NCBI GenBank assembly: GCA_944362545.1
Contig: CALVTJ010000002.1
Coordinates: 120,317 to 184,316 of the forward strand
Length of the DNA stretch: 64,000 nt
Source: an uncultured Clostridia bacterium
GTDB lineage: Bacteria; Bacillota; Clostridia; Christensenellales; UBA1242
Direction of reading: 5' to 3'
Below are positions 1 to 64,000 of the stretch, one piece after another. The translations under genes and the position numbers were made by a program. Under the pieces are notes generated by a model that was not told the origin of the DNA, ran no database searches, and saw nothing but the letters and a program-made list of their open reading frames with translations. Within the stretch, counting starts at the first letter, position 1. Each line of letters begins with the position of its first letter.

Positions 1-390
1 TCACAGGAAGAACGCATCATTTTCTATAACAGAATCAGCAACATTTCCTCTGAAAAAGAATATGACCAAGTGGTCAAACAACTTCAAGATAGCAATGGTG
101 ACCTGCCAAAAGAAGTGGAAAATTTGTGTAAAGTGGCACTGCTCAAAAATCTTGCCGGAAACTTTAACATCAAAAAAATTCGCATAAACAGTGCCGAATG
201 TGAGATTTACTTTTACAAAAGCGAGGAAATCATTGACAAAAGATTGTCGAATGTTGGCAAATTTTATGATACCTGTTTAAAATTTGAGGACTTGCCTATT
301 CTAATGGTAAACACAAAAGGAAAGGTCGTCGACAAAGTCAATTTGCTTATAGAAATGTTCACAAAAGCACTTGCAGAGAAAAAAGATTGA
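1..390 (+). CDS. mfd: Transcription-repair coupling factor Mfd, C-terminal end (partial)
   Basis: The reading frame is open from base 1 and ends at TGA 388-390, so only the last 129 residues are present and the start lies outside the window. The sequence (EERIIFYNRIS, then a stretch with PKEVENLCKVALLKNLA) matches what is known of the C-terminal TRCF domain of Mfd, the part that masks UvrA contact until Mfd is bound to stalled RNA polymerase. Mfd is a cytoplasmic translocase that removes stalled polymerase and recruits UvrA. The helicase motifs are not visible here. The following gene is a PrsA-like lipoprotein, a common neighbour of mfd in Clostridia, which supports the call. The internal ATG at 70 is not the true start. 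Confidence 0.85.
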   Translation, partial: SQEERIIFYNRISNISSEKEYDQVVKQLQDSNGDLPKEVENLCKVALLKNLAGNFNIKKIRINSAECEIYFYKSEEIIDKRLSNVGKFYDTCLKFEDLPILMVNTKGKVVDKVNLLIEMFTKALAEKKD

Positions 391-513
391 GAAAACTGCT
401 TGCATTTGCTTGAAATTTGTCGGCTTTTAGTTTATAATAACAAAGTTAATATACAGCATTGTGCGAAAATTTGGTTGAAAAGACTTTTGCACAAAGATTA
501 CTTGGAGAGAAAT

Positions 514-2373
514 GTGAAAAACAAAATTTTATCAATTTTTATGATGCTGATTATGTGCTTTTCAGTCTTTGCGGGCTGTTCTTTGGTCACGCGCAATGAC
601 AAGGCATATTATGATGCAGTTGTCGGACAGATTACTTACACCACAGGTGAAACAGAAACAATCTCAAAACAGAATTTGATTTCTGCCTACAACAGTTATG
701 GATACAACTATGTTGACAATTATAACATGACAAGACAAGAAGCATTTTTGACAACACTTGACACCATCATTGACAACAGATTGACCATAAAAGCAGTGGA
801 AAATTATTATGAAGAGCATCTAGAAGAAGGCGAAATGCTCAACGGCAATGAAACCACATATATTTGGGATCAAACATATGATGCTCTCTATTCAAATTTG
901 CATGACTACTTAAATGAAGTGCTTGGTATCGAAAGCAATGATGACAGCGCAACTGAAAGCGACAGTGACAGTTCGGTTTACACACCATATGAACAACAGG
1001 CCTACCTTGATGAACATTTAGTTATCCATAAGAGACAATCGGCAACAACGATTAGAGAGACTTACAAAGGTAGACAGGTTGATGGTGTTTATGTTGATTA
1101 TGATTATGTCGACGAAACAACAGGAGAACAACCTTTCAAAGCTGCCCTCTATGACAAGATCGCTTCACTCTTTGAAGGGAATGATGAAGATGCAAGAAAT
1201 TGGCGTGATGCTTTTGGCAGATATATATCTGACATCAAAGCAAATTATGGATATGAAAACCTTTCTTCAAACAGAGAATGGTTTGATTATGAAATGGACA
1301 GGGTTTACAGCATTTTGAAAGACAACTATCTCATTGAAAAATATTCTGTAATTTACAACAGAACATTGCATCAAGATGCCGACATCTCAAACGTGACAGT
1401 AAAGGATATTTTGAGCCTTTATTCTTCAAAGGTTAGAGCAGATTATGCAACATATCAAGTTGCAAACAACACCAGCGATTTTGCAAGTTCCATTCTTTCA
1501 GATGTTGGAAACATGGATTATATCATGACAGGCAGTGAAGTGGCAAATTACTTCTATGTTGGATATATCAAAGTGGACATGACAGCAGAACAGCAGGCAC
1601 AACTTTCAAATCTTGAAACTGCTCGTGCAAACAATTACATTGACTATGATGAATATGAGAAATCAGTCAACGGAATCTACAAACAAATCAAAACATCCAC
1701 AGACAATCTTTCGCCGGAGAGTTTGCTTTCACGCGTGAAGGAAGATGTGGAAAAATATAGATATTTGACAGTTGATAATTTGACAGAGGAACAAAAAGAA
1801 GAAGCACAAGCAGAAGGTGTCACACTTGAAACATATGTGGCAAATGCGAACAAAGCAATTGCTTATCAACGAGCATATGCATTTAGACCTTATATGTATA
1901 AATATAGTGATGATGACACATTGAAGAATGCCGACTACAACGCAGTTTTTGGTGTGACAAATGATGGACAAGTGCTTGCACAAGACAGTTTCATGGCCGA
2001 CAGTGCAGTGCCGGAGGACCTTGCAAATGCTATTTTGAATTTGTATAACAATGGCGATGCACAAGTTGGTGACATGACCGAATTTGTGAGAACTGATGAT
2101 GGAGTGTATATGTTCTTCTATGCAGGTGCGATTGAAAACCTGTTTTCAGGCATTGACAAAGATTTTGATGTTTCAAAAAATTCTGAAGCAATTCAAATTC
2201 TCACTTCCACAAGGACAAACATCTTTTCAAACAAGACACTTTTTGATGCTTTGTATGAAGAATGTGTCAGCGACAGATTTTATATCTTCCAAAACATGAA
2301 CATCAACAATTTGAGAACAAACATGACCACAAGGATTGTGGCAATTGAAAACAACATTGAAGATTTGTATTGA
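514..2373 (+). CDS. PrsA/SurA-like foldase lipoprotein
   Basis: I place the start at GTG 514, preceded by GGAGAG at 504-509. This gives a 619-residue protein beginning VKNKILSIF with a hydrophobic stretch and a lipobox (VFAGC), so it should be lipid-anchored outside the membrane. The longer frame from 400 would put 38 residues ahead of the signal peptide. After the cysteine comes a region like the SurA/PrsA N-terminal chaperone domain (ISKQNLISAYNSYGYNY, then a helix with TTLDTIIDNRLT). Near the end a segment with SAVPEDLANAILNL and VGDMTEFVRTDDGVYMF resembles the closing part of parvulin-type foldases. I cannot see a convincing complete PPIase active site, so the role is more likely chaperone than isomerase. 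Position after mfd matches prsA-like genes in Clostridia. A terminator follows at 2394. Confidence 0.7.
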   Translation: MKNKILSIFMMLIMCFSVFAGCSLVTRNDKAYYDAVVGQITYTTGETETISKQNLISAYNSYGYNYVDNYNMTRQEAFLTTLDTIIDNRLTIKAVENYYEEHLEEGEMLNGNETTYIWDQTYDALYSNLHDYLNEVLGIESNDDSATESDSDSSVYTPYEQQAYLDEHLVIHKRQSATTIRETYKGRQVDGVYVDYDYVDETTGEQPFKAALYDKIASLFEGNDEDARNWRDAFGRYISDIKANYGYENLSSNREWFDYEMDRVYSILKDNYLIEKYSVIYNRTLHQDADISNVTVKDILSLYSSKVRADYATYQVANNTSDFASSILSDVGNMDYIMTGSEVANYFYVGYIKVDMTAEQQAQLSNLETARANNYIDYDEYEKSVNGIYKQIKTSTDNLSPESLLSRVKEDVEKYRYLTVDNLTEEQKEEAQAEGVTLETYVANANKAIAYQRAYAFRPYMYKYSDDDTLKNADYNAVFGVTNDGQVLAQDSFMADSAVPEDLANAILNLYNNGDAQVGDMTEFVRTDDGVYMFFYAGAIENLFSGIDKDFDVSKNSEAIQILTSTRTNIFSNKTLFDALYEECVSDRFYIFQNMNINNLRTNMTTRIVAIENNIEDLY

Positions 2374-2393
2374 TTTTGAATAAATAAGTTTGA

Positions 2394-2431
2394 AACGACT
2401 CTTGTTTAAATTGACAAGGGGCGTTTTTTTT
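2394..2431 (+). terminator. Rho-independent terminator after the PrsA-like gene
   Basis: ACGACTCTTGT (2395-2405) pairs with ACAAGGGGCGT (2414-2424) with one mismatch and one G-U pair. A run of eight T follows. Its 3' half overlaps the -35 box of the next promoter. Confidence 0.75.
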
Positions 2432-2439
2432 GATAAAAT
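2411..2439 (+). promoter_or_regulatory. Sigma-A type promoter of the flippase-like gene, leaderless
   Basis: TTGACA (2411-2416), a 17-bp spacer and TAAAAT (2434-2439). Only 8 bp separate the -10 box from the ATG at 2448 and there is no Shine-Dalgarno, so transcription should begin at or next to the start codon. Confidence 0.7.
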
Positions 2440-2447
2440 TAAATGTA

Positions 2448-3821
2448 ATGGGCGAGAATAAAAATCTGGTTGAGGAAAAAGAAAAAACGAAGCAAAATTT
2501 TGATGTGATGACAGAAAATGCTGAAACGACAGGTAAGCAAAATTTTTTTTCTCGCATAAAAAACAAATATAAAGAAAAACAGTTGGCAAGGTTGCAGAAA
2601 GAACAACTTTCCGCTGAAGAAAACAAAAAAGTTGAAGAAAAACTTGAAGAGGCAACCAAAGAAGTCAACGACAAGTCAAATGCAAAGAAAAAGAAAATTT
2701 TAAACATCTTTTACTTTGTCTTTAACATTGTGCTTGTCGTGGGGATTTTGATTTGGAATGTCTTCACAACTGATGATTTTACACCACTTCGTTTGATTGA
2801 CATAAACTTTTTGAACATCTTTCTTGTTTTATTGTTGTTGGCTGGTGTTGTTTTTGTTGATGTTTTCACAATACATCGAATGATTTACCGCAAGACTTTG
2901 CGTTCTCGTTGGGCATTATCTTATAAGGGACTTGGAATTTTGAGATATTATGATGCCATCATTCCAATGTCAGGTGGCGGTCAGGCATTTTTGGCAACAT
3001 ATCTCAATTCACGCGATGTGCCGGCATCCCCGGCATTGTCCATCCCTATGGGAAAACTTGTTTTTCAACAAATTGCATGGATAATTGTCACATTTGTCTG
3101 CTTGGTTTTGTCATTCATAAATGGCACTTCACAAACCTTTGTGTCGGTGGCAAGTATCATCGGTTTTGTGTTGGCATTTGTTGCTGTGGCATTCATCATG
3201 TTTGTTTCATTGTCGAAAAAACTTGGTCAAAAATTGGTGTCATGGGGCATCAAATTGCTTGTAAAAATGCACATTCTCAAGGATTATGACAAATATTATG
3301 ACAAGGTCATGAACTTTGTCAGTGATTATCAAAACATCATGAAGGAATACAGCCACGCAAAGGGCGAAGTTATTTTGCAGATTTCCGTTCATATTGTGCG
3401 CTATATTCTCATGTATTCCATTCCTTACTTCATTTATCTTTGCTTCCCATATCAGGGTGGCGCTATCGGCAATTATGGGGATTTCTTCATCTACGCTGCC
3501 TTGATTGAATTGGCATCAAGTTTCATCCCATTGCCAGGCGGAACCGGCATGAATGAAATTACATTTGCTGCATTGTTTAATGACTATCTAGGTGGCTACA
3601 CATTTTGGGCAATGCTCATGTGGAGATTTTGCTCATACTATTTCGACTTAATTCAGGGCATTGGTGTCATCATTTATGACACGGTCTACGGAAACAGAAA
3701 GTATCGTTGGGTAAAGAAAAAATTTGCTTTGCAGGAAGAGAGTCAAGAATTTAGAAAAATGCAGATTGAATCTTTTAGACAAGAGCGCAATAAACGCAGA
3801 AAAAAACAGAAAAAGGTTTGA
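2448..3821 (+). CDS. UPF0104 / flippase-like integral membrane protein
   Basis: 457 residues from ATG 2448 (a TTG six codons upstream is possible but lies inside the promoter). The first ~80 residues are charged, lysine/glutamate-rich and cytoplasmic. The rest has several hydrophobic segments, with the family-typical block DAIIPMSGGGQAFLATYL and, further on, FIPLPGGTGMNEITFAALF. These match the lysylphosphatidylglycerol synthase transmembrane region family (UPF0104, flippase-like domain), whose members move lipid-linked substrates across the membrane. There is no C-terminal aminoacyl-transferase domain, so this is the stand-alone membrane form and not a full MprF. The substrate cannot be told from the sequence. 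The C-terminal tail is basic (KRRKKQKKV). Confidence 0.8.
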   Translation: MGENKNLVEEKEKTKQNFDVMTENAETTGKQNFFSRIKNKYKEKQLARLQKEQLSAEENKKVEEKLEEATKEVNDKSNAKKKKILNIFYFVFNIVLVVGILIWNVFTTDDFTPLRLIDINFLNIFLVLLLLAGVVFVDVFTIHRMIYRKTLRSRWALSYKGLGILRYYDAIIPMSGGGQAFLATYLNSRDVPASPALSIPMGKLVFQQIAWIIVTFVCLVLSFINGTSQTFVSVASIIGFVLAFVAVAFIMFVSLSKKLGQKLVSWGIKLLVKMHILKDYDKYYDKVMNFVSDYQNIMKEYSHAKGEVILQISVHIVRYILMYSIPYFIYLCFPYQGGAIGNYGDFFIYAALIELASSFIPLPGGTGMNEITFAALFNDYLGGYTFWAMLMWRFCSYYFDLIQGIGVIIYDTVYGNRKYRWVKKKFALQEESQEFRKMQIESFRQERNKRRKKQKKV

Positions 3822-3861
3822 TTTTGGTATAATAACAGCAGGAAAGTTCAAAACTATAGAC

Positions 3862-4395
3862 ATGAAAAAGAGTAGTATAGGTTGGCTTTTTGCTGTTATT
3901 ATTTTATCTGTTCTGCTAGTTTTGTCACTAATTTTGGGTTTTAGCGGATTTTTCTTTTCGGTTTCTTATTTAAATTCAAATTCAGAATTGACTGTTGGTG
4001 ACAACTTTTCTATTGCTGTCAAACCAAATGAAGCAAGTGTGACATCTTTCACTTTTGGTGGAGCGTATTTGCCGGGCGAGAGAATACCACAAGTAGTGCA
4101 AATAAATGCGCAGAATTTGAATTCTGATGTCAAAGTGCGTGTGAAAGCAAAAATTTTCGGAGTGGATGATGACACAGAATTTGATTTTGTCACCAGTGAA
4201 CATTTTGACAGGGCGGAAGATGGCTATTTTTATTATGATGATGTTTTGCTTGGTGGCAACAAAATCACATTTTGCACAGATATTGTTGTGCCAAGTGACA
4301 GCAATTTGGTTAGCAAAGAGAAGTATATTTTGACTTTTGTTGTTGAAACTCTTGAAACACAATTTGATGTGGATGAAATTTGGAATATTGCATGA
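3862..4395 (+). CDS. Membrane-anchored extracellular protein, unknown function
   Basis: 177 residues from ATG 3862 (MKKSSIGWLF). An upstream extension to 3724 would run through the end of the preceding gene. One N-terminal hydrophobic segment (about residues 7-30) is followed by an extracellular domain rich in beta-type sequence. The segment GERIPQVVQINAQNLNSDVK followed by VRVKAKIFG recalls the beta-sandwich of camelysin/TasA-like or Ig-like proteins, but the similarity is only stylistic. An extended -10 promoter (TGGTATAAT, 3825-3833) lies just after the stop of the previous gene. It gives a short leader with only a weak AGGAAAG site. No catalytic motif is visible. Confidence 0.6.
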   Translation: MKKSSIGWLFAVIILSVLLVLSLILGFSGFFFSVSYLNSNSELTVGDNFSIAVKPNEASVTSFTFGGAYLPGERIPQVVQINAQNLNSDVKVRVKAKIFGVDDDTEFDFVTSEHFDRAEDGYFYYDDVLLGGNKITFCTDIVVPSDSNLVSKEKYILTFVVETLETQFDVDEIWNIA

Positions 4396-4410
4396 TAATT
4401 GTCAAAATTG

Positions 4411-4440
4411 TTGGACTTTTGTGGTAAGATAAGATAAAAT
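4411..4440 (+). promoter_or_regulatory. Probable promoter of the proline-rich membrane protein gene
   Basis: TTGGAC (4411-4416), an 18-bp spacer and TAAAAT (4435-4440), upstream of the AAGGAG site at 4458-4463. Confidence 0.45.
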
Positions 4441-4470
4441 AGAAATGTAAGTATTTCAAGGAGTTTGAAA

Positions 4471-4830
4471 ATGGATGAAGAAAAGAAAATTGTTATGCCG
4501 CCCCCACCAAAGGAATTGAAAAATATGCCACCACCTCCACCACCGCATCAAACACAGGTGCAGGCACAGACAAACACATCTACAATTGAGCAAAATGTCA
4601 CACAAACAACATCCAATAATGTGACAGAAAACAAAGTAGAAAACACACAGAATGTTCAAAAAAGTGATGATGTAGAGCAAAAAATTGAGAAAAACAGTGA
4701 AAAGAAACCTGAAAAAATAAAACATAAAGCCAGTGGAGGTATTAAGACAGCGCTTTATTGGATAGGTTTCTTTGTGGCTTTGGGTGCTCTTGCTGTGGTG
4801 ATTTATCTTTTGATTGCAGATATAGCATAA
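4471..4830 (+). CDS. Small proline-rich protein with C-terminal membrane anchor
   Basis: 119 residues from ATG 4471, chosen because AAGGAG at 4458-4463 is 7 nt upstream. The N-terminal part is proline-rich (MPPPPKELKNMPPPPPPHQ). A middle region rich in Q, N, T, E and K looks disordered. A basic stretch (KIKHKASGG) precedes a single hydrophobic segment of about 23 residues at the extreme C-terminus. This is the layout of a tail-anchored or type II membrane protein with a cytoplasmic disordered arm. I do not recognise a family. Proline-rich arms of this kind often tether partner proteins, but the partner is unknown. A strong terminator follows at 4875. Confidence 0.6.
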   Translation: MDEEKKIVMPPPPKELKNMPPPPPPHQTQVQAQTNTSTIEQNVTQTTSNNVTENKVENTQNVQKSDDVEQKIEKNSEKKPEKIKHKASGGIKTALYWIGFFVALGALAVVIYLLIADIA

Positions 4831-4874
4831 GCATATAAAATTTTGAAAAAATGGACATTAAAAAATTTGATTTG

Positions 4875-4902
4875 AAGAAACGCATTGGCGTTTCTTTTTT
4901 TT
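4875..4902 (+). terminator. Rho-independent terminator after the proline-rich gene
   Basis: AAGAAACGC (4875-4883) pairs perfectly with GCGTTTCTT (4888-4896) around the loop ATTG, followed by T. It sits inside the N-terminal extension of the next reading frame and argues against a start at 4851. Confidence 0.85.
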
Positions 4903-4937
4903 GTTTAAGTTTTGCATTTTTTGTCAATAGTTTTTTC

Positions 4938-5405
4938 GTGAAAAAACTCGTGATTTTTATTTTGATATTATGTTGTCTGTGTGGAACGATGTTTGTGAAA
5001 ACACAAACCAATCCACTTTTTTTGCATAAAGATGTTGAAAGTGTTTGTTTTGTTTCGGCGACAAATTATGAAAAGGAAAACTTGGATGTTGAGTCGGTGG
5101 CGTGCGGAGGTGTGTTTTTTAATTATTGTTCGCTCTCCACTGCAAGACAAAATCTTCAAAAATTGAAAAAAAATGCAACAGGTATTCAATTTTATCTAGC
5201 TGATTCCGATATTATTGACCTTCTAGGAGAACTTAAATGTCAAAACATTACCGAAAGCCAATTTGATAATATCTGTCTTTACAGTGGGTATTCGCCATTC
5301 TGTCAATCTGCCGTTTTTGTTGATGGAAAGAAGACAAATGTGCAAATTGCTGTGTCAAATGATGAGATTGTGATAGGTTTTCCGGTTATTTTGACAGGTT
5401 ATTAA
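4938..5405 (+). CDS. Secreted or membrane-anchored protein, possibly YwmB-like
   Basis: The open frame begins at ATG 4851, but a terminator hairpin occupies 4875-4902. I prefer GTG 4938 (VKKLVIFILILCCLCG), which gives 155 residues with an N-terminal hydrophobic signal or anchor. No good Shine-Dalgarno precedes it, so the start is uncertain. The C-terminus (YSGYSPFCQSAVFVDGKK, then NVQIAVSNDEIVIGFPVIL) resembles the end of the YwmB family as I remember it. In B. subtilis ywmB lies upstream of spoIIQ and spoIIID in the same order as here, from memory, which adds weight. YwmB itself has no well established function. Otherwise this is a hypothetical secreted protein. Confidence 0.5.
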   Translation: MKKLVIFILILCCLCGTMFVKTQTNPLFLHKDVESVCFVSATNYEKENLDVESVACGGVFFNYCSLSTARQNLQKLKKNATGIQFYLADSDIIDLLGELKCQNITESQFDNICLYSGYSPFCQSAVFVDGKKTNVQIAVSNDEIVIGFPVILTGY

Positions 5406-5472
5406 AAAAAATTGAAATTTTATGTTTAATTTCATTTTTTGTGGCAATGATTGTTGCATGGAGGGGAGGAAA

Positions 5473-6030
5473 ATGGAAATCAAACAAGAAGGAAAATTCA
5501 AAACTTTATTCAAAAGATATGGAATTTTGTGCATTGCGTGTGTGTTTGCACTCGTGGTGGCTTTGGGTGTCGCACTTGGAGTTCAGGGTGCAAGACAGGT
5601 CTCTGTCACACCGGCAGATTTTGGTTTGCCAATGCAAAATGCCACAGTGGTCAAAGACTATGCGGATGACAGACTGCAACTCAATGAAAGTCTCAACAGA
5701 TGGGAGATTCATCTTGCGGTTGACATGACATCAGACGACAATGCGGTCTTTTCCGTGCTTGATGGTGTTGTTGACTCAGTTGAATCAAACTCACTTGATG
5801 GCTGTGTTGTGACTATTACCCATGGGGATGGTTTTACCAGTATCTATTCTTCACTTGGAGAAGATGTTTTGGTGAAAGCGGGGGACAGGGTGACAAAAGG
5901 TCAACAAATTGGCACTGCTTCTGCTGATGCAACGAACGAGTCTGTTGATGGGGCACATCTTCACTTTGTTTTGATGCAAAACGGTGTGGAAGTTGACCCG
6001 AACATCTATCTCGATTTGCAAAACAAATAA
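5473..6030 (+). CDS. spoIIQ: SpoIIQ-like M23/LytM-fold membrane protein
   Basis: 185 residues from ATG 5473, with GGGAGG just upstream (5463-5468). Residues ~14-38 form one membrane segment. The remainder is a LytM/M23 fold on the outside of the membrane. Visible motifs are HLAVD (first His and Asp of the zinc site) and AHLHF. The position that normally reads YxHL reads IYSSL, so one catalytic His is missing, as in B. subtilis SpoIIQ. SpoIIQ is the forespore half of the SpoIIQ-SpoIIIAH channel between mother cell and forespore. A generic M23 protein is possible, but the missing His, the single N-terminal anchor and the nearby spoIIID point to SpoIIQ. The protein may be inactive as a peptidase. 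Confidence 0.65.
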   Translation: MEIKQEGKFKTLFKRYGILCIACVFALVVALGVALGVQGARQVSVTPADFGLPMQNATVVKDYADDRLQLNESLNRWEIHLAVDMTSDDNAVFSVLDGVVDSVESNSLDGCVVTITHGDGFTSIYSSLGEDVLVKAGDRVTKGQQIGTASADATNESVDGAHLHFVLMQNGVEVDPNIYLDLQNK

Positions 6031-6048
6031 TCAATTCTGTGATTTTAG

Positions 6049-6077
6049 TTGATTTTCCGCATGATTTTGTGATAATA
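6049..6077 (+). promoter_or_regulatory. Probable acpP promoter
   Basis: TTGATT (6049-6054) with GATAAT (6071-6076) or TAATAT (6073-6078) at 16-18 bp spacing, immediately upstream of the acpP ribosome binding site. Confidence 0.5.
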
Positions 6078-6096
6078 TAAATATGTGGAGGTTGAC

Positions 6097-6327
6097 ATGG
6101 TTATTGACAAGGTAAAAGAATTGGTTGCAGAACAACTTGGAATTGATGTAAACACAATCAAACCTGAATCAAATATAATTGAAGATTTGGGGGCGGACTC
6201 TTTGGATGTTATTGAAATGTTGATGACATTGGAAGAAGAGTATGGCATTACAATTCCAGATGAAAAAATCAACCAAATCAAAACAATTGGTCAAATTGTA
6301 GAATTGATTGAAGAATGTCAAAAATAA
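6097..6327 (+). CDS. acpP: Acyl carrier protein
   Basis: 76 residues from ATG 6097. GGAGG at 6087-6091 is 5 nt upstream, which favours this start over the GTG at 6085. The four-helix ACP pattern is complete, with the DSL phosphopantetheine attachment motif (LGADSLDVIEML), an acidic second helix and a C-terminal region QIKTIGQIVELIEE. The serine of DSL carries the 4'-phosphopantetheine arm that holds growing acyl chains in type II fatty-acid synthesis in the cytoplasm. No other fatty-acid gene is adjacent. It appears monocistronic, between its own promoter and a strong terminator at 6364. Confidence 0.95.
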   Translation: MVIDKVKELVAEQLGIDVNTIKPESNIIEDLGADSLDVIEMLMTLEEEYGITIPDEKINQIKTIGQIVELIEECQK

Positions 6328-6363
6328 AAAATATTCAGGGCGCAAAATGCTTTGGCTTTTGTG

Positions 6364-6395
6364 AAAATAGCGACAACTCTGTCGCTATTTTTTTT
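6364..6395 (+). terminator. Rho-independent terminator after acpP
   Basis: AAAATAGCGACA (6364-6375) and TGTCGCTATTTT (6380-6391) form a perfect 12-bp stem with loop ACTC and continue into T. Confidence 0.9.
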
Positions 6396-6507
6396 GTTTA
6401 AAATTTGATGTTGTGATACTAAATTTTCATGGTTGATTTACATAATTTTGAATTTTAAAAAGTTTAATTAAGAAGAAGGAATGATGGATGGCTTTTGCAT
6501 TTTATCT

Positions 6508-6564
6508 TTCGACAATTTTTGTCATAATGTGACAAATTTTCTCATAAGAATTATTGTGACAATT
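6508..6564 (+). promoter_or_regulatory. Inverted repeat and GACAAT boxes upstream of spoIIID
   Basis: TTTGTCA (6518-6524) and TGACAAA (6530-6536) form a perfect inverted repeat around TAATG. Single boxes TTCGACAATT (6508-6517) and TGTGACAATT (6555-6564) flank it. CATAATGT (6523-6530) fits the CATAnnnT -10 element of sigma-E promoters, but I see no good -35. The boxes resemble the ACA-centred SpoIIID target, so self-control is possible. Confidence 0.4.
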
Positions 6565-6598
6565 CTATTGGAATTATCAAATTTTTATGGGAGGAGAG

Positions 6599-6859
6599 AT
6601 GAAACCTTATATCAAAGAGCGAACGCTGGAAGTTGCCAGACATATTTCGCAAACACAAGACACCATAAGAAAAACTGCCAAGATTTTTGGACTGAGCAAA
6701 AGCACTGTTCACAATGACCTTTCAAAGAGATTAAAAAAAGTGGATGAAAAGATGTATGAAGATGTGCAAAAGATTTTGGATAACAATTTTGCGGAGAAAC
6801 ATATCCGTGGTGGAATGTCTACAAAACGCAAATATGAACAAAAAGAAAGAGAGTTGTAA
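6599..6859 (+). CDS. spoIIID: Sporulation transcription factor SpoIIID
   Basis: 86 residues from ATG 6599, 2 nt after GGGAGGAG (6589-6596); ATG 6587 is possible but would contain that site. The N-terminus MKPYIKERTLEVARHI, the helix-turn-helix TIRKTAKIFGLSKSTVHNDL and the basic tail with AEKHIRGGMSTKRKYE closely match SpoIIID. SpoIIID is a small mother-cell DNA-binding protein that activates and represses genes of the sigma-E regulon. The upstream inverted repeat and GACAAT boxes could be its own sites. In B. subtilis spoIIID is in the same neighbourhood as ywmB and spoIIQ. A T-rich terminator follows. Confidence 0.92.
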   Translation: MKPYIKERTLEVARHISQTQDTIRKTAKIFGLSKSTVHNDLSKRLKKVDEKMYEDVQKILDNNFAEKHIRGGMSTKRKYEQKEREL

Positions 6860-7148
6860 AAATTTTGAAAAAATAAAAATCTCAAAAAAAATGAATAAAA
6901 AATGCAAAAAATCTTAAAAAAATTGATTTTTTCGCATTTTTTTGTTAATTTTTTATATTTTTTTTAATTTTTTATTGATTTTTTGACAAATAAATATATC
7001 AAATTTTTCTTTGCTTTTTCTTTCAAAACCGATAAATCTTTGAAAAAATATTTTAAAAAATTGTCTAAAACATTTTTTAATTATTTTTTGTATTTTTTAT
7101 TTTCGAAAATAAATATTTTGTTTTTTCATAAATTTTTTTGTCATTTTT

Positions 7149-7178
7149 TTGACTTTATGTGCGCGTTTTATTTATAAT
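7149..7178 (+). promoter_or_regulatory. Promoter of the giant lipoprotein gene
   Basis: TTGACT (7149-7154), an 18-bp spacer and TATAAT (7173-7178). The predicted mRNA start is near 7185. Confidence 0.7.
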
Positions 7179-7194
7179 ATTATATATATAAAAG

Positions 7195-7209
7195 TCTGCA
7201 TATTGCAGA
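7195..7209 (+). promoter_or_regulatory. 5' hairpin and strong RBS in the leader of the giant gene
   Basis: TCTGCA-TAT-TGCAGA (7195-7209) is a perfect hairpin about 10 nt from the predicted 5' end of the message. AAGGAGG (7219-7225) then lies 4 nt before ATG 7230. A hairpin this close to the 5' end could protect a very long mRNA from decay. Confidence 0.5.
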
Positions 7210-7229
7210 TATTAACCTAAGGAGGAAAC

Positions 7230-10200
7230 ATGAAAAAAATTGCTATAGGCATTTTGAGTGTTTTTATGATATTGGGGGGATTGTTGTTGTCAGCGTGTGA
7301 CAACAAAGTCTCTCTGTCGGTTTCCGAAACGGAAGTGACTCTATACACAAACTATGAGTCCGAACCAAGTTCCAGACAAATTCAGGTGTCTGTCGGAAAT
7401 TCCTCCGCAGGTATCAATATTGATGTTTTGTCAGGTGAGGGGGTTATCAAACTTTCTACTGTGACTGAAAGGGGCTCTGGAAATTATTCTTTTGAGATTT
7501 CAACAACAGCGGACAAGCAAAGTGGTGATGCTCAAATCAGAGTGTCCGCTCGTGATGATTATAGACAAAACCAAATTATTGACATTCATGTAAATACTGT
7601 GCTGGAAGACATTGAGGTTGCTTCAGATGACACGACCGATGCTCGAACAAATCTGTTTGTGGTCAAAGGTGTTGAAAAAGCACTTGATGTTGACACCTAT
7701 TTCAATCTCGAACCATTGACCGCAAATGTGCGTGACATTGTTTGGAGTTTTGAAGATACCGAATCCGAAAACCCACAAGAATTTGTCAGAGATGATGTGC
7801 TTTATGCTACCATTGAAAACAATGTTCTTCGTGTGAATAATGAGTTTGGCGATTCTTACATAACACTTCGTGCTTCTTTTGTCAATGACACCAGCATTTC
7901 AAATGTGGTTGAGTTTGAGGTTTTAAACAGAAGCACAATCAACAACTTGACCGTTGATGGCATTGCTTTCTATCAAAACGATGCCGTTTCAACAACAGAA
8001 AAGACTTTTGATCTTGTGAGAAACAATGCAAATTTGTCGAGCGTGGATGGCTCAATTATTATCAACACTCCTTATAGAATCAATCTCACACCTGTTGTTA
8101 GTGAACTTTTGCCAAATGGTTCCTTGCATCAACTCTCAAGAGAAGAATATGAAAATTTCCTGTCTTTTGACATAGGAACTCCAGTGATTGATGATGCTGC
8201 GGGAAGAATAACTTACAACTTTTCTATTGATGCTCTCGACCAAACAAGGGTTAACCAGTTTGCTACTCTTTATTTCTACTTCCAAGTTGGCTACAGAGAC
8301 TACAATTATGATATCACAACTCAAGATGTAGATATAATTTTAAACACATTTTATTCAGCAACTGGCATGGAAATTGTCAATGCTAACAGGGATATTTTGA
8401 ACAACAGTACCATTGATGTATTTTCAAGTTATGAAACAGGAGATGGCTTTCAAATAACAGGGACAGTTTTGCCGGATGATGTTGCACTTGATGACAGCAG
8501 TTTTTATATTTCGGTTGATTTAAACCAAGAAGCATTGCGTACACTTCAACTTGATGGTGATAATCCAATTTCTTCGTTTGTGACATTCTATTATCGTGGA
8601 CAAGTTTTAACTTTCTCAAATCAAACAGGCTCCAGCATTTATGTTTCACAGCCAATTTTGGATGGCTCGACTTTGTCCGTGGCAAGTGGAACAGAATTTG
8701 ACATTGTCGAAGGCGTGGAATTCCATTTTGTGCCAACAAGCAATGCAAATGCCGACACCACACTTTTGATGAATTTTTACCGCATTTCTGAAGATGATAT
8801 TTTGACTGTCACTGATGAAAATGATGAAGATATTTCTCAAATTACCTATCTTTCATCCAGCGCGACTGCACCAAGAGAAGTGACATACACTTTGAAGATA
8901 TCTGGGCTTTCAACAATTTCTGGCTTGGAACTTGAACATGACTCAAACTCAAGATTTACATTTTCAGACTTGACATTGCTGGGTTCGACCGTAAGCGAAG
9001 ATGAAGGAATGTTTATTATTGTAAGATTTACTGTCACATTGAATGGTTCCAACTTTGACTCCATGACAAACTTCTGGTTTGAACATATCACAGGCAAGAC
9101 TTCAGAGCAATTTACCGTTCATGCATTTGTGCCAATCACATCGGCAAGCATTTCAAATGCCGACAAATCATCTGCAGATGTCTATCGTGATGAGCAGGCC
9201 GTGCAAGATTATGTAAATTTTGGTGGAATGATTCAACATGATGTGGCAAGACAGAGTCAGTCGCTTTCTCGCCTCATGCTTGAAGCAGGTGTAAGTTTGC
9301 CTCTATACACAGACTATGCAAATGCAACATTGGCAGAAAATGGTATCTCTTACAGCATTTTGTCTCTTGATAATTTGGTAAATGCGGTTATGATTGTGGA
9401 AGGCGTGGATGAAGAAACTGCACAGGCAAGAGCGGAAGAAATTTTCGCAAGTAATTCTTTGGATGAAATAGCCACAAATTATTACATTTACTTTGAAGAA
9501 AATGATGGACTTTTTGTCAACATAAATCAAGACAGATTGTCATTGACAGACAATGAGTTTAGAGGATATATTTGTGTGTCATTCAATGGATATGATGAAA
9601 ATCATGAAGAAGTTGTTTTGGTAAGATTTTTTGCTCTTGAAAGTTTTTATTCTGTGAGATATCTTTCACCAAATGTGCAGACCTCTTTGCTTTACACTAC
9701 AGAAACACTGAGCGAAAACGATATGGGGCGCTCAAGGGTTGATGTCGCAATCTCAATGAGACCAGATGAGAAAGTTCCAACCTATTCAAACAGTCTTTCA
9801 AGTTTTGAATTTTCTTCTGCACTTGAAGAATTTGAAATTACGGATGGCGGAACGCATCTTCAAAACCGCTATTATGAAATTTCAAATATCTCTTTTGCAA
9901 ATTCGGGGAGATATTTTAGATTTAGAATCATTGCAAATTCAACAAATTTGCAAACATCTGTTAGGGATATTTTGACAATTACATACCATGATGGCAATGG
10001 CGTTGAAAGAAGAACGGAAATTCAAATTGAAATTCGCAACGTAAATCGTGTCGAGAGTGTTCAGTGGCTCAACAGAACGGAGGATAATGAAATCTATCTC
10101 AATTTGACAACGACTGTAAGCAGTGAGAGAAGTTTCACAATTTCAACTTCCGTTATGCCAAGTGATGCAAATGATATCGGTCTTACTTACAGATATTTTG

Positions 10201-13200
10201 CCAATGCCGGTTCGACAAGTGACCTTTCAATCACAACATCATCCATTGGCCAGACATTCAATCTCAACATAAACACCAGCACAGGTGGTTATGGAAGTTT
10301 GTATCTTTTGCCTAATGACATGGTCAAGACCGTTGATGGTGTTCCTCAAGTTTTGCTATACAGATACACAGAAGATGCCGGTGGAAACATCATTGAAACA
10401 CCGATTTACAAGAGATTGTCAGAATTTGACCAATATTATGACCTTTTGATAAATGAAAATGATGAAATTTCCACATATTTCTACAACAATGATGGAGAAC
10501 AAATTTTCTATAAAGATTTAATTATTAAAATTTCAATAACCATTGCAGATGGATTGAGTGAAGGCACTGCTATCAGGGTCTATAATGAAGCCGACCTTCA
10601 AAACATTGATACTGCAAAATTTTATCGCATTATGAACAACATCGCATTGACAAATTGGACAAGTTATAGAGAATTTAGTGGAATGTTCTTTGCTCGCGAA
10701 GGGGATTCGGTGACCTTGACTTTTGCGGGAAACAGTCAAAACTTTGTTGATACTCTTTTGGCAAATGGAACAATCAAAAATCTCAACTTTGTTGGAAATG
10801 TGACAAGTTCCGGAACAGAAGCAGGCGGATTTGTTGTCAACACAAACTTCGGCACAATTGATGATGTTGCTGTTGATGTTTATTATTCAAATGGACAATA
10901 TTTGAGCAGTAATTTGACAGCATACACATCATATGTTGGTGCACTTGCCGGAATTAACTATGGAACAATTGCAAATTCAGCATCTTATGGTGTTTCAATA
11001 ACCTCCACAAATGCTGTTTATGTCGGCGGAATTGTCGGAAATAACCAATCAAGAGTGGAAAACTGTGGTGTTGAATTCTATAACTTTGTGGATGAGAGTG
11101 GAAGAACTCAAACAAACAGCATCACAACAAACGCACCAATCGGCGGAATTGTCGGATTTGGTGGACAAAACAGTGTGATTGATGGCTCTTATGCCTATGC
11201 TTATTCCTTGATGGATTCTGATAATGCTAATGTTAACACGATTTTTAGAAATGACACGGCTATTAAAGCGGCATTTTTGGCATCGTTTGAAGTGGGTGCA
11301 AGAGTGAATGAAAGTTTTGCCTTTTTGGGAAATTTGCTTACACCGGTTGAATCTAATAACTCTACACAGAGAATTACATTTATAAATTCTTATATATCAT
11401 ATTATCAAGCAGGGGCTTCTGGTTATGAAATCAACACCAGAATCTTTGTCAACGCTTCGTTTGCTTACACTGGTCAGCGTTATCAAAGTGATGACCTAAC
11501 ACAGATAAGTGATAACAACGTTTTGACAACAGCAGACATCCCAAGTGACTATTCTAATCCGGATGCCGGCAGTAAATGGGCAAACTTAGTTGTTCGCCTT
11601 GATACTGGCATTTGGCAGACTGTTGACATTGACCGAGAAGTAAACTTTGGCTTTATGCACCTTCAAAATCATGCTCAAAGTGCAGCGGTCGATGTCGCTG
11701 GTGTGGAAATCGCTGACAATGTTTCTCCTTTGAAATCTTTGAGTGCGGGAAATGGCAAGGGAATTTTGTTTGTTTACACTCCAAATGCAAACATAACTGA
11801 CAGTGCGGAGTTGTCGGCATTGCAAAATTACAACACAGTCACTATTGCCGAACTTTTCGGTGTCAGTGAAGAACAAGCAAGAAGTTTGCTTGTGACAAGC
11901 GAAAGTAGAAATATTTCAATCAGCACATCTTCAATAAGAATTTTGTCAAGGAATGCGACAGGCTTTACGCTTGATGTTCATTCCAGAATGGATTATACAT
12001 CTTACAAAACCTTCACATTTGTGGTGCTTAACTATCTTCCAGAACTTTCCACCACAATCAACGGAAACTCTCTTACAGACGGTCAAACCGTTTTGCTTCA
12101 AACAGGTCTTAACAATTCAAGAACTGTGATGTTTAACACAAACAACACCATCTATTTGAATGGAAATGGTTATTCTACACAAAGGGACAACATTTCTGTG
12201 GAATATGTTTTGACAGGCAATGATTATAGCGAAGATGTTGATGGGCAGGTGACTAGTGGCACATATCTCACTGTCAGTCAGAGCAACAATTCATTGACCT
12301 TTGTTGGGAACAAAAATCACGAAGATGACAGTTCAACTCGTGTTGAGTCCTATCTTGTTGTGGATGATATTGCTTATGATGCAGATTTGTCGGGAGCAAT
12401 TCGCGCAAACAGAACAAGACAGTTTGGCATTTCGGTTTATAATGGTGCCACAGCACTTGCTGTGACAAATGCTACAAATCTTGTGGTTAGACCTTCACAA
12501 TATGCTGTGTTTAATGCAAATTTGGTCACAGATGCTGAAAACGACAACTTGCAATTTGTATTGAGATATGGAGAAATTGAAATTGCTGGCGAAAGCACAG
12601 GAGAATATTCCTCACAATTTGTGGTTGACAGCAGATTGACATTGGATTTGGCTTGGACAAAAACTCAAACTGCCGATGGCTATGATTTCAGAATTTGGGT
12701 TGGCGTGGCACAAGAGAGCAAACATCTTGTGGAACATGATTATGAAAATTTGCAGATTGTTATCAGTCCAACAAGTCAAGTCTCAAATGACAATTATCAG
12801 AGAGTGGTTGGGATTTCTGTTCGCACACAAGAAATTGACAGTGTTGGCATTGCAACTTATTTGGTAGAAAGCAGACAAATAAGAAATTCTGTGCTCTATC
12901 TTCTTCCGGAAGATGAAATCACAAACACTTTGACCCCTTCTTCAGATGCCATTGTGGCAGTGACAGTTGACCCGGCATATGCACTTATGACACACTTTAC
13001 TCTCACATACTCCGTTTCTGGCGGAGAAAATGTCGGCACAGTCAGTCTTTCAAGATTGGCTTACAATTCAAGATATGGCTATTATGTCAATGCAGACTCA
13101 ACATCACTCATTGAAAATGGAATCAGAGTAAATTTGACTGAAACAGACAGAACAGGCAATGGAGTCTACTATTTTAGAATTTACATTTCAAGTGCATTTG

Positions 13201-16200
13201 AATCCAACAGCAATTTGCAGTTGACACTGACATATTACAACGGTGACACCGTTTTGGTTTCTGGTACACACAATTTGAACATTGATTATATGGCAAATGC
13301 CAATATCAGAGTTGATGGAGCCTCAACCATCGTTTTGGCAAAGGGTGGAAGTGCACAGGTGACTGTGACTGTTGACATAGATCAAGACCTTTATGATTTG
13401 AGATTACAAAACAACATGGCCAACATCAATTTGTCGCCAACAACAGTCCAAATTTTTGACACTTACAAGGTTTACACTGCAACACTGACTGCTTACGTTG
13501 ATGCAATGCTCACAGGGGGCAATGATTCGGGCATCTTCTATGTTGTTGCTTCAGTGCGCAGAGTGATAAACAACACCGCGGAAATCAAAGAAAGCAGAGC
13601 AACAATCTGTCTTGTTGACTTTTCGGTTGATGGCGATGGCATAAGGGTTTCGGCAAGTGGTGGAACGGCAACCTACAACGGTCAAACTTATGATGTGCTT
13701 TATTCATATATTGGTGCGACTGATACCTTGACTTTTGATTATCCATATGATCCTGAAACATATAACTATGATCCAAATGATGAAAGCGAAGTGAGTGCTG
13801 TTAATGCCATCATGGAAAGCAGGACCAGGTTTGAGCGCAACAACACCTATCGTGATGATGAAACAGGTTATTATATCAACTATGGTTTCAATGAAAGTAC
13901 TGGTGCTTATGAAGAAATTGAACTCAAACACCAACTTTGGTATGCAACTGGCGAAGATGAAATCTCTTCAATTTGCAACGATTCTGCTATCATTCAAAAT
14001 GACATTTTCTCAATTGATGAAGCAGAAGGTAGAATGCCTGATGGTTCGGCATATACCTATCTTACAATTACAGGAAGAAGAACGGGTAGACAACTGATGA
14101 TGCTTCGTACAACCATCATCTATCAAGGAATTGAGATGTACTATGATTATTATTTCTTGGTGGTTGTAGATATCTATTCTGATGAAGAAATGCCAACACA
14201 GATTTACACAGCAGATGAATTTGTGAATTATGCAACAAATTCCGAACAGGCAGATGACTACATTTTGATGAATGACATCGTTTTGGCAAACTATACACCA
14301 CTTGACACAACGCTCTTCAACAGCCTTGATGGAAATGGATACACCATTCATATCAACAGTTTTGCTTATCCTGAAGATAGCACATTGAACCTTGCTCTCT
14401 TTAATACTGTGACAGAAAACACCACTCTTAAAAATGTCAGAGTGAATATCTACAACGGCGGGCAAATTTCTGTCAACATCTCAAATTATAGAACTATTAA
14501 CATTGCAGGTTTTGCTATCACAAACAATGGTATCATTTACAACTGCGAAGTCTTGTCATACTTTGATGATGCGTATCAGTCAAGTTCAATCTCAGGTGAC
14601 ACAGGTCTTGTGGTCACCTACACAATGGGGACAAACACAGATCCGATTGAGATGACTGCCTCCATGGTTTCTTCAATGAATATCTCAAGCACAGTCTCTG
14701 GATTTGTTTATGAAAATAACGCATCCATCACAAACAGCAGAGTTGGTGGTGACAGCATAAGACAGATTGTCAACATTGCTGGCACAGATTATTTGCGCTC
14801 TCGAACACTGGGACTGTTTGTCATCAAAGGACAAGGTGAAGTGTCTGGCTTTGTGAATCAAAATGGCGGCGAAGGTTATGTCAGTGCATCATTTGCAAAA
14901 AACATTCAAATTTACAATGACATGCAATCGACAACTTCGCTCTCTGCAGGGTTTGTTATTTACAATTTAAACAACATCCAAAACAGTTATGTCGAAGGTT
15001 TGGGAGAGGACACTGTCAATGGGCAGATTGTAATTTATAACACTCTTTCAAATATCAAATCACTTGGTATAATTGCCGGCTTTGTTTACGAAAATGATGC
15101 TTTAATCAAAAATTCATATGCAAACATTGCAATTGAAAACAGTGAATCAAGGCCTTCAATGGCTGCCGGTTTTGTTTATATAAACAACTCAAGCGGAACT
15201 GTCACACTCTGCTATGCCGCTTGTCAAATCACACAGACAGATGTCAGTCAAATGCAGTTCTCTGGTGTGGATGAATTGAGCAATTCGTTAAATCAGGGAT
15301 CTATCTCGCTTTCCTACTTCTATAATGAATCACTTTTGGATGACACAAATCAAACTGCAATGACAAGTGGTGCTTTGGCTGTGACAAATGTCAATGACCA
15401 AGATACTTTCTATGGTTTCAGTTTCTCTTCGGGAGAAGATGCTTATGATGGTATTTGGTCTGTTTCTGACACTCAAAAACTTACTCTTGTCAGTCCAAAT
15501 CAAATTGCATTTTCAAATCGTTATGCAGTGACAAACGGGACTTTAACTTCTGTGCTGTATCGCAGGTCCATCACTGATGCGGAGACAATGAGAAGTGTTG
15601 ATTTGTCATACGGCAGTGATACAAATCCAATCATCATCCGTGATGCGTATGATTTTGCGATGGCAACCGGAGATGCTGGTGCAAATGCGTTGTCTTCTTA
15701 CAGAGAATATTATAATGACACCGAAGTGTTTGGGAATTATAGACTTGTCAACAACATTGACATGTCAGAAATTGACCAAAATGCCGAAAATGATGATTCA
15801 ATTAAATTGACCACAACCGCAAAGACTCTCTCGGGACTTTTGGATGGTAATGGTTTTACTATTTCAAACATCAGTCTTGGAAGCAGTGTTGCAGTGGAGA
15901 ATTATGGTTTGTTTGCAAAAATGCATGGTGCTGTTGTTATGAACCTTGACCTTGTGGTTGATTCCATCCACAATTCAAGAGCAAACATTGTTGGAACTTT
16001 GGCAGGAACAGCAGTTGATTCAAGGATTTTGGCAATCAGCCTTTCCCCTGTATCTTCGCAGGATATGGGCAGAACATCCATTCAAGGCAACAACGTTGTT
16101 GGCGGTGTTGTCGGTATGCTCTTTGGCGAAAGCCAACTCAGCGATATAAATGTTGTGGATATTGATGTTTATTCGGCTTATTATCAAAGAGGGAAACAAG

Positions 16201-19200
16201 TTGGAACAAACAGTAATTTTGTTGGCATAAATATGAGAAGCAGCGCTTCAACAGGGAATTCACTTGCTTCTTACGTTTCACGCTTGTCCTATGCAGGAGC
16301 AATCACCGGTTATGTGGATATTTATGATACCATTTACAGTGGTGCTGTGACCTTCTCTTCTTCTTTGGAGATGAGTGATTACAACATTGTGACAGTGCAT
16401 GTTTCTGATGCTGTCAATATCTACGGCGAAGTGGCTGGTGGTCTGTTTGGATATGTTGGCATTTCAACTTTGATTTATGATGCCACAATCGAACTTAACG
16501 CAGATATGTCCCTTACAAACCCTTCTTACATCATTTCTAAAAATCTGTTTGCAGGAGGACTTATTGGTGAAAATTATGGTGGATTGTTTGCGGTTTCAGC
16601 AAGTTATGAACAATCTCTTCAAGATACCATTGAAAAAGGTTTAAATGGTGATGCAAACAATGAATATAACTATTACAATGGCAGTGTGAATGTTGAGAGA
16701 GGACAACAGTCCATCTTCTCTTACACACCAAATGATGAAGGCTACAACATCAATATAAACGATCCACTCTTTGTTGGCGGGCTTGTCGGTTATATGGGCG
16801 GTGGATATATCTACATTGGTTATAACAAACTCAATGTGATTTCTCATTCCGATTCAACCTTTGCTGTCGGTGGAATTATTGGTCTTGCAGGCTATACCGA
16901 ATCTGTTTATGATATCAATTTTGCTGATCCTGCTCCACAAGTCAACATTTTGTTGAATGATGTCTATGCTTCTGGCGATGTTTATGTTGATGGAGCAAAT
17001 GGCACGAGTGCCGGTATTGTTGGTGCTCTGGAAACAGTCTCCGCAGGTTCTGACAGACACACTTCGGCACTTGCAATGAAAAATGTATTGGCAGTAAATT
17101 ATTATTCCTACAATGGTTCAATGTTGACAGGCGATAGAGTGGCAACTGGTGTTGAAAACTATATCAGTGACAGACACTTTATGCTTGTTGGTGGAATTTA
17201 TAATGCAAATCTCACTGGAAGTGATCTTTATGAAACTCAAGTTTTGAATGGAGATTTATATCTGATTGATTCGGAAAACAATTATGTTAACATTCTTTCC
17301 AGCGGAATTTTCAATATGCATCAAGCATTGACAGTTGGTGGTTATACAAATGTTCAACTTGGCACTTCAGGGGTTTCTCTTGGTTTGAAACCTTATGGTT
17401 TTGATGTGACTTGGCATACTTCAACTGACACAGATGGGCTCTATGATGCAATTTTGTCGGTGGAATCCATTGGATCAAGTTATATGACAACGCTGTCAAG
17501 TGCTTATGCAAGACTTTACACGTATTTCATTCCAAATGGTTGGAATGATGAATATTGGGAGCATGCCGAAGATGATTTGTTCCCACATATAGAACTTTTG
17601 CCAACTTTGAACATCATGTTCTGGGATGTTTACAACACCAGTGAAGTTTTGAGTGCTATGCAAAACGGCAACATAACTGTTGTTTTGAGAGGACGTGTGA
17701 GTGAGGAATCTGAATCAGGCTATCGTGATATTGATTTAAGAGAGTATGGTGATGCATCTGGTATAATTGAAAACTTTAGCGGAGAACTTATATCTTATTA
17801 CGACTATATCAACAGCAGCACTGAAGGCTTTGTCACTCAAGAGATAACCACACAGAACGGAACAATTATTGGTGGACATAGAAGTACACTTACAACTTCT
17901 GCGGACAAGGTGGGCATTATCATAAACAAATCGTTGTTTGATGGAATTGGCCTTGGTGCAAGCATTCGTGGTATAAACTTCTACCTTTGTCCAGATGATA
18001 TGACTGAAGATGGCTCTTTGACCGGAGATGTCTCCTACAATCTTATTTCTGGAAATGCAAATCAAGTGTTGTTTGATGATGTTAACATTGTTTTAAACTG
18101 TTCGCTTAATATAGAAACTCAGGGGGTTGCAGGAGTTGGTTTTGCTGCAGGACTTATCTCAAATGTTTCCTATGCATCATCTTATATAAACACAAGAATT
18201 ACAATGAGATACAACTCAGTGATAACTTTCGTACACAACAAACCTCTAGATGATGAATTTGAAGAAGAAAATGTGTATGTTGGCATTTTGGCAGGATATA
18301 TAGCTCAAAACACTTCGTTTACACAACTCAACATTCAGGGCATTTCCTTTGTCAATGAAGATGGAGATAATTCAAATGTGACAATTGATATAAACAGCGA
18401 TGGAGTTGAGAATTTGTATGCCGGTTTATATGCCGGAATGATTACAAAATCAAATGTTTCTGGCAGAATTGCCTTGGGACTTTCCAATGTTGGCAATGTC
18501 AACATGTCTTTCTCCACGGCCGAGAATTCAAACACAAGTGTTCATATTGGCGGTTTTGCTGGTGAAATTCACTCTGTTGACAGTGTCAGCCTTGTGTCAA
18601 GTGGTGATTCTGACATTCAAGAATCATTCTTAAATATCAATCAAACTTCAAATGTCAACATGTTGTATGCTGGGCTTGCATTTGGAAGCATCGTAAGTTG
18701 TCCATTAAACATTGCAAATGTTGGCTATGTTGCACTTTCACTCAACGGTGGTATATATCAAGTTGGAGATTCCACTAGCGAAGTGGCATATCTTGGTGGT
18801 ATAGCAGGCTATACAAATTCAAGCACAACAATTTCTGGCTTTTCTGTCAACTTCAATGTTGGAAGCAAAGAAAGTGCAAGTGATGATGCAAATAATTATC
18901 TTACAAACTCGAATGATTCGACAGCAACTCTGTTTGACAAAAATCTTTATGATTATTCAACTGGTTTTGGTTCTGCAAAATTGACTCCGTTTAAAACAAA
19001 AGGCACAAGCGATGCAAACATTGCTGGGGATAGTATAGGTGGTTTCTTTGGTTATGTCAGTGACACCTTGTCAATCACTCGTGGAACATGCACAATTTCA
19101 GGGAACATTGATGTTGAAGTGCAAACATCAGAAACAGAGGACACAACAACATTGCAAGAAATCAGCATAGGTGGTTTGGTTGGACAAACAATTAGTTCTA

Positions 19201-22200
19201 TCATGCTGGCTACCGAAGTGGAAAACACATTAAACATCTCAGTTGGTCAGTCAACAATGGACAACAACACGAGTGTGTCGGCGTATGTTGGTGGCGTTGT
19301 TGGAAAGTTGGAAAATGTTTCACAAGAAAATGCTAGCTCTTCTCAAATAGGAGATAGCACAAATATAGACCACTTCTCTTATACCGGCAATTTGCTTGCA
19401 TCGGTTGACAAACTTTACTTTGGTGGCGCGGTTGGCTATATTGCAAGACAAGACTTTGCTGATTCTTCAAAAGAAATTGCTATCAGTGGAATTATTTATG
19501 GTGGTGCTGTCAAGATTTATGGCAAAGTTGGGTATGAAACTAATGCTATAAGCAGTTATGTTCTTCCAAAAGAAGTTAGTGTTGGCGGTGTGGTTGGAAG
19601 TTATAACATAGGCCCTGATGCGAGTGTGCCAGGTGAAAATGTTGAAAGAAGTTATACAATTTCAAATTGTATAGCATATGGTGATGTGTTTGTAAATTAT
19701 CTTCTTGACAGCTCACACAATGAAAGACTTGCTTCTTACAATTTCGGCGGAATTGTCGGCGTTGGGGCACCGATTTCTGTGTCAAATTGTTATTCTTTGA
19801 TGACCTCATTCAATGACAGGCTGACAAACGATTTGGCAGGTGGATCACAAAACTCTTTCACAAATGCTATTGTTGGCAGAAATTCCGACAGTGTTGTTTA
19901 CAGTGAAAACTATTACAACTCTGGCGTGGTTATGGCATATCAAGAGGAAGGTGGCAACGTTGATGCTATGTATGGCGATGCTGAAGAATATAGTGGCTAT
20001 ACAACTGTGGCAGACAGAACAGAAGTTGAAGGCGAAGACCTTGGTTTAAGCACAAACACCAACATTTTGAGTGCAATTTTAAATGCAATTGGGACTTCGG
20101 AATTTGAGATTGGACACAAACTTAATCCTTTCCTTTGGTCAAGTGGAAACACACAGATTGTTGAAAATGAAGATAATGTAGATTCACATGTAAAAATTGA
20201 TGGAAGTTTACATGGCATTAAATGGGTTGCAATGACAACAGACATTTCGACAAGCGAATCAATCGCGGAAACTTTGACAAATTATGCTTTTATCGGCAAT
20301 GGACACACATTTACAAGAACAATCAACGGAGATGTTAATGGAAGTTTTGGTGGTATTGTTGACAATTTGGGAAGTTTTGTAGCTGAAGGACAACTTATCA
20401 ACAATAAGGCATTGAACTTCAATATCATCTCTGGGCTTGTTGCGGAGTTGGATATAACTGGAAATGATGTTGTGGTTGAAAGTGACAAGGCTAGAGATAT
20501 AGTTGATGTTGGTGGAGTTGCGGGAAGTGTTGCAGGTCATTCGTTTATCTATGGAGTGGGAGTCAAAGGCACATTCTCTGTCGGCGGATATTATGTGAAT
20601 GCTGACAATGAAGCACAAAATGGCATTCAACTCAACATGGGCGGTATTGCCGGACATATGCAAACTGGTGTGATTGCAGAAAGTTATGTGGATGCAGATA
20701 TCGCATATAGAGCGGGTGAGAATGGAATTTTGTCTGGCATTGCCAATATGGCAGATTGGAACACTATGATAAAATCTACTTATTCTTCAGGGCGTTTGGA
20801 AACATATGTTAACATTGACATTTACACATTTGCAAACAGCAGCAACACGGCAAACAGAACAACAGCGGACTTGCTTGATTGTTATTCGATTTCACAGGTG
20901 AAGAAAAACAACACTTTGGGTGAAGATATTGGCGGACTTGTCAAATTTATCAATGTGTTGAGTAGTGAAGATGCCAATATTACTGGCACAACTCCAATCA
21001 AAAATGTTATCAGCGGAAGCAATGAAGTTTTGGATAGCCCATATGGCACAACAATATTTGACACCGAAGAATTGTCCGTGCCGTATTATGGAATAACGAT
21101 TGATGGAGTTATTGAAAATGGTATCAAACAATACTCTTTGTTGTTCAGTGGTGGCACAGAGGATACTATTACAGAGCATGCGTGGTATTTCAACCGCTAT
21201 GTAAATTATGGCTACGCTTCACACGGGTTTGGCTATTTGAAGAATGTGACCACATATTCTGTTAGCGAGGGTGACCAACAAACAGATACTTCTGATTTGA
21301 CACAATATCAAGCATTGTCATATGAAACAGTTATAAAAGGTGGAGACACTTATGGAGATGATGCCGATTGGTATCTTGGTGTCTTAAATCAAGGGAAGTT
21401 CAATCAAATGCTTGCAACTGTTGAAACAGATGGTGATAATTACAATCAAAATTACAAATTTGTTTTGAGATATGACTTTACTATCGACCAAATTGGTGGA
21501 AATATTGGTGAGAATGGAGCAGATTTGATTATTGATGGCAATGGCAACACTTTAAATGTGGAAGCAGATGAAGATGGAAACATCGGCAATGCAGTCTTTG
21601 GAGAAGTTGTTGGTACAATCAAAAACCTTCATCTTTCTGATATCAATATAACCAGGAGCAATGCAAGAGCGGGCAATTATGGTGTGCTTGCAAACACAGT
21701 CAATGGCACGATAGAGAATATCTCTGTCAATGGCTCTATAACTATAACAGGCTCTTCAAACATCAATGTCGGCGGTGTTGTCGGCTATTTGAATGGGCGT
21801 GCATATGGCATTGAATCGGTCGTTCAAGTTTATGTTAGTGCACCAGGTTCGGTTGGTGGTGTAGTTGGATTTTTGGAAACAACTGCAGAGACAGTCACAA
21901 CAAGGGCAAACAGTGGCGGAATAGTTGGCGGTGGAGGGGCAGCAGAAGACCCTACAGTTCCTCCAACTGAAATTGATCTTCCAGGAATTTACAATTCATC
22001 CAATAATGGACAAATAATAGTGGAATTTTCAAATAGTTCAAGTGGAATTGTTAATCTGACCTTGCCGGCTAAGATTGATACAGAAGACTCTTCAACACAA
22101 AATATAAGCGTGCCGATTGTGGTGGGCGGTATTGTTGGAAGAGTTGATGCAAATGTGGCAACAGGTATTTCAAACACTTACAATGCAAATGCGGTTTTGG

Positions 22201-25200
22201 GCAATTACACAAATAATTCATCCAGACATTCGCTTGTAGGTGGCATTGTTGGCTACGCAATTGGCAGAGGTGTTAATTTATTCACCATAATTGACTCATA
22301 TAATGCCGGACTTGTCGGTGCCGGAAACACTGCAGGGGGCATTGCCGTGGCAGGCGGAATTATTGGTTATGGAAACAATGTCACAATTGAAGGCTGTGTT
22401 AATGATGCACAGGTGGAGGCGGTAAGCGAATCACCTGATGGCTCATCAGATGTGAGTGCATCTCTTATATCTGGGGTAGAATCGACAGGTAATTACATGG
22501 CAGAGCCTCGTGATCTTGAGTATTATGTCACATTGACATACAATCAAGGTAAAAACAGGCAGGTTTATGCATATGGACTTGGTTATTTATCATCTGGAAG
22601 CATGACAGGCAGTGCGACAAGCACAAACAACATCAAAAACAGCGGAAGTTTAGGCGAAATCATTCAAAGAGAAACCTTGATATTTGACAGAGCGGCTATT
22701 TTGGACAATGCTGATGGTTCGACCGACTACCGAGGAAAGTTCAGTGCATTAGGAACAATTTATGCAAATGGATATGATTCCTTTGGCTACATCTCCAGAA
22801 TTTATATGAAAGACACTGTCACTCGTGGCTACTTTGGTGGTGCACCAGATGGCTATGAAAATGAAATTGAATATGCACAAAGACAGATGTATGGCGAAGC
22901 ATCTGGTATTAGTTGGCATCCATTTGGCTGGGGGGGCTGGGATGATAACACCATATATTACAAAGGAATTTACAATGTTGGTGATAATGGCTCTTTGACA
23001 CTTGACACAGATGGTGTTAACTATAGATACTCAGGAGAAAGTTCCGATGATGATAACCGAGATACAGACATTGGCTCAATGTTTACAAGAGATGATTTCA
23101 TCATGTCTGCAAACACAACATATTATGAATCATTGAACTTCACAAGGTATGATGAATATTTGGATGACAATGTTGTCGGTCAAATAGAAAGGACATACAT
23201 TGGAAATGACAGCGGTTTTACAACTTCTGATTCAATCACCACTGCAGTTGAAAATGGAGTTTCTGGAATTGGAAGTAAAAATGAGTCATCTTCTCTGATG
23301 TTTACTGTCAATGGCAAAAACGCGGTTGTTGTTTACAATGCGAACAATGTCAAGAGTGCTGTGTCTCCAATTGAAGTTGAAGCAACAGTGAAAATTGATA
23401 TTGCTGAAAATCATATAAACACAAACAACTTGTCAAACAAGGACTTTACCCTTGGAGATGTCCGAACGAGTGATGGTCAAACTATCAGTCCACAATTTTA
23501 TAATGTTGATTTTGAGATTGATGAAGATGCAGGAAAAGTGATAGTCACTGTTGACATGTTCTTTGCAGAAGAGGTCAATGGAACCATTGACTTTACATTG
23601 CAATACACAACTTTACCTTTCTCAGTCACGCTTGGTCAAAACAATGTATATGCTGACAATGGACAAATTCGAATTGATTTTGTTGATGATGAAGGCATAA
23701 AGACACAATTTAGCGAAGATATGGTTAACAATCTCAACTCGCCTGCTTCTTGGGAAGAGGGCGAATCATACACAGCAGAAGTTGTTTTGATAGATGGAGA
23801 AAACAGAGAGACACTGACAAATGTCACATTTGGCTTTGATAGTGAAGAAGGATTGGCATATGTTATGTATGATGGAAGCAAACCTTTGGAAGACTTCCAT
23901 GGGAAAGGAATTGAAGTGAACATCTCTCATGAATATTTGATACCGGTTGTTGCCAGTGGCTCAATTTCAACTTCCACACAAGAAGGGACAATTTCATTCA
24001 GTCAATCTGCAGGCACAGGACAATTGACATATGTTGGATATGAAACTTCTTCATTGCCAGATGAATTTTTGACAAACAGGTCAGATTTGACAACAGAAGA
24101 TGGTTATGTTTATGGAACGGAGTTTACTCTTAATCCTGCTGTTGTTGACTCTTCAAGATTTGCATTTGGTGAGGAAGGACAATATCATATTCGATATGAA
24201 AATGGGACTTTCTTTGCTGAAGATTTAAACGAAGAAGATGGCATTCTCTTGAGTGTTGAAAATAACACTTTGCGAATTGTTGTTTCACAGACAGTTGACA
24301 ATGTTGAAGTTGCCATTGATCCTTCAACAATTTCACAGAGTTTTGAGACCGAAATAAACACTTTCTATAATGAAGTGATTGGAAGATTCTCAATGACAAT
24401 TGAACCAAGAACAATTTATACACAAGATGGAAATATTTTAATGGAAGGCCAAGATAATATTGCAACTGACTTTGATGACTTGAATCTTTTGATGTATTTC
24501 ACACCTGTTATGAATGGTAATTTTAATCCATTTGATGATGCTTATAATAACTCAAATGGAGATTTCAGCTCAGAAGTAGAAAATGGAAATGGAATTGAAA
24601 GTGGAGAAACAACCATGTTTGGAATGACTTTCTATATGCCGACTGTCACATTCAATTATGTAATTGAGAGAGGAAGTTTGCAATATGGTGGAGAAGAAGG
24701 TGTGGGTTATGAATTGACACTGTTAGACAGTGCAAGTCAAGCCGTTGGCATGACACAAGGACATTTCCTTAATGGTGAAACCTACGAAATTTCAAGCGAT
24801 ATAATAAATCAACTTGGTCTGTCAGCCATCAATTTGAAATTGAATAAAACATCAAATGATGTAGATAACTTTGCTGGTTATAACAATCTAAATCAATTCA
24901 CAATTACATCAAATGATGGAGAAAACAGTTATACAATCAGCAAAGGAACAGAGACATGTCCTGTTTGCGGGAAAGAGGAAAGTTATGTAGAAACGAATTA
25001 CTATCCTTTCCGAGATTACTACACAACATACAGTTTCAGCTATAAGGTTTATAATTGCGGAGCACTGGCGGTTGAGTATAGAATTTGGAATGGTGGTTCT
25101 TTGGGCAGATTACCTACTAGCGAAGGGAAGTGGGTCAATTCACGACGATTTGTGACATCACCTTCTTTGATGGGAAAGATGTATGTTTACACTCCATCCA

Positions 25201-27050
25201 ATTTTACAAACAATGGTGATACCGATATCTCATTTGAATGGAACAATGCACCATCCACAGAAGACTTAAACACAGAATATTTCTACAGTTTCACTCCTCC
25301 TGGCGCAGCAACGGGAAAGTTTGAAACAATGACAGCAGATTTGGTGGTAAGTTATTTTGATGAAAACAACTTGCTGTTTGCAAGGGTGCCTGATGGTTTT
25401 GTAAGCGATTCGTTAGATTCATTGTTCAATTCTCAGCGACCTAAAATCACAACATCATCTTATAGTGTTGACACTTACTCAACAAACACTGAAACAACAA
25501 CGATAAATTATGATGATGTGCAATACAGAGAACAAAATGCCGATGGAAGTTTCACATCGTGGAGACCTGCTACAGACAACACTATAACAGCAAACTCTTA
25601 TGCTCCAAATGAATATCAGTATTATTACACTGACACGGTTTCTGGAACAATTGGGGGAGTTGTTGGTTCTGCAGAAGATTTGAGAATTTTTGATTATATC
25701 ATTTTGGGGACAGATATCAACCTGGGCACTTTCTCATGGGCAGAAAACGAGCAAACTATCATTGGAAATGGCTATAGCCTTGTTTACACAAATACAAATG
25801 CTCGAACATCACTCTTTGAAACACATTTAGGCATTTTGAAAAATTTGAATATCATTGCGATCACATCTGCAACTGGCACTCAACGAAATCAGGCCTTGAT
25901 TGCAGAAAATGTGGAAGGTTCTATCATTGATGTCAAAGTGTATGGAACTATGAGAAATGTAAATTCAAGCATAATCAGTGCAAGTTCAACATTTGGAAAC
26001 AAAAATGCAACCGCCAAAGTGCAACTGGAAAGTTATGTCACAATAACTGGTCTTGATGCAACGGGAGCAAGAAATGTGAATGTTGAATTGGGAGTTTTGT
26101 TCAATGGAAACAACACTGATGATTCATATATCTCACATGACATTTTGATTGCAGGTGATGGAGAAAATGGTGCCGATGGTGATGATGGAATCGATGGAAC
26201 CAGTGGTGTCAATGCTGAAGATGGTGCCAATGGGACTGCTGGTGGATCAATTGAAATAAACACCGAAAATTTTGAAGGCTATTACAGACTTGGTCTATCA
26301 GGCAATGGTGGCAACGGCGGAAATGGTGGAAATGGAAAATTTAGTGATTCTTATGCTGTTGGTGGTGGTGCTGGAGGTCAATATGGAACAAATGCCTCCG
26401 ATCCGACACTTTCTTTGCCGGATGAAACACAGGCTACTGAAATTTCATCAATTGAACATACTTCCGACAATTCAAAAAGTGGCAATGGTGGAATTGGTGG
26501 TTTTGGGCGCATTGTTGGCGATACCTATTATACATCTGCTGGCGGTGGTGGAGCTACAAAGGGTAGCAACGGAATATCAATAGATATTGAAACTTATACA
26601 GGTGCCAAAGCACATAACACAGGTTTTGGACTTGCTGCAGGTTTGTCATTTATCAGTGGAAATCAAAAGGATGAAGATTATTACAGAAATAATGACTGGC
26701 TAGGAGGTATGGAATGGCCTTGGTCGTATAGATGGTATCAACAGCGTAATATTGAAGGAAGAGATAGAGATGATAATCTAATTAAAAATAATTCCACTCC
26801 GGGGATTGAAAATATGACATTGGAGACAATTTCTATAAATGGTGGTATTACAGCATATGGTATTGAGGCAGGCGGAGGTGTGTCATCTCCAACTAGATTG
26901 TATATTGTTATGCAAACTGATGCAGGGCTAAGACACCTCTTCTTTAATAGTGATTTTACCGTTGATGCATTCTACAAGATTGCATGGACAAGTGGTGAAT
27001 GTTTCAACCAAGCAGGCGCGTTTGGTGAATCAGGCACTTTAATAGGATAG
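7230..27050 (+). CDS. Giant modular surface lipoprotein (6606 aa)
   Basis: One uninterrupted frame of 19.8 kb. It starts MKKIAIGILSVFMILGG, with lipobox LSAC and lipidated Cys23. Residues ~25-1100 look like tandem Ig-like (BIG-type) beta domains. From ~1117 it becomes beta-helix-like. Module starts with a shared pattern (short acidic helix, then NNI-type strand, then DGNGYTI) occur near 1117, 2324, 2801, 4740 and 6147, each followed by many GGIVG/GGVVG turns of the GLUG type. Residues ~5370-6100 return to Ig-like sequence with a CPVC pair at 5910-5913. Residues ~6308-6367 are Gly/Asn/Asp-rich (GNGGNGGNGGNG). No LPXTG motif or C-terminal membrane segment is seen, so the N-terminal lipid is the only visible anchor. 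No enzyme motif is recognised. The likely role is an adhesin, filament or extended surface structure. The RadC-like gene begins 9 bp after the stop. Confidence 0.85.
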   Translation: MKKIAIGILSVFMILGGLLLSACDNKVSLSVSETEVTLYTNYESEPSSRQIQVSVGNSSAGINIDVLSGEGVIKLSTVTERGSGNYSFEISTTADKQSGDAQIRVSARDDYRQNQIIDIHVNTVLEDIEVASDDTTDARTNLFVVKGVEKALDVDTYFNLEPLTANVRDIVWSFEDTESENPQEFVRDDVLYATIENNVLRVNNEFGDSYITLRASFVNDTSISNVVEFEVLNRSTINNLTVDGIAFYQNDAVSTTEKTFDLVRNNANLSSVDGSIIINTPYRINLTPVVSELLPNGSLHQLSREEYENFLSFDIGTPVIDDAAGRITYNFSIDALDQTRVNQFATLYFYFQVGYRDYNYDITTQDVDIILNTFYSATGMEIVNANRDILNNSTIDVFSSYETGDGFQITGTVLPDDVALDDSSFYISVDLNQEALRTLQLDGDNPISSFVTFYYRGQVLTFSNQTGSSIYVSQPILDGSTLSVASGTEFDIVEGVEFHFVPTSNANADTTLLMNFYRISEDDILTVTDENDEDISQITYLSSSATAPREVTYTLKISGLSTISGLELEHDSNSRFTFSDLTLLGSTVSEDEGMFIIVRFTVTLNGSNFDSMTNFWFEHITGKTSEQFTVHAFVPITSASISNADKSSADVYRDEQAVQDYVNFGGMIQHDVARQSQSLSRLMLEAGVSLPLYTDYANATLAENGISYSILSLDNLVNAVMIVEGVDEETAQARAEEIFASNSLDEIATNYYIYFEENDGLFVNINQDRLSLTDNEFRGYICVSFNGYDENHEEVVLVRFFALESFYSVRYLSPNVQTSLLYTTETLSENDMGRSRVDVAISMRPDEKVPTYSNSLSSFEFSSALEEFEITDGGTHLQNRYYEISNISFANSGRYFRFRIIANSTNLQTSVRDILTITYHDGNGVERRTEIQIEIRNVNRVESVQWLNRTEDNEIYLNLTTTVSSERSFTISTSVMPSDANDIGLTYRYFANAGSTSDLSITTSSIGQTFNLNINTSTGGYGSLYLLPNDMVKTVDGVPQVLLYRYTEDAGGNIIETPIYKRLSEFDQYYDLLINENDEISTYFYNNDGEQIFYKDLIIKISITIADGLSEGTAIRVYNEADLQNIDTAKFYRIMNNIALTNWTSYREFSGMFFAREGDSVTLTFAGNSQNFVDTLLANGTIKNLNFVGNVTSSGTEAGGFVVNTNFGTIDDVAVDVYYSNGQYLSSNLTAYTSYVGALAGINYGTIANSASYGVSITSTNAVYVGGIVGNNQSRVENCGVEFYNFVDESGRTQTNSITTNAPIGGIVGFGGQNSVIDGSYAYAYSLMDSDNANVNTIFRNDTAIKAAFLASFEVGARVNESFAFLGNLLTPVESNNSTQRITFINSYISYYQAGASGYEINTRIFVNASFAYTGQRYQSDDLTQISDNNVLTTADIPSDYSNPDAGSKWANLVVRLDTGIWQTVDIDREVNFGFMHLQNHAQSAAVDVAGVEIADNVSPLKSLSAGNGKGILFVYTPNANITDSAELSALQNYNTVTIAELFGVSEEQARSLLVTSESRNISISTSSIRILSRNATGFTLDVHSRMDYTSYKTFTFVVLNYLPELSTTINGNSLTDGQTVLLQTGLNNSRTVMFNTNNTIYLNGNGYSTQRDNISVEYVLTGNDYSEDVDGQVTSGTYLTVSQSNNSLTFVGNKNHEDDSSTRVESYLVVDDIAYDADLSGAIRANRTRQFGISVYNGATALAVTNATNLVVRPSQYAVFNANLVTDAENDNLQFVLRYGEIEIAGESTGEYSSQFVVDSRLTLDLAWTKTQTADGYDFRIWVGVAQESKHLVEHDYENLQIVISPTSQVSNDNYQRVVGISVRTQEIDSVGIATYLVESRQIRNSVLYLLPEDEITNTLTPSSDAIVAVTVDPAYALMTHFTLTYSVSGGENVGTVSLSRLAYNSRYGYYVNADSTSLIENGIRVNLTETDRTGNGVYYFRIYISSAFESNSNLQLTLTYYNGDTVLVSGTHNLNIDYMANANIRVDGASTIVLAKGGSAQVTVTVDIDQDLYDLRLQNNMANINLSPTTVQIFDTYKVYTATLTAYVDAMLTGGNDSGIFYVVASVRRVINNTAEIKESRATICLVDFSVDGDGIRVSASGGTATYNGQTYDVLYSYIGATDTLTFDYPYDPETYNYDPNDESEVSAVNAIMESRTRFERNNTYRDDETGYYINYGFNESTGAYEEIELKHQLWYATGEDEISSICNDSAIIQNDIFSIDEAEGRMPDGSAYTYLTITGRRTGRQLMMLRTTIIYQGIEMYYDYYFLVVVDIYSDEEMPTQIYTADEFVNYATNSEQADDYILMNDIVLANYTPLDTTLFNSLDGNGYTIHINSFAYPEDSTLNLALFNTVTENTTLKNVRVNIYNGGQISVNISNYRTINIAGFAITNNGIIYNCEVLSYFDDAYQSSSISGDTGLVVTYTMGTNTDPIEMTASMVSSMNISSTVSGFVYENNASITNSRVGGDSIRQIVNIAGTDYLRSRTLGLFVIKGQGEVSGFVNQNGGEGYVSASFAKNIQIYNDMQSTTSLSAGFVIYNLNNIQNSYVEGLGEDTVNGQIVIYNTLSNIKSLGIIAGFVYENDALIKNSYANIAIENSESRPSMAAGFVYINNSSGTVTLCYAACQITQTDVSQMQFSGVDELSNSLNQGSISLSYFYNESLLDDTNQTAMTSGALAVTNVNDQDTFYGFSFSSGEDAYDGIWSVSDTQKLTLVSPNQIAFSNRYAVTNGTLTSVLYRRSITDAETMRSVDLSYGSDTNPIIIRDAYDFAMATGDAGANALSSYREYYNDTEVFGNYRLVNNIDMSEIDQNAENDDSIKLTTTAKTLSGLLDGNGFTISNISLGSSVAVENYGLFAKMHGAVVMNLDLVVDSIHNSRANIVGTLAGTAVDSRILAISLSPVSSQDMGRTSIQGNNVVGGVVGMLFGESQLSDINVVDIDVYSAYYQRGKQVGTNSNFVGINMRSSASTGNSLASYVSRLSYAGAITGYVDIYDTIYSGAVTFSSSLEMSDYNIVTVHVSDAVNIYGEVAGGLFGYVGISTLIYDATIELNADMSLTNPSYIISKNLFAGGLIGENYGGLFAVSASYEQSLQDTIEKGLNGDANNEYNYYNGSVNVERGQQSIFSYTPNDEGYNININDPLFVGGLVGYMGGGYIYIGYNKLNVISHSDSTFAVGGIIGLAGYTESVYDINFADPAPQVNILLNDVYASGDVYVDGANGTSAGIVGALETVSAGSDRHTSALAMKNVLAVNYYSYNGSMLTGDRVATGVENYISDRHFMLVGGIYNANLTGSDLYETQVLNGDLYLIDSENNYVNILSSGIFNMHQALTVGGYTNVQLGTSGVSLGLKPYGFDVTWHTSTDTDGLYDAILSVESIGSSYMTTLSSAYARLYTYFIPNGWNDEYWEHAEDDLFPHIELLPTLNIMFWDVYNTSEVLSAMQNGNITVVLRGRVSEESESGYRDIDLREYGDASGIIENFSGELISYYDYINSSTEGFVTQEITTQNGTIIGGHRSTLTTSADKVGIIINKSLFDGIGLGASIRGINFYLCPDDMTEDGSLTGDVSYNLISGNANQVLFDDVNIVLNCSLNIETQGVAGVGFAAGLISNVSYASSYINTRITMRYNSVITFVHNKPLDDEFEEENVYVGILAGYIAQNTSFTQLNIQGISFVNEDGDNSNVTIDINSDGVENLYAGLYAGMITKSNVSGRIALGLSNVGNVNMSFSTAENSNTSVHIGGFAGEIHSVDSVSLVSSGDSDIQESFLNINQTSNVNMLYAGLAFGSIVSCPLNIANVGYVALSLNGGIYQVGDSTSEVAYLGGIAGYTNSSTTISGFSVNFNVGSKESASDDANNYLTNSNDSTATLFDKNLYDYSTGFGSAKLTPFKTKGTSDANIAGDSIGGFFGYVSDTLSITRGTCTISGNIDVEVQTSETEDTTTLQEISIGGLVGQTISSIMLATEVENTLNISVGQSTMDNNTSVSAYVGGVVGKLENVSQENASSSQIGDSTNIDHFSYTGNLLASVDKLYFGGAVGYIARQDFADSSKEIAISGIIYGGAVKIYGKVGYETNAISSYVLPKEVSVGGVVGSYNIGPDASVPGENVERSYTISNCIAYGDVFVNYLLDSSHNERLASYNFGGIVGVGAPISVSNCYSLMTSFNDRLTNDLAGGSQNSFTNAIVGRNSDSVVYSENYYNSGVVMAYQEEGGNVDAMYGDAEEYSGYTTVADRTEVEGEDLGLSTNTNILSAILNAIGTSEFEIGHKLNPFLWSSGNTQIVENEDNVDSHVKIDGSLHGIKWVAMTTDISTSESIAETLTNYAFIGNGHTFTRTINGDVNGSFGGIVDNLGSFVAEGQLINNKALNFNIISGLVAELDITGNDVVVESDKARDIVDVGGVAGSVAGHSFIYGVGVKGTFSVGGYYVNADNEAQNGIQLNMGGIAGHMQTGVIAESYVDADIAYRAGENGILSGIANMADWNTMIKSTYSSGRLETYVNIDIYTFANSSNTANRTTADLLDCYSISQVKKNNTLGEDIGGLVKFINVLSSEDANITGTTPIKNVISGSNEVLDSPYGTTIFDTEELSVPYYGITIDGVIENGIKQYSLLFSGGTEDTITEHAWYFNRYVNYGYASHGFGYLKNVTTYSVSEGDQQTDTSDLTQYQALSYETVIKGGDTYGDDADWYLGVLNQGKFNQMLATVETDGDNYNQNYKFVLRYDFTIDQIGGNIGENGADLIIDGNGNTLNVEADEDGNIGNAVFGEVVGTIKNLHLSDINITRSNARAGNYGVLANTVNGTIENISVNGSITITGSSNINVGGVVGYLNGRAYGIESVVQVYVSAPGSVGGVVGFLETTAETVTTRANSGGIVGGGGAAEDPTVPPTEIDLPGIYNSSNNGQIIVEFSNSSSGIVNLTLPAKIDTEDSSTQNISVPIVVGGIVGRVDANVATGISNTYNANAVLGNYTNNSSRHSLVGGIVGYAIGRGVNLFTIIDSYNAGLVGAGNTAGGIAVAGGIIGYGNNVTIEGCVNDAQVEAVSESPDGSSDVSASLISGVESTGNYMAEPRDLEYYVTLTYNQGKNRQVYAYGLGYLSSGSMTGSATSTNNIKNSGSLGEIIQRETLIFDRAAILDNADGSTDYRGKFSALGTIYANGYDSFGYISRIYMKDTVTRGYFGGAPDGYENEIEYAQRQMYGEASGISWHPFGWGGWDDNTIYYKGIYNVGDNGSLTLDTDGVNYRYSGESSDDDNRDTDIGSMFTRDDFIMSANTTYYESLNFTRYDEYLDDNVVGQIERTYIGNDSGFTTSDSITTAVENGVSGIGSKNESSSLMFTVNGKNAVVVYNANNVKSAVSPIEVEATVKIDIAENHINTNNLSNKDFTLGDVRTSDGQTISPQFYNVDFEIDEDAGKVIVTVDMFFAEEVNGTIDFTLQYTTLPFSVTLGQNNVYADNGQIRIDFVDDEGIKTQFSEDMVNNLNSPASWEEGESYTAEVVLIDGENRETLTNVTFGFDSEEGLAYVMYDGSKPLEDFHGKGIEVNISHEYLIPVVASGSISTSTQEGTISFSQSAGTGQLTYVGYETSSLPDEFLTNRSDLTTEDGYVYGTEFTLNPAVVDSSRFAFGEEGQYHIRYENGTFFAEDLNEEDGILLSVENNTLRIVVSQTVDNVEVAIDPSTISQSFETEINTFYNEVIGRFSMTIEPRTIYTQDGNILMEGQDNIATDFDDLNLLMYFTPVMNGNFNPFDDAYNNSNGDFSSEVENGNGIESGETTMFGMTFYMPTVTFNYVIERGSLQYGGEEGVGYELTLLDSASQAVGMTQGHFLNGETYEISSDIINQLGLSAINLKLNKTSNDVDNFAGYNNLNQFTITSNDGENSYTISKGTETCPVCGKEESYVETNYYPFRDYYTTYSFSYKVYNCGALAVEYRIWNGGSLGRLPTSEGKWVNSRRFVTSPSLMGKMYVYTPSNFTNNGDTDISFEWNNAPSTEDLNTEYFYSFTPPGAATGKFETMTADLVVSYFDENNLLFARVPDGFVSDSLDSLFNSQRPKITTSSYSVDTYSTNTETTTINYDDVQYREQNADGSFTSWRPATDNTITANSYAPNEYQYYYTDTVSGTIGGVVGSAEDLRIFDYIILGTDINLGTFSWAENEQTIIGNGYSLVYTNTNARTSLFETHLGILKNLNIIAITSATGTQRNQALIAENVEGSIIDVKVYGTMRNVNSSIISASSTFGNKNATAKVQLESYVTITGLDATGARNVNVELGVLFNGNNTDDSYISHDILIAGDGENGADGDDGIDGTSGVNAEDGANGTAGGSIEINTENFEGYYRLGLSGNGGNGGNGGNGKFSDSYAVGGGAGGQYGTNASDPTLSLPDETQATEISSIEHTSDNSKSGNGGIGGFGRIVGDTYYTSAGGGGATKGSNGISIDIETYTGAKAHNTGFGLAAGLSFISGNQKDEDYYRNNDWLGGMEWPWSYRWYQQRNIEGRDRDDNLIKNNSTPGIENMTLETISINGGITAYGIEAGGGVSSPTRLYIVMQTDAGLRHLFFNSDFTVDAFYKIAWTSGECFNQAGAFGESGTLIG

Positions 27051-27059
27051 GAGGATAAA

Positions 27060-27800
27060 GTGAAAGAGAAAGAAGAAAATCTGCACGAGGGGCATCGCAA
27101 ACGCTTGATTGATTTGGCGTTGAGTGCCGGTGTGGACAACATGAGTGATGTGCAGGTTGTGGAACTGTTTTTGACTTACATTTTTCCTCGCGGTGATGTC
27201 AATCCGCTTGCTCACAAACTTTTGGATGTCTATGAAAACTTTACGCAAATTGTCGATGCAGACATAAACGACTTGATGCGTGTCAGTGGCATAAATGAAC
27301 GCGCAGCCAAAAAGATTTCTTTGTTTGGAGAGATGTTCTATTATTACACCTCTGCCAAAATGGGCAGGAAGTATGCCGTAAGTTGTGTCGCTGACATCAT
27401 TGATGTCGTTGAAGACCACTTGAGATTTCGCACAACCGAAAATATGCTTCTTTTGGCAATCAGTGCTGGCAATTACATCACGCACAAGCGCCGTTTCAAA
27501 ATGAACAGCACAAACAATGTCGGCATTTCGGTGTTGGATCTTACAAATTTTCTCTCAACAGCAAAGCCTGCCTCTTTGGTGGTGGCTCATTGTCATCCAT
27601 ATGGCAAGGCAACTCCTTCGCCTGAAGATGATGTTGCTTTCAAGACCGTTGATGGTCTGTGCCGAACCTGTGGAGTCAACTTTATTGATTCTTACATTGT
27701 TGGCGAAGATGGAGTTTTCAGTCAGCGAGATGACAAACTTGTCAGGACATATTGTGATATTGAACAACTCAAACTGTCATTTAAAAATGTCGCAAAATAA
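27060..27800 (+). CDS. radC: RadC-family JAB/MPN protein (copy 1)
   Basis: 246 residues from GTG 27060, with GGAGG at 27050-27054. The N-terminus (HRKRLIDLALSAGVDNMSD) and a helix-hairpin-helix (LMRVSGINERAAKKI) are followed by the JAB/MPN domain with its metal motif HCHPYGKATPSPED (His177, His179, Ser187, Asp190). A closing segment FIDSYIVGEDGVFS fits RadC. Family members bear a metal-protease-like fold, are common next to mobile or repair genes, and have no settled function. In RadC the motif usually reads HNHPSG; here it is HCHPYG. The gene starts 9 bp after the giant lipoprotein gene, so they should share a transcript, an unexpected pairing. A terminator follows at 27805. Confidence 0.85.
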   Translation: MKEKEENLHEGHRKRLIDLALSAGVDNMSDVQVVELFLTYIFPRGDVNPLAHKLLDVYENFTQIVDADINDLMRVSGINERAAKKISLFGEMFYYYTSAKMGRKYAVSCVADIIDVVEDHLRFRTTENMLLLAISAGNYITHKRRFKMNSTNNVGISVLDLTNFLSTAKPASLVVAHCHPYGKATPSPEDDVAFKTVDGLCRTCGVNFIDSYIVGEDGVFSQRDDKLVRTYCDIEQLKLSFKNVAK

Positions 27801-27804
27801 ATGA

Positions 27805-27833
27805 AAAAATCAGCAATTTTTGCTGATTTTTTT
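27805..27833 (+). terminator. Rho-independent terminator after radC copy 1
   Basis: AAAAATCAGCA (27805-27815) pairs with TGCTGATTTTT (27821-27831) around a T-rich loop. The A/T flanks make it usable on both strands, and it lies between convergent genes. Confidence 0.85.
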
Positions 27834-27919
27834 GTTTTGTTATTTTGCATATGAAAAGCGGTGGAAAAATGGTTGTGATTTGGCTTTTTTCGTTGTTTTT
27901 TCAAACTATTTTGCCTGTT

Positions 27920-28306
27920 TTAAAATAATTTTAACAGAAAATAACAAATCACAATTCCAAGTGTAGTGCCGACAAGAGCAGACAGAAAACTCGAGATGAC
28001 TGTGGCGATGTTGATGTTCTTTTCTCGAATTGTTTCGCGTTTGTGGTGCTTTGGCTTTTCGTTCTCCAAAATCTCAAATCCGTAGGGCAAAACTGCCAGA
28101 CAATAGACATCATCATCGTCATATTTTATGGAGATGATATCCTGCCGTTCTAGATGTGTCAGGACATGCTTGACCGCTTCTCCATCCATGCGATAGTGTC
28201 GTGGCAGTGCCATTATGATGTCGGCAATTTCGATGACTTTATAACCGCCATTTCCACATTCCTTTGCCAAAATGTTTAACACCAATTTTGATTTTGTGTC
28301 TATCAT
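27920..28306 (-). CDS. Winged-helix-like protein with C-terminal membrane anchor (A)
   Basis: 128 residues from ATG 28306 (reverse). The first ~75 residues form a small alpha/beta domain like a winged helix: MIDTKSKLVLNILAKECG, a helix IEIADIIMALP, a helix AVKHVLTHLERQDIISIKY and a wing-like DDDDVYCLAV. A basic linker (KPKHHKRETIREK) and one hydrophobic C-terminal segment of ~23 residues follow. The layout suggests a membrane-tethered DNA-binding or sensor protein with the domain in the cytoplasm. I do not recognise a named family. It is transcribed divergently from a protein of the same design at 28418. The promoter on the minus strand has TTGACA (28366-28361) and TATAAT (28341-28336) with a 19-bp spacer. 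Confidence 0.65.
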   Translation of the reverse strand: MIDTKSKLVLNILAKECGNGGYKVIEIADIIMALPRHYRMDGEAVKHVLTHLERQDIISIKYDDDDVYCLAVLPYGFEILENEKPKHHKRETIREKNINIATVISSFLSALVGTTLGIVICYFLLKLF

Positions 28307-28335
28307 GAAAATTAGTCTTGCTTTTTTGCGATGTT

Positions 28336-28366
28336 ATTATACCGCTTTTCTTACGATTTTTGTCAA
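28336..28366 (-). promoter_or_regulatory. Promoter of minus-strand winged-helix gene
   Basis: On the minus strand TTGACA (28366-28361) and TATAAT (28341-28336), 19 bp apart, in the divergent intergenic region. Confidence 0.5.
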
Positions 28367-28417
28367 ATTGCTGGTCGCATAAAAAATTCGCGTTTTGGAA
28401 AAATAACATTGAGCATT

Positions 28418-28777
28418 ATGACTAGAAAAGAGAAAATGGTTATGGCATATCTGTGTAGCAGGTGTCAGCAGAAGCGGACATATCTTATCTCTCCGCAGGA
28501 AATCACGCAGGCACTTTCAAAAAGATATGTGCTCTCTGTCGAAGAAATCGATGAAATTATGGTGGACCTTGCCAATGAAAATTACATCGACTTTGTTGTG
28601 TCGGACAGCAAAAAAGGGTATTTTTATTGTGTCAATCTCAAAAAGGCGGGGCAATCTTTCAACGCTGACAGCAAAAAGAACAGGCGCGCCTTTGGGCTTT
28701 TGGTTTTGCGTAGTATGTTTTTGGCAACGGTCAGTTTTGTGTTTGGCATAATTTTGAAAGCAATCTTCAAAAGTTGA
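28418..28777 (+). CDS. Winged-helix-like protein with C-terminal membrane anchor (B)
   Basis: 119 residues from ATG 28418 (MTRKEKMVMAYLCSR). The longer frame from 28331 has no domain in its first 29 residues. It follows the plan of the divergent neighbour: an N-terminal alpha/beta domain with helices SPQEITQALSKR and VEEIDEIMVDLANENYIDF, a wing-like GYFYCVNL, a basic linker (SKKNRRAF) and one C-terminal membrane segment (LATVSFVFGIILKAIF). The matching order (start K-x-K-x-V, IDF/IIS strand, YC in the wing) makes the two probable paralogues. There is no clear Shine-Dalgarno. A weak TAACAT box at 28404-28409 would make this message leaderless. Function unknown. Confidence 0.6.
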   Translation: MTRKEKMVMAYLCSRCQQKRTYLISPQEITQALSKRYVLSVEEIDEIMVDLANENYIDFVVSDSKKGYFYCVNLKKAGQSFNADSKKNRRAFGLLVLRSMFLATVSFVFGIILKAIFKS

Positions 28778-28795
28778 AAAATTTTTTTAAAATGC

Positions 28796-28824
28796 TTGAC
28801 TTCCCCCCCCCCGCATGTTATAGT
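28796..28824 (+). promoter_or_regulatory. Promoter with a C10 homopolymer in its spacer
   Basis: TTGACT (28796-28801), a 17-bp spacer and an extended -10 TGTTATAGT (28816-28824). Ten consecutive C (28803-28812) fill most of the spacer. In an AT-rich genome this is a candidate slipped-strand switch, because each inserted or lost C changes the -35/-10 distance. Confidence 0.7.
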
Positions 28825-28860
28825 CAATTTGAGAGTATAAATAATAATGGGAGGTATAAT

Positions 28861-29574
28861 ATGCAGTTGACAAAATCTAAAAAGGTATGGGCGGTTTTGA
28901 TTGCAACACTTTTGCTTGTGCCATGTTTGTTTATCGTTGCTGCTTGTGGTGGACCATCTTCAATTTCTGTTTCAACATTTGATGAACTTGTGGATGCCCT
29001 TGCAGGCACAAACGAAATTGTGAAACTTGCCGATGACATTGTTGTTGAAGAACAACTTGTTGTTTCAAGAAAAGTCGTGCTTGATTTGAATGGAAAGACA
29101 TTGTCAAATGAACAGGACATTTGGAATGAGGACTTGAATGCTTGGTCAATTATCACTGTTCAGACTGATGGCGATTTGACTATTCGAGGAGATGGAAAAA
29201 TTTTGGCCAAAGAGAATGACTGTTATACAATTACTGTTGATGGCGGACATCTTGTTGTTGAAAACGGTGAATTTGCCGGAAACATCCATGCAGTTTATGT
29301 TTACACAGGAACAGCAGAAATCAAGGGCGGAAAGTATTATGTTCAACAAAAATATGGTCAGGTCGGAAGAGAAAACGAATATGTTTTGAACTTGTATGAT
29401 GAAGGTCGCGAAGAAGGCACAGCATCAATCGTTGTGACAGGCGGAACATTCGTTGAATTTAATCCAGCAAATTGTTATGCTGAAGGCGAAGGAACAAATT
29501 TTGTTGCAAATGGTTATGTTTCTACATTGGATGAAGATGCTGATGTTCCAACTTATGTTGTGACAAAAGAATAA
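28861..29574 (+). CDS. Small beta-helix lipoprotein
   Basis: 237 residues from ATG 28861, with GGGAGG at 28849-28854. The signal peptide ends in lipobox VAAC. The mature part starts like the modules of the giant lipoproteins: a short helix STFDELVDALAG, then EIVKLADDIVV, then a run of short beta strands (LVVSRKVVLDLNGKTLS, DGDLTIRGDGKILAK, GGHLVVENGEF, GTAEIKGGKYYV, ASIVVTGGTFVEF). This is the pattern of a right-handed parallel beta-helix. It looks like a single-module relative of the 6606-aa and 3562-aa proteins. Lipid-anchored on the cell surface; no catalytic residues are obvious. The promoter spacer holds a C10 tract, so its expression may be phase-variable. A terminator follows. Confidence 0.7.
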   Translation: MQLTKSKKVWAVLIATLLLVPCLFIVAACGGPSSISVSTFDELVDALAGTNEIVKLADDIVVEEQLVVSRKVVLDLNGKTLSNEQDIWNEDLNAWSIITVQTDGDLTIRGDGKILAKENDCYTITVDGGHLVVENGEFAGNIHAVYVYTGTAEIKGGKYYVQQKYGQVGRENEYVLNLYDEGREEGTASIVVTGGTFVEFNPANCYAEGEGTNFVANGYVSTLDEDADVPTYVVTKE

Positions 29575-29598
29575 GTATTTATCATTTAAACTTCTAAG

Positions 29599-29639
29599 AC
29601 TCTTACATGAGATGCTCTCATCATGTGAGAGTTTTTTTA
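29599..29639 (+). terminator. Rho-independent terminator after the small lipoprotein gene
   Basis: ACTCTTACATGA (29599-29610) pairs with TCATGTGAGAGT (29621-29632) with one G-U pair, followed by seven T. Confidence 0.85.
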
Positions 29640-29650
29640 TGTGTAATAAT

Positions 29651-29679
29651 TTTGTAGTTTTGTTATTTTGTGTTAAACT
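29651..29679 (+). promoter_or_regulatory. Probable uvrB promoter, leaderless
   Basis: Extended -10 TGTTAAACT (29671-29679) with a weak -35 TTTGTA (29651-29656). Six bases separate the -10 box from ATG 29686 and there is no Shine-Dalgarno. Confidence 0.45.
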
Positions 29680-29685
29680 AAGAGC

Positions 29686-31656
29686 ATGAAAGAAAAATTT
29701 GAACTGAAATCTAAATACAAACCTGCCGGCGACCAGCCACAGGCGATTGGAAAACTTGTTGAAGGCATTGAAGATGGACTCAAAGACCAAGTGCTTTTGG
29801 GGGTGACAGGTTCTGGAAAGACATTCACCATGGCAAACATCATTCAACAGGTGCAAAAGCCGACTCTTGTTATCGCACACAACAAAACTCTTGCAGCACA
29901 ACTTTGCAATGAGTTTCGCGAGTTTTTTCCAAACAATCGTGTGGAATATTTTGTGTCATATTATGATTATTATCAGCCGGAAGCATATATCGTTTCGACT
30001 GACACTTACATTGAAAAGGATATGAGTGTCAATGAAGATATCGACAAATTGCGTGCATCTGCTACTTCTTCACTTCTTGAAAGGCGCGACACCATTGTGG
30101 TGGCTTCTGTTTCTTGCATTTATGGCTTGGGAAGCCCAGAGGAATATCAAAACTTGCACATTTCGTTGCGTGAGGGTGATGAGGTTGACCGTGATGACCT
30201 TATAAATCGCCTTATTGCCATTCAATACACTCGCAATGACATTGATTTCAAGCGCACGACATTCAGAGTTAAGGGAGATGTTGTGGATATATTCCCTGCC
30301 AGTCAAAGTGAGACTGCCATCAAAGTGCGTTTCTTTGGAGATGAGATTGAAAAGATTTTTGAATTTGACCCAGTGAGTGGAAATCTTTTGAACGAATTGA
30401 GTTGTGTGGCAATTTATCCGGCAACACACTATGCGGTCGGCTCAAACACATTGCACAGTGCAATTGCAGAGATTGAACATGACAGAGAATTGGCTATTAA
30501 AAAATTTGAGTCCGAAGGCAAACCGCTTGAAGCAGAGCGTATTGGTCAGCGTGTGGCTTATGACCTTGAAATGATGAAAGAAGTGGGATATTGCAGTGGA
30601 ATTGAAAACTATTCACGCTATTTTGATGGCAGAAAACCTGGCGAGCCACCATACACACTCATTGATTATTTTCCAAACGACTTTTTGACCATTATTGATG
30701 AAAGTCACATGACTTTGCCACAAATCAGGGCGATGTATAACGGTGACCGTGCAAGAAAGGACTCTTTGGTGGAATATGGTTTTCGATTGGAAGCGGCACG
30801 AGATAACAGACCGCTGAAATTTGATGAGTTTGAAAAGAAATTGAAACAGACCATTTATGTTTCGGCAACACCTGGACCTTACGAAATGAAAAAGGCAGAG
30901 CAGGTTGTGGAACAGGTCATTCGACCAACCGGACTTTTGGACCCAAAGATAGAACTTAGACCTGTCAAGAATCAGGTGGAAAGTTTGATGGAAGAATGCA
31001 AAAAGACCATTGCGCGTGGAGCAAGAGTCTTGGTGACAACACTCACAAAGAAAATGGCGGAAAGTTTGACAACCTACCTTGCGGACAGAGAGTTTAAGGT
31101 CAAATATCTACATTCCGAAATTGACACAATGGAAAGAGTGGAAATTATCAATGGGCTTAGGCAGGGCGATTTTGACATTTTGGTAGGCATAAATCTTTTG
31201 AGAGAAGGGCTTGATATGCCGGAAGTGGAACTTGTGTGTATTTTGGATGCGGACAAAGAAGGATTTTTGCGTAGTGAAGGGGCACTTATTCAAACTATTG
31301 GAAGAGCGGCGAGAAATGCCAATGGCAGAGTGATTATGTTTGCCGACACTGTGACAAAATCAATGCAAAGGGCGATTGATGAGACAGAAAGAAGAAGAAC
31401 TTTGCAAGAGGCTTACAACAAAGAACACGGCATTGTGCCAAAAACCATCATCAAAGAAATAAAAAACACACTTGACATAAACAAGAAAGTTGGAGAACAT
31501 GACATTGCACGCAAGGACATTCCAAAGGAGATTGATAGGTTGACATCCATGATGAAGATTGCTTCCTCGCAACTTGATTTTGAGCGTGCAATAGAACTTC
31601 GCAACAAAATCAATTCTCTCAAAAAGCGCTTAAACAGAAAGGACAAAATAGATTAA
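29686..31656 (+). CDS. uvrB: Excinuclease ABC subunit B
   Basis: 656 residues, full length for UvrB. Walker A is [10 protein letters not shown] near residue 40. The damage-probing beta-hairpin region carries the tyrosine cluster [11 protein letters not shown], followed by helicase motifs ([48 protein letters not shown]). A C-terminal UVR domain ([17 protein letters not shown]) contacts UvrC. UvrB verifies damage handed over by UvrA and loads UvrC in cytoplasmic nucleotide excision repair. uvrA follows after a terminator with its own promoter, and mfd lies at the window start. The start codon is preceded closely by a -10-like box and lacks a Shine-Dalgarno, so the mRNA may be leaderless. Confidence 0.97.
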
Positions 31657-31682
31657 AACGGCGGAATATATCTTGCCGTTTT
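31655..31682 (+). terminator. Rho-independent terminator after uvrB
   Basis: AAAACGGC (31655-31662) pairs with GCCGTTTT (31675-31682); it begins on the last base pairs of the uvrB stop codon. Confidence 0.75.
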
Positions 31683-31696
31683 CTTATGCCAGGGAC

Positions 31697-31725
31697 TTGT
31701 TAAGAGTGAGATTTTGTGCTATAAT
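31697..31725 (+). promoter_or_regulatory. uvrA promoter
   Basis: TTGTTA (31697-31702), a 17-bp spacer and extended -10 TGCTATAAT (31717-31725). An ATG lies at 31731, only 5 nt downstream. I see no clear LexA box. Confidence 0.7.
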
Positions 31726-31730
31726 AATAA

Positions 31731-31775
31731 ATGACTTTGCAAAAAATGAAAAATTTTAAAACGGAGAAAAAATGA
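31731..31775 (+). CDS. Possible 14-codon leader peptide overlapping the uvrA start
   Basis: ATG 31731 opens a frame encoding [14 protein letters not shown] and stops at TGA 31773-31775, which overlaps the uvrA ATG (31772-31774) as ATGA. The ATG lies 5 nt after the -10 box, so the transcript would start on or next to it. The frame contains the uvrA ribosome binding site (ACGGAGAA). This arrangement would couple uvrA translation to the leader peptide. The frame is very short and could be chance. Confidence 0.4.
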
Positions 31776-34609
31776 AAAATTCGATTGTTATAAAAGGCGC
31801 AAGAGAGAACAACTTAAAAAATGTCACTCTGGAACTTCCTCGTGACAAATTTATTGTCTTTACAGGTGTGAGTGGCTCGGGCAAATCTTCTCTTGCTTTT
31901 GGAACAATTTTTGCTGAAGGACAGAGAAGATACATTGAAAGTCTGTCCTCCTATGCCAGACAATTTTTGGGCAATGCACAAAAGCCGGATGTTGATTCGA
32001 TTGAAGGACTCTCCCCAGCAATTTCCATCGACCAAAAGACCACAAACCGCAATCCGCGTTCAACTGTGGGCACGGTGACTGAGATTTATGATTATCTCCG
32101 TCTTTTGTTTGCTCGAGTGGGCACTCCATTTTGTCCGCATTGCCACAGAGAAGTTAAACAACAGACCATTGACCAGATTGTGGACAACATAAAACAACTC
32201 GGCGAGGGTGCCAAGATAACTATTCTTGCCCCGGTTGTCAGGGGGCAAAAGGGCAGACACGAAAAACTGTTTGACAGTCTGCGCAAAAGTGGTTATGTGA
32301 GAGTTGAAGTAGATGAAAACATCTTTACACTTGATGAAGAAATCAAACTTGACAAAAACATTAAGCACAACATCAATGTTGTCATTGACAGAATAACTCT
32401 CAAGGATGGAAAAGATTCACGACTTTCAGGGAGTTTGGAAACTGCTCTCAAACTTGCCGATGGTTTGGTTGTTGTGTCCTGCGATGACAAGCGCGAACTT
32501 TATTCGACAAACTATGCTTGTCCTGTTTGTGGTTGGACACTTGAAGAAATCTCTCCTAGACTGTTTTCTTTCAATGCTCCATATGGTTCATGTCCAAATT
32601 GTATGGGACTTGGAAGCATTTGGGACATTGATGAAGGTATAGTGTTGAGAAATTCTCATCTTTCCATAAATCAAGGGGCGTTTAATTTGACGGGTTGGAG
32701 AGTGGATGAAGGTGCGATGGCAAAAGCCTATTTTGTGGCACTGTCAAAGACCTACGGAATTGACTTAGACAAACCGGTCAAAGAACTTCCAAAAGAGCAA
32801 ATCAAAATTCTGCTCTATGGAACAGGAGATGAAAAGATAGATGTTGTTGTTGACACCGAACACGGCAGACGAACGGTCTCGGTAGTGTTTGAAGGCATAG
32901 TCAACAACTTGCGCAGAAGATTTAAAGAAACAAACAGTGCATATGTTAAGTTTGAAATTGGAAGGTTTATGAGAGAACAAACATGTTCTGTCTGCCATGG
33001 CAAGCGTTTGAACGAATCGGCTCTGTCTGTCAAGATAAACAGAAAGGACATTGATGATTATTGCGGTTTGAGCGTGAGAAATCTCATTCCTACTTTCCAA
33101 AATTTGAATTTAAGCAAAGAAAAGGCGCAAATTGCAGAACCAATTTTGAAAGAAATTTTGGCAAGGTTAAACTTTTTGCAAGATGTTGGACTTGGGTATT
33201 TGACATTGAGCCGTTCTGCAGAGAGCCTGTCAGGTGGGGAAGCACAGAGAATTAGGCTTGCCACACAAATTGGAAGTGGACTTGTCGGCGTTTTGTATAT
33301 CTTAGATGAACCATCTATTGGACTTCATCAGCGTGACAATGAAAAATTGTTAAACACTCTCAAAAAACTGAAAGATTTGGGAAACACCTTGATTGTGGTT
33401 GAACACGATGAAGACACAATAAGAGCCGCGGACTATTTGGTGGATGTTGGACCTTATGCCGGAGTGCATGGTGGGGAGATTGTCGCTGCTGGCACCGTGG
33501 AACAGGTTATGAAAAGCAAAAAGTCGGTGACTGCAAGATTTTTGCGTGGAGAGGAGAAAATTGAAATTCCAAAAACGCGCAGAAAACCACAGGACTTTTT
33601 GACTGTTGTTGGGGCACAAGAACACAACTTGAAAAACATTGATGTCAAAATTCCAACAGGAATTTTAACTGTTGTGACAGGAGTCTCTGGAAGTGGAAAG
33701 TCCAGCCTTGTCAATGGTGTTTTATATCCATACCTTTCAAATGTGCTCAACAACAGCAAGTTGGAACTTGGGAAGTTTAAGGAAATCAAAAATGTTCAGG
33801 TTTTGGACAAGGTGATAAACATAGACCAAGCGCCTATTGGAAGAACTCCGCGAAGCAATCCTGCCACATACACAGGGGTGTTTACTGCAATTCGTGATTT
33901 GTTTGCTTCCACTCCAGATGCCAAGGCAAGAGGGTTCACATCTGGCAGATTCAGTTTCAATGTCAAGGGCGGAAGATGTGAAGCGTGCGAAGGCGCCGGA
34001 GTGAAGGAAATTGAGATGTATTTTTTGCCGGACATAACCGTTCCGTGTGAAGTTTGTCACGGAAAAAGATACAACCGCGAAACACTGGAAGTGCACTACA
34101 AGGGCAAGACCATCAGCGATGTGCTTGATATGACCGTGGAGGAGGCATTGACATTTTTTGAGAATATTCCTTCAATCAAAAACAAATTGCAAGCACTCTT
34201 TGATGTCGGTTTGTCTTATATCAAACTTGGACAGCCTGCAACAACTCTCTCGGGCGGAGAAGCGCAGAGAGTTAAACTTGCCACTGAACTTTCGAGAAAA
34301 GAAACGGGCAGAACGATGTATATTTTGGATGAACCAACCACAGGTCTTCATATGTATGATGTCAAAAAACTCATTGCTATTTTGGACAGACTCGTTGGAA
34401 ATGGCAACACGGTCTTGGTTATTGAACACAATTTGGATGTTATAAAATGTGCGGATTATATCATTGACATAGGTCCAGAAGGTGGAGATGAAGGTGGCAC
34501 TATTGTTGCCACAGGCACACCAGAAGAGATTGCACAGTGTGAAAATAGTTGGACAGGAAAGTTCCTGAAAAAGATTTTGGAGACAAACGCAGAAAACTCA
34601 AAGGCATAA
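31772..34609 (+). CDS. uvrA: Excinuclease ABC subunit A
   Basis: 945 residues, full length. Two ABC ATPase halves are present: Walker [11 protein letters not shown] near residue 31 and again near 636, with signatures [12 protein letters not shown] and [12 protein letters not shown]. Zinc-binding cysteines are seen in [14 protein letters not shown] with SCPNC, and in the C-terminal half [13 protein letters not shown] with CEVCHGKR. UvrA dimers scan DNA for damage and pass it to UvrB; Mfd recruits UvrA to stalled polymerase. The gene has its own promoter (31697-31725) after a uvrB terminator, so uvrB and uvrA are neighbours but not one simple operon. GGAG at 31763-31766 is the ribosome binding site. 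Confidence 0.97.
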
Positions 34610-34613
34610 AACA

Positions 34614-34642
34614 TTGACAACACAAAAAGGATGAAATAAAAT
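34614..34642 (+). promoter_or_regulatory. walJ promoter, leaderless
   Basis: TTGACA (34614-34619), a 17-bp spacer and TAAAAT (34637-34642), then 8 bp to ATG 34651. This is the same geometry as the promoter at 2411-2439. Confidence 0.75.
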
Positions 34643-34650
34643 AACAAACG

Positions 34651-35439
34651 ATGAGAGTGATAAATTTATCTTCGGGTAGCGATGGAAATTTGACATATGT
34701 TGAAACGGAAAACGCCAAGATTTTGATTGACGATGGTCTTTCATGCAAAGAAACTCAAAATCGTTTGGCACTTTTGGGCATTGATGGCAGGCAAATTGAT
34801 GGAATTGTGTTGTCGCACGAACATAGTGACCACATCAAAGGTGTGGATGTGTTCAGCACCAAGTTTGACATTCCTGTTTACGCACACGATGAAGTGTGGA
34901 ATGGTGGCTTGTGGAACAAATTGCAAAAGGTAAAAGACAAAAACAGAAGGGTTTTTGATGGGGCTTTTGAAATCAAAGATTTGATAATAAATCCTGTTGA
35001 AGTCCCACATGATGTAAAATGTTTTGGATTTTCATTAAGTGAAAATGACAAAAGAATCAGTATTTTGACCGACCTTGGACACACTGATGAGCATATTTTC
35101 AGGGCTGTCGAGGGGAGCAAACTTGTCTATATTGAAGCAAATCACGATTTAAATATGCTCAAAAATTGCACCAAATATCCGCTTTCTTTGAAGATGAGAA
35201 TTGCCGGAAAAAATGGACATCTTTCAAATGATGCTTCGGCAGAGTTTGTGAAGAAATTGGTGACAAGTGGCACAAAACAGATTGTGCTTGCACATTTGAG
35301 TCGTGAAAACAACACACCAGAACTTGCTTACAACTACATCTCTTCCAAACTTGCAGATGATGGATTGATTGAAGGCGAAACATTCAAGATTGATGTTGCT
35401 CTCACAAGACCTACCACTCTTTTCAAATTGAAAGATTAA
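34651..35439 (+). CDS. walJ: WalJ/YycJ-type metallo-beta-lactamase fold hydrolase
   Basis: 262 residues. It opens MRVINLSSGSDGNLTYVE and carries the metal motif SHEHSDHIKG, a later EANHD, and the C-terminal AHLSRENNTPELAY, all typical of the YycJ/WalJ family. These are cytoplasmic metal-dependent hydrolases, thought to act as nucleases. In Bacilli the gene lies with walRK; here it follows uvrA instead, with no two-component genes nearby. ATG 34651 is 8 nt after a near-perfect promoter and has no Shine-Dalgarno (AAAGG at 34626-34630 is too far upstream), so translation is probably leaderless. Confidence 0.88.
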   Translation: MRVINLSSGSDGNLTYVETENAKILIDDGLSCKETQNRLALLGIDGRQIDGIVLSHEHSDHIKGVDVFSTKFDIPVYAHDEVWNGGLWNKLQKVKDKNRRVFDGAFEIKDLIINPVEVPHDVKCFGFSLSENDKRISILTDLGHTDEHIFRAVEGSKLVYIEANHDLNMLKNCTKYPLSLKMRIAGKNGHLSNDASAEFVKKLVTSGTKQIVLAHLSRENNTPELAYNYISSKLADDGLIEGETFKIDVALTRPTTLFKLKD

Positions 35440-35464
35440 AACTGAAAGTCGAAGAAAAATACAT

Positions 35465-35549
35465 CCAAGGCTCACGGTCATTGGTTCTAACAAAAAAAGA
35501 TAGTGAGAATAAAATTCATCACTATTTTTTATTAGTCCATAAACCTTGG
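35465..35549. repeat. Structured intergenic element with terminator hairpin (copy A)
   Basis: Between two convergent genes. CCAAGG (35465-35470) can pair with CCTTGG (35544-35549). Inside, TAGTGA (35501-35506) pairs with TCACTA (35519-35524), followed by six T (35525-35530). The block GGTTCTA (35483-35489), ACAAAAAAAGATAG and ATCACTATTTTTT recurs at 38121-38178. Confidence 0.5.
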
Positions 35550-35609
35550 CTAAGTGATATATTTTTCATTTTTAGGCTCTACTTACTTTAATGCTTTTAC
35601 TATATGATG

Positions 35610-36341
35610 TTATGCGTTGCTACCAAAGTCGATAAAGTTGTTTTCGTTAAAGTGCTTCAAAAATCCATCATTCATTTGGCTGTAAATGCCATCTTCGCCG
35701 ACAATAAAACTGTCCAAAAGTTTGCAGTCAAGATTTTTCAAAAGTTCTTGAATATATTTCACAGCACCAGCATCATCCGGAGATGGCATGGCAGTGCCAT
35801 GAGGATGATTGTGCGCGATGGCGAGATATGATGCTTTTGTGGATGAGAGAAAATTGTAAAGTTCCATAGGTGGAAGACCGACTTGTCTTACCTGATTCAA
35901 ATCATAGGTGCGTTTTTGCAAGAGTTTAAAACTGTGATCAATGGCAAACAAAATGAGGTTTTCTGTGCTTTGGAAACGCAAAAGTTCGCCTAGAAGATGC
36001 ACAAATTCTTTGTTGTTTTTCAAACTCATCCTCTTTTTCATGCGCACAAAAGAATAATAAGCGACAAGTCCCTTCATCATTTTTATTTTCTTGGCACTGC
36101 GCTCATTTATGCCTTTGATTTGCATAAGTTCGTTTTGGTCGGCATCCAAGATGTTGGCAAAATTTTCAAACTTGTTTAACAGGCGATGAGCAAGTGGATT
36201 GACATCACCACGTGGCAAAATGTATGTCAAGAAAAATTCTACTGCTTGAATTTCGCTGACATTTTCCAGTCCAACTTTGTAAACAAGGTCCAAAAGCCTT
36301 GTCCTGTGTCCATCATGAGAAATTTTTGTGTTATCTTTCAT
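35610..36341 (-). CDS. radC: RadC-family JAB/MPN protein (copy 2)
   Basis: 243 residues from ATG 36341 (reverse); a TTG at 36347 is an alternative. It is a clear paralogue of the protein at 27060. It has the same N-terminal HRTRLLDLVYKVGLENVSE, the same FFLTYILPRGDVNPLAHRLL block, the helix-hairpin-helix LMQIKGINERSAKKI and the JAB/MPN metal motif HNHPHGTAMPSPDD near the C-terminus, ending SFIVGEDGIYS. The function of RadC-family proteins is unsettled. The start lies 2 bp after the aldolase stop codon, with no Shine-Dalgarno, so it is co-transcribed and probably translationally coupled. Two RadC paralogues within 9 kb flank the uvr genes. Confidence 0.85.
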   Translation of the reverse strand: MKDNTKISHDGHRTRLLDLVYKVGLENVSEIQAVEFFLTYILPRGDVNPLAHRLLNKFENFANILDADQNELMQIKGINERSAKKIKMMKGLVAYYSFVRMKKRMSLKNNKEFVHLLGELLRFQSTENLILFAIDHSFKLLQKRTYDLNQVRQVGLPPMELYNFLSSTKASYLAIAHNHPHGTAMPSPDDAGAVKYIQELLKNLDCKLLDSFIVGEDGIYSQMNDGFLKHFNENNFIDFGSNA

Positions 36342-36343
36342 TT

Positions 36344-37264
36344 TCAAATTCGTTTGCTGTTGTGGAAAACCCTCTTGTTTTTGTCGGCAATCATGTTTGA
36401 AATCTCTTCCATTGCCAAAAGGTTTGGTTTTCTTATATCAAAATTTTTTGGATTTTCTCTCAAATCTTTGCGCAACGTTGCCATATTCGCAAGGCGTATG
36501 TCTGTGTCGCAGTTGATTTTGTAGATATGATGTTTTGTACATGCAGTGTGCAAAAGTTTTTCAGGTATTCCAACTGCTCCTTGCAGGTCACCACCATAGG
36601 CGTTTATTTGTTGAACATATTGTTGTGGCACGCTGGATGCTCCATGAAGCACAAGCGGTGTGTTTGGAATTTCTTTTTCAATCTTTTTCAAGATGTCGAA
36701 GCGAAGTTTTTGCTCTCCGTGATATTTGTAAGCCCCATGGCTTGTGCCGATTGCCACTGCCAAGGTGTCGCAACAGGTTTTTTCCACAAATTCTTTTGCT
36801 TTTTGAGGGTCGGTGTAGATGTTTTTGTCGGCCCTGACAGTGTCTTCAATGCCAGCCAAAACGCCTAGTTCTGCCTCAACTGGAACACCTTTTTTGTGAG
36901 CGTAGTTTACCACTTTTTTTGTCAGTTTGACATTTTCATCAAATGGCAGTGCACTTCCATCAATCATGACACTGTCAAAACCTAAATCTATCGCCTTCTT
37001 GCAGACTTCAAAACTTTTTCCATGGTCCAAGTGCAAAAAGATAGGAAGTTTGTAGGTCTTTTTTGCACTGTCAAAGAGTGGTTTGACAAAATTTTCTCCC
37101 ATATACTCAAGTGCACCTTCACTGACTGAAACGATGGCTGGAGACTGACTTTTTTGACAGCCTTCGCATATTGCTTTGAGTGTCTCCATATTTATAAAAT
37201 TGTAGGCGCCAAGGCAATAGCCATTTTTGTTGCAATCTTTAAAATAAAATTTCAATGTTTTCAT
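36344..37264 (-). CDS. fba: Class II fructose-bisphosphate aldolase
   Basis: 306 residues from ATG 37264 (reverse), with AAGGGG upstream. The class II TIM barrel is recognisable from GAYNFINMETLKAICE near the N-terminus, FLHLDHGKSFE (metal and catalytic region), SVMIDGSALPFDENV, AVAIGTSHGAYK (zinc His) and PLVLHGASS (zinc His), then NCDTDIRLA. It cleaves fructose-1,6-bisphosphate to glyceraldehyde-3-phosphate and dihydroxyacetone phosphate, zinc-dependent, in cytoplasmic glycolysis. A tagatose-bisphosphate role is possible in this family. The minus-strand promoter has extended -10 TGTTAAAAT near 37285-37293 with -35 TTGTTT. radC copy 2 follows in the same transcript. Confidence 0.93.
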   Translation of the reverse strand: MKTLKFYFKDCNKNGYCLGAYNFINMETLKAICEGCQKSQSPAIVSVSEGALEYMGENFVKPLFDSAKKTYKLPIFLHLDHGKSFEVCKKAIDLGFDSVMIDGSALPFDENVKLTKKVVNYAHKKGVPVEAELGVLAGIEDTVRADKNIYTDPQKAKEFVEKTCCDTLAVAIGTSHGAYKYHGEQKLRFDILKKIEKEIPNTPLVLHGASSVPQQYVQQINAYGGDLQGAVGIPEKLLHTACTKHHIYKINCDTDIRLANMATLRKDLRENPKNFDIRKPNLLAMEEISNMIADKNKRVFHNSKRI

Positions 37265-37356
37265 CAATAAAACCCCTTTTTCAACATTATTTTAACACAT
37301 TTTTCAATTTAAACAAACATATTGATAGAATAAGAAAAAATTTTTGTGAGGTGAAA

Positions 37357-38025
37357 ATGAAAAAGAAATTGTTGCTCGGTCTTATGCTTATCTGCGTGGG
37401 ATTTTCATGTCTTGCGTGTGGGACAACCACCAAGGGCTTGGTGATGGACAACATGTCAGAGATGACAAAGGTCTATTATTTCGGAGAAAATGAAGATTTT
37501 TATTGCTCGCTTTCATCTGGGCAAAGAGAAAAAGAATATTCCATGGATGGAAAGCATAGGGGAGAAGAAAATTTTGCGCTTTTGAGTCTAAATCTTTCAG
37601 AATCAGTCTCCAGCCAACTTGTCAAGGCAACAGTCATCATTGATGGTCAGTCAAGTGAAGTGGAATTGGAAATAAATTCAATAAGCAGTGCTTATCTTGT
37701 GGATTTGGAAAGAGAACTTTCTGGCAGTGAAACCATTGAAGTGGTATATGATGGTCAAAGTTTGATATTAGAAAATCTGTCCAAGGATTTTGCGGTGAAT
37801 TATCAACAGGCTTTGGATATTGCTTGCAGTGAAATGGAAGACAAAATTGTGGAGAAAAGATCCTTCAACAATTTAAACGCCGAATGTTATCTTCGTGTGC
37901 TGGATAAAAAGGCGAATGATTTTGACAATGTCTTTTGGTGTTTTTCTGTGCTCAACTGTGACAATGAAAATTATTCAATAATTATCTCCACTGTTGATGG
38001 CTCAGTTTTGGCAAAATCTGAATAA
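37357..38025 (+). CDS. Small lipoprotein, unknown function
   Basis: 222 residues from ATG 37357 (MKKKLLLGLMLICVGF), with GAGG upstream at 37348-37351. The signal peptide ends in lipobox CLAC, so the protein is lipid-anchored outside. The first ~95 mature residues look beta-rich. The last ~70 residues (QALDIACSEMEDKIVEKRSF, then CYLRVLDKKANDFDNVFWCF and IIISTVDGSVLAKSE) resemble a PepSY-like fold, a small domain found in secreted inhibitors and sensors. That resemblance is by eye only. It is transcribed divergently from fba, with both promoters in the ~90-bp gap. Confidence 0.6.
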   Translation: MKKKLLLGLMLICVGFSCLACGTTTKGLVMDNMSEMTKVYYFGENEDFYCSLSSGQREKEYSMDGKHRGEENFALLSLNLSESVSSQLVKATVIIDGQSSEVELEINSISSAYLVDLERELSGSETIEVVYDGQSLILENLSKDFAVNYQQALDIACSEMEDKIVEKRSFNNLNAECYLRVLDKKANDFDNVFWCFSVLNCDNENYSIIISTVDGSVLAKSE

Positions 38026-38110
38026 AATTTTGATATGCCGTTTCAATTTTTTCAACATTTTGTTAAAAAGTACATTATGAAAAAATGAAATAAAATTATA
38101 AGAAAAAAAA

Positions 38111-38178
38111 TAGTGAAAAAGGTTCTAGGCTTTGGGATTGACAAAAAGGATAGCGGAACAATTTTATCACTATTTTTT
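38111..38178. repeat. Structured intergenic element with terminator hairpin (copy B)
   Basis: TAGTGA (38111-38116) pairs with TCACTA (38167-38172), followed by T. The stem encloses GGTTCTA (38121-38127) and ACAAAAAGGATAG (38141-38153), blocks shared with the element at 35465-35549 apart from a ~12-nt indel. It lies between the lipoprotein gene and hflX. The remaining bases of 38026-38260 are AT-rich and hold the hflX promoter. Confidence 0.45.
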
Positions 38179-38223
38179 GTTTAATCATTTTATAAAATTT
38201 GCGTGAAAAAGTTTATTTTAATT

Positions 38224-38251
38224 TTGAAAATTTGGAGATGTTTGTTATAAT
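38224..38251 (+). promoter_or_regulatory. hflX promoter, leaderless
   Basis: TTGAAA (38224-38229), a 16-bp spacer and extended -10 TGTTATAAT (38243-38251). ATG 38261 lies 9 nt downstream with no Shine-Dalgarno. Confidence 0.7.
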
Positions 38252-38260
38252 TTGAGTATT

Positions 38261-39346
38261 ATGAAACAAAAAATGCATCAAACTCAAGAAGAAAAAACAG
38301 AAAAGGCAATCATTTTTTGTCCTGTCGACAAAGACACTGACAAGGATTATCAGTTTGCTGAAATCAGCAGATTGTGTTTTTCTGCGGGGATGGAAGTGGT
38401 CAAAATTTTCAGTCAAAGCAAGGATGCTTTCAATCGACGAACAATCATGGGCAGTGGAAAGGTTGAAGAAGTAAAAAACTTTTTGAAAGAAAACCCATGT
38501 GATGTTTTGGTGGTTGATTTTCAAATGACAGGGGCACAACTTCGCAATCTTTCGGATGAACTTGATATCAAAGTGCTTGACAGAATTTTGCTTATCATCG
38601 ATATTTTTGCTCTTAATGCAAAATCAAGCGAGGGTAAGATTGAGGTCAAACTTGCACAAAACAGATATCTTCTCACACGACTTTCTTCTTTGCAGGGAAG
38701 TCAAGGCAGATTTGGTGGAAAAGGTGCTGGTATGCGTGGACCTGGTGAAACCAAAATTGAATTAGACAGGCGAAAACTTGAAAAAGAAATTTTGACACTT
38801 CAAAATGAAATTGAAAAAATCAAAAATGCTCGACGCCAAAACAAACTCTTGCGTGAAAAAAACGGAATCAAGTCCGTTGTTTTGGGTGGTTATACAAATG
38901 CCGGCAAAAGTTCTATCTTCAACCTTTTAACAAGAGAAAACATCTATGCGGATGACAAACTTTTTGCCACGCTTGACACGACCAGCCGAAGATTGTTTTT
39001 GGGAGATGGAAAGTTTTGCCTTTTAACAGACACAGTGGGATTTATCAGCAAACTTCCACATGAACTTGTTGAAAGTTTTTCTGCCACACTTGAAGAAGTG
39101 AAAAATGCCGATTTAATTTTGCATGTTGTGGATGTTTCAGATGAGTTTTACAAGAAGAACATTGTAATCACAAACAACATCTTAAACGACCTTGGTGCGA
39201 CTGACAAGCGAATTGTCATTTTAAACAAAAGTGATTTGCTTAAAAAACCTGTTGAAATTGAGAAAAATCAAATTTTGTTTTCTGTTAAGAAAAAAGAAAA
39301 TGCTGACAAACTCAAAGAGATTATCAGCAAAGTGCTTTATGAATGA
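38261..39346 (+). CDS. hflX: GTPase HflX
   Basis: 361 residues from ATG 38261; the TTG at 38252 is too close to the -10 box. The N-terminal HflX domain shows TIMGSGKVEEV and VVDFQMTGAQLRNLSDEL. The family signature follows: RLSSLQGSQGRFGGKGAGMR, then GPGETKIELDRR. A coiled-coil linker leads to the G domain, with G1 GGYTNAGKSSIF near residue 209, G3 DTVGFISKLP and G4 NKSD. HflX splits stalled or stress-damaged 70S ribosomes using GTP in the cytoplasm. The mRNA is predicted to be leaderless, which is notable because leaderless messages are read by 70S ribosomes. Confidence 0.95.
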   Translation: MKQKMHQTQEEKTEKAIIFCPVDKDTDKDYQFAEISRLCFSAGMEVVKIFSQSKDAFNRRTIMGSGKVEEVKNFLKENPCDVLVVDFQMTGAQLRNLSDELDIKVLDRILLIIDIFALNAKSSEGKIEVKLAQNRYLLTRLSSLQGSQGRFGGKGAGMRGPGETKIELDRRKLEKEILTLQNEIEKIKNARRQNKLLREKNGIKSVVLGGYTNAGKSSIFNLLTRENIYADDKLFATLDTTSRRLFLGDGKFCLLTDTVGFISKLPHELVESFSATLEEVKNADLILHVVDVSDEFYKKNIVITNNILNDLGATDKRIVILNKSDLLKKPVEIEKNQILFSVKKKENADKLKEIISKVLYE

Positions 39347-39381
39347 TTGCTTTTCAAGGATGTTGATTTTGACAAAATGTT

Positions 39382-39411
39382 AAAAAACTGCACATACGTT
39401 TGCAGTTTTTT
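39382..39411 (+). terminator. Bidirectional terminator between hflX and the DUF1858 gene
   Basis: AAAAAACTGCA (39382-39392) pairs with TGCAGTTTTTT (39401-39411) around an 8-nt loop. A and T runs on either side serve the two convergent genes. Confidence 0.85.
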
Positions 39412-39426
39412 GATATTTATGTTTTG

Positions 39427-39639
39427 TTATTTGACATTTTCATTGAGTTTCTTAAGCAAGAAATCTACATCAACACCATGGACAGCGCTTGCTTCTTCTA
39501 TTGTTTCCATTTGGCTGACAGGGCAGGAGATGCAGTGCATGCCAAAGCCTAAAAATATTTCCGCCAAGTTTTCATCAATCGCAAGAGTCTCTCCGATTGT
39601 CATGTCTTTTGTGATGGTCTTTTTTGTTTTCTTTTTCAT
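39427..39639 (-). CDS. DUF1858 domain protein
   Basis: 70 residues from ATG 39639 (reverse), with AGGAG 7 nt upstream. The whole protein is the DUF1858 domain: ITKDMTIGETLAID, LGFGMHCISCPVSQMETIEE and VHGVDVDFLLKKLNE. The conserved CxxC (CISC) is present. The domain is often linked to hybrid-cluster and redox proteins and may bind a metal or disulfide partner, but its role is not established. A strong minus-strand promoter, TTGACA (39691-39686), 17 bp and extended -10 TGCTAAAAT (ending at 39663), drives it with a short leader. Confidence 0.9.
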   Translation of the reverse strand: MKKKTKKTITKDMTIGETLAIDENLAEIFLGFGMHCISCPVSQMETIEEASAVHGVDVDFLLKKLNENVK

Positions 39640-39662
39640 GTTTTTACTCCTATTGCACATAT

Positions 39663-39691
39663 ATTTTAGCATACAGTGGGAAAGTTGTCAA
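39663..39691 (-). promoter_or_regulatory. Promoter of the DUF1858 gene
   Basis: On the minus strand: TTGACA (39691-39686), a 17-bp spacer and TAAAAT (39668-39663) preceded by TGC. Confidence 0.75.
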
Positions 39692-39806
39692 AGATTTTGT
39701 GCTGTCATTTTATGTCTTGTGGGGAAGGTAAAGTTGCCTTGGAAAAAGTTTGGAAAAGATTTCTATTTTGCGCTTTTGTTGCATAAATAACATTAAGGAG
39801 TTTGAT

Positions 39807-40463
39807 GTGGAAAATATCTCAAAAATTGTTTTGTCACAAGCAAGCGGAGAAAAAATAGGATATGTGTTGGATGTGGTGATTGATTTTCAAACCTTTCAAA
39901 TTACAGGATATTATGTGGTGGAAGAGGAAACAGAGAATGAATTGTTTTTGAAAAGTTCGGACATTGTTGCTGTGTCAGAATTTGTGGTGGTGATTGATGA
40001 TGAAGCAAACCTTGAATTTTCGCCCGTTCGCACAAAAACTTTGATTGGCAGATGTGTTTTTGATGACAAGGGAGTGTTTTTTGGACATGTCATAGGCATG
40101 GAATTTCACAGGAATAAATTGGTAAAAATATTAACTGATAGATGTGAAATCTTGACCAAACAGGTTGCAAAAATTTCCAACGATATTGTTTTTGTACAGT
40201 TTAAGAAAAAACGTAAGGACGTTCAAAAAAGAACATTTCCAAAAGTATCAAGCGAAAATGTGGTGACTATTCAAAGTTTGCAAAAACCAGAGAAGGTGAC
40301 ACTTGCGACCTCTTTTTATGTTGGAAAGGTTGTGAGTGAGGACATCATTGGCTATAACAGCGAAAGGATAATCTCAAAAGGACAGATTATCTCTCGAAGT
40401 GTGGTTGATAAAGCAAAAAAGCATAATAGATTAAATCAACTCTTTTTTGCAATAAAAAGATAA
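39807..40463 (+). CDS. PRC-barrel domain protein
   Basis: 218 residues from GTG 39807, which has AAGGAG (39795-39800) 6 nt upstream. The ATG two bases earlier is out of frame, and the frame from 39750 lacks a site. Two PRC-barrel-like repeats are visible: residues ~5-75 (VLSQASGEKIGYVLDVVID, ending SSDIVAVSEFVVVI) and ~80-145 (LIGRCVFDDKGVFFGHVIGM, ending QVAKISNDIVFVQF). A lysine-rich linker and a C-terminal part (YVGKVVSEDIIGYNSERIIS) follow. PRC-barrels bind RNA or proteins, as in RimM and photosynthetic reaction centres. Small Firmicutes members have no agreed role. There is no signal peptide, so it is cytoplasmic. Confidence 0.7.
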   Translation: MENISKIVLSQASGEKIGYVLDVVIDFQTFQITGYYVVEEETENELFLKSSDIVAVSEFVVVIDDEANLEFSPVRTKTLIGRCVFDDKGVFFGHVIGMEFHRNKLVKILTDRCEILTKQVAKISNDIVFVQFKKKRKDVQKRTFPKVSSENVVTIQSLQKPEKVTLATSFYVGKVVSEDIIGYNSERIISKGQIISRSVVDKAKKHNRLNQLFFAIKR

Positions 40464-40842
40464 AATCAAAAAATAATTAAAAAATATTAAAAAATGCATT
40501 AAAATTTAATTTTTTTTGCATTATTTTGATTTATTTTTGCATTTTTCGTGTTTTTTATATTTATTTTTCTCGTTGTTTTTATCATTGTTATTATGGTATT
40601 GTTGTCAATATTTTAATAAAAATAGATTATTTTTTTTCTTTTTCCTTTCAATTTTTTTGAAAAAATTGTGAGAAAAAAATATATTTTATATATTTATATG
40701 AATTTTTATTTGTTTTTTGTTTGTATTTTTGATGTCATTTGTAGTATCATAATAACAGATTGAAGTGTGCCTAGTTTTTTCTGGAAAGTGTTATGTTAAG
40801 CGTTGGTGTGCTTCTTTGAAATCTTTGAGCGGGAAGGAAATT
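40464..40842 (+). other. AT-rich intergenic region before the VirB4-like gene
   Basis: 379 bases with no credible gene. AATGCA (40493-40498) and TGCATT (40517-40522) flank a T-rich run and may terminate the PRC-barrel gene. The rest to ~40740 is nearly pure A/T tracts, much like the region before the first giant gene. A weak promoter (TTGTAT 40721-40726, 18 bp, TATCAT 40745-40750) and the ribosome binding site GGAAGGAA (40832-40839) complete it. Confidence 0.5.
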
Positions 40843-43548
40843 ATGGTTAGAGTTATTCCAAGGAAAACAAAAGTTAAATCGGAGTTTGTCCGAGGTGTGA
40901 CAGGTCTTGATATTGCACTGGGGATTGTTTTTGTTGCGATCGCCATTATTTTGTTTTTGGCAAACTTTGAACTTCACATTTGGATTGCTATAGCATGGGT
41001 CATCATTTCAATTGCGATGTTTTTGAAACTTGCCGATGACACACGCTTTTACAACACTCTTGTCTTTTTGATTCGCTATTCTATGCAGAAGAAAAAATTT
41101 AGCAAGGGCGATGGCGAAAAGAAAAAGTCTGACATCAACGAAATGATTGCATATGAGGGCATCTATCAGGACAGATTTATAAGTTTTGGCGAATACTATG
41201 CACAGGTCTTGGAAATTCAGCCAATGTTTTTTACTCTCTTGACAGAATATTATCAAGACAATGTCATCGAAAGTTTTGCAAATGCCTTGAGAAGAATTGC
41301 TGCTGACCAAACTTGTTCGATTATCAAAATCAGCAAACCTATGATTTTGGATAACTATATACATAATGAAAATCATAAATATGATGTGCTTTACGACATG
41401 CAATATGATGGACAAATCACACAGGCCGAAATTGATGCGCGTGCGCCAATTTTTGAAGAGCGTGTGTCACTCTATGAATTTATGAATCGCCAGTCCAAAA
41501 TTTTTAAAGATCACTTCTATGTTGTGGTTTATGGCAAGGATATGGAAATTTTGGAAAATACCACAAATGGTATGATAAATGCTATGGCTTCTTCGCTCAA
41601 TCCAATCATTGCCACTAAACTTCAAGGGACAGATCTTGTTGTATTCTTGAAAGCAAACTTGACAAAAGATTTGGATGAACGTGATCTGGAAATCATTCCA
41701 ATGGCTGATTACATATCATGGGCAACGCCAAACAAAATCAAATTCAACATTGCAAGATATTTTTTGGATGACCAATGCTATCGCTGTTTCAGTTTGACTG
41801 ACTATCCTTTGCAGGTGGGGAATGCTTGGGGGGCGCAGTTCTTCCTTTTGGACAGAACAAAAACTGTGATGAAGTTTACACCGATGCCAAAATATGATTC
41901 CGAAAAACAGATTGACCGTGCTATTATGGAAATGGAATCAAAACTTGCAAGGTCAGGTAGAAGCTCGACACAGATTGAACTTCAAACTCACCTTCAAACT
42001 TTGAGAGATTTGTTGGCTTCTCTTAAAAACAACAACCAGCAACTCTTCAATGTCAACACTTATATTGTTGCCGAAGATGCTGCAAAAAAGGATGTTAGGG
42101 CAATGTTGAAACAACAGGGTTTTAAATATTCTGAGTTGTTTTCTCGTCAAATCGATGGTTTTATTTCATCAAATATTTCTAAGCGCGATATCTTTAAAAA
42201 TAACATGAGGGGAATCCCAACTTCTACGCTTGCTGCCACATTCCCGTTCATCTCAAACGCATTGCAAGATAAAAATGGAATTTATTTGGGAGATAATGAG
42301 TATCCAGTGTTTGTTGACTTTTTTAAGCGTGACCGAGAAAGAGTTAACTCCAATATGATGGTTATTGGAAAATCTGGTTCTGGAAAAAGTTATGCTACAA
42401 AAACACTTTTGACAAACCTTGCCGCTGACAACTGCAAAATTTTTATTTTGGACCCGGAAAATGAATATCAAGATTTGACAAGAAATCTGGGTGGTAAATT
42501 TATTGATGTTGGTTCTTCCACTCACGGAATTATCAATCCGTTCCATGTTATTTCATCGTTGGAGGCATCAGAAGATGATGAAGATGAAGAGGATGAGGAG
42601 GAAGAATATGATGCTTTTGGCAGGAAGATTGTTAAACAGAAAATAATTGAAAAGAAGATTGATGACTCCTTCCCTCAACACTTGCAGTTTTTGGAACAGT
42701 TTTTTAGGGTTATTTTGGAGGGTATCAACGCGGATGCGTTTGAAGTGCTAAATTCGCTTATCATTGATATGTATAAAGAGAAACACATCGATTACAAGAC
42801 CGATTTGGCGAGGTTGAAACCGGAAGATTATCCAACATTTGATGATTTGTATAATTTGATTTTGAAGAGAATTAAAACAGCAAGGGATGACTTTTCTCTT
42901 CGAAACCTTATGACCGTGGAAACTTATATCAAAAAGTTTGCCGCCGGCGGAAGAAACAGTGCTCTCTGGAATGGTCCAACTTCCATTGAAACAAACGAAA
43001 ATTTTGTCACATTCAACTTTCAATCTTTGGTTGCTGGAAACAACCCAACTATCACAAACGCACAGATGCTTTTGGTGTTTAGATATCTTAACAATGAAAT
43101 CATTAACAACAAGGACTTTAACAAAAAATATCGCAAGAACAGGAAGATTATTGTTGCGGTCGATGAAGCGCACATCTTCATCAATCCAAAATATCCAATC
43201 GCTTTGGACTTTATGGCGCAGATGGCAAAGCGTATCAGAAAGTATGGTGGTATGCTTATCATCATCACGCAGAACATTTCCGACTTTGTGGGAACAGAAG
43301 AAATCAGACGTCAATCAACGGCGGTTATCAACGCGTGTCAATATTCTCTAATCTTCTCGTTAGCGCCCGCGGATATCAATGACCTTGTCAACCTTTATGA
43401 AAAGTCTGGCGGTATCAATGAAGAAGAGCAAAACTCCATTGTCACAGCCGGCATTGGACAGGCGTTTTTAATAACAAGTCCTACTGCTCGAACAACGGTG
43501 CAAATTGTGGCACAGGACTATGTGAAACAACTTTTTGAAGGAAGATAA
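40843..43548 (+). CDS. VirB4-family ATPase with PrgI-like N-terminal domain
   Basis: 901 residues from ATG 40843 (MVRVIPRKTKVKSEF), behind GGAAGGAA. Residues ~1-90 have two membrane segments and the look of a PrgI subunit (IPRK start, GVTGLDIALGIV, then a second hydrophobic stretch). The remainder is a VirB4/TraE-type ATPase. Walker A is GKSGSGKSYAT near residue 508, followed by IFILDPENEYQDL. Walker B is VAVDEAHIF near residue 773, and IIITQNISDF follows. A highly acidic insertion (DDEDEEDEEEEYD) lies near residues 580-595. VirB4 powers type IV secretion and conjugative transfer. No other conjugation gene, relaxase or integrase is in the window. The giant lipoprotein gene starts 80 bp downstream and may share the transcript. 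Confidence 0.85.
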   Translation: MVRVIPRKTKVKSEFVRGVTGLDIALGIVFVAIAIILFLANFELHIWIAIAWVIISIAMFLKLADDTRFYNTLVFLIRYSMQKKKFSKGDGEKKKSDINEMIAYEGIYQDRFISFGEYYAQVLEIQPMFFTLLTEYYQDNVIESFANALRRIAADQTCSIIKISKPMILDNYIHNENHKYDVLYDMQYDGQITQAEIDARAPIFEERVSLYEFMNRQSKIFKDHFYVVVYGKDMEILENTTNGMINAMASSLNPIIATKLQGTDLVVFLKANLTKDLDERDLEIIPMADYISWATPNKIKFNIARYFLDDQCYRCFSLTDYPLQVGNAWGAQFFLLDRTKTVMKFTPMPKYDSEKQIDRAIMEMESKLARSGRSSTQIELQTHLQTLRDLLASLKNNNQQLFNVNTYIVAEDAAKKDVRAMLKQQGFKYSELFSRQIDGFISSNISKRDIFKNNMRGIPTSTLAATFPFISNALQDKNGIYLGDNEYPVFVDFFKRDRERVNSNMMVIGKSGSGKSYATKTLLTNLAADNCKIFILDPENEYQDLTRNLGGKFIDVGSSTHGIINPFHVISSLEASEDDEDEEDEEEEYDAFGRKIVKQKIIEKKIDDSFPQHLQFLEQFFRVILEGINADAFEVLNSLIIDMYKEKHIDYKTDLARLKPEDYPTFDDLYNLILKRIKTARDDFSLRNLMTVETYIKKFAAGGRNSALWNGPTSIETNENFVTFNFQSLVAGNNPTITNAQMLLVFRYLNNEIINNKDFNKKYRKNRKIIVAVDEAHIFINPKYPIALDFMAQMAKRIRKYGGMLIIITQNISDFVGTEEIRRQSTAVINACQYSLIFSLAPADINDLVNLYEKSGGINEEEQNSIVTAGIGQAFLITSPTARTTVQIVAQDYVKQLFEGR

Positions 43549-43628
43549 TATTCAATATTTTTGCTTTTAAAATTGTTCAAAACAGGTTGCTTTAAAAGAA
43601 AAATCTCGTTTGAGTTAAAAGGAAATCT

Positions 43629-46600
43629 ATGACAAAAGTTTTTAGAAACATCTTTATATCTTTGATTGGTGTGTTTGCATTTTTGTTTGCAGGTTTCTTT
43701 TTTGTTGGCTGTGGCGTTGATTACAGCAAAATTTCGCTCACTTGCGACAAACCAAGCATTGAACTTGATGTAGGAGAAAGTGAAGATATAACCTTTACAA
43801 TTGAAGGCTTTCAAAGGGGGTTCAGCAATCAGGTTCAGGTCAATCCACGTGCTGATGGGCAGACAGCAGTGTTTGAAGTTTCACAGCCATTCTATGTTGG
43901 AAACAATCAAATTAGAGTGACTGTGACAGGATTAGCAGGTGGACATGGGCAGTTGCAGGTGGTCACACTGGAAGGGAGAAAAGAATGTGTTGTTGATGTT
44001 AGAATTCAACAATATTCTCATAGTGTGGAATATAACAACAATATTGCATATGTCTCAAACAAAACCTCTTTTGTGCCATCATCTGACCTTTTTACCTTTG
44101 ACAATAACACAACTTACACCGATTTGTCATATTACTATTTGCAAGTGCGACAGGATATAAATTTCAACACTTACACACTCTCTTCTCTGGATTTGGAGAG
44201 TGGAAATGCCATATTTTCAAATGGTGTGAATACGTTGGATGCAAATATTACACAATTTGATGAAGCAATTTTGAAAAATCAAGAGGATGGCAATCATTTG
44301 ATGCTATCACTTGATGGACAGTTGACGGAAGTTGATTTGTCGAGTCAATTTACATTTTTGGCAGTTTATAACTATTCAGTGGACAATCCTTCCTATGAAA
44401 ACATTGTCTATGATGTTGCTTCAGTTTATGTTTTGCCGGATATTGATGTCAATGTGACAGGCGGTTATGTTGATATAAACACGGGAGCAGTTGATTTTCA
44501 ACCACTTGATAGTGATGAAATTGTCATTGTCCCAAATAACACAAATATGTTGCAATTTTTGCTCCGTGTGCAGATGAATGATGCCATTTCAGGCTCACCA
44601 TTAAAACTTCTCAAGACACAATCGAATGAATTTGTCGATGTGGATTTTTATGACTACATTGAGGAAACAGAACCGGAAGGCACGGTGTTTTACTTAAAAA
44701 TTTCTCAAAATTCACAGGTGCAGACAAGCACAAATGTTTCGCTGGAAATTTTCTATGACATTGCACAGGAAATTGATGATGAAAGTGTCAATGTCAAAAA
44801 AGATTTTAGGGTAAACATTGAAGTTGCTCCAACTGCTTTGACAGTCAATGGAACTTCAGAGCCGGAAAGGTTTGTGCTTTACAACTATTATAGATTTCCT
44901 GAATTTGGTTGGAATGAAATCTTGGTTGATGTCATTTCAGGATATGCTACTTCCCCAAATTATGAAGGAGTATATTTCACATTTGATGACACTTATCTTG
45001 ATTTAATCTACAACAACACCACAGTTGTGTCTGGAGACAGCAGACTTTATACCGATTTGAGCACTCCTTTCTATATAAGAGGAAAGTATGGCACACATCA
45101 AATTGCCGATTTGGTGGTGACTGTGCACCTTAAGAGTGATATTTTGCAAAACGCAGATGAGTTGACTCTTGATTTACATTGCAGAATTATTGCAGGAGCA
45201 ACTGCAGTTTCTGTTTCAGAAAATTATGATGAACCATATTTTTATCTGGATTACGATGCCGGAACTGTGGATTTTGATGGACAGATTTATGCTGACCAAG
45301 CCTTTCAATCGGTCTCCTACAGATTTTTAAGTGGCGTGGATGTTTTGCAAATTACATCAAATCAAACTCAACCTTACACTCAAATTGATAATAGGTATTA
45401 TCTTAACCTGTCATTGACTCCGCGTCTTGCTGGTGTGGGCATTTACAGAATTTATCTTGACAACGGAATGCCGATTGAACTTACCTTCAATGTGACAAGA
45501 ACATTAAAGCCAGAGACTACTTCAATTCAACTCACAAATGAGGGGAATGAGGCAGTCACAGAGGCAACTTACAGCACAAGTGATCATGGAGAATTTCAAG
45601 ACACTTTAAACATTGAAATTTTAAATCCATCATCTCAAACTGATATTTCTTTTGGCAATGTAGCACAATTGACAATAACAGCAAATGTCAACGCCGATTC
45701 TATCACATATGTTCCAAATATGGGTGGCTATGTGACAGTGGCACGAATAAACAATGTCTATCGCATTTCCACTTTGGCAAATGGACAGGTGCAAATCACA
45801 TTCACTTTGTCCGGAATTGAAGTGTATGATTTTAGAACAACTGCAACGGAATTGGAACTTTATGTCAATGTAAGTTCTTATTCTCTTGTGGATGAGTTTT
45901 ATATGCGCAACGGTGACAATTATGCACTCAACAACATTGTCTATTATGGCAGTGGAAATTTGCAGGATAGTGATGAATCTGTGACATTGACACCGGTTGT
46001 GAACAATGTAAATTCTTACAATTTCTACAAATATTATTTCAGACAAGATGCGTTTGTGGATATTTTTGCCAATGCTTTGGAAAGCAATGAAGAAGGCAGA
46101 TACACATACGACATTTTGGATGACCAAGTTTACAGCGAACTTGTCTTTTCAAGATACAATGCAAGTTTCATTTACTTTTATGCACAGGTAATTTACTCAC
46201 AAAATGGCAACAACACCTACTCCACCGTGCCAACTGTGACTGAAGTGACTGTGACAAGAAGTCAAATTGTGGATGGAAGACCGCAAAGAGAAGAAAAAGT
46301 TATCATGCTTGTCTTGAATGATGGTTTGATGTTTTATGCGGATGATTTTGAATATGTCGACATTGATGCAGGTGGCGCTGTTTCGGCAACCTACACGGTG
46401 GACTTTTCAAACATCTTTTCCATTGATGTCTATGGCTCGTTTGACATGGAAAACTTTACATACACAAACAATTACCAGGCTATTTACAATCTTTCACTGA
46501 ACGCAAATCTGAGACAGAGAAATTCTACAAAGAGATATGACTGCAGAATTCAGTCAAGCCTTTATCAATCGGTGGAGAGTATTTCTCTTGCAACGAGTTT

Positions 46601-49600
46601 AACGCAACTTAATTTTTCTAACGATACTTTAAGCTTCAATATCGGTGTCTATACTTATCCAACAACATCAACAAACAAAAATGTTAGGGTAGAATTTGTT
46701 CGCACAAACGGAAATCCATATGTAAATATGGTGACTTGGACAATTGACACATCGGAAAGTGATATAGGAATTTACACAATTGACTTGTCTTGTGAGGGTT
46801 TTTACAACCAATATCGTGACTCTATCACAACTATTGATGACTACTTGACAGGAAGGATTTATATTTATCCTGCCGAATGGGGTGATTCTTACTCATCCAT
46901 AAGTGCTGATTTGCATCCTATTGTGATTGATGTGCAATACCGCAATGGTTCGCGTGCAAATCCTTATCTTTTGGAGACCGTTGAAGATGTTTTAGGCATC
47001 AATGCAAATCAAACCACATTGAGAAGTCATTATGAAATCTCCACGGTTATTGATATGTCAACAGTGCAGAATTTTACACCTATTGGTATCTTGCGAGAAA
47101 ACGGCGAAAATGTGCTTTATGGATTTAGTGGTTCGATTGTCGGCACAAGTTCACAGGCGGCAATTACCAACATTGCAGTTTCTGCAAACAACTTTTCCGC
47201 TGTGGTCAATAAGACAATGGCAGGTGGAGATGTTGACATTTTATACACCGGTTTTATTGCACAACTCAACTCTGCATATAATCTTGATGCAAATGACCCA
47301 AACTCACTGCTCTTCACCCCGACCATTGAAAATGTGTCATTCTCTGGAGAATTTAATCTTGACTCATCTGTGATGACTTATGCCAGCATTTTGACTTCTG
47401 TCAACAATGGAAAACTTGTCAATGTTGGAGTGAGAGTTGGCAGTTCACAAATTAGCATGACTCAAAGTCAAACAGTTCTCTATTTTGGTGCTGTTTCTGC
47501 TGTAAATTATGGAACGATTTCACAGGACTTCACAAAATATGATGGCACAGGGTATGTTTTCAAAAATTATAACGACAAAACGCGTTATGAAGATGAAAAT
47601 GGCAATTATTATGTCGTTGATGACAACAATCAGCACATCTTGGTTGATAGTGAAAACTATGCAATTGATGAAAATGGCAATCGTTTGAAATTTGATGAAT
47701 ATGGCGAGCTCTTGTCCGAAAACAAAGATTACACCGGTCAAAACAGCAAGAATTTGGCATATTTTGAAGGGGTTGTCAACATAAATGCGGGGGCTTCAAA
47801 TGTTTATGCGGGGGGAATTGCCGGTGCCTCAAGCGGTGTTGTGCAGAGGATTTCTTCTTCAACTCTGAAGATGTATGGCTACTCGGCTTATTCGGCATAC
47901 ACTCTCATCACAATTTCAGGGACAAGCAGTTTTACCAATTTTGACAGGGTTTATGTGGGTGGTGCTGTGGGTGCCTTGACTTACAACTCCGGCTTCTCAA
48001 TCTTTAACGAAATTTTGGTCGACACCGGCACTCCAAGGTCGGGAAACACCGTTCAAAATCTTTTGGTAGGTGGAGAAATTGACACATCAGGCACAGTTGA
48101 CTATGATGATGCAGTCGGTGGAATTGTTGGGTTTGCTGACACACAAAACATATCTCAAATTGATGTCTTGCAAAACACATCGCGTGTCTTTTTGAGAGCA
48201 AATGAATATGTCGGCGGAATCATGGGATATGACACTTACAGTGTAAACTATAGTGTTTATACCAATTTTGGCACAGAAAATGTCATTGAAGCGGTGGATG
48301 ATGGGAGAAACAATTTCTACGCTTCCGCAATAATCAAGTTTAAAACTTTGACAGACTTGCCAGAGGACACAGATATTTCTAGACTTGCATTCTATGCTGT
48401 GGGAAATTCTACTCGCAACGCAAGAAATTACAGTCCTTTTGTCTTTGGGGCATATTCCTATCTTATAAGGAATCTGCTTTCTGTTGACAAAGACTATATT
48501 GTTATCACAAATTCTGCATCCGTAAATGATTATTTTGGTGATTACATCATCCTAAATACCACAACTGATGGTTCTTTGCATATTGATTCTTCTTATACAT
48601 TTACTTTCAAAGAAGTGGAACTCAACCTTGCGGAAAGTGAGTTTGCAATGTCACAGTTAGATGGAAATGATGTTGATGCTGGTGTTTACTTTATGTATTA
48701 TTTCTCTGTGGAGGGTAGAGTGGATGGTGGCAGTGACACAAATGCTCAGGATGCCATTGAAGATTTGAATTTTGTAAATCCAAACTCCAATTTCTATCCG
48801 TTTTCACTTGGGAACACAGATGTCAATATTTCCTCTTCAAGTTCAAACATTTTGTCCGTGGATGTAAACGGCAATTTGACCGTCAAAAGCACAGGACTTG
48901 CCACAATCACATTGAACAGCATTTTGAATGTGGTTAGATCTCGAGTTATTTATATCTATATTGTCAACTTCTTTGACAAGGATGTTTCATCTTCAATTTT
49001 CTATACTAGCCAAAACATCAATGGAGTTAATATCACAGATGACAGCATATTGAATATTTATGGCAATTCAAATACCAATGTTCACGTTGTGCCGACTTAT
49101 AATTTGACTTTGGGAGTGACTACAAATGGTGATGAATTTTATGTCACCAATGGCGGCGTATTGAATTTTAATAATGTCAATTACAATCTTTCAAAAAACA
49201 CTCAAATCAAAGTGACATCACCTGAAAAAATTGACTATGTTCCTACTCGTGACACAGCAGTTGTGGCGGGGAAAGAATATTTTGTATTTGATGAAGAAAG
49301 TGGAAGATATGTTTTGGTGGAAAATCCAACAGATGATGACATTGCGACATATTTTGAACAGGATTATTTCTCATCCGTGCAATTAAATGGGCAGACAATT
49401 ATCTTTTACAAAAATTCAAATGCCAATCCACAAGAGAATGATAGAGATAATTATTGTTTAACTCCGGTGCTTCAAGTGACAATTCAAATTGGAACAGAAA
49501 GATACACATTTGTCTATGAACTTGAAAATTCAAAAATTGATGTTGGTGTTTCTTACAGAGATGCAGCAACATCTATAAGAACTAATTCCACATATCATTC

Positions 49601-52600
49601 TATGCAAACTAACAACAATTTCTCTGACACTGTGACTGTTATTTCGACAAATGAAGAAGAACTTGTGTTCTATCAAATTTTCAATTCAAATGGGGAACTT
49701 GTGCAAGACAGACTGCCTGCAGATTTGACACAATTTGATACGGCACAAAACAGAGAAAATGCTTGGCTTGATTATATTAACACCATGCACAGAGATGATT
49801 TGTTCAATCTCCGCCTATCGCGAATTGGAGGGAATGTTTTTGACCTTGATTGTCAAATCTACACAGCGGGAGACAAGTTCTTGAACAGATTTGAAGAGAA
49901 CATATATGGAGAATATACCGTTCATCTTTATTGCAGTGAACTTGAAACTGGTGTTTCATATTCTTTTAAAATTTTGCTTGATGAAGCGGAAGTAAATTAT
50001 ATCAGCATAAACAACTATTCAAACTTCAACGATGTTTCTGTGCCGGATGAGATTGTTGTTCCTTCTCAACGCGGAATGTTGGAAATTACTGTTGACCCTG
50101 TTGAAGCGGTGTTTGATGAATTTGTTATTTCAAACAATGGACTAAACTATCAAGAGGGTGCTACGGAAGCGACATTTACATTTGCCTACGAAAAGATAAA
50201 TGCGGATGCAAGCAAAGAGTTTGTGCTTGCTCAAAACTTTGGGCGTTATGAAAATGGTAAACTTCATTTCACATATCAAGAGATGACAGAATTTTTCGCA
50301 CAACTCAATCAAAACTTTGAAAATTTGGGTGAAAATTCATCGGTGGCATACACCGGCAAAGTTTACATTTCCTATTATATGCCATCATATAATGTGGATG
50401 ATGAGGTGGCTGTTGGCTTTGATGTCAATGTCACATATGGCAATGAAGGTCAACTTTCAATGCCTTCGACAATTTTGCTTCAAACTCATCTTGGCAGTTT
50501 TGCACAACTTACCTTTGCAAACAAAGAAGAGGTTAATGGGGCTTATTTTGTGGCACGCGGATTGTCTTATCAGATGAACCTTGATTATTACGGTTTCAGT
50601 GAGGATCAAATTGAAATTTCTTCCACAAACAGTTTTGTTGCAAATGTGGAGAAGGTCGGCGATGTTTATATGCTGAATGTGACATCCGAAAGCATAAATT
50701 ACACAGGTGATGTTGGATATATGGTTCAAATAACAACTGTGGCAACAAAGACTGTGGATAATGTGCTTGTGACTGCAACCGACACATTGACAATTTATGT
50801 CATGGAATATGTGATGAATTACTCATATGTGCCTGGTGTCAATGAGGATATTGTTTTGGGCATGGAAGATGGAGTAATTTCAGATGCAATTGGTAATCCT
50901 TACACTCTTCAATTCAATATTCGTGCATTTTTGGAATATGACCAGACAAATGCTGTTGTAAACACAGAAGTTGAAAATTTCATCAACAGTATGACAAGCA
51001 ACATCACATGGACTGTTTATCTAAATGACCAACCAACTGTACTAGAACAAGGCAAAGAAATAAGGACTGATTTCTATGCAATTTCATCGTTTGTTGTCAC
51101 GCCACTTCGCATTTACGAGGCAGAAAGCGATATTTATTACTTCTCGGCAAGTGCAAATTACACTATAAGAAATGGCATTTATGCATACAGTGAAATTGCA
51201 ACAAACGCCTATCCGATTTATACAGAATTTTCCTTTGATGTTCATCAACAAAGCACAGAAGACAGTCCAATTCCTGTGGAAGATTATGATGACTTTTTGG
51301 ATATGCAGGATGGAGAATGGTATATTTTGCTTAACAACATCGTCATTCCAAGCACAGAATATGCCGAGAGCAATGGAATCGATCAATTTGTGCCAATTGA
51401 CAGTCAAATTGCCGGACTTGATGGAAATGGTTATCAGTTGCAGATGAGCGGAACTTACACCGTTTCAGGAGCAAGTTCGTTTGGTATTTTTGAGAGTGTG
51501 GCAGATGACACAATATTGCAAAATATCTCAATTGCTTTGACAAGCGATGTTGTGATTAGAATTGATTCAACAACATTTAGCGTTGGACTTTTGACACCAC
51601 AAAACAATGGAATTATCACAAATTGTGAAGTGTTTGGCGTAATGGGTGATGAAGGTTTGTCTGTGGTTTGTCTTTCAAGTGCAACGAACTCTTATGTAGC
51701 CGGTCTTGTGGCTAATAATACGGGCTACATCACAAATTCTCGCTCAAAAATCAATATTTTTAGCAATGTCAACCTTTCTGGTTTTGTTGGACAAAACAGT
51801 GGAATAATCGCAAGTTCTTATTATTCAGAGGCATCACTTTTGAATGAAACAAACACCACAAGTGAATATACCGCAGGGTTTGTCATTGAAAACAGCGGAG
51901 AGATTTACACATCATATGTCAGCGGGAGAATGTCTAACAACAGAATGTTTTATGACCAAGAGGACAACACAATCCAATCTAGCAACAACATCTCCGGCTT
52001 TGTTTACACAAACAGTGGGAGTGTTCAAGATTGTTATTCAAATATTCAACTCAGACAGAGTGGTGCATTCGCATCCGGATTTGTCTTTGAAAACGCAGGA
52101 CTTATCGAAAGATGTTTCTCAACAAGCGTTTTGGAAAGTGAACAAACTTCAAACTATGGTTTTGCAAGATATAACAATGTCACAGAAGATGCGGGCAATG
52201 GAATTTATGACTGTTATTACCTTGAGGACAGTGACATCAACAATGGTGGTGAGATTAGAAGTGACCTTGACAGTGTCAATGTAAGCATCGGTCAAATTGT
52301 GCTCAATCAGTTTACCGAAATTACACCTCTTACCTATGATGAGTTTGGTGAAGATTATTTGGATGAATATTTCTCATCTTATGTCGTTGCTCAGGGCAGA
52401 GATATAAATTCTGTGTGGTTCTTCAACACAGACTCACAAAACCTGTCAAACTTCAATGGCTCTATCTTTAATGTTGGAAGAATTGAACTTGTTGCTCCAA
52501 ACATTGTGGCAGATTCTCAAAGACAACTGGAAAGGATTGAAACAGTTGTAGATGAGGCAACCGGAGCAACTTCGGCAAGATATATCTATTCTTACACTAC

Positions 52601-54317
52601 GACAAGCTCTCCACTTGGAAGTGTTTATAATCCAATTCTTATCAGTGATGCTGAGACAATGGAAAATTATGTCCTGCAAGAAAACAACAATGCAAATTAC
52701 AATTACAGTTATTACAGACTTATTGCAGATATTGATTATGGCGATTATATCTATAACAGTTCCATTTTCAGGACACGCTTTATGGGCTATCTTGAAGGGA
52801 ACTTCATGACCATCTCCGGAATGAGTTTGGTTTCAAGCGAATCAATGTCTTCTGCTGGTTTGTTTGCTCAGGTTGGAAGCAGTTCTATTCTTGACGCTGT
52901 AGGAACAGTTATGAACTTCACATTTGTTCCACAGGCAGTGTCATTTGCAAATACCAATGTTGTTGGTGCTCTTGCTGGAATTGTTGACAATGGCAAAATC
53001 TATAATGTCACTCTTGACAGAGATTCTTCCTCTCAAATAATTGTGGTCGGAAACAACATTGTCGGCGGTGCAGTTGGTTTGACACTTGGAAGATATGATA
53101 TTCAAGATCTATATTCAAATTACAGCGCCAAGGCCAGACATCAATCTGTGGCTGGAGAAAATAATTTCAACTTAAATGTGCCTGAATATTCGGCTTATTC
53201 ATTTGCAGGTTCGTTGATTGGTGCGGCAAGTGGAATGGGAGATATTTACAACACTGTCACTGACCAAGTTGTCTCCGTTTTGGGTGACAAGGCAGGACTT
53301 GTGTTTGGTTTGATTGATGAAAATGCCAATGTTTCAAAGGTATTGATTGAAATGCAAGATGGTATGATGGTCAATGCGTATTCTTATGGCGGACTTGTGG
53401 TTGGAGAATCAAAAGGACAAGTCAGTGATGTCCAAATAGTTGGCACAGAAAGTGCGTTTACCGAATTTAGGAAGATTCCTTCTATGCCAATCGCACTTGG
53501 CGGATATGCTGGACTTGTCAATGGCGGAAGAATCTCTGATCTTGAGATGACTCAGTCGATTTCTATCAGTACACAAAGCGCAAACACAGGTGTTTCATAT
53601 CTGGGTGGTGTTGCCGGAATGTTGAGTAGTTCTACCACACTTTCAAACATCACTGTTTCGGCAGAACTTACAGGATTTGCCTATGTCGGTGGTGTTGTTG
53701 GGGCACTCAGTTTGCAGTCGAGTGTGGCTTACTTTGAGAATCTTGACATCAATGTGACTGCAAATGTTATCGGCCACCGAATGCAAGAAGTGGGTATTGG
53801 TGGTGTTGTTGGAATTTCTGATGAAAGTTCCGTTGTTGATATCACAAGCACGATTATTGATAGTGTTGATGAAGATGGTGCAAACATTTATAGACATAAT
53901 CAAATCAATCTTGTTGCAAATGCCAATGTCTATATATATGGGACAGAATTGCACATCTATGTTGGTGGAATTGTTGGATCTAATATTAGTTTGGCGACTC
54001 ACGCGGTGTCATGGACAGACATGAGTGTGACAAGCGGAGCAGAAGGTATTGTGGCAAATGATATGTCAAATCCATCGGAACTTGCCACAACAAGTGCATT
54101 TGTGACAATAACAGAGGAGGATGAAAATCCAACCCTTCAGATTGAACGAATTGATGGTTATCAAACAATTTATGCGACAGCAATCAGTGTGGACAACGTG
54201 AGATATTATTGCAATGTGTCCTTTACCACTGCAAGACCGGAGGAAGGTTCGGAATCGACAATGACTTTGAGACTGAATCTTTACGGCAGTCCATACATTC
54301 CATCAGATGAAGATTAG
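43629..54317 (+). CDS. Giant modular surface lipoprotein 2 (3562 aa)
   Basis: A 10.7-kb frame from ATG 43629, with AAAGGAAA upstream. The signal peptide ends in lipobox FVGC (lipidated Cys28). Residues ~30-1100 are Ig-like beta domains (early motif SIELDVGESEDITFTI). Beta-helix modules start near 1110 (ANPYLLETVEDVLGI), 2547 (VEDYDDFLDMQDGEWYIL, then GLDGNGYQL) and 3001 (NPILISDAETMENYVL), followed by GGIVG/GGAVG turns of GLUG type. Acidic repeats near 1320-1370 (DENGNYYVVDDNNQ, DENGNRLKFDEYG) could bind calcium. A BIG2-like domain lies near 1743. A motif near 1870 (TAVVAGKEYFVFDEESGRY) resembles a repeat seen in gut phage and bacterial surface proteins. The C-terminus is acidic (SPYIPSDED), with no cell-wall anchor. 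It has the same design as the 6606-aa protein. It lies directly behind the VirB4-like gene. Confidence 0.85.
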   Translation: MTKVFRNIFISLIGVFAFLFAGFFFVGCGVDYSKISLTCDKPSIELDVGESEDITFTIEGFQRGFSNQVQVNPRADGQTAVFEVSQPFYVGNNQIRVTVTGLAGGHGQLQVVTLEGRKECVVDVRIQQYSHSVEYNNNIAYVSNKTSFVPSSDLFTFDNNTTYTDLSYYYLQVRQDINFNTYTLSSLDLESGNAIFSNGVNTLDANITQFDEAILKNQEDGNHLMLSLDGQLTEVDLSSQFTFLAVYNYSVDNPSYENIVYDVASVYVLPDIDVNVTGGYVDINTGAVDFQPLDSDEIVIVPNNTNMLQFLLRVQMNDAISGSPLKLLKTQSNEFVDVDFYDYIEETEPEGTVFYLKISQNSQVQTSTNVSLEIFYDIAQEIDDESVNVKKDFRVNIEVAPTALTVNGTSEPERFVLYNYYRFPEFGWNEILVDVISGYATSPNYEGVYFTFDDTYLDLIYNNTTVVSGDSRLYTDLSTPFYIRGKYGTHQIADLVVTVHLKSDILQNADELTLDLHCRIIAGATAVSVSENYDEPYFYLDYDAGTVDFDGQIYADQAFQSVSYRFLSGVDVLQITSNQTQPYTQIDNRYYLNLSLTPRLAGVGIYRIYLDNGMPIELTFNVTRTLKPETTSIQLTNEGNEAVTEATYSTSDHGEFQDTLNIEILNPSSQTDISFGNVAQLTITANVNADSITYVPNMGGYVTVARINNVYRISTLANGQVQITFTLSGIEVYDFRTTATELELYVNVSSYSLVDEFYMRNGDNYALNNIVYYGSGNLQDSDESVTLTPVVNNVNSYNFYKYYFRQDAFVDIFANALESNEEGRYTYDILDDQVYSELVFSRYNASFIYFYAQVIYSQNGNNTYSTVPTVTEVTVTRSQIVDGRPQREEKVIMLVLNDGLMFYADDFEYVDIDAGGAVSATYTVDFSNIFSIDVYGSFDMENFTYTNNYQAIYNLSLNANLRQRNSTKRYDCRIQSSLYQSVESISLATSLTQLNFSNDTLSFNIGVYTYPTTSTNKNVRVEFVRTNGNPYVNMVTWTIDTSESDIGIYTIDLSCEGFYNQYRDSITTIDDYLTGRIYIYPAEWGDSYSSISADLHPIVIDVQYRNGSRANPYLLETVEDVLGINANQTTLRSHYEISTVIDMSTVQNFTPIGILRENGENVLYGFSGSIVGTSSQAAITNIAVSANNFSAVVNKTMAGGDVDILYTGFIAQLNSAYNLDANDPNSLLFTPTIENVSFSGEFNLDSSVMTYASILTSVNNGKLVNVGVRVGSSQISMTQSQTVLYFGAVSAVNYGTISQDFTKYDGTGYVFKNYNDKTRYEDENGNYYVVDDNNQHILVDSENYAIDENGNRLKFDEYGELLSENKDYTGQNSKNLAYFEGVVNINAGASNVYAGGIAGASSGVVQRISSSTLKMYGYSAYSAYTLITISGTSSFTNFDRVYVGGAVGALTYNSGFSIFNEILVDTGTPRSGNTVQNLLVGGEIDTSGTVDYDDAVGGIVGFADTQNISQIDVLQNTSRVFLRANEYVGGIMGYDTYSVNYSVYTNFGTENVIEAVDDGRNNFYASAIIKFKTLTDLPEDTDISRLAFYAVGNSTRNARNYSPFVFGAYSYLIRNLLSVDKDYIVITNSASVNDYFGDYIILNTTTDGSLHIDSSYTFTFKEVELNLAESEFAMSQLDGNDVDAGVYFMYYFSVEGRVDGGSDTNAQDAIEDLNFVNPNSNFYPFSLGNTDVNISSSSSNILSVDVNGNLTVKSTGLATITLNSILNVVRSRVIYIYIVNFFDKDVSSSIFYTSQNINGVNITDDSILNIYGNSNTNVHVVPTYNLTLGVTTNGDEFYVTNGGVLNFNNVNYNLSKNTQIKVTSPEKIDYVPTRDTAVVAGKEYFVFDEESGRYVLVENPTDDDIATYFEQDYFSSVQLNGQTIIFYKNSNANPQENDRDNYCLTPVLQVTIQIGTERYTFVYELENSKIDVGVSYRDAATSIRTNSTYHSMQTNNNFSDTVTVISTNEEELVFYQIFNSNGELVQDRLPADLTQFDTAQNRENAWLDYINTMHRDDLFNLRLSRIGGNVFDLDCQIYTAGDKFLNRFEENIYGEYTVHLYCSELETGVSYSFKILLDEAEVNYISINNYSNFNDVSVPDEIVVPSQRGMLEITVDPVEAVFDEFVISNNGLNYQEGATEATFTFAYEKINADASKEFVLAQNFGRYENGKLHFTYQEMTEFFAQLNQNFENLGENSSVAYTGKVYISYYMPSYNVDDEVAVGFDVNVTYGNEGQLSMPSTILLQTHLGSFAQLTFANKEEVNGAYFVARGLSYQMNLDYYGFSEDQIEISSTNSFVANVEKVGDVYMLNVTSESINYTGDVGYMVQITTVATKTVDNVLVTATDTLTIYVMEYVMNYSYVPGVNEDIVLGMEDGVISDAIGNPYTLQFNIRAFLEYDQTNAVVNTEVENFINSMTSNITWTVYLNDQPTVLEQGKEIRTDFYAISSFVVTPLRIYEAESDIYYFSASANYTIRNGIYAYSEIATNAYPIYTEFSFDVHQQSTEDSPIPVEDYDDFLDMQDGEWYILLNNIVIPSTEYAESNGIDQFVPIDSQIAGLDGNGYQLQMSGTYTVSGASSFGIFESVADDTILQNISIALTSDVVIRIDSTTFSVGLLTPQNNGIITNCEVFGVMGDEGLSVVCLSSATNSYVAGLVANNTGYITNSRSKINIFSNVNLSGFVGQNSGIIASSYYSEASLLNETNTTSEYTAGFVIENSGEIYTSYVSGRMSNNRMFYDQEDNTIQSSNNISGFVYTNSGSVQDCYSNIQLRQSGAFASGFVFENAGLIERCFSTSVLESEQTSNYGFARYNNVTEDAGNGIYDCYYLEDSDINNGGEIRSDLDSVNVSIGQIVLNQFTEITPLTYDEFGEDYLDEYFSSYVVAQGRDINSVWFFNTDSQNLSNFNGSIFNVGRIELVAPNIVADSQRQLERIETVVDEATGATSARYIYSYTTTSSPLGSVYNPILISDAETMENYVLQENNNANYNYSYYRLIADIDYGDYIYNSSIFRTRFMGYLEGNFMTISGMSLVSSESMSSAGLFAQVGSSSILDAVGTVMNFTFVPQAVSFANTNVVGALAGIVDNGKIYNVTLDRDSSSQIIVVGNNIVGGAVGLTLGRYDIQDLYSNYSAKARHQSVAGENNFNLNVPEYSAYSFAGSLIGAASGMGDIYNTVTDQVVSVLGDKAGLVFGLIDENANVSKVLIEMQDGMMVNAYSYGGLVVGESKGQVSDVQIVGTESAFTEFRKIPSMPIALGGYAGLVNGGRISDLEMTQSISISTQSANTGVSYLGGVAGMLSSSTTLSNITVSAELTGFAYVGGVVGALSLQSSVAYFENLDINVTANVIGHRMQEVGIGGVVGISDESSVVDITSTIIDSVDEDGANIYRHNQINLVANANVYIYGTELHIYVGGIVGSNISLATHAVSWTDMSVTSGAEGIVANDMSNPSELATTSAFVTITEEDENPTLQIERIDGYQTIYATAISVDNVRYYCNVSFTTARPEEGSESTMTLRLNLYGSPYIPSDED

Positions 54318-54320
54318 TAG

Positions 54321-54360
54321 CAAGAGAAGAAGGTTTGGATAGGCTTTCTTCTCTTGTTTT
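54321..54360 (+). terminator. Rho-independent terminator after giant gene 2
   Basis: CAAGAGAAGAA (54321-54331) pairs with TTCTTCTCTTG (54346-54356), followed by TTTT. Confidence 0.85.
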
Positions 54361-54389
54361 GAAAATTTAAATTTTCCTAATGAAAAAAC

Positions 54390-54419
54390 TTGATTAAATT
54401 TTGCGTAATGTGCTATAAT
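54390..54419 (+). promoter_or_regulatory. Upstream rpoB promoter (P1)
   Basis: TTGATT (54390-54395), an 18-bp spacer and extended -10 TGCTATAAT (54411-54419). Confidence 0.65.
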
Positions 54420-54469
54420 TTGATTAAATAAAAAATTGCGGTATTTTTGAAAAAATTTCTAAAAATATG

Positions 54470-54498
54470 TTGACTTTTTGACGATTGATTGGTATAAT
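54470..54498 (+). promoter_or_regulatory. Downstream rpoB promoter (P2)
   Basis: TTGACT (54470-54475), a 17-bp spacer and extended -10 TGGTATAAT (54490-54498). The predicted start near 54505 gives a leader of about 113 nt. Confidence 0.75.
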
Positions 54499-54553
54499 AA
54501 ATTGGTTAGTTGGCGTAATGTTGAAGAAATTTTACCATTTTTAACTTAAAATG

Positions 54554-54600
54554 AAGGGATTATGGAGGTTTTTTGCCCCCAAGTTCCTTTTTTTAATTTT
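54554..54600 (+). promoter_or_regulatory. Attenuator-like hairpin in the rpoB leader
   Basis: AAGGGA (54554-54559) pairs with the strand starting TCCTT (54585-54590), and GGAGG (54564-54568) with CCCCC (54576-54580) with one mismatch. A run of T (54588-54594) follows. It sits between P2 and the ribosome binding site of rpoB. Confidence 0.45.
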
Positions 54601-54617
54601 ATGAGGAGTGTAGTATT

Positions 54618-57600
54618 ATGTCTAATATCATGAAAAAACAAAAATTCGGTAAAACTGAAAGATATACCTTTGCTCAACTCAAAGATTATATCGATATTCC
54701 ACCTCTTCTTGAAATCCAAAGAAACTCTTATAAAGATTTCATAGAACATGGCATCAAGGAAGTGCTTGATGAATTTTCTCCTATCGTGGATTATTCAGGG
54801 AAGGCAAAACTCTATTTTCTTGATGTTGTCATGGATAAAGAACCTAAATATTCCAAGAAAGAGTGCAAGAGAAGAAGTGCAACTTATTCCATTCCACTCA
54901 ATGTCAAGACACGTTTTGTTGTTGAAGAAACTGGTCAGGCGGTTGAAGATGTGGTTTACCTTGGCGACATCCCTTATATGACAGATGATTGTTCTTTCAT
55001 TTTTAATGGTGTTGAAAGAGTTGTTGTAAATCAAATCATCAAATCGCCAAACTTTTATCTTTTGCTCGACAAACCACATGATATGTCCACTTTGCACGGA
55101 CAAATTATTCCAAAGCGTGGAATGTATATTGAATTTGAACAAGGTGCAAATGAAGTTTTGAAGGTTGTGCTTGACAGAAGACACAAGATTACACTTGGAT
55201 TGTTCCTCAAATGCTTTGGTTATTCTGCAGAAGAAATTTCCAATCTTTTTGGTGGACACAGACTTGTGAAGAATGTGCTTGAAAAAGAAACTCAAAACAC
55301 ACAAGAGGAAGCATTGCTTGAATTTGCAAGAAAGACCAGACCTGCTGATGTTCCATCCGCAGAAACAACAAGAAACTATCTCAACCTTTGGTTCTTCTCT
55401 GACCAATGGTATAACCTTTCAAGAGTTGGAAGATACAATCTCAACAAGAAATTTTCCATTGAAAGAAGAGTTGTTGGACATATTTTGTCAAGAGATGTCA
55501 TATCTCCAGATGGCGAGATTATTGCAAAAGCAGGGCAGGAAGCAACACCAGAAATCGCTCACAACATCAAAGCGAGTGGTGTAAACGAAGTTTGGGTTCA
55601 ACTTTCTGACAAAGAGTATCTCATGAGAGGGAACAACAGAGTTAGACTTTCAGATGTTTTCCCATGCGATGAGAAATCTCTCGGAATTTTGGAAGAGGTT
55701 TATTATCCTGTTTTGGCACAACTTCTCAAAGATAACAAGACCAAAGAAAAGAGAATTCAAGCCATCAAAGAACATGCCAAAGATTTGATGATAACAACTT
55801 TGACTATGGATGATATTTTGGCTGCTATCAGCATGTATCTTGATGGACTTGAAGGAATTGCAAAACCTGACAAAATTGAACATTTGTCAAACAAGAGAAT
55901 TGCCACTGTTGGTGAACTTTTCTATGACCATTTCCGTTCTGGTGTGACAAAACTTGTTGCAAATGTCAGAGAGACATTGCAAGGAAAAGAACTTTCTGAA
56001 GTCACGCCAAGACAAATTGTCAATCCAAAGGCTATCAACAGGGCCTTGCGTGACTTTGTGGCTTCTTCACAGTTGTCACAACTTATGGACCAAGTCAATC
56101 CACTTTCAGGAATTACACAAAAGCGCCGCGTTTCCGCTGTTGGTCCTGGAGGAATCAAAAAGGAAAGAGCAGATGCTGAAGTGCGTGATATTCACTATAC
56201 AAACTATGGAAGAATCTGTCCTATTGAAACCCCAGAAGGTCAGGCTATTGGGCTTGTAAACACTCTCACAAGTTATGCAAAAGTTGATGAATATGGCTTC
56301 CTTGAAACACCTTACAGAAAGGTGGACAAAGAAACAGGAAAGGTTTCTGACAAATGCGAATATTATATGGCAGACATCGAAGACACTGCTTATATCGCAC
56401 AGGCGACAGAACCTCTTGACAGTGAAGGCAGATTTGTAAACAAGAGAGTTATTTGCCGTCACAAAGACTATGCGATTGAAGTGCCAGCAAGTCAAGTTGA
56501 CCTTGTTGATGCTTCTCCAAGACAATTTATTTCTGTTGCTACATCACTCATTCCGTTTGTCAATTCAAACGAAGCAAACAGAGCGTTGATGGGTGCAAAC
56601 ATGCAGAGACAGGCTGTGCCTCTTCTTCGTCCAGAGGCTCCAATTGTTGGAACAGGAATGGAAGCAACTGTCGCTCATGACTGCGGATATACTCAACTTG
56701 CCAGAGAAGATGGCGAAGTGACATATGTCAGCGCAGATGAAGTGCGTGTAAAGAATGTTAAGGGAGAAACCGACATCTATTCACTTACAAAGTTTGACAA
56801 AACAAACGATGAAACTTGCTTCAATCAAAAGCCTTGCGTTGTTAAGGGTGAAAAGGTAAAGAAGGGAGAAGTTATCATTGATGGTTATTCCACAGAAAAT
56901 GGCGAACTTGCACTTGGAAAGAATGTGCTTGTTGGTTATATGAACTGGGAAGGTTATAACTACGAAGATGCTATTCTTATCAATGAAAGATTGGTAAAAG
57001 ATGATGTCTTTACATCAATTTGTTTAAAAGTTGAAGAAATTAAATGCCGAACAACAAAACTTGGCGATGAACAAATCACAAGAGATATTCCAAATCTTGG
57101 CGAAGAAGCCCTCAAAAACCTTGATGAAAACGGAATCATTAGAATTGGTGCGGAAGTGACAACAGGAGATATTCTTGTCGGCAAAGTGACACCAAAGGGA
57201 GAGACAGAACTTTCGCCAGAAGAGAGATTGCTTCGTGCTATCTTTGGAGAAAAGGCAAGAGAAGTTCGTGACACATCTCTTCGTGTTCAACACGGCAAAG
57301 GTGGTGTGGTTGTTGATGTTCAAGTGTTTAGCAGAAAGAACAAGGATGAACTTGAACCTGGCGTAAACGAACTTGTCAAAGTTTATATTGCTCAAAAGAG
57401 AAAACTTTCTGTTGGCGACAAGATGAGCGGACGTTATGGAAACAAAGGCTGTATTTCAATTGTTATGCCAGAAGCCGATATGCCATTCATGGCAAATGGA
57501 CGTCCACTTGACATTGTGCTCAATCCGTTGGGAGTTCCATCTCGTATGAATTTGGGACAGGTTTTGGAAGTGCATTTGGGACTTGTTGCTGGTTCTCTTG

Positions 57601-58343
57601 GATGGAAGGTTGCGACTCCAGATTTTGATGGAGCAGATGCTGAAAAGATTCAACAACTCTTCATCGAGAATAATTTCCCGAAAGATGGAAAAGTTCAACT
57701 TTATGATGGAAGAACAGGCGAACCTTTTGAGAACAAAACCACAATTGGTATTGAATATATGCTCAAACTTAACCACATGGTTGACAGCAAGATTCACGCT
57801 CGTTCAATTGGACCTTACTCACTTATCACTCAACAACCACTTGGCGGAAAGGCTCTTATGGGTGGACAAAGATTTGGTGAAATGGAAGTTTGGGCTTTGG
57901 AAGCGTATGGAGCATCTCATGTTTTGCAGGAAATGCTCACTGTGAAATCGGATGATGTTGTGGGCAGAGTTAAGACTTTTGAAGCGATTGTCAAAGGACA
58001 ACCAATTCCAGAACCAGGAATTCCAGAAAGCTTCAAGGTTTTGGTAAAAGAACTGCAAGCTCTTGCACTTGATGTCAAGATTTTGACTGAAAACAATGAA
58101 GAAATTGATCTTCCAGAACTTTCTCAAGATGAACAAGACAACAAGGTTGGAATTGAAAACGATGTTGAGAAAGATTTGAAGAATGTCACAATCGACATTG
58201 ATGACATGATTGCAGACTCAAACACAAAAGATGAAGAAGAAAAGTCTGATGTTGAGAGAGAAATTGAAGAAGAAACTTCAAATAACAACAACGGACTTGA
58301 TGATATTGATTTGTTTGATGATTTTGGAGATTTTGACGAATAA
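54618..58343 (+). CDS. rpoB: DNA-directed RNA polymerase beta subunit
   Basis: 1241 residues from ATG 54618, with GAGGAG upstream (54603-54606 core). Beta-subunit landmarks appear in order: the N-terminal lobe LLEIQRNSYKDF, the rifampicin pocket region SQLSQLMDQVNPLSGITQKR, the GRICPIETPEGQAIGLV block, GYNYEDAILINERL, KMSGRYGNKGCIS and the C-terminal GGKALMGGQRFGEMEVWALE. After the core comes a long acidic tail (residues ~1180-1241) ending DLFDDFGDFDE. This is the catalytic subunit that binds DNA, RNA and, with beta', forms the active site. The residues S-Q-L-S-Q-L-M-D-Q in the rifampicin region look wild type. rpoC follows by 48 bp, so the two are one operon, but rplJ and rplL are missing upstream. 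Confidence 0.99.
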   Translation: MSNIMKKQKFGKTERYTFAQLKDYIDIPPLLEIQRNSYKDFIEHGIKEVLDEFSPIVDYSGKAKLYFLDVVMDKEPKYSKKECKRRSATYSIPLNVKTRFVVEETGQAVEDVVYLGDIPYMTDDCSFIFNGVERVVVNQIIKSPNFYLLLDKPHDMSTLHGQIIPKRGMYIEFEQGANEVLKVVLDRRHKITLGLFLKCFGYSAEEISNLFGGHRLVKNVLEKETQNTQEEALLEFARKTRPADVPSAETTRNYLNLWFFSDQWYNLSRVGRYNLNKKFSIERRVVGHILSRDVISPDGEIIAKAGQEATPEIAHNIKASGVNEVWVQLSDKEYLMRGNNRVRLSDVFPCDEKSLGILEEVYYPVLAQLLKDNKTKEKRIQAIKEHAKDLMITTLTMDDILAAISMYLDGLEGIAKPDKIEHLSNKRIATVGELFYDHFRSGVTKLVANVRETLQGKELSEVTPRQIVNPKAINRALRDFVASSQLSQLMDQVNPLSGITQKRRVSAVGPGGIKKERADAEVRDIHYTNYGRICPIETPEGQAIGLVNTLTSYAKVDEYGFLETPYRKVDKETGKVSDKCEYYMADIEDTAYIAQATEPLDSEGRFVNKRVICRHKDYAIEVPASQVDLVDASPRQFISVATSLIPFVNSNEANRALMGANMQRQAVPLLRPEAPIVGTGMEATVAHDCGYTQLAREDGEVTYVSADEVRVKNVKGETDIYSLTKFDKTNDETCFNQKPCVVKGEKVKKGEVIIDGYSTENGELALGKNVLVGYMNWEGYNYEDAILINERLVKDDVFTSICLKVEEIKCRTTKLGDEQITRDIPNLGEEALKNLDENGIIRIGAEVTTGDILVGKVTPKGETELSPEERLLRAIFGEKAREVRDTSLRVQHGKGGVVVDVQVFSRKNKDELEPGVNELVKVYIAQKRKLSVGDKMSGRYGNKGCISIVMPEADMPFMANGRPLDIVLNPLGVPSRMNLGQVLEVHLGLVAGSLGWKVATPDFDGADAEKIQQLFIENNFPKDGKVQLYDGRTGEPFENKTTIGIEYMLKLNHMVDSKIHARSIGPYSLITQQPLGGKALMGGQRFGEMEVWALEAYGASHVLQEMLTVKSDDVVGRVKTFEAIVKGQPIPEPGIPESFKVLVKELQALALDVKILTENNEEIDLPELSQDEQDNKVGIENDVEKDLKNVTIDIDDMIADSNTKDEEEKSDVEREIEEETSNNNNGLDDIDLFDDFGDFDE

Positions 58344-58391
58344 AACAACTTATGAACATATGTTCACACAAAAAATTAAGGGGAATTTGAT

Positions 58392-61300
58392 ATGTTTGAA
58401 CTTAATAATTTTGAAAAAATAAAAATAGGCATTGCTTCACCTGAAAAAATCAGAGAATGGTCACATGGTGAAGTGACAAAACCTGAAACTATCAATTACA
58501 GAACTCAAAAACCTGAAAAGGATGGTCTTTTCTGCGAAAAGATTTTTGGACCTAAGAAGGATTGGGAATGTCACTGCGGAAAGTATAAGAGAATCCGTTA
58601 TCGTGGCGTTGTTTGCGACAAGTGCGGGGTGGAAGTCACAAGGTCAAAGGTTCGTCGTGAAAGAATGGGACACATTGAACTTGCTGCGCCATGCACGCAT
58701 CTTTGGTATTTTAGATCCGTTCCTTCAAGAATCGGAACTCTCCTTGACTTGACTCCAAAAACATTGGAACAGGTAGTTTATTATATCAACTACATTGTCA
58801 CAGACCCAAAGAATACCGACCTTGAATATAAACAAATTTTGAATGATAAAGAATATCGCGATGCCATTGAAAAGTATGGTGTAGGCAGTTTTGATGCCGG
58901 GATGGGCGCAGAAGCAATCAAAAAACTTCTTGGCGACATCGACCTTGACAAAGAAAGTGAAGCCCTCAAAGAAGAAATTAAAAATTCAAAGGGACAGAGA
59001 AAAGTTAAAGCAGCAAAAAAACTTGATGTTGTTGAATCATTTAGAAAGAGCGGAAACAATCCAACTTGGATGGTTCTTGATGTTATTCCTGTGCTTCCAC
59101 CAGATTTGCGTCCAATGGTTCCACTGGATGGTGGAAGATATGCCACAAGTGATTTGAATGATTTGTATCGTCGTGTTATCAACAGAAACAATCGTTTGAA
59201 AAAACTTATGGAATTGGGTGCTCCTGATGTCATTATCAGAAACGAAAAGAGAATGCTTCAAGAAGCAGTTGACAACTTGATTGACAACGGAAAGCGTGGA
59301 AAGGCTGTTCAAGGTTCAAAACAGAGAGATTTGAAATCACTCACTGCTATGCTTGGCGGAAAGCAGGGTAGATTTAGACAAAATCTTCTTGGAAAGCGTG
59401 TTGACTATTCTGGTCGTTCGGTTATTGTTGTTGGTCCAGAACTTAAAATGTATCAATGCGGATTGCCAAAAGAAATGGCTTTGGAACTCTTCAAACCATT
59501 TATCATAAACAGACTTATTGATTTGAACGAATCTAATAATATCAAGAGTGCAAAGAGAATGATTGAAAGAGAAAAGCCAATTGTTTGGGATGTGCTTGCC
59601 GATGTTATTAAGGATCATCCGGTGCTTTTGAACCGTGCTCCTACACTTCACAGACTTTCTGTTCAGGCTTTCGAACCTGTGCTTGTTGAAGGAAAGGCTA
59701 TCAAACTCCATCCATCTGTTTGTCCTGCGTTCAACGCTGACTTCGATGGTGACCAGATGCCTGTTCACATTCCACTTTCAATTGATGCAAGAACAGAAGC
59801 AAGAACACTTATGCTCGCTTCAAACAACATTCTTAAACTTGCAGATGGAGAACCTATTGTCACTCCTGCACAGGACGTTGTTTTGGGATGTTATTATTTG
59901 ACTCTTGTGAAACCTGGTGCAAAGGGTGAAGGTAGCCTGTTCGCTTCGAAAAATGAAGCGATTTATGCTTATCAAACCAAAAATCTTGACTTGCAAGCTG
60001 AAATCACAGTTAGACTTTCAAAAGAAGTTGATGGCAAGACCTATACAAAGAGAGTTGTCACAACAGTTGGAAGAATTTTGTTCAACAATGTTATTCCACA
60101 AAATTTGGGTTATGTTGACAGAAGCAATCCTGACAACATTTGTGATCTTGAAATCAATTTCCCTGTCAAGAAAAATGACCTTGGCAAAATTGTTGGTGAT
60201 TGCTATGACAAGTTTGGCACAACAGAATGCTCTAAACTTGTTGATAGACTTAAAGAAACAGGATATAAGTATTCAACTTTGGCTTCTGTCTCTGTCAATA
60301 TGTATGACATTCAAGAGCCAAAAGAGAAGGCTGAAATTTTGAAAGAGGCCGAGGGAAAAGTTCAAGAAAATGAAAAGTTGCTTCGTCGCGGACTTATCAC
60401 TCTTGAAGAAAAAATTGACAAGAATGTTGCTATTTGGAATGGGGCTGTCACAGAAGTTCAAAATGCAGTTATGAAAGATATGGACACATTCAATCCATTC
60501 AATTTGATGGTTGGTTCAAAGGCACGTGGTAATGCCGTTCAGTTGAACCAAGACTGCGGTATGATTGGAATTAAGGCTACCGCTTCTGGTGGAAAGAATG
60601 ACACTCCTATTAAATCATCATTCAAGCAAGGATTGACTCCAATTGAATATTTCATTAACTCTCGTGGTTCAAGAAAAGGTTTGTCTGATACCGCATTGAA
60701 GACCGCTGACTCTGGTTATTTGACAAGAAGACTTGTTGATATTGCACAAGATGTTGTTATCACAACAGAAGACTGCTTTGCAGATGCTGGAGAAAAGGTT
60801 AGAGGTGTTGTTGTTTCTGACCTTGTCAAAGATGGATTTGTTCAAGAAACGTTGGAAGAGAGAATTTATGGCAGAGTTGCTGTAAACGATATTGTTGACC
60901 CAAAGACAAAAGAAGTTATTGTGCCTGCAAACACCATGATTTCAAAGGAACAAGCCGCTCGTGTGACAAAGGCTGGCATCAAAGAAGTGGAAATCCGTTC
61001 GCTTATGACTTGTCGTTGCAAACATGGCGTTTGTGCAAAGTGCTATGGAAGAAACTTGGCTGGAAAAGATATGGTCACACTTGGCGAAGCAGTTGGAATT
61101 ATCGCTGCGCAATCAATTGGTGAACCAGGAACACAGCTTACAATGAGAACCTTCCACACCGGTGGTGCTGCGGTTGCTGCCGACATCACACAAGGTTTGC
61201 CTCGTGTTGAAGAAATTTTTGAAGCAAGAAGACCAAAGGGCGAATGCTTGCTGTGTGAAGTTTCCGGAAAAGTTCATATCAAAGAAGATGCCAAAAATTA

Positions 61301-61928
61301 TCTCATCACCATTGTCACAGGCGAAGGTGATGTAGATTATGAAGTTAAAAAACCGGCCGTTCTGAAGGTTAAAGATGGCGACACAGTTGAACCTGGCACA
61401 CAAATCACTGCCGGAGCAATCAATCCTGCCGACCTTCTTGTGACAAAGGGACTTAAAGGACTTCAACAATATTTGCTTACCGAAGTTATCTCTGTTTATC
61501 GCGGACAGGATGTTAAGGTAAATGACAAACACATTGAAATCATCATCAGACAGATGCTTAAAAAGGTCAAAATTGAAGATTCTGGAGATACTGATTTGCT
61601 CTCAGGTGAAATTGTTGACATCTCTCGTTGTGATGAAGAAAACGAAAGAGTTTTGAAAGCAGGTGGTAGACCTGCCATTGCAAGAAGAATTTTACTTGGC
61701 ATCACAAAGGCCGCTCTTTCAACAGAATCCTTCCTTTCTGCATCATCCTTCCAAGAGACATCAAGAGTTTTGACAGATGCGGCAATCAAAGGCAAAGTTG
61801 ACAATCTTGTTGGTATCAAAGAAAATGTTATCATTGGAAAATTGATTCCAGCAGGAACAGGACTTAAAAAATATAGAACAGTTGTGCCTGTCAAAGTTGA
61901 AGATGAAACAGAAACAAATGTTGGTTAA
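58392..61928 (+). CDS. rpoC: DNA-directed RNA polymerase beta' subunit
   Basis: 1178 residues from ATG 58392, behind AAGGGG. The N-terminal zinc ribbon has cysteines in CHCGKYKRI and [10 protein letters not shown]. The catalytic loop NADFDGDQM holds the three aspartates that bind the active-site magnesium. The lid/rudder region follows [18 protein letters not shown]. The second zinc site is [14 protein letters not shown], followed by the trigger-loop region [20 protein letters not shown]. The length and lack of large lineage insertions match Firmicutes. It is co-transcribed with rpoB. A strong terminator follows at 61936. Confidence 0.99.
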
Positions 61929-61935
61929 TTTTAAA

Positions 61936-61968
61936 AAGAGTTCAAGTTTAGACTTGAATTCTTTTTTA
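61936..61968 (+). terminator. Rho-independent terminator after rpoC
   Basis: AAGAGTTCAAGT (61936-61947) pairs with ACTTGAATTCTT (61952-61963) with one G-U pair, followed by T. Confidence 0.85.
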
Positions 61969-62123
61969 TTCTTGTTGAACAACAAATAAATTTTTAGAAG
62001 AGCCAAATGTTCTAAAAATGCGTTTGGCATATCAATTTTTTGAACATTATGCCACAATGTTATGCAACATTAAATTTTGATTTCAAAATATTTTTGCATT
62101 TTTATATGGCAAGTGCATTAAAA

Positions 62124-62155
62124 AAAAGTGTCTATATTTAGACACCTTTTTGAAA
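62124..62155 (-). terminator. Terminator at the end of the metallopeptidase gene
   Basis: AAAAAGTGTCTA and TAGACACCTTTTT form a stem of about 12 bp with loop TATT and A/T runs on either side. It overlaps the last codons of the minus-strand gene and could work in both directions. Confidence 0.75.
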
Positions 62156-62821
62156 AGTTGAATAATGGTCTTTGATTTTTTGAAACAAATCTTTTGTCAA
62201 AAAATTATGCGCCAACTCTTTTGATTGAAACAATTGCAAGATAAGTTTTTTGTCATAGTTTTCTACCAAATATTTTGTCACAAGATAGTAATCGTGATAG
62301 CAAGTTTTGTTCATAAATTCATCTAGAGTGTTGGCAAAAAGTGGACTGATTTGAGTGTACTGTTCGCTTAGATAGGTTGCAATGCCTTCGACCAGATATT
62401 TGTCCGATTCTTTACACTTGTGGACTTTGTTGAATATGTCATTGACAAAATGGACATATTCATGCACAATTGTTTTCTTGAAGGAATCTAATGCTTTGTC
62501 ATAGTCCTTTTTAGGGAAGGCATGATCTGTGTTTTTGTAATCAGTGATTGAAAGATAGTTGATTTGTCCTCTGTCGCATGTGCCGACCACCCATTTTGGA
62601 ACAACAGTGTCTTGTGGCAAATTGTGAAATTTGACATATAAAGTGTCAAACTCTTGTTTTGTTGGAATAATGTTTATCTTGACCTTTTCTTTCGAAACAG
62701 GAACCTCAAAAAAGTCGTAGATTTTTTGATAATTGTCATCAATATACTTTGACAACTCATGGATAAGAGATTTGTCAATCTCATTAAAATTGAAAATTGC
62801 TAATTTGCTTTCTTTTATCAC
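62138..62821 (-). CDS. Zinc metallopeptidase, HExxH gluzincin-type
   Basis: 227 residues from GTG 62821 (reverse), with AAGGAG 6 nt upstream. The zinc motif HEYVH (in KKTIVHEYVHFVNDIF) is near residue 118. About 30 residues later LVEGIATYLSEQ supplies the third ligand Glu, as in gluzincins of the peptidase MA type. There is no signal peptide or membrane segment, so it should act in the cytoplasm unless exported another way. The substrate is unknown. It follows the Ig-like membrane protein by 16 bp in the same transcript. Confidence 0.7.
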   Translation of the reverse strand: MIKESKLAIFNFNEIDKSLIHELSKYIDDNYQKIYDFFEVPVSKEKVKINIIPTKQEFDTLYVKFHNLPQDTVVPKWVVGTCDRGQINYLSITDYKNTDHAFPKKDYDKALDSFKKTIVHEYVHFVNDIFNKVHKCKESDKYLVEGIATYLSEQYTQISPLFANTLDEFMNKTCYHDYYLVTKYLVENYDKKLILQLFQSKELAHNFLTKDLFQKIKDHYSTFQKGV

Positions 62822-62837
62822 TTTTTCTCCTTATATA

Positions 62838-63548
62838 TTACAAAACTTTTATTGTAAGTTCAGCGATGGTTTTGTTATCATATGATATGAAGATAACCCC
62901 ATCTTCATAGGCAACCAACTCGTAAGACAAAGCCATTGGTACCTGTGAGATTGCAATTCTGCCGGATGTTAAAAATTTGCAATCATGCCAATAGCCAAAA
63001 TCCGGTGATGACAAAGAGAATTTAGCAGTTTCTCCGGCATCTACTGTGATAATGTTTCCACTCACACTGCAGTTTTGGGCGTTTTTGATATCAACAGAGA
63101 TATATCCATCATTTGGCAATGTAATGTCTGGTTCTTCTGGAGATGTGCCACTGTCATCAGGATGTTCATTGTCTGGTTCGTTTGTTTCAGGAGGCAGGGA
63201 ATTGGATGAGACAGTGACAGAATAGACATTGCTTGCTGTGTCACTTTTATATCTTGCAGTGACAGTGATTTGTGTTGAGCCGACAGACAATCCCATGATA
63301 TTGCGACCGACAATGTTAGCCACATTTTCATTATCGATTTCAAAGGTGACAACAGCATAAGGGTTTGACACTTGATATTCAAGTTCTTGTTCTTCGCCAA
63401 CACCGACCGAGATATCATGAGAAAAGACAGTCAAATCGACATTTTCTTCTTTTGAAGGAAGGAAGACATATAACAAAATTCCAGCGATGACAGCCAGAAC
63501 AAGCACACAAGGGCAGATATATTTCAACAAAACATCTTTAGTATTCAC
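62838..63548 (-). CDS. Membrane-anchored protein with BIG2-like domain
   Basis: 236 residues from GTG 63548 (reverse). One N-terminal membrane segment (residues ~8-30, YICPCVLVLAVIAGILLYVF) anchors an extracellular part. Residues ~38-115 are a bacterial Ig-like (BIG2) domain (EIDNENVANIVGRNIMGLSV, then GSTQITVTARY). A disordered linker rich in P, E, D and S (~116-145) leads to a second beta domain with AGETAKFSLSS. The start codon is 6 nt from an extended -10 TGATATAAT on the minus strand and has no Shine-Dalgarno, so this message should be leaderless. It is the first gene of the pair with the metallopeptidase. Function unknown; probably a surface protein. Confidence 0.7.
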   Translation of the reverse strand: MNTKDVLLKYICPCVLVLAVIAGILLYVFLPSKEENVDLTVFSHDISVGVGEEQELEYQVSNPYAVVTFEIDNENVANIVGRNIMGLSVGSTQITVTARYKSDTASNVYSVTVSSNSLPPETNEPDNEHPDDSGTSPEEPDITLPNDGYISVDIKNAQNCSVSGNIITVDAGETAKFSLSSPDFGYWHDCKFLTSGRIAISQVPMALSYELVAYEDGVIFISYDNKTIAELTIKVL

Positions 63549-63554
63549 AAAAAA

Positions 63555-63584
63555 ATTATATCAAACCCTGTGCTCAAATTGCAA
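63555..63584 (-). promoter_or_regulatory. Promoter of the BIG2-like gene, leaderless
   Basis: On the minus strand: TTGCAA (63584-63579), an 18-bp spacer and TATAAT (63560-63555) preceded by TGA, then 6 nt to GTG 63548. Confidence 0.55.
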
Positions 63585-63680
63585 AGTATATGTTTATATT
63601 TTCCAATAATTTTTAATATTTGTCGTTTTTTTTGCATGAAAATAGCGCCAATATTGGTTGTGATTTGTCGCAGATAGAGA

Positions 63681-63714
63681 AAAAACAAGCATCAAAGGAG
63701 CGTTTTGGTGCTTG
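63681..63714 (-). terminator. Terminator beyond the tRNA-Leu fragment
   Basis: On the minus strand CAAGCACCAAA and TTTGATGCTTG (63714-63704 and 63696-63686) form a stem with one mismatch, then TTTTTT. Confidence 0.7.
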
Positions 63715-63741
63715 CAACAAAACCGAGGCTAAGTGCAGTTT

Positions 63742-63795
63742 TTTTTCATGGTGCCGAAGGTGGGAGTCGAACCCACATGAAGTTGCCCTCGCGGG
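63742..63795. repeat. 54-bp direct repeat, left copy (tRNA-Leu 3' half)
   Basis: 63742-63795 is identical base for base to 63924-63977, 128 bp apart. The repeat covers the T arm, variable arm, acceptor 3' strand and encoded CCA of the tRNA-Leu. The left copy lacks the anticodon arm and 5' half, so it is a tRNA remnant, not a working gene. Confidence 0.85.
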
Positions 63796-63803
63796 GCGAT
63801 GCG

Positions 63804-63833
63804 TAAAAAAACAAGCACACAGGCTTGTTTTTA
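63804..63833 (-). terminator. Terminator after tRNA-Leu
   Basis: On the minus strand AAAAACAAGC and GCTTGTTTTTTT flank a six-base loop (CTGTGT), within the spacer between the two repeat copies. Confidence 0.8.
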
Positions 63834-63887
63834 GCCAAAGCCGGGAGCGACTTGTCGCGGTCTGGCTCCGACAGGAGTTTGATGTCC

Positions 63888-63905
63888 CACGGGACTCAAA
63901 ATCCC
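63888..63905. repeat. Inverted copy of the tRNA-Leu anticodon arm
   Basis: The 18 bases CACGGGACTCAAAATCCC (63888-63905) are the exact reverse complement of 63975-63992 in the tRNA gene. This places a second anticodon arm in opposite orientation inside the spacer between the direct repeats. Confidence 0.8.
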
Positions 63906-63930
63906 ATGAAAACAAAATTATAATTTTTCA

Positions 63931-64000
63931 TGGTGCCGAAGGTGGGAGTCGAACCCACATGAAGTTGCCCTCGCGGGATTTTGAGTCCCGTGCGTCTGCC
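63931..64000 (-). tRNA. tRNA-Leu (anticodon CAA), 5' part beyond the window
   Basis: Read on the minus strand, the window holds 70 nt from the D arm to the 3' end. The anticodon arm is CGGGA-CTCAAAA-TCCCG with anticodon CAA (reads UUG). A long variable arm typical of type II tRNA-Leu (CGAGGGCAACTTCAT) follows, then the T arm GTGGG-TTCGACT-CCCAC, acceptor strand CTTCGGC, discriminator A and an encoded CCA. The 5' acceptor strand lies outside the window. A terminator follows at 63804-63833. Confidence 0.92.

Follow-up and report, generated by a model that had tools for sequence, protein, structure and literature searches.

A VirB4-type ATPase beside a giant lipoprotein gene probably belongs to a resident type IV secretion system of reduced-genome Clostridia

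The type IV secretion systems of Patescibacteria (Saccharibacteria) are, in the passages cited here, composed of VirB2-like pilins, VirB3, VirB4, VirB6 and VirD4 and mostly lack a relaxase (PMC12102498; PMC12857230). In such systems VirB3 is described as anchoring VirB4 at the base of the VirB6 complex, with coupling proteins linking substrates (PMC12857230, PMC12102498). According to the cited portion of a 2025 review, the type IV system of one patescibacterial species is essential for survival on its host, Patescibacteria are the only monoderms that depend on a system of this kind to grow on host cells, and among Gram-positive type IV systems only theirs have VirB2 pilins (PMC12857230). The same portion names a further Gram-positive system, the Streptococcus suis 89K type IV system, which is reported to export a protein (PMC12857230). 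The named protein models closest to the locus studied here are those of Mycoplasma-type integrative conjugative elements (ICEs; Mbov_0395/0396/0397, MMCAP2 family), and for the coupling ATPase the CD1110/CD1115 family of Gram-positive elements also provides a model. UBA1242, the clostridial lineage of our sequence, has been described as reduced in genome and partner-dependent, with 'intercellular connections' suggested and a type IV system unmentioned (PMC12306168). Our search of the open-licence articles of PubMed Central, preprints excluded, returned no description of a type IV system in this family.

The window, by which we mean the whole 64,000-nucleotide stretch of DNA that was analysed, contains the following features around the ATPase gene:

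39750..40463, + strand: PRC-barrel-like protein upstream of VirB4 (PRC match with E 0.0053, below cut-off), at the same place genus-wide
40843..43548, + strand: VirB4-type ATPase of a probable resident type IV secretion system, 901 aa from an ATG start, with P-loop_TraG and NF045975 matches
40843..41106, + strand: VirB3/PrgI-like membrane segment at the VirB4 N-terminus, two predicted membrane helices, end estimated
42367..42390, + strand: Walker A motif GKSGSGKS, VirB4 residues 509-516
43162..43167, + strand: Walker B acidic pair D774 E775 of VirB4, invariant in 30 relatives
43549..43628, + strand: 80-bp gap between VirB4 and the lipoprotein gene, with a ribosome-binding-like AAAAGGAAA ahead of the latter
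43629..54317, + strand: giant lipoprotein, 3562 aa, lipobox FVGC at residues 25-28 with Cys28, beside VirB4 in one genus only
54618-58343, + strand: rpoB, flanking the lipoprotein gene
58392-61928, + strand: rpoC, flanking the lipoprotein gene

An earlier note on this DNA had seen here a lone, conjugation-type ATPase dedicated to a giant lipoprotein. Its description of the locus holds: both reading frames are intact, with 80 bp between them, a search of the + strand from 40400 to 44000 gave no terminator-like site, and the pair is flanked by core genes, with hflX upstream of VirB4 and rpoB and rpoC downstream of the lipoprotein. It had also stated that relaxase, VirD4, VirB6 and integrase genes are missing from the window, and a Pfam scan of 22 window ORFs (uvrA in part, the lipoprotein whole, the 6606-aa ORF left out) likewise returned none of these domains.

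The ATPase is of the VirB4 type. Pfam matches it to P-loop_TraG at about 1e-18, and the single match among solved structures pairs its P-loop part with 4ag5, a VirB4-like ATPase. The key residues of the Walker A and B motifs are invariant across 30 relatives, with the exception of S513. The reading frame is open from a GTG start at 40765 as well. The first 88 or so residues contain the two predicted membrane helices. We aligned 19 sequences, including three that other families contributed and one belonging to an ICE-like set; the fused N-terminus is present in all 19, and I5, P6, K12, D23 and Y70 are invariant. The NCBIfam model NF045975, which describes the VirB4 of the Mbov_0397 ICE, covers residues 5-898 with model positions 3-893 of 894, so that the fused N-terminus appears to be part of a wider Mbov_0397-type lineage; the score of 586.8 bits is 3 below the cut-off of 590, against which two other VirB4s of the family score 596.2 (L066) and 576.2 bits (L070). 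The earlier note had called the N-terminal domain PrgI-like. That a membrane segment is fused to the ATPase is borne out, and NF045975 spans it; its identity as PrgI is not, as PrgI is absent from the Pfam matches and Pfam VirB3 appears at E 0.2 only, and we therefore base the label VirB3/PrgI-like on position, topology and the NCBIfam model. An AlphaFold2 model built from VirB4 and 12 close sequences was too poor to be informative (mean pLDDT 37.7), with helices at 21-41 and 46-60 at low confidence. Against the conju CD1110 model the protein reaches 158.6 bits, far under the cut-off of 325, which sets it apart from the CD1110/CD1115 elements.

The genome from which the window derives (927 kb, 95% complete, 9 contigs) encodes further components of a type IV system at other loci, so the ATPase is not alone as had been supposed:

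G000:C1:124410-126410: VirD4, conju_CD1115 280 bits against a cut-off of 250
G000:C2:91830-92252: VirB2-like pilin, NF045849 (Mbov_0395 pilin) 41.9 bits against a cut-off of 40
C1:8419-17013: secreted giant of 2864 aa, of a type IV secretion-linked family

These genes are scattered, the pilin lying about 69 kb from VirB4 on one contig and VirD4 and the secreted giant on another. VirD4 passes the model of the CD1110/CD1115 family. With the pilin passing the Mbov_0395 model and VirB4 aligning to the Mbov_0397 model, the set resembles the Mycoplasma-type ICE most closely, from which it differs in its scattered genes, in its presence in 58 of 59 family genomes and in that PF03432 matches no relaxase in this genome. 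A VirB6 gene was not found in the window's own assembly by profile search, the only VirB6 miss among the 59 family genomes. Within the window's genus VirB6 is present in 38 of 41 genomes, the misses being this genome, G231 and G234. In its congener G034 three tandem VirB6 genes, which match the Mbov_0396 VirB6 models, lie near a contig end, from which we infer that an assembly gap would explain the miss; taken at face value, it means that the machine could be incomplete in the window's genome. A second AAA_10 match in this genome was considered as another VirB4 and rejected, since it is FtsK, and a trio of genes beside VirD4 has no Pfam match.

To place these components within the family, we compared 59 genomes of this uncultured family of small-genome gut Clostridia (42 genera, 0.6-1.4 Mb). 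VirB4 is present in 58 of them, VirD4 in 56, a VirB6-like protein in 58, the pilin in 56 and a secreted giant, mostly of 2.3-2.9 kaa, in 44. Many genera carry one and the same module, in which the secreted giant and VirD4 are followed, in divergent orientation, by the pilin, in four loci a lipoprotein-like gene, VirB6, VirB4, a large soluble protein and an 80-aa protein; a Pfam scan of six such large soluble proteins from other genera gave no convincing match. In the window's genus, by contrast, the system genes are dispersed among core genes. Taking the best place per genome, with ICE-like second sets included and five of the 56 pilin genomes (weak matches) omitted, VirB4 and VirB6 lie at most 5 kb apart in 36 of the 57 genomes having both, and VirD4 and the pilin do so in 42 of 49; within 15 kb of VirD4 we find VirB4 in 24 of 55 genomes and the secreted giant in 29 of 44. 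The search of related genomes that the earlier note had suggested thus turns out against it, as relatives have their VirB4 beside VirB6, the pilin and VirD4. By description, the family system shares with that of Patescibacteria its chromosomal location, its wide occurrence in reduced genomes, its VirB2-like pilins, VirB4, VirB6 and VirD4, and, provisionally, the general lack of a relaxase. It differs in its host lineage, Clostridia, and in its apparent VirB3-VirB4 fusion, a fusion that the cited part of the patescibacterial study reports as absent from its dataset (PMC12102498). With the S. suis 89K system, which resides on a pathogenicity island, it has in common, by description, that it is a type IV system of a Gram-positive organism (PMC12857230, in the portion cited).

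Outside the family, a search of the order (151 genomes) gave VirB4 matches in 8 family genomes and in 32 genomes of other families, nine of the 32 with a full-length or nearly full-length protein, and no VirB4 match in 91 genomes. Loci from eight of these nine were examined: VirB6 is near VirB4 in all eight, all eight encode a large secreted protein resembling the one in the ICE-like set, and VirD4 was seen in five of the stretches. They look like conjugation modules, with no relaxase shown in them.

Few relaxases were detected in the family. PF03432 scores above cut-off in one of the 59 genomes and gives four further matches of lower score. In some family members there is a second set in which a MobP2-like relaxase stands beside VirD4 (G012:C7 and G026:C2); these two relaxases (L111, L112) reach 94.0 and 93.3 bits, under their cut-off of 200. 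A profile built from the two matched, among 1321 ORFs of 104 loci, only both of them and a 17.5-bit fragment in G010. PF03432 failed to flag the MobP2-like relaxase of G026:C2, and the MobP2-like profile is silent on the eight conjugation-type loci of other families as well, so that its silence is weak evidence. For these reasons we regard the absence of a relaxase from the family machine as provisional; taken with the lack of a relaxase match in the window's own genome, it suggests a machine that probably does not conjugate DNA.

The VirB4 phylogeny follows genus lines within the family. In a tree of 67 rows and 883 columns, computed by a quick method with SH-aLRT support only, from which VirB4 ORFs of up to 780 aa were omitted and which carries a long-branch warning for its other-family rows, the window's genus (18 rows) forms one clade with 100% support, and the other genus pairs, nine in all, are clades too. 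The 53 resident rows fall together at 99%, three genomes (G021, G039 and G057) remaining unplaced, and three ICE-type VirB4s of family members group with one of another family (100% SH-aLRT). Eleven of the loci, L033-L043, were counted into the genus because their VirB4s are 80-86% identical to that of the window, compared with 69% for the same-genus G034, and the tree agrees with this assignment. Between the window and five relatives, VirB4 dN is 0.10-0.14 with dS saturated; in the closest pair dN and dS are 0.011 and 0.455 for VirB4, and 0.057 and 0.67 for the lipoprotein. VirB4 codons are under strong purifying selection. The suggestion that the core location reflects a resident chromosomal function is thus supported by the presence of VirB4 in nearly every family genome, by the monophyly of the genus and of the nine genus pairs, and by purifying selection. 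An intact VirB4 under such selection is not a decaying relic, and the main alternative that had been offered, a decayed conjugative element, finds little room beside it.

The association of VirB4 with the giant lipoprotein follows a different distribution. In every one of the 18 genus loci (L033-L044, L147-L151 and the window) the giant lipoprotein gene follows VirB4, and in 12 of these the gap is at most 20 bp or, depending on the chosen start, a short overlap, which makes a shared transcript of the two genes plausible within the genus. Outside the genus this lipoprotein follows VirB4 in none of 39 loci (L045-L083), which come from 38 genomes, include one ICE-type copy (L072) and are in some cases cut by a contig end, L068 having no downstream gene. 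In other words, the adjacency is conserved, and confined to one genus; its lack elsewhere is the second outcome by which the earlier note had agreed to be refuted, after the VirB4 neighbourhoods of relatives. The lipoprotein itself is more widespread. A profile of its first 1112 positions has matches in 23 of the 59 genomes. Of these, 21 lie outside the genus; nine of the 21 genomes, from six other genera, hold full-length or nearly full-length relatives of 3112-3341 aa with 28-31% identity; the stretches of G034, which belongs to the genus, and of G036, which has a different giant, are not counted among the nine. None of the 16-20-kb stretches around the nine relatives contains VirB4 (0/9), and eight of the nine are directly preceded by another very large ORF. 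One relative, in G031, lies directly ahead of rpoB as in the window, without VirB4. As the relatives occur away from VirB4 and this copy precedes rpoB without it, VirB4 probably moved, in the common ancestor of the genus, to a place in front of an existing lipoprotein-rpoB-rpoC block, as judged from gene order. The giant lipoprotein is unlikely to be a core component of the secretion machine. A shared transcript, likely within the genus, is not evidence for a dedicated assembly system. A scan of the whole lipoprotein gave no Pfam domain; it matches the 6606-aa protein of the window with 25% identity over about 870 aa. Common descent of lipoprotein and secreted giant was considered and rejected, as BLAST gave no match between the two groups (the genome's own secreted giant being outside this comparison).

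These observations bear on several explanations of the locus. That VirB4 and the lipoprotein form a functional pair, in which the ATPase would power the export of the lipoprotein, its assembly on the surface or its remodelling, draws on the genus-wide adjacency with its short gaps or overlaps and on the purifying selection acting on both genes in the closest pair. Lipoproteins are normally exported via Sec and anchored via Lgt/Lsp, the regular companions of VirB4 are VirB6, the pilin and VirD4, and the pairing vanishes beyond the genus in VirB4 loci (contig ends truncate some) and full-length lipoprotein relatives alike; we consider a dedicated pair extremely improbable. An integrative conjugative element, decayed or still mobile, is hardly more credible. 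The nearest named models are indeed ICE proteins, second sets with a relaxase exist in some family members (G012:C7, G026:C2) and the absence of a relaxase from the resident set is provisional; against this, nearly all of the 59 genomes have the system, its genes lie at separate places between core genes such as hflX and rpoB, and it is intact and evolves under purifying selection.

The two remaining alternatives concern what the system does or recruits. An apparatus importing DNA for repair or nucleotide salvage, similar to the archaeal Ced/Ted systems, would fit the nucleotide need of reduced genomes such as that of UBA1242 (PMC12306168) and the presence of a ComF-like gene in the genome, and VirB4 and VirD4 do show weak CedD/CedB matches (1e-7; 0.06), though such matches are expected of any VirB4/HerA-type ATPase; this seems to us unlikely. 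Somewhat less unlikely, if still doubtful, is that the lipoprotein was recruited in this genus alone as a surface accessory of the secretion system, an adhesin co-regulated with VirB4. The genus-wide adjacency with short gaps is compatible with this, as are the lipoprotein-like gene in four family modules and the secreted giant next to VirD4 in many; the same genome, however, encodes a secreted giant of a different family, by which an adhesin role may already be filled, and relatives of the lipoprotein occur without any link to VirB4.

We therefore favour, with a probability of roughly 0.78, the interpretation that the window's ATPase, a VirB3-VirB4 fusion, powers a resident type IV secretion system which derives from a Mycoplasma-ICE-like (Mbov_0395/0396/0397) machine and is probably non-conjugative. 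Apparently, reduced-genome Clostridia of this family possess a near-universal, domesticated type IV secretion system whose genes became dispersed in the window's genus. The system would consist of VirB4, the coupling ATPase VirD4, at least one large VirB6 channel protein, a VirB2-like pilin and in most cases a secreted surface giant. The fused VirB3-like domain would anchor VirB4 at the membrane, where VirB4 may drive assembly of the VirB6 channel and of the pilin, while VirD4 would feed or receive substrates. The secreted giant could be the part that contacts another cell, or a cell-wall part. Such a machine might deliver proteins, DNA or metabolites to partner cells or take them up from these, as has been proposed for patescibacterial epibionts, and its cargo could include the large soluble proteins that other genera encode downstream of VirB4. 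The lipoprotein gene would have come to lie beside VirB4 through a rearrangement in the ancestor of the genus, and its product would be a co-located and perhaps co-transcribed surface protein. The best reading of the system as a whole would thus be a domesticated conjugation machine, probably serving contact-dependent transfer with partner cells. A more far-reaching version, in which the family-wide Mycoplasma-ICE-type machine has become a permanent partner-contact organelle and the lipoprotein has joined the VirB4 operon of this genus as the organelle's surface adhesin, is a tentative proposal that we hold to be possible rather than probable.

If a role in partner contact were correct, the system would be a specific candidate for the machinery behind the 'intercellular connections' suggested for UBA1242 (PMC12306168), and with such a candidate the question of partner dependence becomes testable. 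A partner-contact organelle would moreover constitute a second type IV system domesticated for a host-dependent life style, alongside that of Patescibacteria. The occurrence of a pilin-bearing system in an unrelated family of Clostridia, together with the existence of an NCBIfam model for a pilin-like ICE protein, may in any case qualify the statement on VirB2 in the cited portion of the review (PMC12857230).

Two other genes of the window may be mentioned. An M23 peptidase is encoded at 5422-6030, and nothing ties it to the secretion system. The window also encodes a PF01116 aldolase, in conflict with the report that UBA1242 is without fructose-bisphosphate aldolase (PMC12306168); in the family, an aldolase gene is often near the module.

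A possible partner of the type IV secretion system is encoded elsewhere in the window's own genome:

L159:8419-17013 (G000:C1): 2864-aa secreted giant

Its family is present in 44 of the 59 genomes sampled, and in 29 of these 44 the gene lies within 15 kb of that for the coupling ATPase VirD4. A Pfam scan of the 2864-aa protein gave no match. This giant is perhaps the real surface part of the secretion system. VirD4 is also adjoined by a gene trio, conserved in this position in two species of the genus:

L084:13401-15368 (own genome): trio encoding products of 187, 169 and 262 aa, the last with 6-7 membrane helices
L086:7441-9293: the corresponding trio

Tandem copies of the channel protein VirB6 are seen repeatedly across the genus, as in the following example:

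L106:7936-15118 (G034:C7): three tandem VirB6-like genes (741-838 aa), close to a contig end

In three genera VirB4 is flanked by very large VirB6-like proteins of about 1800 aa and more (loci L066, L065 and L073 of G021, G039 and G057, respectively), and in the VirB4 tree the VirB4 proteins of these genomes branch apart. In many genera other than the window's the next gene after VirB4 encodes a large soluble protein of ~570-1730 aa (L048, L056, L057, L059, L076, L080), for which a Pfam scan yielded no convincing match. An 80-aa protein family is likewise found 3' of VirB4 in other genera (12 loci), and the two could possibly represent a cargo and chaperone pair.

Second, ICE-like type IV sets occur at L111 (G012:C7) and L112 (G026:C2), comprising a MobP2-like relaxase, VirD4, a 1.5-kaa secreted protein, pilin, VirB6 and VirB4.

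Within the window lies a candidate second giant surface protein, with 25% identity over ~870 aa by BLAST to the giant lipoprotein beside VirB4 (window 43629-54317); locus L134 encodes a relative at least 4400 aa long:

7230-27050, +: 6606-aa ORF

Two RadC-like paralogues (27060-27800, +, and 35610-36347, -) bracket the uvrB-uvrA region. A ComF-like gene combining a double zinc ribbon with a phosphoribosyltransferase (L107:17677-18447, G000:C2) hints at DNA uptake functions.
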